A DNA stretch of 32,857 nucleotides from Acidobacteriota bacterium. GTDB taxonomy: Bacteria > Acidobacteriota > Terriglobia > Terriglobales > Acidobacteriaceae. Below, piece after piece: positions 1 through 32,857 of this stretch. The notes under the pieces are model-generated. The model saw only the letters and a list, made by a program, of their open reading frames with translations. It had not been told where the DNA came from and searched no databases. Every line of letters starts with the position of its first letter. Positions within the stretch are counted from its first letter, which is position 1. Made by a program: the position numbers and the translations under genes. The stretch is taken from the NCBI GenBank assembly GCA_021785495.1, contig JAJYFB010000013.1, forward strand, positions 1 through 32,857, in the 5' to 3' direction.

Positions 1-1170
1 GGAGCGGCCATGGCCGCGGGCCAGCAGTTCGCCGCAGACCTCGGCGTAGGCCTTGAGGTTTGCGCCGGCCAGATCGTCGATCTCGATCGAACCTTTGTGA
101 TCGTTCAACTGGCGGACCATGTAGTCGCGGCCGTCGAATGCGGTCCAGCCCAGAAACGGATCGGTTTGAATCTCGATGGCGCGCTGCCCTTCCACCACGC
201 GCTGGCCGTTGTGCGCCGAGGCCTGCGCGTGGGCGAGATAGGGCGCGTACGCCGAGGCCGGCTCCTCCTTGATCTGCAAAAACAGCGGGTCGCCGACGCC
301 GTTGCCCTCCAAATAAACGCAAAAATCGCGCAGGCCAACGGATCCCGTTCCCACCACTTTGAAGGCCACGTCCACCGGCCGGTAAAAATCGAGCAGACGC
401 CGCCGCTGCGGCTCCAGCCTCTCGCGGTAAGGCTCAAGCGCGGTCAGCACCTCCGCGGCGCGCGCTCCAGGGAGGCGCGTGAGCATGGGCTTCAGGGTTT
501 TGAAGCGTCTGGGCGCACCTGGGCGCGACGAAACCGGTTCGGTCAGCCGCTCGAGCGTGTGCTGTGGCGTGGCCCGTTCGGCCTTCGCAAGCGCCGCGTG
601 AACCGGACGGGCCAACCCCAGCCGATGCACCTGAAAGCGATTCACTTCCAGGAGCGGCATCTCTGCGAAGGCGCGCATCTGCTCCGCGTAGCGCAGAACA
701 CAGACCTTGGCCGCGTGACGCGCGGAGCCTTCGCGATGCCCGGCCGCGCGGCCTGCCAGCACCAGTGAGGCCGCCATGCGTTTCAAGTCCCACTCGAAGG
801 GGCCGCGCGCGGTCTCGTCGAAGTCGTTGAGGTCGAAGACCAGCCGGCCGTCGGGCGCGGCGAAAGCGCCCAGGTTGCGCACGTGCGCGTCGCCGCAAAG
901 CTGGCAGTCGATCCCCGTCGAGGACGACCGCGCCAGGTCGGCCGCCATCACCCACGCCGCGCCACGAAAGTACGCGAAGGGCGACTCGGCCATGAGCCGG
1001 TACTTCAAGGCGATGAGCGCCGGTACGCGCCCGTGCATGGAACGCTCCACCAGCGCCAGCGCCGGTTCGGTCCGCGCCGCCGGGTCGAAGACCGCGTGCT
1101 GCCGGCGCGCGGTCGATTTGCGCTGCGCGCGTCCGCGCGCGCGACGTTCTTCCGCATCTTCCCAAGGCAT
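1..1170 (-). CDS. DUF2252 family protein, 3' end outside window
   Basis: The minus strand is open for 390 codons from ATG 1170-1168 to the window edge, so the C-terminus is missing. The family has a kinase-like (aminoglycoside phosphotransferase-related) fold of unknown substrate. Visible signatures are SPFAYFRGAA at residues 63-72, CGDAHVRNLGAF at 92-103, FDLNDFDET at 112-120 with FEWDLKRMAASL just after, KVVGTGSVGLRDF near 281, and CGELLARGHGRS at the edge, all typical of DUF2252. The in-frame stop upstream is at 1194-1192. ATG 1170 is the first ATG and gives the usual family N-terminus. A GTG at 1176 is the alternative. No clear Shine-Dalgarno precedes either. Divergent from the peptidase gene, with about 107 bp between the two starts. 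Family assignment is firm; the biochemical role is unknown. Confidence 0.88.
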   Translation of the reverse strand, partial: MPWEDAEERRARGRAQRKSTARRQHAVFDPAARTEPALALVERSMHGRVPALIALKYRLMAESPFAYFRGAAWVMAADLARSSSTGIDCQLCGDAHVRNLGAFAAPDGRLVFDLNDFDETARGPFEWDLKRMAASLVLAGRAAGHREGSARHAAKVCVLRYAEQMRAFAEMPLLEVNRFQVHRLGLARPVHAALAKAERATPQHTLERLTEPVSSRPGAPRRFKTLKPMLTRLPGARAAEVLTALEPYRERLEPQRRRLLDFYRPVDVAFKVVGTGSVGLRDFCVYLEGNGVGDPLFLQIKEEPASAYAPYLAHAQASAHNGQRVVEGQRAIEIQTDPFLGWTAFDGRDYMVRQLNDHKGSIEIDDLAGANLKAYAEVCGELLARGHGRS

Positions 1171-1277
1171 ACGCACGGAAGATACACTGTTTCACCGCTC
1201 GGCGCAATGCTCGCCTCGGTTTGATGTAGACTTTTCTCCAAGCCGTGCCTATCCGCGCAATTCTCCAGGAGGAAAGT

Positions 1278-3524
1278 TTGCTGTCGCGCTTCGCTACGTT
1301 CCCGCTTGCCGCAGGTGTCGTCTTGTCCTTTGCGGTGAATTCGCGCACGGTCGAAGCGCAGAAGCAGCCGCTGACCGTGGAGGCGATCTACGCGCACGGT
1401 CCGCTGGTTCCAAAACCGCCCGATCAACTGGACTGGTCGCCTGACGGCAAGCATTTGGCGTATCTCGACGGCGACGACCTGATGGAAGTCAACCCGTCGA
1501 CCGGCTCGGCGCGCGTGCTGCTCGACGCGGCCCGGATGCGCCGGTTCACGGCGAGCGGCGGCTCCGAGCAGGATCGCGACCATCGCGCGCGCTACGGCAT
1601 GGCGAGCTTTTTGTGGGCTCCGGATTCGGCCCATCTGCTCTTCGACGCCGGCGGCCAGCTCTGGCTTTACGACCTGCGGCGCGATGCGGCGCGCCTGGTC
1701 GCATCGACGGGAATTGCATCGGGCGACGATCCGAAGTTCTCGCCCGATGGGCAGTCTGTTTCCTTTGCCGGAGCGCGCGGCCTCACGGTGGTCTCTCTTC
1801 GCAAACACGGCGCCGCAACCGTCGCCGTCGCGCCCACGGACGACGCCGGCTCAATCCTCAACGGCGCGGTGGACTGGGTTTACGCGGAAGAACTCGACGT
1901 GCGCAGCAATGTTTTCTGGTCGCCCGACTCGCAGAAGATTGCCTACTTGCAAATGAACGAGGCCGCCGTACCGCGCTACCCGCTCGCCGATTGGATTCCC
2001 GTGCATGCGCAGGTGGACTGGCAGCGCTATCCTCAACCCGGCGACCCCAACCCTTCGGTCCGCGTCGGCGTCGCGAGCGCCACAGGCGGCAAAACCCTCT
2101 GGATGCGGATTCCCCTCGCCGAGGGCGGCTATATTCCCCGCTTCGGCTGGGTCGACCGCAATACCGTCTGGATCGAAACCCTGAGCCGCGACCAAAAGCA
2201 TCGCATCCTTTTCTTCGCCGACGCCGCCAGCGGCCACGCGCAAAAAGAACTGGAGATCGACGACGAAAGGTTTTTTGAAGACGGCTACGATGTGAGCGTG
2301 GGCGATGGCGCGATCGTGCTGACAAGCTGGCAGGACGGGCACACCCATCTCTATCTTGAGCGTTACGATCCGGCTCATCCTTTGGCCGCGAAGGCCGCGC
2401 AGGAAATGCAGCTCACCCGCGGAGACTTTGACGTAAGCGCCATCTACAGCGTGGACGCAGCGCGCGGCCTCGTCACCTACGCATCCAATGAAGGTGATCC
2501 GCAGCAGCAGCAGATCTGGCAGGTCAGCTTCAACGGCGAACGCAGGCGCTTGAGCGGCGACGCAGGCTTTCACGACGCCAGCTTCGCGCCCGGCGGCGCG
2601 GCCTTTGCCGATACGTACTCGACGCGCACCACGCCTCCGGTCGTCCGCCTCTGCGGCGTTGCGTCAGAACCAGCCCCGGCGCAAACCTGTCGCGTCTTCT
2701 GGCAAACCCGTGCGCTTGACGGCTATCCGTTGCATTCTCCCGTGCAACTTGCCGTCCAGACGCACGATGGAACGACGCTCTACGCCACGTTGCTGCTGCC
2801 GCCCGGCGCAACCGCGCCCGCCAGCGTTCCGCTCATCGTCAATCCCTACGGCGGGCCGGGCGCGCAGGATGTGCTCAACCAATGGAGCAACAAAAAGCTC
2901 TTCGACCAGGTTCTTGTCGAGCACGGATTCGCCGTGCTGCACGCCGACAATCGCGGCACGAGCGGCCGGGGACGCATTTTCGCGCAGGCTGCCTTTCGCA
3001 ACTTCGGCGCCGTGCAGTTTGACGATCAGCGCACCGTGATCAACGCGGCGCTGAAAAAATTTCCTCAACTCGATCCTCAGCGCCTCGGCTGGTGGGGCTG
3101 GAGCTGGGGCGGTTCGTTCACGCTCTACGCCATGACCCATTCGGATCGCTTCCGCGCCGGCGTGGCCGTTGCGCCCGTCACCGACTGGCGCGATTACGAC
3201 TCCATCTACACCGAGCGATACCTCGGTCTGCCCGCGGAAGACGCCGCAGCCTATCGCGATTTCTCCGCCGTCAACAGGGCGGCGCAGCTCAAAGGGCGGC
3301 TGCTCCTCGCCCATGGAACCGGCGACGACAACGTTCATCTCGAAAACACCGTGCAATTCGTGCAAGCGCTGATCGAAGCCGGTATTCCCTACGATCTGCA
3401 AATCTATCCGCGCAAGACCCACTCCATCGCCGGCGCGCACGTGCGCATGAGCCTCTACAACCGCATCCTGGCCCACTTCGAGACCTATCTCCAGCCCGCG
3501 CCATCGGGCACAAACGGCAAATAG
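1278..3524 (+). CDS. Secreted S9B family prolyl peptidase (dipeptidyl peptidase IV type)
   Basis: Serine exopeptidase/oligopeptidase, expected to be exported and to remove dipeptides after proline or alanine. An N-terminal beta-propeller (about residues 40-480) contains the DPP-IV glutamate motif WVYAEELDV, which binds the substrate N-terminus. The C-terminal alpha/beta hydrolase has GWSWGGS (Ser at about 609), HGTGDDNVH (Asp about 683) and KTHS (His about 715). The spacing of the triad closely matches human DPP4. I chose TTG 1278 because AGGAGG at 1267-1272 lies 5 nt before it and a signal-peptide-like hydrophobic stretch follows at once, ending near VEAQ. GTG 1245 in the same frame would add 11 residues and lacks such a site. 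Length (748 aa) is normal for the family. Exact substrate specificity cannot be read from sequence. Confidence 0.93.
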   Translation: MLSRFATFPLAAGVVLSFAVNSRTVEAQKQPLTVEAIYAHGPLVPKPPDQLDWSPDGKHLAYLDGDDLMEVNPSTGSARVLLDAARMRRFTASGGSEQDRDHRARYGMASFLWAPDSAHLLFDAGGQLWLYDLRRDAARLVASTGIASGDDPKFSPDGQSVSFAGARGLTVVSLRKHGAATVAVAPTDDAGSILNGAVDWVYAEELDVRSNVFWSPDSQKIAYLQMNEAAVPRYPLADWIPVHAQVDWQRYPQPGDPNPSVRVGVASATGGKTLWMRIPLAEGGYIPRFGWVDRNTVWIETLSRDQKHRILFFADAASGHAQKELEIDDERFFEDGYDVSVGDGAIVLTSWQDGHTHLYLERYDPAHPLAAKAAQEMQLTRGDFDVSAIYSVDAARGLVTYASNEGDPQQQQIWQVSFNGERRRLSGDAGFHDASFAPGGAAFADTYSTRTTPPVVRLCGVASEPAPAQTCRVFWQTRALDGYPLHSPVQLAVQTHDGTTLYATLLLPPGATAPASVPLIVNPYGGPGAQDVLNQWSNKKLFDQVLVEHGFAVLHADNRGTSGRGRIFAQAAFRNFGAVQFDDQRTVINAALKKFPQLDPQRLGWWGWSWGGSFTLYAMTHSDRFRAGVAVAPVTDWRDYDSIYTERYLGLPAEDAAAYRDFSAVNRAAQLKGRLLLAHGTGDDNVHLENTVQFVQALIEAGIPYDLQIYPRKTHSIAGAHVRMSLYNRILAHFETYLQPAPSGTNGK

Positions 3525-3669
3525 CCTACGCCGCCAGATTTGCTCATCGCCTTCTGCCGTTCATGCGTCCGGGCCCGAAGCAGTGCTTTGGCTGCCTCAT
3601 GCCCCAAAAACTTTCTCTTCCCGTTTCTGCAATTGACGCATCCGGTTTCCTTTTCGGCAAACAGTCCTC

Positions 3670-4078
3670 CATCTTCATCGTTAGTTTCTTGAGCCACTTG
3701 CCGAATGAAGCGATCCGCGTGTGTGGCAGACCGCAGGAATCATCGTTCGGAAGAAATTCCGCTGATTCCGATTGCTGCGGTATTGAGCAGGGCGACCGTT
3801 GCAAGCAGATCGAGAACGATGGGAAGACCAAGCAGAAGTGGCTGGGAAGCTCTCTTCACCGTCCCGGAGGGATTCCCTCCCACGACGCCTTGAATCGCGT
3901 TTTTTCGCCGCTGGACCCGGCGGAGCGGGAGAGCCGCTTTCTGAACGCGGTCCGCGCGATAGCCCAGATGACCGCGGGCCAGGTAGTTGTCATCGCTTGC
4001 AACTCGCTACGCGGCACGCGGAAAGGCGGCAAGAAAAACCCGGCTCCGATGGTTTCCGGCTGGGCCCGCTGCAACAAC
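3670..4078 (+). pseudogene. Decayed ISAs1-family transposase N-terminal fragment
   Basis: Reading frame 2 shows FLSHLPNEA near 3690, then GGIPSHDALNRVFSPLDP from about 3866 and QVVVIACNSLRGTRKGGK near 4000, ending with PMVSGW near 4065. These match the order of conserved blocks in ISAs1/H-repeat transposases (SHLPDPR, GIPSHDTxxRVFxxLDP, AIDGKTLRGS, LVSAW). The catalytic Asp of the IDGKT block is replaced (IACNS). The intervening residues read through in the wrong frame, implying frameshifts, and the C-terminal two thirds are absent. No terminal inverted repeats were found. An inactive relic is the only sensible reading. The exact ends are approximate. Confidence 0.68.
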
Positions 4079-4117
4079 CTCGCCCGATCGCCAATTTTTG
4101 ATCTCTGCCCCCTGTTT

Positions 4118-5113
4118 CTAAATCATCTCCACGCCCCACAGGTCGTGCAGATGCACGATGCCCTCGACCACGCCGCCGGCATCGACGACGACGAGCGCAG
4201 TGATTTTGCGCTCTTCAAGGATGGCCAACGCCTTGGCCGCCAGTTCGTCGCCGGCAATCGAACGCGGATGCGGATTCATGGCCTCGCCCGCGCTCCGGCC
4301 GAGGGCCGCTCCGCCCTCGCGTTCGAGCAGCCGGCGCAGGTCGCCGTCGGAGAGCACGCCGCACAGGCGTCCCTCCTGCTGCACAGTGGTGATGCCGAGC
4401 TTCTTCGACGACATCTCGAAGATCACATCGCTCATCGGCGTGGCGGGCGCGACGGTGGGAATCTCTTCGCCCGTGTGCATCAGGTCGCGGACGCGGGCCA
4501 GGCGCTTGCCGAGTTTGCCGCCGGGATGCAGCTCGGCGAAGTCCTCGGCGCGGAAGCCTTTTTTGAGGCTGACGGCGATGGCCAGCGCGTCGCCGAGTGC
4601 GAGCATGGAGGTGGTCGAAGCTGTGGGTGCGAGGTTCAGGCCGCAGGCCTCGCGCGCAACCGAGCAATCGAGCGCCACGTCGCTGGCCTGCGCGAGAGTC
4701 GATTGTGGATGGCACGTGAAGGAGACGAGCGCGTCGCCCTTGCGCTTGAGCGTGGCGAGCAGCCGGAGAATCTCCTCGGTTTCGCCGCTGGCCGAGAGCG
4801 CCACGACCACATCGCCCGGCATCAAGACGCCCACATCGCCATGCACGGCTTCGGCCGGATGCAGAAACAGGGCCGGCGAGCCGGTGGAACTGAGCGTGGC
4901 GGCGATCTTCTGGGCGATGATGCCGCTTTTGCCCATGCCCGTAACCACCACCCGGCCGTGCGACGCGCCGCAGCGAAGGATCATCTCGACGGCGCGCGCG
5001 AACGGTTCGGCCATCGGCCCTTCGAGGCGCACGGCGAGGGCTTCGAGCGCGGCCGCTTCGGTACGCACCAGGGCCGCGGGTGGAAAGCATTCGTCTTGCC
5101 TGGAAATACTCAT
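4118..5113 (-). CDS. kdsD: KpsF/GutQ-type D-arabinose-5-phosphate isomerase (SIS + 2 CBS)
   Basis: Interconverts D-ribulose-5-phosphate and D-arabinose-5-phosphate, the first step of Kdo synthesis for lipopolysaccharide; cytoplasmic. The SIS domain (about residues 40-175) has VVTGMGKSGIIAQKIAATLSS, the HPAEAVHGDVG block and ALSASGETEE. AREACGLNLAPTASTTS and the basic ELHPGGKLGKRL segment follow, all diagnostic of the KpsF/GutQ family. Two CBS domains fill the C-terminus (about 205-330), including LSDGDLRRLLE. Stop TAG is at 4120-4118. ATG 5113 gives a 331-residue protein of standard length. Upstream the frame stays open into an intergenic repeat, so longer starts are unlikely. Monocistronic as far as can be seen: its 3' neighbour is the relic transposase and its 5' neighbour the MITE-like element. 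Confidence 0.93.
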   Translation of the reverse strand: MSISRQDECFPPAALVRTEAAALEALAVRLEGPMAEPFARAVEMILRCGASHGRVVVTGMGKSGIIAQKIAATLSSTGSPALFLHPAEAVHGDVGVLMPGDVVVALSASGETEEILRLLATLKRKGDALVSFTCHPQSTLAQASDVALDCSVAREACGLNLAPTASTTSMLALGDALAIAVSLKKGFRAEDFAELHPGGKLGKRLARVRDLMHTGEEIPTVAPATPMSDVIFEMSSKKLGITTVQQEGRLCGVLSDGDLRRLLEREGGAALGRSAGEAMNPHPRSIAGDELAAKALAILEERKITALVVVDAGGVVEGIVHLHDLWGVEMI

Positions 5114-5171
5114 CGGCTTTCGATAGTAACAGAAGAAAAGCCGAAGCCGAGATGGCAAAGAGGAACGAAGA

Positions 5172-5283
5172 GGGCAAACGCATTTCAGCTTGCGGGATGA
5201 TTTTGTTTTGAAAGGACACGGCTTCAGCCGTGCCCTTTCCAAGCTGTTCCGGGCGGCAATGCGAAATCCAAATGCGTTTGCCC
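5172..5283. mobile_element. 112-bp MITE-like element, copy 1
   Basis: Bounded by perfect 14-bp inverted repeats GGGCAAACGCATTT (5172-5185) and AAATGCGTTTGCCC (5270-5283). The centre carries the hairpin CACGGCTTCAGCCGTG (5217-5232). An 11-bp direct repeat GAGGAACGAAG flanks it at 5160-5170 and 5287-5297, consistent with a target duplication. It has no coding capacity. A larger copy lies at 30032-30274 with the same termini. The transposase that would move it is not in the window; the ISAs1 relic nearby has no demonstrated link. Confidence 0.72.
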
Positions 5284-5370
5284 GGGGAGGAACGAAGGCC
5301 AGAGCGTTTTCTCGCAGCGGATCGGCACTGCCCCGGCCCAGCCTGCAAAATCGCCAGAAACGACACGCTC

Positions 5371-6516
5371 CTAGCCGGTGGCGGCATGATTGGAAGAGCG
5401 CAGGAGCGTCTTCTGCACGAGGACGCGCCCAGGAACTTCGACGAATCGGTAGAGCAGGAACGCGCATATCCATGTCAGCAGACAGCTAAGCGACAGCGTG
5501 ACAAGGTGCGCTGCGGCACAACGGCGCTGCCCCATGGTCTGGCCCAGCCGCTGCGCGGCGGCGATGCACCACGGATGAACCAGATAGATGGAGTAGGAGA
5601 TCACGCCCAGGTGATAGATCAGCTTGTTGGCGAACAGCGCCTTGGCCCCCGGCGATTCAAAGTAGAGTGCGAGAACGATGAGGGGGAAGAAGCAGTAGGC
5701 CAAAAGATCGCAGTGAGACCAGACAAGGACGCAGAGAAATACGACGAGTAGCACGGGAAGAATGAGCCGCGAGGAAGCTGGTTTTCGCATGGCTGGAAGT
5801 TGCGCAATCTTGTAGCAGAGCATGCCCAGGCAGAATCCCGCCACGCAGCGCATGACGGGAAAGACGCTGGCTGCGGAGACCACGTCGAGTTGGCCTCTGA
5901 CCCCGAGGCCCGATGCGCCCACGCGCACGAGCAGCGCCGCCGAGGCCAGCAGGACGACCCAGGCGTAGACCGGCCGCACGGAAAAAACCAGCAGCACCAG
6001 CGCAGGAAAGAAGATGTAGACGAAGAACTCGGTGGAGAGCGACCATGTATCGGCGGAGATGCTGACGAAGCCGAGCCCCCAGGTCTGGACCATCGCGGCA
6101 TTGGCGATGTAGTTGCAGAAGGAGAAGAGGCTCGCCGCGTGATGGAAGAGCAAAGCGTGAAGAAAGGCGATGGTGGTAATCACGAAGTACAAAGGATAGA
6201 TGCGAGCCATGCGCCGGGACATGAACATGCCGTAGTTGGACGGGGTTATGCCGCCGCTGAAGGATCTTCCATAGCTGAGGGACATCACAAAGCCGCTCAG
6301 AACGAAAAATACATCCACGCCCAGGTAGCCCGAACGGCGCAGCAGGGTGGGAACTGGACCGGTGTAGTAAGCGTCGTACAAAACCACGTGATACAGCAGG
6401 ACAAGGACGGATGCTATACCCCGCAGCCCCGTGAGAGGTCGAATCTCATTTGTAGCCATCGCATTGCCAAGCGGTATTATACCGGCCATCTGTTGCTCGC
6501 GGAAGGGACGAGCCAT
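5371..6516 (-). CDS. Acyltransferase 3 family membrane protein (OafA/YrhL type)
   Basis: Integral membrane O-acyltransferase expected to acetylate or acylate a cell-surface glycan or lipid; the substrate is unknown. Family landmarks are IRPLTGLRGIASVLVLLYHV near the N-terminus (the His in the first helix is the usual active-site residue), YLGVDVFFVLSGFVMS, and the RRMARIYPLYF segment. About ten hydrophobic helices follow, and the C-terminal part includes SYSIYLVHPW. Length is typical. Start is uncertain. ATG 6516 has GGAG four bases upstream. ATG 6459 (MATNEIRPL) gives the tightest family N-terminus but no ribosome site, and ATG 6549 is the longest option. It points away from the isomerase promoter region and shows no operon partner. 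Confidence 0.9.
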   Translation of the reverse strand: MARPFREQQMAGIIPLGNAMATNEIRPLTGLRGIASVLVLLYHVVLYDAYYTGPVPTLLRRSGYLGVDVFFVLSGFVMSLSYGRSFSGGITPSNYGMFMSRRMARIYPLYFVITTIAFLHALLFHHAASLFSFCNYIANAAMVQTWGLGFVSISADTWSLSTEFFVYIFFPALVLLVFSVRPVYAWVVLLASAALLVRVGASGLGVRGQLDVVSAASVFPVMRCVAGFCLGMLCYKIAQLPAMRKPASSRLILPVLLVVFLCVLVWSHCDLLAYCFFPLIVLALYFESPGAKALFANKLIYHLGVISYSIYLVHPWCIAAAQRLGQTMGQRRCAAAHLVTLSLSCLLTWICAFLLYRFVEVPGRVLVQKTLLRSSNHAATG

Positions 6517-6781
6517 GCGGCTCCGGAGCAAACGCATTAGATTGAGCATGTCCCGCTGCCCGTTGAAAGTCGTTGAGCGGCGGCTAGGTTGATGTTGCTA
6601 CGCCACTGAGGTGGCCCCGGTAGTTCGGATAGTTTTTTCGGGTTTTTCAGGGGAAAAATTGCTCGTCGTATGACAAACAGAGATCGGCGGCTCTGAGCCG
6701 TTCCAAACAGGGCCGCCACGACTCCGGGCGCGCCATGGCGGCCAAGGGGGCGTATCTCCTGGACCGGCAATTTGCCTTCAC

Positions 6782-9214
6782 TCATTCCTCGCGCAGAAGG
6801 ATCAGAGGGTCCACGGCCAAAGCGCGCTGCGCTGGCATCCAGGCCGCCACGAGCCCCAGCAGCAGCATCGCGGCCACCACTCCGCCCAGCACCAGCGGAT
6901 CGCGCGGCGTAGCCTGGTAGACGATGTGCGCCAACACGCGCGCGCCCAACACGCCCAGCGCGATGCCCGCAGCCGAACCCATGGCGAGCAAGCGCAGCGC
7001 GCGTCCCAGCGCCGTCTGCAGAACTTCGCGCCGCCCCGCGCCCAGCGCCACGCGGATTCCCAGCTCGCGCATCCGCTTGCTGACCACATACGAAGCCATG
7101 CCGAAGACGCCCGTCACCGCCAGCATCGCGCCCAGCAGGCCCAGCACGCCCAACGCCACCGTGGCCACGCGCGAAACGAAGAGAGCCCAGTCCATGGCGC
7201 GATCCCAGGGGGCGATCGTCAGCGGCAAACTGGAATCCAGTCCGTGCATGGCGCGATCGAGCGCCTGCGCCATCTCCCGCGGATCGCGACTGGAGTGCAC
7301 CACCAGCGTCGTCTCGCTCCCGCGATGCTGCTCGAAGGAAAAGAACATCGCGGACTGCGGATCCTCCGTGATGGTGCGATATTTGCCGTCTTCCACCACG
7401 CCGACCACCTCCGCACGGTTGCCGCTCCAGAACTTGAAGTGCCCGCCGATGGCCTTCTGGACGGATCCGAAGACCCTCACCGCGAAGGTGCGGTTGACCA
7501 GCGCCACGGTGGGCGCCTTGTCGTTATCGTCGAAGCGCAAATCGCGGCCGGCCACGAGCCGCGTGCCCGCGGCGGCCAGATAGCCCGGCGAAATGTTGTA
7601 ATTCAGGGCGTCGGCTGCCGCGTTGATCGGCCGGTAGTCGGTGGTCGTGTCGAAAAATACGTCGGAATCGTTGCCGGATGGCCCCAGTGGCACATGATTG
7701 ATCAAACCAACCGCTGTAACCCCAGGAATGGCCTTCGCCGCGTCGAACATGCGCCGCTGCAGAGCCGGGTCATCCTGTTCCTTGTAGCCGGCCATCTGCA
7801 AGTCGGTCTCCGCCAGCGTGACGTTCCGCGGCTGGAATCCGTAGTTGCCGTGCAGGGCCCGCAGCAGGCCACGCACCGCAACCAGCGATGAGGTCACCAG
7901 CAGGGCGCAGATGGCGATCTGCACCACAAGCAGAAGATCGCGCAGAGCAAACCTCTTCACGCCGCCCCCTCCGGCCGAGCCGGTGCGAATCGTCTGCCAC
8001 GGATCGGCGCGCAGCACCTGGCCGACGGGTAGGATGCCAAAAAGCAACCCACTCAGAATCGCCAGCAGCAGCGCCACGGCGTAGGTGCGCAGATCGGGAT
8101 TCACCGGAACGTTGATGGGTGTGCCCGCGATGGGATGCCATGCGCTGAGGGCGCGCAGGGCGAAGAGTCCGCCCGTGAGACCCACCGCGCCTCCCGCAAG
8201 CGAGACCAGCAGCGCCTCGGTCAGCAATTGACGAAGGATGGTTGCGCGCCGCGAACCAAGCGCCAGCCGCAGGGCCACCTCTTTGGCGCGGTCAGCCGCG
8301 CGGGCCGCGAACAGGCTGCCCAGATTGGCGCAGGCCGCCAGCAGAATCAAACCGGCCAGCAACATCAAAACGGTCATGAACGCTCTGGCAGGCTTGCCAA
8401 GCATGTCGCCCACAAGTCCGGGCCGGGCCAGGCTGAAGCGAATGCCGGCGTCATCCTGCGGGTAGGTCTTGGCCAGCCATGCGCCGAGCGCGTTCAGATC
8501 GGAGGCGGCTTGCTCCGGCGTAACGCCCGGTTTGAGCCGGCCGATCACCCACGCACTGTTGTTGCCGCGGTATTGCAGTCCGTTGACGCCGTTCACCGTG
8601 GGCTCCTCGACAATCGGCATCCAGAAGGTCGGAGCAAACATCAGTTCCGTGCTGCGAAACGAGGATGGCGCCACGCCGAGGATCGTGAAGGGATGCTTGT
8701 TGATCTCGACCTCGCGTCCGATCACGCCCGCATCGTGGCGAAAATAGCCGTTCCAGAAGGCATAGCTGAGGACAACATAGGGCGCGCTGTTGTAGCCTTT
8801 CTCGTCCGATGCGTGAAAGAAACGGCCCAAATAAGGCTGGATGCCCAGCGTGTCGAAGTAATTGCCGCTGGCCAGATAGGGCCATGCCGTCGTCGGATTG
8901 CCGCCGGCATCCACGCCCACCGCGCCTAAGACTTGATATTCGACAAGACTCTCGAAGGTGCGGTTGCGATCGCGCAGATCGAGATAATCGAGATAGGAAA
9001 GCGAGGGCGACGGCCCGAAACTCGGCCAGATGCGCTGCACCATATACAGGTTCTGCGCCCGCGGCACGTTCACCGGCCGCAGGATCAGTGCGTTCAGAAC
9101 GCTGAAGACCACGCAGTTGGCGCCGATGCCGAGCGCCAGCGTCACAATGGCGGTCGCGGTGAAACCAGGTGCTTTGCGCAACTGCCGCAGCGCGAGTCGT
9201 AGATTGCCGAGCAT
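6782..9214 (-). CDS. ADOP-type ABC permease (duplicated MacB/FtsX), divergent copy
   Basis: An 810-residue inner-membrane permease with two MacB-type periplasmic domains and two FtsX domains. Residues 1-35 show the ADOP start LRLALRQLRKAPGFTATA with the first membrane helix. A periplasmic core domain follows to about 270, FtsX helices at about 275-410 (containing RAADRAKEVALRLALGS), a second helix/core pair at about 425-680, and final FtsX helices at about 685-800 with RMRELGIRVALGAGRRE. The C-terminus VDPLILLREE is the divergent equivalent of IDPMQALRTE in the three plus-strand paralogs. ATG 9214 is preceded by GAGGAGAG. It lies divergent from the efflux operon and shares its upstream region, but has no ATPase gene of its own, so it may borrow one of the operon ATPases (inference). 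It is clearly less similar to the other three at both termini. Confidence 0.93.
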   Translation of the reverse strand: MLGNLRLALRQLRKAPGFTATAIVTLALGIGANCVVFSVLNALILRPVNVPRAQNLYMVQRIWPSFGPSPSLSYLDYLDLRDRNRTFESLVEYQVLGAVGVDAGGNPTTAWPYLASGNYFDTLGIQPYLGRFFHASDEKGYNSAPYVVLSYAFWNGYFRHDAGVIGREVEINKHPFTILGVAPSSFRSTELMFAPTFWMPIVEEPTVNGVNGLQYRGNNSAWVIGRLKPGVTPEQAASDLNALGAWLAKTYPQDDAGIRFSLARPGLVGDMLGKPARAFMTVLMLLAGLILLAACANLGSLFAARAADRAKEVALRLALGSRRATILRQLLTEALLVSLAGGAVGLTGGLFALRALSAWHPIAGTPINVPVNPDLRTYAVALLLAILSGLLFGILPVGQVLRADPWQTIRTGSAGGGGVKRFALRDLLLVVQIAICALLVTSSLVAVRGLLRALHGNYGFQPRNVTLAETDLQMAGYKEQDDPALQRRMFDAAKAIPGVTAVGLINHVPLGPSGNDSDVFFDTTTDYRPINAAADALNYNISPGYLAAAGTRLVAGRDLRFDDNDKAPTVALVNRTFAVRVFGSVQKAIGGHFKFWSGNRAEVVGVVEDGKYRTITEDPQSAMFFSFEQHRGSETTLVVHSSRDPREMAQALDRAMHGLDSSLPLTIAPWDRAMDWALFVSRVATVALGVLGLLGAMLAVTGVFGMASYVVSKRMRELGIRVALGAGRREVLQTALGRALRLLAMGSAAGIALGVLGARVLAHIVYQATPRDPLVLGGVVAAMLLLGLVAAWMPAQRALAVDPLILLREE

Positions 9215-9361
9215 GAATGGCTCTCCTCGATGGATGAGATTACGAGCATTTCCTGCGCAATGTTCCGCACGCTGAGGACCAAACCGTCCGGCTCAAAACA
9301 AAGCAGTTGCAACGGCGCGCGCAGCACCCAGCGTCCGGAATCGAAATTTGCCGTCCGAAAG

Positions 9362-9385
9362 CGGACAGTCCGCGCCGACTGTCCG
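9362..9385. promoter_or_regulatory. Inverted repeat, probable activator binding site
   Basis: Perfect 9-bp arms CGGACAGTC-N6-GACTGTCCG. A further related site CGGACAGTTTTCCGG lies at 9411-9425, and GTCCG-N4-CGGAC overlaps the left arm. The centre is about 130 bp upstream of the sigma-54 -12 element, a normal distance for an enhancer site. The NtrC-type regulator encoded at the end of the same operon is the natural candidate to bind it (inference). The site lies between divergent genes and could also affect the minus-strand permease. Confidence 0.6.
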
Positions 9386-9490
9386 AAATCGAACGGTCAT
9401 TTATTAAAAGCGGACAGTTTTCCGGCCGGCGCAGGCGGATGCTCCGGCGAGAACGCATTTCTTTTTCTACGTTTGCGCCCCTCGCCGGTT

Positions 9491-9506
9491 TGGCGCGCCA
9501 GATGCT
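9491..9506 (+). promoter_or_regulatory. Sigma-54 -24/-12 promoter of the efflux operon
   Basis: TGGCGCGCCAGATGCT matches the consensus TGGCRCG-N4-WTGCW, with the GG and GC dinucleotides exactly 10 nt apart (GG 9492-9493, GC 9504-9505). Transcription would begin near 9516-9518, only a few bases before ATG 9520, implying a nearly leaderless adaptor mRNA. A sigma-54 activator encoded downstream in the same operon supports the call. Confidence 0.72.
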
Positions 9507-9519
9507 CTACTGTTGGGCG

Positions 9520-10788
9520 ATGGACATTGCACGCCCCGATCGATTGCTCAAGAAGAAGCGCCGGATGATGATCTGGTCCGGCGTCGCGGCGATAACTTTG
9601 GCGGCGCTTGCCGTCGCGGTCATGCGTCTCAAGCCAGCCGCACCCACGGTGGATCGCTCGACGATCTGGACAGACACGGTCAAGCGCGGGCCGCTGGTGC
9701 GCCAGGTGCGCTCCTCGACCGGCGTTCTGGCGCCGCGCGAGGACTCGATCGAGTTGATTCCGGCCCAGACCGACGCCACCGTGGTGCGCATCCGCATTCT
9801 GCCCGGCGCCGAGGTCACGCCGGAGACGGTGATTCTGGACCTCAACGACCCCGAGCTCGATCAGCAACTGCTGAACGCGCGCCTCGCGCTCAAGGCGGCC
9901 CAGGCCGACTATAAAAGCCTTCAGGCGCAGCTTGAAAGCACGTTAATGGATAAGAAGACGGCCGCCGCGCAGGTCAACGCCAGCTATGCGCAGGACCAGC
10001 TCCAGGCGCAGACCGACAAGGCGCTCTACGATCTGGGCGTCCTCTCCGGCCTCGCTTACGAGAAGTCGAAGAGCACGGCCGACCAGTTGACTGCGCAGCA
10101 CCGGCTCAGCCAGGAGCAGCTCGCCGTCAATCGCAAGGCGATCGCCATCCAGCTTGCCTCGCAGCAGACGAAGATCGACCAGGCGCAGGCGCTGCTCGAC
10201 CTCTACGAAAAGCAGGAGCGCGCGCTCGAAGTGCGTTCGACGATCGCCGGAACGCTGGCCCCGCTGGCCACACCCCTGCAGGTGGGCCAGCACGTAACGG
10301 CGGGAACCAGCGTGGCCGAGGTCATCCAGAGCGGCAAGCTGAAGGCCGCCCTGCAGATCGCCGAGACCCAGGCGCGCGACATTCAGCTCGGCCAGCCGGC
10401 CTCCATCGACACGCACAATGGAGTGATTCCCGGTCATGTGACGCGCATCGATCCCGCGGTCGTGAACGGAACGCGCACCGTCGACGTACAACTGGATGGG
10501 CCGCTGCCGCCGGGCGCGGTGCCGCAGTTGAGCGTCGATGGCACCATCGATCTCGAACGCATGAGCGATGTGCTCTACGTCGGCCGGCCGGCGCTGGGCA
10601 ACGAAAACTCCACGCTGAGCCTGTTCAAGGTCGATCCCGACGGCAAGGGCGCCACGCGCGTCTCCGTTAAGGTTGGCCGCGCCTCGGTCAACGAGATTCA
10701 GGTGCTCTCCGGCTTGAAGGAAGGCGACACGGTGATCCTCTCCGACATGTCGCGCTGGGACAGCGTGGACCGCATCCGGCTGGAGTGA
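9520..10788 (+). CDS. HlyD/MacA-type periplasmic adaptor (membrane fusion protein)
   Basis: Links the inner-membrane ABC permease to the TolC-type channel across the periplasm. A short basic cytoplasmic tail (RLLKKKRRMM) is followed by one membrane anchor (about residues 17-36). Then come a first half-lipoyl strand set (about 50-105), a long alanine/glutamine-rich coiled-coil hairpin (about 105-245), the second lipoyl half (TIAGTLAPLATPLQVGQHV) and beta-barrel and membrane-proximal domains to 422. I start at ATG 9520 (MDIARPDRL) because an earlier in-frame ATG at 9502 and all upstream sequence fall inside the sigma-54 promoter. First gene of the operon. A 262-bp repeat-filled gap separates it from the first ATPase gene. 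MacA-like by context; the transported substrate is unknown. Confidence 0.92.
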   Translation: MDIARPDRLLKKKRRMMIWSGVAAITLAALAVAVMRLKPAAPTVDRSTIWTDTVKRGPLVRQVRSSTGVLAPREDSIELIPAQTDATVVRIRILPGAEVTPETVILDLNDPELDQQLLNARLALKAAQADYKSLQAQLESTLMDKKTAAAQVNASYAQDQLQAQTDKALYDLGVLSGLAYEKSKSTADQLTAQHRLSQEQLAVNRKAIAIQLASQQTKIDQAQALLDLYEKQERALEVRSTIAGTLAPLATPLQVGQHVTAGTSVAEVIQSGKLKAALQIAETQARDIQLGQPASIDTHNGVIPGHVTRIDPAVVNGTRTVDVQLDGPLPPGAVPQLSVDGTIDLERMSDVLYVGRPALGNENSTLSLFKVDPDGKGATRVSVKVGRASVNEIQVLSGLKEGDTVILSDMSRWDSVDRIRLE

Positions 10789-10792
10789 AGCG

Positions 10793-10837
10793 GGGACTGA
10801 GGGACTGAGGGACTGAGGGACGAGGGACGAGGGGCGA
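10793..10837 (+). repeat. Short tandem repeat, GGGACTGA/GGGACGA units
   Basis: Three exact 8-bp units GGGACTGA (10793-10816) are followed by two 7-bp units GGGACGA and a degenerate GGGGCGA. It starts five bases after the adaptor stop codon. Shifted unit length suggests slippage. Function unknown. Confidence 0.85.
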
Positions 10838-10853
10838 AGAGTTTTGTAACAAC

Positions 10854-10945
10854 GGCACGGCTTCAGCCGGGCCATCCCCAGTCTGAAACCCATGGGGCTT
10901 CAGCCCCTGAAACGATCCGCATTGGCGAGAAGTTATTGTCGCCAA
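10854..10945. repeat. Intergenic hairpin repeat cluster (GGCTTCAGCC family)
   Basis: Holds GGCACGGCTTCAGCCGGGCC (10854-10873), then GGGGCTTCAGCCCC (10894-10907), then a 7-bp inverted repeat TTGGCGA-N10-TCGCCAA (10922-10945). The first shares its core with the centre of the MITE-like elements. In mRNA these could fold and act on operon expression or stability (inference). Confidence 0.7.
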
Positions 10946-10985
10946 CCGCCCAGGATTTGCGCAGAGAAACGAATTACTGACCGCC

Positions 10986-11027
10986 GACAACTGACAACTG
11001 ATAACTGTCAACTGACAACTGATCACT
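10986..11027 (+). repeat. Tandem heptamer repeat, GACAACT units
   Basis: Six 7-bp units in a row: GACAACT, GACAACT, GATAACT, GTCAACT, GACAACT, GATCACT. The array ends just before the ATPase gene and overlaps none of its chosen coding sequence. The unused ATG at 11033 borders it. Confidence 0.85.
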
Positions 11028-11050
11028 GACAGATGACCACCGGAGCCACC

Positions 11051-11785
11051 ATGCCATCGAACGGAACGCTGATTGAAATCGAAGAGCTGACCAAAGTCTT
11101 CTACACCGACGAAATCGAAACCCACGCGCTCTCCGGCATTCATCTCACCATCGCGCGCGGCGAGTACGTGTCGATGTCGGGCCCTTCGGGCTGCGGCAAA
11201 TCCACGCTGCTGTCGATCCTGGGCCTGCTGGACACGCCCACCGGCGGCCGCTACGTGTTGAACGGCAAGCCGGTCGAGAATCTGAGCTTCGGCGAGCGCT
11301 CGCGCATCCGCAACCAGGAGATCGGCTTCATCTTTCAGAGCTTCAACCTGATCGGCGACCTGACCGTCGAGGAGAACGTGGAGCTGCCGCTTACCTATCG
11401 CGCCGGAATGCCCTCGGCCGAGCGCAAGAAGCGCGTGAAAGAGGCGCTGGGGCGCGTGAACATGGCGCATCGCATGAAGCACTATCCGGCGCAGCTCTCG
11501 GGCGGTCAGCAGCAGCGCGTGGCCGTGGCGCGCGCCCTGGCCGGCTCGCCCTCGATCCTGCTCGCCGACGAGCCCACCGGAAACCTCGACTCCAAAAACG
11601 GCGAGGCCGTGATGCGCCTGTTGAGCGATCTGCACCGCGAGGGCTCGACCATCTGCATGGTCACGCACGATCCGCGCTTCGCCCGCCACGCCGAGCGCGA
11701 GCTGCACCTGTTCGACGGCAAGATCGTCAGCGAACAAGAGATGAAGAAGCTCGAAGAAGAAGCCCAGACCGAGGCCGAAGCATGA
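11051..11785 (+). CDS. ABC transporter ATP-binding protein (MacB/LolD type), first copy
   Basis: Cytoplasmic ATPase driving the FtsX-type permeases. Walker A GPSGCGKST (residues 44-52), Q-loop FQSFNL (95-100), signature LSGGQQQR (149-156), Walker B plus D-loop ILLADEPTGNLD (169-180) and H-loop THD (205-207) are all intact. The 244-residue length is normal for a stand-alone LolD/MacB-type ATPase. ATG 11051 is chosen over ATG 11033 because GGAG at 11042-11045 sits five bases before it, and the earlier ATG directly follows the heptamer repeat. Its stop overlaps the next permease start in ATGA, so the two are translationally coupled and this ATPase most directly serves that permease. Confidence 0.95.
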   Translation: MPSNGTLIEIEELTKVFYTDEIETHALSGIHLTIARGEYVSMSGPSGCGKSTLLSILGLLDTPTGGRYVLNGKPVENLSFGERSRIRNQEIGFIFQSFNLIGDLTVEENVELPLTYRAGMPSAERKKRVKEALGRVNMAHRMKHYPAQLSGGQQQRVAVARALAGSPSILLADEPTGNLDSKNGEAVMRLLSDLHREGSTICMVTHDPRFARHAERELHLFDGKIVSEQEMKKLEEEAQTEAEA

Positions 11786-14202
11786 CCCTGCTCAATGATC
11801 TAAGCTACGCCCTGCGCCAGTTGCGCAAGTCGCCGGGGTTTGCCTTGGCGGCCGTGCTCTCACTCGCCATCGGCATCGGCATCAACACCGCCATGTTCAG
11901 CAGCATGGACGCGGTGGTGCTGCATCCGCTGGCGGTTCCGCGGCTGGACCGCGTGGTGAATCTCTCCGAACAGAGTCCTCTCAGCGTCTATGAACGGGTG
12001 GCGTTGGCCAACTACGAAGACTGGACGCGTCAAAGCCGTTCGTTCGCATCGTTCGCCATCCGCAGCGAAGCCGCCATGACGCTGACCGGCAGCGGCGACG
12101 CCGCGCAGGTAGCGGCCACCCTCACTTCGGCCAGTTTCTTCCATGTTCTTCGTGCTCGCCCGCTTCTGGGCCGCGTGTATGGCGAGGAGGAATGTCATCC
12201 GGGGCGGAATTCGGTGGCCGTCCTGTCCTATGGACTCTGGAAGCGGAAATTCGGCGCCGACCTGGGCGTCCTGGGCCGCACCATCACGCTTGATCAGCAC
12301 AATTACACGGTCATTGGCGTGATGCCGAAGACCATGCAGTACCCGTCGTGGACCGATGTCTACCTGCCGCTGGCGCCCTCGCCCGAGCAGCTCGCCGACC
12401 GCGCCACGCACAGCTACTTCGGCCTTGCGCGGCTGCGCGATGGAGTGACGATTCATGAGGCGCAGGCGGAGATGCGGACCCTCGCCGAACGGCTCGCCCG
12501 GGCCTATCCCGCGACCAACGCGGGCAGGTCGGTTCACGTCGAGTCGCTTCTCGACAACATCAACGGCCCGGAGACGCCGCTCTACTATCGGCTCATCTTC
12601 GGCGCAACCCTGTTCGTTCTGCTGGTGGTCTGCGCCAATATCGCCAATCTGCAATTGGCGCGCGGCATCGCCCGCCGGCCGGAAATCGCCATGCGCACCG
12701 CGCTCGGCGCCGATCGCACGCGCATTCTCCGCCAGTTGCTTACGGAAAGCATTCTGCTCAGCCTTATCGGAGCCGCCGGGGGAATCGGCGTCGCGAAGCT
12801 CTATGACCATTACCTCATGGCTTCCATGCCGGCCAGGGTGGCGCGCTACATGCCCGGATGGTCGAATACCGGCTTGAATGCACGCGTCCTGGCGTTTTCG
12901 CTGGCGCTGGCAATCGTCTCCGGTGTAATTGCCGGCGTCGTTCCGGCGCTCGATGCATTGCGCGTCGATCCCGCCAGTCAACTCAAGGCCGGCGCACGTT
13001 CCGCTCTGGGCGCGGGAAGCGCCCACCGGCTGCGCAGCATCTTCGCCGTGGTGCAGATCGCGCTCGCGGTGGCGCTGGTCATCGGCGCCGCTCTCATGTC
13101 GAAGGGCATGGACGCCTGGCTGCACGCCGCCGACATCTACGCGCCCGGCAAGATGCTGACCTTCAGCGTCAATCTTCCCGCCGCGCGCTTCGACACGCCG
13201 CAGAAGCGCGCCCAATGGTACGCGGAGAGTCTCGACCGGCTGCGCGCCCTGCCCGGCGTCACCCACGCGGAACTCACCACGGCGCTGCCGTACAACGACA
13301 ACGCGTGGAATCGCGAAATTGAGATCGAAAATCGCTCGACGGCGCCAGGCAAGTTCCAGGACGCGCTGGATCTTCCCGTGACGCCGGGTTACTTCGCCAT
13401 GCTGCGCATTCCGATTCTGGCGGGCCGCGGTTTCGACCGCAGCGACGCCATCGGCTCGACGCCGGTCGCCATCGTGAGCGAGCGTTTCGCGGCGCAATAT
13501 TTTCCCGGCGAGAATCCCCTCGGTCATCGTATTCGCATGGGCGGAAGCGACAGCAAGGAAGCGTGGCTGACCATTGTGGGCGTCGCCAAAGAGACGAGCT
13601 ATTCCTTGTGGGACCAGACGCCTCGCGCCGCCGTGTACATGGACTCCATGCAGTTGCCGCCCAAGGGCACGGAGTATGCCGTGACCACCGAGGGCGATCC
13701 GCTGGCGCTGGCGCCTGCGGCGCGCAAGGCGCTGGCCGCGATCGATCCGCTGCTGCCGCTCAACACCGTGGAGAGCTACGCGCAAATTCAGGACGACAAT
13801 TTGACCGGGCTGAAATACGCCGCGGGCACGCTCGTCGTGGACGGCGTGATTGCCCTGTTGCTGGCCGCCATCGGCATCTTTGGCGTGATGGCCCATCTGG
13901 TCGGCGAACGCACGCGCGAGATCGGTCTCCGCCTCGCGATGGGCGCCAGCCGCAAAGACATACTCGGCATGATTCTGCGCCGTGCTTCCTGGCTGACCGG
14001 CGTGGGTCTGATCGCCGGCTTGGCGCTCGCCCTGGGGCTCGCACGCCTCACCGCGAGCCTGTTCGTCGGCGTGCGTCCCGACGACCCGCTGGTCTTTGCC
14101 GGCATCGCATCGATCGTTACCGCCGTGGCGCTGTTTGCAAGCTACCTCCCCGCCCGCCGCGCCGCATCCATCGATCCCATGCAGGCGCTGCGCACGGAAT
14201 AA
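11782..14202 (+). CDS. ADOP-type ABC permease, operon copy 1
   Basis: An 806-residue duplicated MacB/FtsX permease. The start LSYALRQLRKSPGFALAA leads into helix 1. A periplasmic core domain follows to about 265, then FtsX helices (about 270-410, with RRPEIAMRTALGADRTR), a second core domain (about 440-670) and a final FtsX domain with GERTREIGLRLAMGASRKD. It ends SIDPMQALRTE. The ATGA overlap with the preceding ATPase gene indicates direct coupling. The TIGRFAM ADOP family was defined as usually lacking neighbouring ATPase genes, so this arrangement is notable. A 30-bp stretch near the 5' end (11812-11841) is identical to one in operon copy 3. Confidence 0.95.
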   Translation: MTLLNDLSYALRQLRKSPGFALAAVLSLAIGIGINTAMFSSMDAVVLHPLAVPRLDRVVNLSEQSPLSVYERVALANYEDWTRQSRSFASFAIRSEAAMTLTGSGDAAQVAATLTSASFFHVLRARPLLGRVYGEEECHPGRNSVAVLSYGLWKRKFGADLGVLGRTITLDQHNYTVIGVMPKTMQYPSWTDVYLPLAPSPEQLADRATHSYFGLARLRDGVTIHEAQAEMRTLAERLARAYPATNAGRSVHVESLLDNINGPETPLYYRLIFGATLFVLLVVCANIANLQLARGIARRPEIAMRTALGADRTRILRQLLTESILLSLIGAAGGIGVAKLYDHYLMASMPARVARYMPGWSNTGLNARVLAFSLALAIVSGVIAGVVPALDALRVDPASQLKAGARSALGAGSAHRLRSIFAVVQIALAVALVIGAALMSKGMDAWLHAADIYAPGKMLTFSVNLPAARFDTPQKRAQWYAESLDRLRALPGVTHAELTTALPYNDNAWNREIEIENRSTAPGKFQDALDLPVTPGYFAMLRIPILAGRGFDRSDAIGSTPVAIVSERFAAQYFPGENPLGHRIRMGGSDSKEAWLTIVGVAKETSYSLWDQTPRAAVYMDSMQLPPKGTEYAVTTEGDPLALAPAARKALAAIDPLLPLNTVESYAQIQDDNLTGLKYAAGTLVVDGVIALLLAAIGIFGVMAHLVGERTREIGLRLAMGASRKDILGMILRRASWLTGVGLIAGLALALGLARLTASLFVGVRPDDPLVFAGIASIVTAVALFASYLPARRAASIDPMQALRTE

Positions 14203-14226
14203 CCCGCCTTCCAAGGAGAGAAACAG

Positions 14227-16680
14227 ATGAACGGACTCATTCATGATCTGCGCTACGCGCTGCGGCAATTGCGCCGCGCGCCGGGATTCGCGGCGACGGC
14301 GGTCCTGACGCTGGCGCTTGCCGTGGCCGCGCTGACGACGGTCGCAACCTGGACCAACGCCGTGCTCTTCAATCCCTGGTCGCGGGTTGAAAAGCCAAGG
14401 GATCTGCGTTTCCTCTCGGCCACCGTGCTGGGTTCGACCGGCTACTCGGTCGGATACGGCCAGTTCGAGTTCGTGCGCAAGCAATCGCGGAGTTTCTCGG
14501 ACGCGGCCGCCTTCAATCTCATCCAGATCAGCCTGGCCGCGGACGATGCAGAAGCGCGCGCCATTTGGGCCGGCGAAGTGTCCTCCGGCTACTTCCGGCT
14601 GCTCGGAGTCGAGCCCCAGCTGGGCCGCTTCTTCGATCCGGACGCATCCGACCGCGCCTACGGCCAGCATGACGAGATCATTCTCTCCGACGCCCTCTGG
14701 CGTTCGCGCTTCAACGCCGATCCGGCGGTCGTCGGCCGCTCCATTTCGGTGAACCGTCATCAGTTCACCGTGATCGGCGTGGCGCCGACGCACTTCGCCG
14801 GGGTCTACGGAGGTGTTGCCGAGTCGGCTTGGATTCCGCTCTCGGCGACTCGTTCGCTCTCGGCCGATCCACCGGCCGATCCGCTCGCCCGCTTCGGTCT
14901 GCAAGTTGTCGTACGCCTGCGTCCCGCCGTCTCCGATGCTCTCGCCACAGCCGAGGTCCATCAGCTTGCCCGCCGCTTCGCTGTGCAACATTCCGACGAG
15001 AACCTGAACGGATGGGATCTGAACCTGAACGACGCCGCTCACTTCACCCGCGGATACTTCGACATGATCGGAGAGCAGTTGCCGGTGCTCTACGGAGCCT
15101 CGCTCCTTCTGATGCTTCTGGTTGCCGTTAACATCTCGTCGTTGCTCGGCCAACGCGCCGCCCGAAACCGCCGCGAGGTGGCGATTCGCACGGCATTAGG
15201 CGCTCCACTCAGGCGCATCGCCGCGCAGATTCTCATGGAAACGTCGCTGCTTGCCGCGGCCGGAGCTTTCTTCGGCTGGCTTGCGTCTCTCGGGCTTTCG
15301 CGCGTGTTATATGTGCTGCTGCCGAGTTTCGGAGCAGCGCTGGCTTTCAACCTCGATCCCGGTCCGCGCATCTTTTTCTTCATCGCGACGCTTGCCACCC
15401 TGCTCACGCTGACCTGCGGCATGATGCCGGTCCTTCAGTCGCTGCGCGCCTCGCAGAAAGATGCGATCAACGCGGGCGGAGCAGCCGTGGTCGGCGCTGG
15501 GCGCAAGCAGTTCGCCCGCCGCACAGTGCTTGGCATGCAACTTGCGCTCTGCTTTGTGGTTCTGGTCTGCAGCGGCCTGATGACGCGTACGGCATTCAAC
15601 ATCATCACGCGTCCGCTTGGATTCAACCGGGCGAACTGCATGACCGCCGAGATCCATTTCACGCGCTCCGCCTACACCGCGGACCAGGCCCGCGTCTTCC
15701 GCCAGACGCTTGCCGATCGCCTGCGCGCGCTGCCCGGCATCACCGGCGTCACGTATAGCTCGCATCTGCCCATGTCGGACGAGGGCAGCGGCAATACACA
15801 GGCGTTCTCCGTTCCCGGCTATACGCCCACCAAGGGCGAGGAGATGGATGTCGTCACCGACTTCGAAGGACCGAGGTTCTTCCGCACCATCGGCATCGCC
15901 CTGCTCCGCGGCCGTGACTTTATGGCGAGCGACACCACGCAGTCTACCCCGGTGGCCATCGTCAACGAAGCCATGGCCCTCAAGTACTGGCCCCGCGGCG
16001 ACGCGCTCGGCCGCAGCATTGTCTACAACAAAAAGTCCTGGCAGATCGTCGGCATCGTCCCTCCGTTCATATATCACGATCCTGCGGACACTGGCCCTAT
16101 GCCGCTGCTCTTCCTGCCCATGGAGCAAACACACGAAGGCAGCTACACGCAGTTTGCTGTTCGTTCTCAATTGAGCTCTTCTGCGCTTGCCTCCGGCATG
16201 CGCCAGGTTGCCGCCTCGCTCGACCGCGCTCTGCCCTTGGAAAACCTTGAGAGCTACGGCGAAGTCGTCGACCAGATGTTTCAGATATACCGTCTGCCCG
16301 CCGAACTGCTCATTGTTTACGCCATAGCAAGCCTGATTGTCGCGATGCTTGGCCTCTACGCCGTGATGTCCTACGCTGTTGTCGAGCGCAGCCGCGAATT
16401 CGCTCTGCGCATGGCGCTGGGTTCAACGCGCGCCAGCATCTTCCGCCTGGTTCTCGGCGGCAACGCCGCTGTGCTCATGATCGGCCTGGTCGCAGGCTCG
16501 CTCGGCTGCTACGGCGCGGTGCGTCTGTTGCGCTCCATGCTCTTCGGCGTCACCCTTTCCGATCCGCTGACCTACTGCGCTTCGGCAGCAGTTCTCGTGG
16601 TCACCATTCTCTTTTCTGGCCTGGCGCCAGCGCGCCGCGCCGCTTCCATCGACCCCATGCAGTCGCTGCGCACGGAATAA
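14227..16680 (+). CDS. ADOP-type ABC permease, operon copy 2
   Basis: An 817-residue paralog with the same two-core, two-FtsX plan. N-terminus LRYALRQLRRAPGFAATA, first FtsX region with RRNREVAIRTALGAPLRR, last with ERSREFALRMALGSTRAS, C-terminus SIDPMQSLRTE. AAGGAGAG seven bases before ATG 14227 is a good ribosome site. It follows copy 1 by 24 bp. The first helix is slightly different from its sisters (LALAVAALTTVATW in place of the usual LGIGANT type), which suggests an older divergence. The role within the transporter relative to copies 1 and 3 cannot be read: alternative substrates or a heteromeric permease are both possible. Confidence 0.94.
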   Translation: MNGLIHDLRYALRQLRRAPGFAATAVLTLALAVAALTTVATWTNAVLFNPWSRVEKPRDLRFLSATVLGSTGYSVGYGQFEFVRKQSRSFSDAAAFNLIQISLAADDAEARAIWAGEVSSGYFRLLGVEPQLGRFFDPDASDRAYGQHDEIILSDALWRSRFNADPAVVGRSISVNRHQFTVIGVAPTHFAGVYGGVAESAWIPLSATRSLSADPPADPLARFGLQVVVRLRPAVSDALATAEVHQLARRFAVQHSDENLNGWDLNLNDAAHFTRGYFDMIGEQLPVLYGASLLLMLLVAVNISSLLGQRAARNRREVAIRTALGAPLRRIAAQILMETSLLAAAGAFFGWLASLGLSRVLYVLLPSFGAALAFNLDPGPRIFFFIATLATLLTLTCGMMPVLQSLRASQKDAINAGGAAVVGAGRKQFARRTVLGMQLALCFVVLVCSGLMTRTAFNIITRPLGFNRANCMTAEIHFTRSAYTADQARVFRQTLADRLRALPGITGVTYSSHLPMSDEGSGNTQAFSVPGYTPTKGEEMDVVTDFEGPRFFRTIGIALLRGRDFMASDTTQSTPVAIVNEAMALKYWPRGDALGRSIVYNKKSWQIVGIVPPFIYHDPADTGPMPLLFLPMEQTHEGSYTQFAVRSQLSSSALASGMRQVAASLDRALPLENLESYGEVVDQMFQIYRLPAELLIVYAIASLIVAMLGLYAVMSYAVVERSREFALRMALGSTRASIFRLVLGGNAAVLMIGLVAGSLGCYGAVRLLRSMLFGVTLSDPLTYCASAAVLVVTILFSGLAPARRAASIDPMQSLRTE

Positions 16681-16703
16681 TCCGCGACCGAGGAGATGAA
16701 TCG

Positions 16704-19160
16704 ATGAACGGCCTGATTCGCGATCTCAATTACGCTCTGCGCCAGTTGCGCAAGTCGCCGGGGTTTACGCTGACCGCGGTGCTTACGCTGGCGCTCGGGA
16801 TTGGAGCTACCACGGCTATCTTCACGCTGGTCTACGATGCGATGCTCAAGCCGTTGCCGTATCCGCACCCCGAGCGCCTCGTGGTCGCCGAAGAGCAGGT
16901 GGCGGAGTTTCGGGACATCTATCCCAAATTGCCGATGAGCGCCAATCATTTTGCGATGTGGCGGCAGCACGCGCGCAGCTTTCAGTCGTTGGCGGTGATG
17001 GAGGAGGAATCGGAGCCGCTGGGACTGGGCGGGCATCCGCTGAAGGTGGAGGTAGTGCGCGCGACGCCGGGAATCTTCGCCGTGCTCGGTGTGCAGCCGC
17101 GGCTCGGCCGCGCCTTCACCGAACAGGAGGCGCAGCCTGGACGCGAGCGCGAAATCGTGTTGATGCACGATCTCTGGCGGACGCAGTTCGGAAGCGATCC
17201 GCAGGTGGTGGGAAAGACCGTCACGCTGAACGGATTTCCTTACACGGTCCTCGGCGTGATGCCGGCCTCGTTCCACCTGCCGATGGCGGATAACATCGCG
17301 GTTCCGAATGCGGATCGCGCACGGCCGGTTCAGGCGTTGATTCCCCTGGCCTTCACCAAACAACAGCTTGCGGAAGCAATGGGCGACTTCAACTACTTCG
17401 GTCTGGCGAGGCTCAAGCCAGGCGTCTCCGCGACACAGGCCGGCGCGGAGGTCAACGCGCTGCAGCACAGCATTTCGGCCGCGCTTCCCGCCGATGAAAA
17501 AGGCACGCTCTCCGCCGTGTTGACGCCGTTTCAGCAGGCGCTGGTCGGCAACAACCGCAAGCCCCTGCTCATTTTGCTGGCCGCGGTGGCGGGATTGCTG
17601 CTGGTCGGTTGCATCAACATGACGAATCTGCTCCTCTCGCGGGCGATCGCCCGCCGGCAGCAGTTGACCATTGTCTCCGCTCTGGGCGCGAACCGCGCCG
17701 AGATGCTGCGCGCCTCCATGAGCGAGCCGGCGGTGCTGGCCGGCCTGGGCGGTGCGTTTGGCATTTTGCTGGCGTCCGCGCTTGTGCCGTTGATGCAGCG
17801 TTTTCTTCCGCCTGCGCTCGACTTCCGGGGAGCGTTGCATCTGGACTGGACCGGAGCCGCCTGCGCCGTTTTGCTTGCCGTGGCGGCAACGCTCCTGGCC
17901 GGAGCCCTTCCCGCTTGGATCGGGGCGCGCGCCAATCCGGCCGATGTGCTGCGCGGCGATTCGCGGCAGGCGGGTGAATCGCGCTCCAGCAAGCGCGCGC
18001 GCAAATCGCTCGTCGCGGCGGAAGTCGCCGTCAGCGTAACGCTGGTGCTGTTCACCGGACTGCTCGTCACGAGCCTGGCGCGGCTGATGAGCATCGATCG
18101 CGGCTTCGCGACCGATCACGTCATTACTGCCGAGATCGACCTGCCAGGCAAGTCGTATTCCGGCACGACCGCCGCCGAGGGATTCTACCGGCGTGTGCTG
18201 GAGCGCTTGCGCCAGCTTCCGGGCGCGTCTCAAGCAGGCTTGGTCAGCGTGCCGCCGCTCGGCGGCGATTTCTGGATTGATATGATTCGCGTCGCAGACG
18301 ACTCACGGCCGTTCATGCAGCTTCCCACAGAGCATTTCCGCTGGATCAGTCCCGGTTATCTGGAGGCCATCCATCTGCCGCTGGTCGCCGGACGCGATCT
18401 GACTTCTTCGGACCAGGGTAAGAACTACGCTCTCGTCTCGGAGCGAACGGCGCGCACCCTCTGGCCCGGCGCCGATCCGATCGGCAAGCAGTTCCATCGC
18501 GCGGGCTATGTCGAGCAGCCTCCCTTCACCGTGATCGGCGTGGTGCGCAACGCGCGCACGATCTCGCTCGCCGCGCCCGACCCCATGATGGTGTACATGC
18601 CCTACTGGGTGCGCTGCGACGATACGGGCAGCATCGTTCTGCGCACCGGCCAGGATCCGGTTGCAATGGCCGCCGAGCTGCGCAAGGCGGTCTGGAGCGT
18701 GGACCCCGGTGCATCGGTGCCCACGGTGCGCACGCTGGGCGGAATCGCCGCGGATTCGGTGGCCAATCGCCGCTTTGAGATGGACCTGCTTCTGCTGTTC
18801 GCCGTGAGCGCGCTGCTGCTGGCCGGGCTGGGCGTCTACGGCGTGGCGACTTACTCGGTCGCGCAGCGGCAGCATGAGATCGGTCTGCGGATGGCGCTGG
18901 GCGCGCAGCGGGCAGGCATCTACCGGCTGGTGCTCGGCGAGGGACTCCTGCCGGTTCTGATGGGCGCGGCCGCGGGAGTCGCCGTGGCCTTCGCGTGCGA
19001 GCGCCTGATCGGCAGCCTGCTGTTCGAGGTGAACCCCTTCAACCCCGCGATTGCGGCCAGCGCAGTGGCCGTGCTGGTTGCGGTGGGAATCACCGGTTGC
19101 CTGCTCCCGGCCCACCGCGCTGCGGCAATCGACCCCATGCAGGCTCTGCGCAACGAATAA
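16704..19160 (+). CDS. ADOP-type ABC permease, operon copy 3
   Basis: An 818-residue paralog, starting LNYALRQLRKSPGFTLTA and ending AIDPMQALRNE. FtsX signatures are RAIARRQQLTIVSALGAN in the first half and RQHEIGLRMALGAQRAG in the second. The start ATG 16704 follows GAGGAG at a slightly long spacing and lies 23 bp after copy 2. Its first 30-nt coding block at 16737-16766 is identical to copy 1 at 11812-11841, while copy 2 differs there, suggesting gene conversion or a more recent split between copies 1 and 3. The second ATPase gene follows 21 bp later. Confidence 0.94.
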   Translation: MNGLIRDLNYALRQLRKSPGFTLTAVLTLALGIGATTAIFTLVYDAMLKPLPYPHPERLVVAEEQVAEFRDIYPKLPMSANHFAMWRQHARSFQSLAVMEEESEPLGLGGHPLKVEVVRATPGIFAVLGVQPRLGRAFTEQEAQPGREREIVLMHDLWRTQFGSDPQVVGKTVTLNGFPYTVLGVMPASFHLPMADNIAVPNADRARPVQALIPLAFTKQQLAEAMGDFNYFGLARLKPGVSATQAGAEVNALQHSISAALPADEKGTLSAVLTPFQQALVGNNRKPLLILLAAVAGLLLVGCINMTNLLLSRAIARRQQLTIVSALGANRAEMLRASMSEPAVLAGLGGAFGILLASALVPLMQRFLPPALDFRGALHLDWTGAACAVLLAVAATLLAGALPAWIGARANPADVLRGDSRQAGESRSSKRARKSLVAAEVAVSVTLVLFTGLLVTSLARLMSIDRGFATDHVITAEIDLPGKSYSGTTAAEGFYRRVLERLRQLPGASQAGLVSVPPLGGDFWIDMIRVADDSRPFMQLPTEHFRWISPGYLEAIHLPLVAGRDLTSSDQGKNYALVSERTARTLWPGADPIGKQFHRAGYVEQPPFTVIGVVRNARTISLAAPDPMMVYMPYWVRCDDTGSIVLRTGQDPVAMAAELRKAVWSVDPGASVPTVRTLGGIAADSVANRRFEMDLLLLFAVSALLLAGLGVYGVATYSVAQRQHEIGLRMALGAQRAGIYRLVLGEGLLPVLMGAAAGVAVAFACERLIGSLLFEVNPFNPAIAASAVAVLVAVGITGCLLPAHRAAAIDPMQALRNE

Positions 19161-19181
19161 CTTCTGCAAAGGGAGTAAAAG

Positions 19182-19880
19182 ATGATCGAACTGAAGAATG
19201 TCGAACGAAGCTACAAGAACGGACACACCGAGGAGTGGGTGTTGCGGCGCATCGGCCTCACGATCCGCGAAGGGGATTTTGTCACCGTCATGGGGCCGTC
19301 GGGCGCGGGAAAGTCGTCGCTGCTCAACATTCTGGCCATGCTCGACGACGGCTGGAAGGGCGAGTACTGGTTCGGCGGCGAGGCCATTCACGCGCTCAAC
19401 CGCAAGCAGCGGGCCGACGTAGCCCGCGCGCGTATCGGCATGGTCTTTCAGAGCTACCACCTGCTCGACGACCTGACCGTCGCCGAAAATATCGAGTTGC
19501 CGCTCTCGTACAAAAACCTCGCGCCGAAGGATCGCGCCGGCATGGTCGCCGATATTCTCGATCGATTCCGGATTGTCGCCAAAAAAGACCTCTTTCCTTC
19601 GCAGCTTTCCGGCGGGCAGCAACAGCTTGTCGGCATCGCGCGCGCCGTGGTGCACGCGCCGGCGCTGCTTTTGGCCGACGAGCCCACCGGCAACCTCCAC
19701 TCCACGCAGGGCCGCGAGATCATGCAGCTCTTTAGCGAGCTCAACCGCCAGGGCACCACCATCGTGCAGGTCACGCACTCGGAAGACAACGCGCGCTACG
19801 GCCAGCGCCTCGTCGAATTGCGTGACGGCTGGCTCACGCGCGACGAAACTCGACAAGCAACCGCGGCAGAAGCCAGATGA
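19182..19880 (+). CDS. ABC transporter ATP-binding protein, second copy
   Basis: A second MacB/LolD-type ATPase of 232 residues with Walker A GPSGAGKSS (38-46), Q-loop FQSYHL (89-94), signature LSGGQQQL (142-149), Walker B LLLADEP (162-168) and H-loop THSE. The D-loop reads GNLHS where the family has GNLDS: the conserved D-loop Asp is His173 (CAC 19698-19700). This may alter coupling between the two ATP sites. The first ATPase in the operon keeps the Asp, so a heterodimer with one degenerate interface is conceivable (inference). ATG 19182 has GGGAG upstream. It sits between permease copy 3 and the TolC-type gene. Confidence 0.94.
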   Translation: MIELKNVERSYKNGHTEEWVLRRIGLTIREGDFVTVMGPSGAGKSSLLNILAMLDDGWKGEYWFGGEAIHALNRKQRADVARARIGMVFQSYHLLDDLTVAENIELPLSYKNLAPKDRAGMVADILDRFRIVAKKDLFPSQLSGGQQQLVGIARAVVHAPALLLADEPTGNLHSTQGREIMQLFSELNRQGTTIVQVTHSEDNARYGQRLVELRDGWLTRDETRQATAAEAR

Positions 19881-19915
19881 ACGGCCATCCTACGCAATTC
19901 TCCGGGGAGACACGC

Positions 19916-21919
19916 ATGAATCTTCGTCCTTCCAAATCCGCAGTCATCCGCCTCCAAGCGGTTGCTGCGATCTTTTTGCTGCAAGTGAATCTGGCCTTCG
20001 CATCGGAATCTCCGCAAACACAATCCGCACCGGAGGCCCCGGCGCCCGCGACGAGCGCGACTGCTGCCGCACCCAAGCCAACGCTGGCGCAGGCGATCGA
20101 GCAGGAACCGCGGCTGGCTTTTACGCCTCAGCAACCTTTCAGCGTGCCCATGCCCCACTCCTACAATCCACTCGAGCGCTACCGGCCCAGCACGGCGCCG
20201 TCCCTCAATCTCGCCAACTCGCCTCGCCTCGAGAGCCTTATTCGCGATGGAAAGATCTATCTTTCCCTGCGCGACGCGATTGCCCTTGCCATCGAGAACA
20301 ACCTCGATCTCGCCTACTTTCGCTATAACTTCCCGATCGCGCAAACGGATATTCAGCGCACCAAGGCGGGCAGCCCGGCAAACGGCGTCAATGCCACCGT
20401 TGTGCAATCCACCCAGGGCGGTTTCAGCTCTTCCGGCGTCGGTGGCGGCGGAGGTGGTTCTACCATGTCGGCCGCCGCAGGCAATGGCGGCATCGTCACG
20501 TCGACTCTCGGCGAAGGAACCGCAGTTCCTTCCTTCGATCCTTACCTCACCTTCCAGGGCTACGTTGATCACACCGTCGTGCAGGAGGCGAACACCTCGC
20601 TCGTCGGCACGCCGATTCTCAAGACCAACACCATCGAGGTACTGTCGAGCTACTCGCAGTCTTTTCCCATCGGCACGAATCTCGCAGTCAACTATATGGG
20701 CCAGCGCGCCGCTAGCAACTCGCCGTATAACGCCATCAATCCCGACCTGTACAGCAGGTTTCAGGTGGTTGTTTCGCAGCCTTTTCTGTATGGCTTCGGG
20801 CTCTCCACCAATGAGCGGTACATCCGCATCGCCAGGCGCAACGCCCAGATCACCGACGTCGTCTTCAAAGCGCAGGTCATCGCCACCGTGACCCAAATCG
20901 AGAACATCTATTGGGATCTGGTCGACTCGTTCGAAAACGAGCAGATCAACGAGCGTTCGCTGGGCTTCGCCAATAAGACGCTCTCCGACGATCGCAAGCA
21001 GCTCGCGCTCAACGCCATCCCCGCCATGCAGATCATGACCGACCAGTCCGCGGTAGCGACGGCCGAAGGCAACCTGACCGTTTCGCGCGCCAATCTGCGT
21101 TTGAACGAGCTGATGATGAAGAACGCTCTCACCAAGGTTGACGATCCCATCATCGACGAGATGCCTGTCATTCCTCTCGGCATCGCTGGAGGACCGGACC
21201 CGAACGCCGGCAAATCCATCGACGAGCTGATCGCCGAGGCAGAGAAGAAGCGGCCGGAGGTGGCCATCTACCGGATGCAGGCCGAAGTGCAAAAGCAGGC
21301 GCTCAAGGACATCAACAGCGAACTCTTGCCCACCCTGAATATGTACGGCCTCTACGCTGGCGCGGGTACGGCGGGACCGAAAAACGCCTTCTGCAGCACA
21401 CAGGCAGTCGACTGTGCCACCGGTCTACCTACCGGCTTCGGCGGCATGTTCGCCAACACCTTCAACGACTCGTCGCCGGAGTACCAGGTGGGTGTGACGC
21501 TTTCCATCAATCTGCGCAACCGCCAGGCCAAAGCCGACCAATTTCGTGCAGTGCTGCAGTACCGGCAGAGTCAGATCTCCGAAGTACAACAGAAGAAAAC
21601 CATCCTCTTCGACGTGCGTAACTCCAAGTTCGCTCTTGAACAGGCCGAGGCCCGCGTGGAAGCGGCCCAGGAAGCGCGCGACCTGGCCAAGAAGACCTTT
21701 GAGATCACCAGGCAGGAACAACAGCTCGGCGCCAAGTCCAGCGTCGATACGTTGAACGCGGAGAGCGCGCTCGCCCAGGCAGAAGCAACTCTCGACAACG
21801 CGCAAACGGCCCTGGAAAAAAGCAAGATTGACATTGACCGCGCCATCGGCGACACCCTGGAGCGCACAGGCGTGTCGATCGAGGATGCGAAAATGGGAGT
21901 CGTGGCGGAGGAGCAGTAA
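19916..21919 (+). CDS. TolC-family outer membrane efflux protein
   Basis: Outer-membrane channel of the tripartite exporter. A signal peptide (RLQAVAAIFLLQVNLAFA) is followed by a proline/alanine-rich linker and then two outer-membrane efflux protein repeats. The first (about residues 110-360) begins LRDAIALAIENNLDLAY. The second (about 420-650) contains the long coiled-coil helix rich in AEAR/AQEAR. ATG 19916 is preferred over ATG 19877 because GGGGAG lies seven bases upstream and the signal peptide follows directly. The earlier ATG would add 13 residues before it and overlaps the ATPase stop. An unusual glycine-rich insert (VGGGGGGSTMSAAAGNGG) lies at about 180-197. At 667 residues it is longer than E. 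coli TolC. Confidence 0.93.
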   Translation: MNLRPSKSAVIRLQAVAAIFLLQVNLAFASESPQTQSAPEAPAPATSATAAAPKPTLAQAIEQEPRLAFTPQQPFSVPMPHSYNPLERYRPSTAPSLNLANSPRLESLIRDGKIYLSLRDAIALAIENNLDLAYFRYNFPIAQTDIQRTKAGSPANGVNATVVQSTQGGFSSSGVGGGGGGSTMSAAAGNGGIVTSTLGEGTAVPSFDPYLTFQGYVDHTVVQEANTSLVGTPILKTNTIEVLSSYSQSFPIGTNLAVNYMGQRAASNSPYNAINPDLYSRFQVVVSQPFLYGFGLSTNERYIRIARRNAQITDVVFKAQVIATVTQIENIYWDLVDSFENEQINERSLGFANKTLSDDRKQLALNAIPAMQIMTDQSAVATAEGNLTVSRANLRLNELMMKNALTKVDDPIIDEMPVIPLGIAGGPDPNAGKSIDELIAEAEKKRPEVAIYRMQAEVQKQALKDINSELLPTLNMYGLYAGAGTAGPKNAFCSTQAVDCATGLPTGFGGMFANTFNDSSPEYQVGVTLSINLRNRQAKADQFRAVLQYRQSQISEVQQKKTILFDVRNSKFALEQAEARVEAAQEARDLAKKTFEITRQEQQLGAKSSVDTLNAESALAQAEATLDNAQTALEKSKIDIDRAIGDTLERTGVSIEDAKMGVVAEEQ

Positions 21920-21969
21920 GCGGCAGGTCTCTGCCGCAACGAACATGCTGAGCGTCGTGGAGGTGTGCC

Positions 21970-23337
21970 ATCTCGAACAAGCGCGACAAAATTCGGGTCC
22001 TGGCCGCCGACGATCAGCCGCATATTCTCGAAGCGGTCGAGCTGCTCCTCAAGCCGCAGGGAATCGATGTCGATTGCGTTCGCTCGCCGCAGTTGCTGAT
22101 GGAGGCACTGGGCGAGCGCGATTATGATGTCGTACTCATCGATCTCAATTACACGCGCGATACCACCTCCGGCCAGGAAGGTCTCGGCCTCCTTGCGCAG
22201 ATTCAGGATTTCGACGCGCGGCTTCCGGTCATCGTGATGACCGCGTGGGGTAACATCGATCTGGCCGTCGAGAGCATCAAGCGCGGTGCGCGCGATTTTA
22301 TCCAGAAGCCCTGGGAGAACGAGCGACTGCTCTCCCTTGTCCGCGTCCACGCCGAATTACATCAAGCGTTGCGCCGCGCCCGCCAGCTTGAACTCGAAAA
22401 CCGCCTGCTTCGCGCCGAGGGTATGCCCGACTTCGTTGCATCCGCTTCTTCCATGCAACTGGTCCTCGAACTCATCTCCAGGGTCGGGCCCTCCGACGCA
22501 AACGTCCTCATCACCGGTGAGCACGGCACGGGTAAAGAGATCGTCGCGCGCCTGCTCCATGCCGCATCGCCGCGCGCGCGCATGCCCCTGGTCGCGGTCA
22601 ATGCCGGCGGAATGCCCGAAGGAACGTTTGAAAGCGAGTTCTTCGGCCATGTCAAGGGCGCGTTCACCGATGCGCGCACCGACCGCCTGGGTCGCTTCGA
22701 TCTGGCCAACGGCGGCACGCTCTTTCTCGACGAGATCGCCAACGTTCCGCTGCGCCAGCAGGCCAAACTCCTGCGCGTGCTCGAAACCGGCGAGCTTGAA
22801 CGAGTCGGCTCCTCGCAGACCCGCCGCGTCGACGTGCGCCTTCTCTGCGCCACCAACGCTCCACTGCATGATGAGGCCAAGGCTGGCAACTTCCGAGAAG
22901 ACCTGCTCTTTCGCATCAACACCGTTGAAATTCACCTGCCGCCGCTGCGCGAACGGCGCGAGGATATTCCGCCGCTCGCCGGGCATTTTCTCGCGCGGCT
23001 GCGCACCCGCTATCGTAAACAGGTTGACGGCATCTCCGCCGCTGCCATGCACCTCATGATGCAGTACGCCTGGCCTGGCAATGTGCGCGAACTGGAGCAC
23101 ACCATCGAGCGTGCGCTGCTCCTTTGCACGGGTGAGGAGATCGAGCCGGCCAATCTCTCGATCGGCGCCGGGCGCGCCGCCGCGCCCTCGCTCGACAACA
23201 TGAGCATCGACGAGATGGAGGCCATGCTCATCCGCAAAGTGCTCCGCCGCTGCGACGGCAACATCACCCAGGCCGCCGAGTCGCTCGGCCTGAGCCGCGC
23301 CGCGCTTTATCGTCGCATGGAAAAGTATGGCCTATGA
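21970..23337 (+). CDS. NtrC-type sigma-54 response regulator, probable ATC start
   Basis: Receiver domain, AAA+ sigma-54 activation domain and Fis-type HTH. The receiver has the acidic pair D14-D15, phospho-acceptor D58 (LIDLNY), T91 and K113. The AAA+ domain has Walker A GEHGTGKE (183-190), the sigma-54 contact loop as GAFTDA (230-235, normally GAFTGA), Walker B GGTLFLDE and the arginine-rich LLFRINT and LPPLRERREDI blocks. The HTH is GNITQAAESLGLSRAALYRRM. The receiver beta-1 strand and acidic pocket lie upstream of every ATG, GTG or TTG in frame after the stop at 21949-21951. The only well-placed initiator is ATC 21970, five bases after GGAGGT (21959-21964). TTG 22093 would delete the acidic pocket. 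Probably activates the operon promoter at 9491. Confidence 0.9.
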   Translation: MSNKRDKIRVLAADDQPHILEAVELLLKPQGIDVDCVRSPQLLMEALGERDYDVVLIDLNYTRDTTSGQEGLGLLAQIQDFDARLPVIVMTAWGNIDLAVESIKRGARDFIQKPWENERLLSLVRVHAELHQALRRARQLELENRLLRAEGMPDFVASASSMQLVLELISRVGPSDANVLITGEHGTGKEIVARLLHAASPRARMPLVAVNAGGMPEGTFESEFFGHVKGAFTDARTDRLGRFDLANGGTLFLDEIANVPLRQQAKLLRVLETGELERVGSSQTRRVDVRLLCATNAPLHDEAKAGNFREDLLFRINTVEIHLPPLRERREDIPPLAGHFLARLRTRYRKQVDGISAAAMHLMMQYAWPGNVRELEHTIERALLLCTGEEIEPANLSIGAGRAAAPSLDNMSIDEMEAMLIRKVLRRCDGNITQAAESLGLSRAALYRRMEKYGL

Positions 23338-24697
23338 AGCAAGATCGCGTCGGCCGGCGCGTCGGGCAGTCCGCCGAGCATGGGTGTATTCCCTGCTCCT
23401 GTCTCTGCCTGCTCTGATCTTCCTCGGCATCTTCATTGCACAGCGCCAACTCGACCTCATGATCGCCACGCTGCTCGGCGTCTGCCTGCTCATCTACCTC
23501 GCGCTGGTTGCCACGTCTCTTGTAGACACGTTTGCTCGCCCCCTGCAAACGCTCTCGAACGTGGTTTTGTCGCTCCGCGAAGGCGACTACTCCTTTCGCG
23601 CCCGCGGCGCCACATCCGGTGACGCCCTAGGCGATCTCGCCCGCGAGGTCAACGCACTCGCCGACCTCTTGCAGAAACAGCGCGTCCGCTCGTTGGAGGC
23701 TACCGCGCTGCTTGCGCGCGTTCTCGAAGTCATGCACGCGCCGCTCTTCGCCTTCGACCGCGAAAACCGCCTGCAGCTGGTCAACCATGCTGGCCTCAAG
23801 TTGCTGGACCTTCCCTTTGCGCGATGCATCGGCCGCTCTGCATTCGAGCTGCGTTTGGATAGCCTGCTTGCCGCTCCCGACCGCGCTATTCGCTCGTTCG
23901 GCGCCACGCCAGCACGCTGGCTCCTGCACAAGAGCGCATTCCGTCAGGACGGTACTCCTCATACGCTCCTCGTGCTGGCCGATGTCAGCGTCCCACTGCA
24001 GGAAGAGGAACAGACCGCGTGGAGGCGTCTTATTCGCGTGCTCGGTCACGAGCTGTCGAATTCGCTCGCGCCTATCAAGTCCATCGCTGGCAGTCTGCTT
24101 GCTCGCATTGCCGATCTCAGCGGCGACGCATCCACTCTCGACGACTTTCGCCGCGGTCTCGGCGTCGTCGAGAGTCGTGCCGACGCGCTGCACCGCTTCG
24201 TGCAATCTTATCGGCAGCTCGCCCAGTTGCCTCCGCCAAGCCTCAAGTCCGTCGCACTCGCGCCGCTGATGGAACGCGTCACGCTTCTCGAACGGCGCAT
24301 TCCCATTCAGCTCGATCCCGGACCGGAAGTCACGCTCGATGCCGATCCAGACCAGTTGGAGCAGATGCTCATCAATCTTTTCGCCAACGCCGCCGATGCC
24401 TCGCTGGCCAACGCCAGCCAACCCGTGCGTGCAACCTGGGTGTCCACAGGCGCAAGCGTGCAGATATCAATTGAAGACCGCGGTTTAGGCATTGCCAACC
24501 CGGAGAATCTCTTCGTCCCGTTCTACACGACGAAATCCGCGGGCAGCGGCATTGGTCTTGTCCTTGCCCAGCAGATCATCCGCGCCCACGGCGGCGAGAT
24601 CTCGCTTGTCAACCGCGAAGACGGCGAAGGCGCTCGCGCCCTTGTCCGCCTGCCCCTCGTTCCAGCAGCCAAAACGGCTCTTTGCGAAAAAGTGTAA
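23327..24697 (+). CDS. NtrB-type sensor histidine kinase with two linked TM helices
   Basis: Partner of the preceding regulator; the start overlaps its stop by 11 bp. Two helices (about residues 19-38 and 43-64) are joined by only a few residues (AQRQLD), so there is no periplasmic sensing domain. HAMP (about 65-115) and PAS (about 130-225) follow. Phospho-acceptor His241 lies in LGHELSNSLAPI, and the ATPase domain has N-box NLFANAADAS, G1 DRGLGI (384-389) and G2 GSGIGL (406-411). Length 456. The layout is like intramembrane-sensing kinases that respond to envelope damage or to transporter activity (family knowledge). Last intact gene of the operon. Confidence 0.93.
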   Translation: MAYEARSRRPARRAVRRAWVYSLLLSLPALIFLGIFIAQRQLDLMIATLLGVCLLIYLALVATSLVDTFARPLQTLSNVVLSLREGDYSFRARGATSGDALGDLAREVNALADLLQKQRVRSLEATALLARVLEVMHAPLFAFDRENRLQLVNHAGLKLLDLPFARCIGRSAFELRLDSLLAAPDRAIRSFGATPARWLLHKSAFRQDGTPHTLLVLADVSVPLQEEEQTAWRRLIRVLGHELSNSLAPIKSIAGSLLARIADLSGDASTLDDFRRGLGVVESRADALHRFVQSYRQLAQLPPPSLKSVALAPLMERVTLLERRIPIQLDPGPEVTLDADPDQLEQMLINLFANAADASLANASQPVRATWVSTGASVQISIEDRGLGIANPENLFVPFYTTKSAGSGIGLVLAQQIIRAHGGEISLVNREDGEGARALVRLPLVPAAKTALCEKV

Positions 24698-24754
24698 AGA
24701 GGGCAGAATTTACAGGGTTTTGCGAGGGTGGCTGTTTTGGCGATTCTCAGGGCT

Positions 24755-25222
24755 ATGGTCGACAGCGACTGAAGCAAGATTCTGGGCTGGCCGGATATTT
24801 ACTTTACGAATGCGCCGACCATCGACACGCAGTTGAAGGGGCAAACAGTCCTCGGCGCGCTCTACCGCAACCATCACAACGGCACCTTCACCGACGTGAC
24901 GAAACAGGCCGGATTGACCACGCCGTGCGTCGCAATGGGCGACGCCGTGGGCGACAACGATTTCAATAACGCGGGCCGTCCGGACATTTGCGTCGGCAAC
25001 GACTCCACGCCGAATTTTCTCGATCGCGACCTGGGCGACGGGAAGTTCTGCGACGCCAGCCAGGAGGCCGGGCCAGCGATCGAAGCCAGGCGCGTGGGGC
25101 GCGGTCTGGCCGTCGGCGATCTGTTCAACGACGGCAATATGGACGTGGTCGTCGAGGATCTCGACGGCAAGCCATTGATCCTGCGCAATCCCGGCGTCGC
25201 CGGCCGCCAGCAGAGACAGCAC
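24755..25222 (+). pseudogene. FG-GAP/VCBS repeat protein fragment (CRTAC1/ASPIC type), decayed
   Basis: Frame 2 reads GWPDIYFTNAPTIDTQLKG, then LYRNHHNGTFTDVTKQAGL, AVGDNDFNNAGRPDICVGND, LDRDLGDGKF and VGDLFNDGNMDVVVEDLDG. These are blocks of FG-GAP/VCBS beta-propeller repeats as found in ASPIC/UnbV-type secreted proteins. A stop (TGA near 24768) interrupts the N-terminal side, there is no signal peptide or upstream half, and the frame runs out at 25252 without the ASPIC C-terminus. Several calcium-loop aspartates are changed (GDNDFNNAG instead of GDYDNDG). It begins 60 bp after the kinase and looks like a remnant of a much longer gene. Ends approximate. Confidence 0.7.
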
Positions 25223-25223
25223 G

Positions 25224-25245
25224 ACAGGCTTCAGCCGGTTCCTGT
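25224..25245. repeat. Small hairpin with GGCTTCAGCC core
   Basis: ACAGG (25224-25228) pairs with CCTGT (25241-25245) around a GGCTTCAGCCGG loop region. It shares the core of the other intergenic hairpins in the window and marks the junction between the pseudogene and the next gene. Confidence 0.45.
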
Positions 25246-25269
25246 AGGATGATCGGCGGAGACACTTTC

Positions 25270-25713
25270 ATGGAACGAATGCTGGCCACACCGGCCGACG
25301 CCGAGATCATTCTGAAGCTCTACGAACTGCGCACCGAGGCCGTCATGCGCCAGGCGCGGGCCTGGATGCTGAGCGAGTTCTGGCCGGAAACGGCCGAAGA
25401 GTACTTTGCCGTCGCCAACAACTACGCCGATCCGCACAACGCCTGGCTGCGGCAGGTGCTCAGCTACTGGGAGATGGCGGCGACGCTGGTTTTGCACGGC
25501 GCGGTCTCCGCCGAGCTGTTTGTCGATTGCAACGGCGAAGGATTTTACTATCTGGCGAAATTTGCGCACATTCTTGATGCAATCCGAGCGCAGAATCCGG
25601 CCTTTTTTGCTCGCACGCTGGAGGTGATCGAGCGGTTTTCCAGCGCGGCGCAGCGCTACGAGGCGATGCTCAAGCGCATCCAGGCGGTGCGGGCCGCGCG
25701 CGCGGGCAGGTAG
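25270..25713 (+). CDS. Conserved small protein, function unknown
   Basis: A 147-residue, mostly helical, acidic cytoplasmic protein with many aromatic residues and no signal peptide or membrane segment. I do not recognise the family. The core (about residues 10-120) alternates helices rich in Leu, Glu and Tyr, for example ILKLYELRTEAVMRQARAWM, WLRQVLSYWEMAATLVLHG and FYYLAKFAHILDAIRA. ATG 25270 is chosen because GGAG lies nine bases before it. ATG 25249 in frame lies in the hairpin region and has only TAGG before it. Codon pattern is typical of the genome, which argues for a real gene. It follows the pseudogene and precedes a DUF427 gene by 279 bp. Confidence 0.72.
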   Translation: MERMLATPADAEIILKLYELRTEAVMRQARAWMLSEFWPETAEEYFAVANNYADPHNAWLRQVLSYWEMAATLVLHGAVSAELFVDCNGEGFYYLAKFAHILDAIRAQNPAFFARTLEVIERFSSAAQRYEAMLKRIQAVRAARAGR

Positions 25714-25992
25714 CCGCCGCACGGCGCAGCAGGAACGCTACGGCGGCGCGGTTTCCTCAGCAGGCGCGGCGTAAGCGCTGGAGCGTGCGCACACGCACCG
25801 TCCGGCAGGCGTCGCGAACCGCAGCCGCGAGAAGCGGACGGGGGTGGCAGCCGGAATTTTTTTGCGTCTGTCTCCCGTTTTGGCTCGTCATGCCGCCCAA
25901 AGTCTGCTAGTGTCATATCGGCTCCTTTTGCCGGTCCGGGCATTTGCTGCGCCGGAACCGGGGGGGAACGATTCAAAACAACCGGAAAATCG

Positions 25993-26277
25993 ATGGCGCG
26001 AGCAATTTGGAACGGCAGAACGATCGCGGAAAGCGATCGGATTGTGGAGATGGATGGAACCGTCTTCTTTCCCGAATCCAGCCTCCAGCGGGAGTATTTT
26101 CGGACCAGCAGCACCACCTCGACCGATCCCGCCAACGGGCTGAAGCGGTACCTGACCGTGGTGATCGACGGGCAGGACAATCAGGACGCCGCCTGGTATT
26201 ATCCCGATCCCAAGCCCATGGCGCGTAAAGTGAAAGGGCACATCGCCTTCTGGCGCGGCGTGGAAGTGGAGAAGTAA
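25993..26277 (+). CDS. DUF427 domain protein
   Basis: A 94-residue protein covering the whole DUF427 domain: AIWNGRTIAESDRIVEMDG at the N-terminus, YFPESSLQREYF-type block (FFPESSLQREYFRTS), then DAAWYYPDPKPMA and IAFWRGVEVEK at the C-terminus. The family forms a small beta-barrel of uncertain function. The central Cys-Pro-Trp often seen in relatives is absent here (STDPANGLKRY). ATG 25993 begins the domain exactly; the ribosome site is weak. The 279 bp before it (25714-25992) show nothing I can identify. Confidence 0.9.
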   Translation: MARAIWNGRTIAESDRIVEMDGTVFFPESSLQREYFRTSSTTSTDPANGLKRYLTVVIDGQDNQDAAWYYPDPKPMARKVKGHIAFWRGVEVEK

Positions 26278-26493
26278 CGCGCGCGCGTAACGGCGCGCCC
26301 GGAGGCGCATCGGCGAGAAGCGGCTGCCCCGGAGGGGCGCAGGAGCCTCGCGCATCCGCGGCTGGCCCTTCCGCTGCGGGGCATTTTTCCGCCGGTCCCC
26401 GGCAAACGACCTTCTCCACTCCTCCTGTTTCCGCGTCAAATCCGACGAGCTTCCAATCCTGACGCGGGTATACTAGGAGCAGGCCAAGCCTCG

Positions 26494-26518
26494 AAAGCCC
26501 CCGCGCAGGGGGCTTTTT
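26494..26518. terminator. Intrinsic terminator hairpin
   Basis: AAAGCCCCC (26494-26502) pairs perfectly with GGGGGCTTT (26508-26516) over a five-base loop, followed by further T. It ends transcription from the DUF427 side and lies 55 bp before dxs. The A-run on the other side would let it work on the minus strand too. The rest of 26278-26493 is GC-rich with nothing identifiable. Confidence 0.78.
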
Positions 26519-26573
26519 GGCGCGATGGGGAATCGACCCGGAGCAGGGGCGACACCCTGGAAAGAGGAAGAAG

Positions 26574-28460
26574 ATGGGAACCTTGCTGGAGTCCATTCAG
26601 TCGCCAGCCGACGTCAAGCGGCTGAACTTCTCCGAACTGGACGCGCTGGCCGGCGAGCTGCGCGCGTTTATCATCCAGACCCTTGCGAAGACGGGCGGCC
26701 ATCTCGGCCCCAATCTCGGCGTGGTCGAGCTGACGCTGGCCCTCCACGCGGTTTTCTCGACGCCCGAAGACAAGATTCTCTTCGACGTGAGCCACCAGGG
26801 ATACATTCACAAGATTCTCACCGGCCGCCGCGAGCGTTTTGCGACCATCCGCCAGCCGGGCGGGCTGAACGGCTTCCTGCTGCGCACCGAAAGCGAGCAC
26901 GATTGCTACGGCGCGGGCCACGCGGGCACGGCGCTTTCGGCCGCGCTGGGCATGGCCGTGGCGCGCGATCTGGCCGGCGGCCGCGAGCATGTCGTCGCTG
27001 TGGCTGGCGACGCCGCCTTCACCAACGGCGTCACCTTCGAGGCGCTGAATAACATCGCCGCGCAGACCCGGCGCATGATCGTCGTGCTCAACGACAACGA
27101 GTGGTCGATCGACCGCAACGTGGGCGCGGTGGCGCGCTACTTTCATCGCATCGTCGCCAACGAGCGCTATCAGCATCTGCACGACAAGGCCGCGCATCTG
27201 GTCGAGCGCTTTGGCGGCAAGACGGCCGTCAAAGTCATGCGCCGCGCCGAAGAAGCCGCCAAAAGCATGCTCTGGCCTTCGATCCTCTTCGAGGAGTTTG
27301 GCCTGGACTACTTCGGCCCCATCGACGGCCACAACCTTCCGCTGCTGGTCGAAACCTTCAAGTTTCTCAAGACCCTCGACCATCCGGTGCTGCTGCACGT
27401 GCTCACGCAAAAGGGCCGCGGCTTTCAGCCGGCGCTCGACGGGCAGAAGAAGTTTCACGGCCTGGGGCCGTACGATCCGGAGACCGGCCAGACGCCCGAC
27501 GGCTCGGCGACGTACGCCGAGGTCTTCGCCAAAACCCTCACCGATCTGGCCACGAAGGACGAGCGCATCGTCGCCATTACGGCGGCCATGCCCAACGGCA
27601 CCGGCCTCGATCACTTCCGCCCGCACCATCCGAAGCGCACCTTCGACGTGGGCATCGCCGAGGAGCACGCGGTGGTCTTTGCCGCGGGCATGGCCACGCG
27701 CGGCTTCCGCCCGGTCTGCGCCATCTACTCCACCTTTCTGCAGCGCGCCTTCGATCCCATCGTGCACGATGTCTGCCTGCAGAAGCTGCCGGTGGTCTTC
27801 GCGATGGATCGCGCCGGGCTCTCCGGCGACGACGGGCCCACGCATCACGGCCTGTTCGACATCGCCTACCTGCGCGGCATTCCCGATCTCGTGCTGATGT
27901 CGCCCAGGGACGAGGACGAACTGGCCGACATGCTGAAAACCGCGCTCGACCTGCCCGGCCCAAGCGCCATTCGCTATCCGCGCGGCACGGTGGCTGGCGT
28001 GGCGCGCAAGCCCGAACCGCACGCGCTCGTCCCCGGCAAGGCCGAAGTGCTCACCGACGGCTCCGACGTCGCCATCTTCAGCCTCGGTCCGATGGTCGGG
28101 CTCGCGCGGGAGCTGGCCGCGATGATCGAGCGCGACGGCGACTCGGCCGCCCTCATCAACGCCCGCTTCATCAAGCCGCTCGACCACGCGCTGATTGAGC
28201 ACTATGCCAAGCGCGTCGCCGCCTTTGTCACCTTTGAAGACCATGGAAAGATGGGCGGTTTCGGCTCGGCGGTTGTCGAGGCTCTCGATGAGATGGGACT
28301 GGCCGTTCCCGTCGTGCGCATCGGCTGGCCCGACCAGTTCATCGAGCACGGCAAGGTGGAGGAACTCCGCGCGCGATACGGCCTCACGGCCGAGGCCGCC
28401 TATGCCCAGGTGGCGCCGCTGCTCGCCAGCCGACGCCGCTCTCGGCTGGCGGCAAGCTGA
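26574..28460 (+). CDS. dxs: 1-deoxy-D-xylulose-5-phosphate synthase
   Basis: Thiamine-diphosphate enzyme joining pyruvate and glyceraldehyde-3-phosphate, the first step of the MEP isoprenoid pathway; cytoplasmic. GGHLGPNLGVVELTLALH, SHQGYIHKILTGR and LNDNEWSID mark the TPP domain. The proposed catalytic Glu363 lies in DVGIAEEHAVVFAAG. DRAGLSGDDGPTHHGLFD and the transketolase C-terminal domain complete it. The 628 residues match the family. Deviations are GDA (145-147) instead of the TPP motif GDG, and ECDCYGAGH-like SEHDCYGAGHAG where SEHDAFGTGHSS is usual, suggesting a divergent DXS clade. ATG 26574 has AAGAGGAAG just upstream; an earlier in-frame ATG at 26517 overlaps the terminator. Confidence 0.95.
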   Translation: MGTLLESIQSPADVKRLNFSELDALAGELRAFIIQTLAKTGGHLGPNLGVVELTLALHAVFSTPEDKILFDVSHQGYIHKILTGRRERFATIRQPGGLNGFLLRTESEHDCYGAGHAGTALSAALGMAVARDLAGGREHVVAVAGDAAFTNGVTFEALNNIAAQTRRMIVVLNDNEWSIDRNVGAVARYFHRIVANERYQHLHDKAAHLVERFGGKTAVKVMRRAEEAAKSMLWPSILFEEFGLDYFGPIDGHNLPLLVETFKFLKTLDHPVLLHVLTQKGRGFQPALDGQKKFHGLGPYDPETGQTPDGSATYAEVFAKTLTDLATKDERIVAITAAMPNGTGLDHFRPHHPKRTFDVGIAEEHAVVFAAGMATRGFRPVCAIYSTFLQRAFDPIVHDVCLQKLPVVFAMDRAGLSGDDGPTHHGLFDIAYLRGIPDLVLMSPRDEDELADMLKTALDLPGPSAIRYPRGTVAGVARKPEPHALVPGKAEVLTDGSDVAIFSLGPMVGLARELAAMIERDGDSAALINARFIKPLDHALIEHYAKRVAAFVTFEDHGKMGGFGSAVVEALDEMGLAVPVVRIGWPDQFIEHGKVEELRARYGLTAEAAYAQVAPLLASRRRSRLAAS

Positions 28461-28510
28461 ACGAGTTGAAGCGCTTCGCTGTGCGAAAATGCCATCAGGC
28501 CCCTTTTGCG

Positions 28511-29965
28511 ATGCGAATTGCACGATTTTCTTTCGTTCTGGTCTGCGCCATCGCCTGGAACTCCGTTGCGGCCCGTCCGCAGCCTGCGCAGCCGGCGCCA
28601 TTGGCGCTGGTGGGCGGAACGGTGGTCGATGTCTCCAACTGGGGACGCTCGGCCAACGACATTCCCGGCGCAGTCGTCCTCATCGAGGACAACAAGATCG
28701 TTGCCGTGGGCCTGGCCGGCCAGGTGCCCATCCCGAAGGGCGCGCGCGTCCTCGATTGCACGGGGAAGTTTCTCATTCCCGGCCTGGTCGATGGCTATGC
28801 GGGCATGAACTCGCAGGCTCAGGCCAACGCCAATCTCTACATGGGCGTCACCACGGTGGTGGCGCACGCCGACAAGGAACGCGGCTTCATCGACTTCGGC
28901 GCCCATCCCTCGCCGCACATCTACCCCATCGACTCGGTCGGCGTCACCGACAACTGGAGCCTGCTGGCGCGCCAGCCCGCCTGGGTCTCGAAGCTGCGCG
29001 AGGGCCCGCATCCCACGGAGCTCAGCCCCCAGGACGCGGCCCGGCAGATGGCCGATGCGGCGCGGATGGGAACGCGCGTGCTGCTGCTGCCGCCGCATCT
29101 GACCGCGGCCAACTCGCAGTGGATTATCGCCCGCGCGCATCAACTGGGCCTGGTCACCTACGGCATTTTCGTCTCGACGCCCTACCGCGTTGGCGTCGAA
29201 GCCGGCGTGGACGCGCTGCCGCGCATGGATCGCTATATTCTGGGCTCGATTCCCGACGAATTGCAACAGCCGCTGATCGACGATGCCGACGGCTCGGCCA
29301 CCGCGACGGCCTATGACTACGCCGAGCACGTTTCGCCCACCGACCGGCGTCTGCTCAATTACGCCCAGTTCCTGGCCGCGCATCACGCGGCGCTGATGCC
29401 GGCCCTGAGCCTTTACTACGCCAACCTGCCCGAGCATCGCAACCTGTGGAAGGAACCGGCCGCATCGCTGCTCGATCCCAGCAGCATGTTTCATCCCACC
29501 GACCCGGCCAGCGGCGAGATGCTCTATCCGCTGCCGGCCTGGTCGCGTCATCTTCCAGTCATGGCGCAGCGATGGATGGAAGAAGACCTGCAAAAGAAGG
29601 CCGGCGTCCATGCGCTACGCCTCTGGCGCATCAACCAGAGCCTCTTCGCGGCGATGCCGCACTACCTGGCCGCCTCCGGCGCCGACGCCATGGGCACGAT
29701 GCCCGGCATTTCGCTCGACACCGAACTGGATCTGCTGGTGCGCATGGGCCTTTCGCCGCGCGAGGCGCTGGCCGCCGCCACGAACAACTACGCCTTGCAG
29801 TTCGGATGGAACGAACTGGGCCTGATCGCCGCCGGCCGCCGCGCCGACATTCTCATTCTCGACGCCGATCCCACCGCCAGCGTCTGGAATGCGCGCCGCA
29901 TCTCCACCATCGTTCTCGACGGCGAGCCGCTGGACCGTGGCGCGCTTCTGCGCCTGCGGCGATAG
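28511..29965 (+). CDS. Secreted amidohydrolase-fold protein lacking metal ligands
   Basis: A signal peptide (ARFSFVLVCAIAWNSVAA) precedes a composite amidohydrolase/imidazolonepropionase-type domain: LVGGTVVDVSN, GKFLIPGLVDGY and the C-terminal GLSPREALAAATNNYALQFGW plus GRRADILILDADPT. The usual HxH motif after PGL(V/I)D is replaced by GYAGM (residues 94-98 read DGYAG), and the later metal-binding histidines of strands 5 and 6 are not evident (TYGIFVS, DALPRM). The active-site Asp may survive in SGADAMG. It is therefore probably not a normal zinc hydrolase: a pseudoenzyme or a protein with a changed site. ATG 28511 is chosen by the signal peptide; TTG 28466 is the longer option. It follows dxs by 50 bp and may be cotranscribed. 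Confidence 0.88.
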   Translation: MRIARFSFVLVCAIAWNSVAARPQPAQPAPLALVGGTVVDVSNWGRSANDIPGAVVLIEDNKIVAVGLAGQVPIPKGARVLDCTGKFLIPGLVDGYAGMNSQAQANANLYMGVTTVVAHADKERGFIDFGAHPSPHIYPIDSVGVTDNWSLLARQPAWVSKLREGPHPTELSPQDAARQMADAARMGTRVLLLPPHLTAANSQWIIARAHQLGLVTYGIFVSTPYRVGVEAGVDALPRMDRYILGSIPDELQQPLIDDADGSATATAYDYAEHVSPTDRRLLNYAQFLAAHHAALMPALSLYYANLPEHRNLWKEPAASLLDPSSMFHPTDPASGEMLYPLPAWSRHLPVMAQRWMEEDLQKKAGVHALRLWRINQSLFAAMPHYLAASGADAMGTMPGISLDTELDLLVRMGLSPREALAAATNNYALQFGWNELGLIAAGRRADILILDADPTASVWNARRISTIVLDGEPLDRGALLRLRR

Positions 29966-30031
29966 CGATTCAACCGCTGGCATCCTTGCGAGGCGAGCAC
30001 CGGCAACGCGGTCCCCGTTCTTTGCGCCTCA

Positions 30032-30274
30032 GGGCAAACGCATTTCAGCTTGCGGGATGATTTTGTTTTGCAAGGGCACGGCTTCAGCCGTGCCGTAGAC
30101 ATACTCGGATGAATGTTTGCGGCCTTTCGGCCCTGCGGGATGGGTTCTGCATCCCAAAAACATCCCTCGGCGGCTCAAGCCGGACCGTTTTTCGCGCCAC
30201 GTTTCGGCACGGCTGAAGCCGTGCCCTTTCCAAGCTGTTCCGGGCGGCAATGCGAAATCCAAATGCGTTTGCCC
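30032..30274. mobile_element. 243-bp MITE-like element, copy 2 with insertion
   Basis: Same 14-bp termini as the copy at 5172-5283 (GGGCAAACGCATTT at 30032-30045, AAATGCGTTTGCCC at 30261-30274). The left arm to GGCACGGCTTCAGCCGTGCC (30075-30094) and the right arm from GGCACGGCTGAAGCCGTGCC (30206-30225) match the two halves of copy 1, but about 111 bp separate them, including a smaller hairpin region. Flanking 11-bp repeats CTTTGCGCCTC (30020-30030) and CTTTGTGCCTC (30277-30287) differ at one base. Confidence 0.72.
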
Positions 30275-30735
30275 TGCTTTGTGCCTCGTGTCACATGACG
30301 TTCACAATTGCAGTGTGATAGCAGCCCCTGTTTGGTGAGGCGCGGGGCGAAGATTCCTCCTGATCTCCGCCCGCGCGCCCGGGATCCGAGCCCGAGGCCT
30401 CCGCATGGACGAGGAAGACGGCAGACCGGGAGCCCTATCCCGGCAAATCGGCCACGCGAACGCCCCGGCGGGCGTCCTTCTTCCATCCCTGCTCGAAAAT
30501 TTCCGTGCGATCTCTTCTCGCGTCTGCGACGGGAAACGTCTCTACGGGACTAAAGCCCCGTTGCCTTCACGCACCCCTCGGCCCGGCCACAGCCGCGCTC
30601 TTGTTCCAGAGCTTCTTCAATCGGGTTTTTCCGCAACCGCTGAAGCCGCGCCTGTTCAAAACACCATCGATGTTCCCGTTTTCAGCGGCCGGCGCTTGGC
30701 CGCCGGCTCCGATCTCAACCAAGGAGTGACGCACC
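30275..30735. other. Gene-free stretch before the EF-G-like gene
   Basis: No open frame here resembles a protein: frames are short and arginine/proline-rich. It holds a hairpin-like CGGGACTAAAGCCCCG segment near 30546 and AACCGCTGAAGCCGCG near 30635, degenerate relatives of the GGCTTCAGCC repeats. The last bases contain the AAGGAG ribosome site (30720-30725) of the next gene. I could not place a promoter with confidence. Confidence 0.55.
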
Positions 30736-32832
30736 ATGAAAACCTACCAGGGAAGTGAGATTCGCAACGTAGCTGTAGTGGGGCATGCGCACAGCGGCAA
30801 GACCACGCTCATTGCCGCTCTGCTGCATGCCGCCAGGATGACGCCCACCCAGGGCCGCGTGGAAGACGGCACGGCCCCCACCGCCTACGACGAAGAGGAA
30901 GTCGCCCGCGGCATCACCATGCAGAACGCCCTCGCCTTTGCCGAGTGGCAGGGCGCGAAGATCAATTTTGTCGATACGCCCGGCTTTCATATGTTCACGC
31001 ACGAGGCTCGCGCCGCGCTCTTCCCGGTCGAATCGGCCGTCGTGGTGGTCAACGCGCAGAACGGCGTCGAGCCGGTCACCGAGCGCGTCTGGAAGTTTGC
31101 CGAAGAGGCCAATCTGCCGCGCATCGTCCTCGTCAACCAGATGGACCATCCCAAGGCCGGCGGCGGAGGCGGCCTGAACGCCCTGCTCGACGACCTGGCC
31201 GAGCGCTGGGGCCGCAGTTGCGTTCCCGTGCAGTTGCCCATTGTGGACGCCAACGGCTTTCATGGCGTTGTCGATCTGGTCACCATGCAGGCCTACACGT
31301 ACACGCCCGGCGGCGATGGTCGCGGCAAGGTCTCGGCCGAGATTCCCCCGTCGCTCGTGGCCGACGCCAAGACGCGCCATGAGGCGCTGGTCGAGCTGGT
31401 GGCCGAGGGCAAGGACGAACTGATGGAGGAGTTCTTCGAGAAGGGCACCATCCCCGAAGAGCATCTCATCGCCGCGCTGCACGAGGCCATCCGCGAGGAC
31501 CGCATCTTCCCGGTGCTCTTCGCCAGCGGCCTGGCGAACATGGCGCTCGACCATCTTCTGGACTTCATCAAGGACTACGCGCCCGCGCCCACCGAGCGCG
31601 CGCCCATTGCCGGCGCAGCCGAAGGCGTCGCGCGCAAGGTGGACGACGCCGAGCCGGCCACGGCCGTCGTCTTCAAGACCATGAGCGATCCCTTTGCCGG
31701 CCGCATCAGCTTTTTCAAGGTCGTCGGCGGCGTCATCCACAACGATGCCGCCCTCGAAAACTTCACCCGGCGCAGCGCGGAGAAGCTGGCGCACCTGAGC
31801 GTGATGCAGGGCCGCAAGGCGGTCGAGGTCGCCGAGTTGCACGCCGGCGACCTGGGCGCGGTGGCCAAGCTGCGCGACACGCTCACCGGCGACACGCTGG
31901 GCGTGAAAGGCGCGGAGTTCCAGGTCGCGCTCCTCGCCATGCCCGAGCCCGCGATGACTTACGCCATTGAGCCCAAGTCGCGCGCCGACGAGGACAAACT
32001 CGCTCCCGCCATTCACAAGCTGATGGAAGAGGATCTGCTGATCCGCTTCTTCCGCGACCCGCAGACCAACGAGTTTCTGATCGCCGGCGCGGGCCAGCCG
32101 CACATCGAGGCCATCGTCAGCCGGCTCAAGCGGCGCTATCACGCCGAGGTCACGCTGAAAGCCCCGAAGGTGCCCTATCGCGAGACCATCCGCGGCAAGG
32201 CCGACGCGCAGGGCCGCCACAAAAAGCAGTCCGGCGGCCACGGCCAGTTCGGCGACTGCAAGATCAAGATGGAGCCCCTGGCGCGCGGCGGCGGCTTCGA
32301 GTTCGTCAACGAAATCTTCGGCGGCGCCATTCCCCGCCAGTTTGTGCCCGCCGTCGAAAAGGGCATCGTCGAGTCGGCCGCGCGCGGCTATCTCGCCGGT
32401 TACCCGGTCGTCGACTTCAAGGTCACCGTCTACGACGGCAGCTATCACGACGTGGACTCGAACGAGCTGAGCTTCAAGACGGCCGGGCGCATCGCCTTTC
32501 GCAAAGCCATGGAACAGGCCAAGCCCTGCCTGCTGGAGCCGGTGATGAAGGTCGCCATCGAGGCCCCGGACGAGTTCGCCGGCGCGCTGATGGGCGATCT
32601 GAACTCGCGCCGCGGCCGCGTGCAGGGCATGGACACCAAGGGCCGCACCACGGTGATCAACGCCGAGGTGCCGATGGCCGAGATGCTCACCTACGGCACG
32701 CAGCTCACCTCGATGACCCAGGGCAAGGGCAGCTATCACATGGAGGTCGATCACTACGACGTCGTCCCGCAGCCCGTCGCCGAAAAGATTCTGGCCAACG
32801 CCAAGCGGCCGGTCGAGGAAGAGGAAGAGTAA
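30736..32832 (+). CDS. Elongation factor G-like translational GTPase (EF-G2 type)
   Basis: A 698-residue ribosome-associated GTPase with the five EF-G domains. G1 GHAHSGKT (residues 16-23), switch 1 RGITM (58-62), G3 DTPGF (80-84), G4 NQMD (134-137, normally NKMD). Domain II follows at about 290-385. Domain IV holds SGGHGQFGDCKI and the C-terminus has GRVQGMD and the MTQGKGSYHME motif. The initiation site AAGGAG lies ten bases before ATG 30736. It is not next to rpsL, rpsG or tuf, so it is probably the paralog (EF-G2-like) rather than the housekeeping fusA. The G4 Lys-to-Gln change may lower guanine specificity or affinity. Stop 32830-32832; only 25 bp remain in the window. Confidence 0.93.
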   Translation: MKTYQGSEIRNVAVVGHAHSGKTTLIAALLHAARMTPTQGRVEDGTAPTAYDEEEVARGITMQNALAFAEWQGAKINFVDTPGFHMFTHEARAALFPVESAVVVVNAQNGVEPVTERVWKFAEEANLPRIVLVNQMDHPKAGGGGGLNALLDDLAERWGRSCVPVQLPIVDANGFHGVVDLVTMQAYTYTPGGDGRGKVSAEIPPSLVADAKTRHEALVELVAEGKDELMEEFFEKGTIPEEHLIAALHEAIREDRIFPVLFASGLANMALDHLLDFIKDYAPAPTERAPIAGAAEGVARKVDDAEPATAVVFKTMSDPFAGRISFFKVVGGVIHNDAALENFTRRSAEKLAHLSVMQGRKAVEVAELHAGDLGAVAKLRDTLTGDTLGVKGAEFQVALLAMPEPAMTYAIEPKSRADEDKLAPAIHKLMEEDLLIRFFRDPQTNEFLIAGAGQPHIEAIVSRLKRRYHAEVTLKAPKVPYRETIRGKADAQGRHKKQSGGHGQFGDCKIKMEPLARGGGFEFVNEIFGGAIPRQFVPAVEKGIVESAARGYLAGYPVVDFKVTVYDGSYHDVDSNELSFKTAGRIAFRKAMEQAKPCLLEPVMKVAIEAPDEFAGALMGDLNSRRGRVQGMDTKGRTTVINAEVPMAEMLTYGTQLTSMTQGKGSYHMEVDHYDVVPQPVAEKILANAKRPVEEEEE

Positions 32833-32857
32833 CTGCCTGCGGCTTTAAGCGCGGCTG

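Follow-up and report, generated by a model that had tools for sequence, protein, structure and literature searches.

A conserved sigma-54 promoter is predicted to start a near-leaderless export-system operon in the Acidobacteriaceae

The window (the whole stretch of DNA that was analysed, 32,857 nucleotides from a soil member of the Acidobacteriaceae) contains an export-system operon whose first gene, encoding a periplasmic adaptor, begins with the ATG at 9520. This gene is separated by 305 bp from a divergently oriented ADOP permease gene. The following genes and elements could be placed.

6782–9214, minus strand: divergent ADOP permease (TIGR03434, 754 bits), sharing the intergenic control region
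9266–9281, minus strand: -24/-12 element TGGTCCTCAGCGTGCG for the ADOP gene at 6782–9214; predicted leader 41 nt, with the Shine-Dalgarno (SD) sequence GAGGAG
9352–9367, no strand assigned: enhancer site A CGTCCGAAAGCGGACA, 11/12 matches to TGTCCG-N4-CGGACA; an extra upstream site for the adaptor
9362–9385, no strand assigned: perfect dyad CGGACAGTC-N6-GACTGTCCG, joining A's right half to B's left half
9380–9395, no strand assigned: enhancer site B TGTCCGAAATCGAACG, 10/12 matches, at the usual family position (-140 from the ATG)
9401–9416, no strand assigned: enhancer site C TTATTAAAAGCGGACA, 7/12 matches, right half only, at -119 and 21 bp from B
9491–9506, plus strand: sigma-54 -24/-12 promoter TGGCGCGCCAGATGCT, exact GG-N10-GC, conserved in orthologs
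9517–9519, plus strand: predicted 3-nt leader, with the start of transcription at 9517 within a few nucleotides (12 nt after the C at -12)
9520–10788, plus strand: HlyD/RND-type periplasmic adaptor, operon gene 1, predicted near-leaderless start (RND_mfp, 91 bits; conserved N-terminus)
11033–11785, plus strand: ABC ATPase 1, MacB/LolD/DarD-like (profile matches)
11782–14202, plus strand: ADOP permease 1 (TIGR03434, 849 bits, cut-off 622)
14227–16680, plus strand: ADOP permease 2 (TIGR03434, 665 bits)
16704–19160, plus strand: ADOP permease 3 (TIGR03434, 823 bits)
19182–19880, plus strand: ABC ATPase 2 (profile matches)
19877–21919, plus strand: TolC-type outer-membrane efflux protein (OEP domain; other matches below cut-off)
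21970–23337, plus strand: NtrC-type response regulator, presumed enhancer-binding protein, apparent ATC start (REC, AAA+ sigma-54 interaction, HTH_8)
23327–24697, plus strand: sensor histidine kinase (HAMP, PAS, HATPase_c)

All four permeases of the window pass the curated cut-off of TIGR03434, and the adaptor falls just below that of RND_mfp (94.9 bits). The REC, Sigma54_activat and HTH_8 domains of the regulator are those of an NtrC-type bacterial enhancer-binding protein (bEBP), with sequence relatives among the solved NtrC-family and ZraR chains; its GAFTGA loop, translated by eye, reads GAFTDA, a one-letter variant. The window's own genome carries rpoN (PF04552, E = 4.6e-58) and two HU/IHF-type genes. 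In composition (adaptor, ATPases, MacB-like permeases and a TolC-like channel) the operon resembles exporters of the MacAB-TolC and darobactin types and ADOP (TIGR03434) proteins, but its ATPases are split around variable orphan permeases and the matches lie below the Dar and MacB cut-offs.

The order adaptor, first ATPase, zero to five permeases, second ATPase, channel and regulator is kept in 27 of 29 relatives (17–20 kb each). In L134 two extra permeases lie between the second ATPase and the channel, and the stretch of L079 stops before the regulator, with no regulator match there. The regulator follows the channel gene in 28 of these 29 loci and the kinase comes next in 26; where either is missing, its expected place falls at the edge of the sequence stretch. 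The variable set of zero to five ADOP permeases between the conserved ATPases (11782–19160 in the window, and the 29 loci from L062 to L137) has the appearance of a cassette-like zone, its permeases mostly sharing about 30% identity with the window's, and the ATPases and regulator about 58–91%. At about 24800–25250 on the plus strand lies what looks by eye like a leftover piece of the gene for an FG-GAP/ASPIC-UnbV-like protein, lacking a proper start.

In sigma-54 promoters the C of the GC doublet is position -12, and transcription starts 12 nucleotides after it. The perfectly spaced -24/-12 element noticed in the initial annotation is present before the adaptor gene, and its C(-12) at 9505 places the predicted +1 at 9517, three nucleotides before the ATG, as that annotation had also proposed. 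Places scoring as high as TGGCGCGCCAGATGCT in the window, according to our own weighting, number three on the plus strand (the element itself included) and none on the minus strand. Adaptor orthologs were found in 110 of 200 family genomes. A GG-N10-GC element giving a predicted leader of 2–6 nt is seen in 97 of the 102 distinct usable family loci (2 nt in five, 3 nt in 32, 4 nt in 25, 5 nt in 25 and 6 nt in 10), and leaders of 0–7 nt arise in 3.8% of shuffled upstream regions. The 102 loci exclude some partial or contig-edge ortholog matches, L152 (no upstream sequence), duplicate upstream regions, and L121 and L148, whose start is uncertain. The five misses comprise a second copy without the element (L101), a stretch of Ns (L108), a locus without the element (L142) and two with predicted leaders of 11 nt (L141) and 8 nt (L147). 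A further set from public records, without the partial L336, left 79 loci, of which 22 shared their upstream region with earlier ones; the 57 new ones all carry GG-N10-GC with leaders of 2–6 nt. Conservation to this extent establishes the promoter and its spacing, from which the start at 9517, within a few nucleotides, is predicted.

Upstream of the adaptor, a G at -3 (65 of 97 loci) and a pyrimidine at -2 (80 of 97) are tied to the ATG and not to the promoter. The mRNA may begin at the conserved G, or these positions may act as a signal in translation.

The adaptor mRNA had also been supposed to lack an SD, and this holds across the family. None could be seen before the ATG at 9520, and SD-like tetramers precede the adaptor start at 10 of 97 loci, which equals the level in shuffled sequences (10.3%). 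The 5' end predicted from the promoters, 2–6 nt from the start codon, would be that of a leaderless mRNA, and the start codon itself is ATG at 93 of these loci and GTG at four. Folding is weak over the initial 40 nt of the predicted mRNAs (mean -3.5 versus -9.1 kcal/mol inside the gene), which fits leaderless initiation, yet is common at gene starts in general and not specific to it.

A different picture is given by adaptor relatives elsewhere in the phylum, 26 of 49 of which have a strong -24/-12 candidate. Nine of these 26 have leaders of 13–20 nt, all with an SD, six have leaders of 2–9 nt, and in eleven the element is at least 40 nt away and may be a chance occurrence. A usable start is available at 37 of the 49 loci, and 22 of them show an SD. 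In view of the longer, SD-bearing leaders of these relatives, a short leader lacking an SD has apparently been fixed in this family.

Enhancer and promoter were combined in one module (TGTYCR-N4-YGRACA-N65..95-TGG-N9-TGC), which occurs in 113 of 200 family genomes at up to nine places per genome; read backwards, the pattern matches nine places in all of them together. Scored by hand, the module is present in 101 of the 110 genomes with an adaptor ortholog versus 12 of the 90 without. The window's own genome is among the nine ortholog genomes with no exact match to the module, because site B ends in CGAACG and one half of site C is degenerate. Seventy module loci were inspected, 30 returned by the search and 40 taken in order among the matches listed, these 40 excluding adaptor promoters, one overlapping place and places already taken as loci. 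Downstream of the 70 lie 41 ADOP-like permease genes and eight adaptors, the dispersed ADOP-like genes of the relatives being assigned by tblastn only. The other 21 comprise 18 without a match to the operon's proteins, one response regulator, one partial adaptor and one partial permease. As a control, a wrong-register pattern (TGG-N10-TGC, with the spacing off by one, and TGTCCR instead of TGTYCR; matches in 30 of 300 genomes) gave two ADOP-like genes and one adaptor among 30 loci, with L159 and L168 covering only about 240 nt downstream.

These counts support the view that the module marks a regulon made up of the adaptor operon and ADOP-like permease genes. A scan for the original 9+9 repeat near other ADOP operons had been suggested; the regulon emerges with the corrected unit. 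From operon linkage and co-occurrence we infer that the operon's own regulator acts at these sites, against which the many paralogous regulators of these genomes have to be weighed.

Other targets are seen among the module loci. The module promoter of a hydrolase-like gene (L280, G183:C4:665564-667475; dienelactone-hydrolase-like by eye) gives a predicted leader of 1 nt, and the N-terminus of the product, MDIARPQITQKRKRRR, resembles that of the adaptor; it looks as if promoter, leaderless start and anchor had been copied as one piece. Proteins of a single family with GSGSG-type repeats, and a family of small proteins that begin MAxFExxRDxxxGPL, are found repeatedly (L278, L281, L290 and L220, L299).

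The ADOP-like genes of the regulon have an SD in 36 of 41 cases and a median predicted leader of 25 nt, with a predicted leader of 2 nt in two of them. Since they mostly keep their SD, the near-leaderless start is a property of the adaptor operon and not something that promoters of this kind bring with them. The same observation bears on the alternative that deserves most attention, namely that in the ancestor of the family promoter and start codon happened, by neutral chance, to come to lie close to each other, the SD having been lost and the arrangement kept by drift or by conservation of the promoter, with no special translational control. Descent alone could conserve the position, and outside the family the leader does vary, with nine of 26 promoters at 13–20 nt and an SD. 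Within the family, however, 97 of 102 loci, with protein identities as low as 46%, keep the 2–6 nt distance although the letters between -12 and the ATG vary, and this, together with the SDs retained in the same regulon, leaves the neutral account a serious possibility at somewhat less than even odds.

Translation of the adaptor might instead depend mostly on a longer mRNA from another promoter upstream, the sigma-54 start being minor. Basal expression of the regulator must indeed have some source, but even in the DNA, SD-like motifs are no more frequent ahead of the ATG than in shuffled sequences (10 of 97). A longer transcript would therefore in most cases still lack an SD, and we regard this alternative as improbable.

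Regarding the enhancer, an exact 9+9 repeat with an N6 spacer had been described together with a second related site to which no place was given. The repeat is there as described (CGGACAGTC at 9362–9370 and GACTGTCCG at 9377–9385). Perfect 9+9 repeats with spacers of up to 10 number seven in the window versus 0–4 in ten shuffles, and one appears in 42 of 2000 shuffles of the 305-bp intergenic stretch; the perfect repeat alone is weak evidence, and conservation is strong evidence. What the family conserves is the unit TGTCCG-N4-CGGACA, matched at 10/12 or better in 88 of the 97 upstream regions versus 19 of 1940 shuffles. Measured from the ATG, the best match falls at -136 to -143 in 71 of the 97 loci and two helical turns closer, at -115 to -118, in 14; the other 12 have it elsewhere. 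In 85 of 97 loci it is accompanied by a partner of 7/12 or better at a distance of 20–21 bp (6.3% when shuffled). In the window, the half-site CGGACA of site C at 9411–9416 fits the second related site of the initial annotation. Thus the enhancer stands, in the form of TGTCCG-N4-CGGACA, and the 9+9 register does not, for it joins half of A to half of B. The repeat as such was rejected as the operator, and an unrelated dimeric regulator recognizing it is a very remote prospect: exact as the repeat is, orthologs conserve the other unit, and the dyad arises from the neighboring sites A and B, which lie at a distance of 28 bp. IHF-like sites of at least 8/9 near -58 are enriched in the relatives (40 of 97 versus 5.7% in shuffles); no good one was found in the window (best 6/9), and for this reason none is claimed there.

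Hardly credible is a mis-assigned adaptor start, with translation from a downstream codon such as the ATG at 9565 and a leader of about 48 nt, for although the window has two ATG codons at codons 16–17, M1, D2, I3, R5, P6 and D7 are invariant in 14 orthologs and the region after the assigned ATG varies mainly at third codon positions in 97 loci.

On the other side of the intergenic region, TGGTCCTCAGCGTGCG is one of three GG-N10-GC places on the minus strand within 260 bp and the only one that begins with TGG. Site A is located at -168 from the adaptor ATG and at about -104 from the predicted divergent start. As the divergent ADOP gene has a -24/-12 element of its own, site A may serve that side of the region.

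The start of the regulator gene is also unusual. Upstream, its reading frame is closed by a stop at 21949, and the first ATG, GTG or TTG comes only at 22093, where a start would cut 41 residues off the receiver domain, and an ATC at 21970 sits behind GGAGG. Among the best 30 of 59 genus genomes, 25 loci have ATC (13) or ATT (12) behind an SD at this place; the remaining five have another codon there, with an ATG close by. Ten of the 30, the window included, contain no ATG, GTG or TTG anywhere from the stop in frame up to codon 9. In other genera, canonical starts in range are usual for the regulator. AUU or AUC behind an SD without a canonical alternative is the arrangement of infC-type starts, and infC of the window's genus itself shows GGAGG and ATC in 20 of 20 loci (from 20 of 21 genomes), some also with canonical codons further upstream. 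The regulator gene differs from infC in that it encodes a two-component regulator and not IF3, and in that the trait is clear only in the window's genus. In this genus, then, the gene apparently begins at ATC or ATT, and gene callers limited to ATG, GTG and TTG would misplace its start.

According to the available part of the review PMC4611024, IF3 antagonizes leaderless mRNAs and discriminates against AUU and AUC. Both properties, set beside a near-leaderless first cistron and a regulator start at AUC/AUU in the window's genus, raise the rather unlikely idea that the operon might be gated by initiation factor IF3 as well as by sigma-54. In that case efficient production of exporter and activator would require a disturbance of initiation (little IF3 in proportion to ribosomes or IF2, 70S initiation, or antibiotics that act on 30S initiation), SD-bearing co-regulated orphan permeases would escape the gating, and the operon would unite a transcriptional switch with a sensor of initiation fidelity.

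The arrangement shares with NtrC-type bEBP/sigma-54 regions the -24/-12 GG-N10-GC element, rpoN, a REC-AAA-HTH regulator, paired dyads 100–130 bp upstream and two helical turns apart, and, in 40 of 97 relatives, an IHF-like site between the dyads and the promoter region. It differs from them in an enhancer word that the searches linked to no described regulator, in a start predicted 2–6 nt from the ATG and, in the window, in a two-way control region. The operator of GlrR/QseF is TGTC-N10-GACA. Although the TGTC...GACA half-sites and the response-regulator bEBP recall that system, the spacing here is TGTC-N8-GACA and the regulator scores 296 bits against an NCBIfam equivalog cut-off of 763; it does not classify as GlrR/QseF. 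As in the leaderless mRNAs described in the accessible portions of PMC4611024, PMC3160421 and PMC4842269, the adaptor message would have its AUG at the 5' end, preceded by no more than a few bases, and no SD. Leaderless sets elsewhere are reported, in the same portions, with sigma-70-like -10 boxes at about -12 (PMC3160421) or with TGnTA (PMC4842269), unlike the adaptor operon, which is predicted to depend on sigma-54 and an activator. The open-access literature searched returned maps of transcription start sites, reviews and single studies, and no conserved sigma-54-driven leaderless operon; the available text of PMC3616915, PMC4842269, PMC5243855 and PMC12403871 describes none driven by sigma-54, and their tables could hold single cases.

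Enhancer, sigma-54 promoter and near-leaderless, SD-less mRNA, the combination proposed at the outset, are strongly supported by family-wide conservation. The reading we favor, with a probability of about 0.78, is that of a two-way sigma-54 region under a self-controlling switch, with a near-leaderless adaptor operon that forms one regulon with SD-leadered permeases. A signal would pass through the histidine kinase to the NtrC-type regulator, the two-component switch at the far end of the operon. Once activated, the regulator would bind TGTCCG-N4-CGGACA (on the adaptor side B with the degenerate C, and for the divergent permease probably A) and drive sigma-54 RNA polymerase at the -24/-12 elements, so that both promoters would be melted. 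Transcription on the adaptor side would begin about 3 nt before the ATG; the mRNA would therefore carry no SD, and ribosomes would have to recognize the 5'-end AUG directly, as on leaderless mRNAs, a mode of recruitment which, like the reason for it, we infer. Regulator and kinase, encoded at the operon's end, would provide positive feedback. In the relatives, dispersed ADOP permease genes with ordinary SD leaders would be driven by the same module, so that operon and orphan permeases would constitute one regulon in which only the operon's first cistron is initiated in the leaderless way.

The basal activity of sigma-54 promoters is low. A suggested benefit of leaderless starts, given in the available part of PMC3160421, is that transcripts leaking from upstream stay untranslated; with both properties combined, a tight switch would result.

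A near-leaderless operon predicted to be driven by sigma-54 is thus kept in nearly all family orthologs examined. With SD-bearing regulon targets as internal controls and some leadered relatives outside the family, the effect of leader loss would be directly testable. For one metagenome-assembled genome, the accessible text of PMC10564751 gives 102 acidobacterial orphan permeases and suggests a role in transport. ADOP proteins are MacB-like permeases without a fused ATPase, and the regulon would tie these orphan permeases to an operon with genes for two ATPases, the adaptor and the channel of the outer membrane. This link offers a testable answer to the question of their power source.
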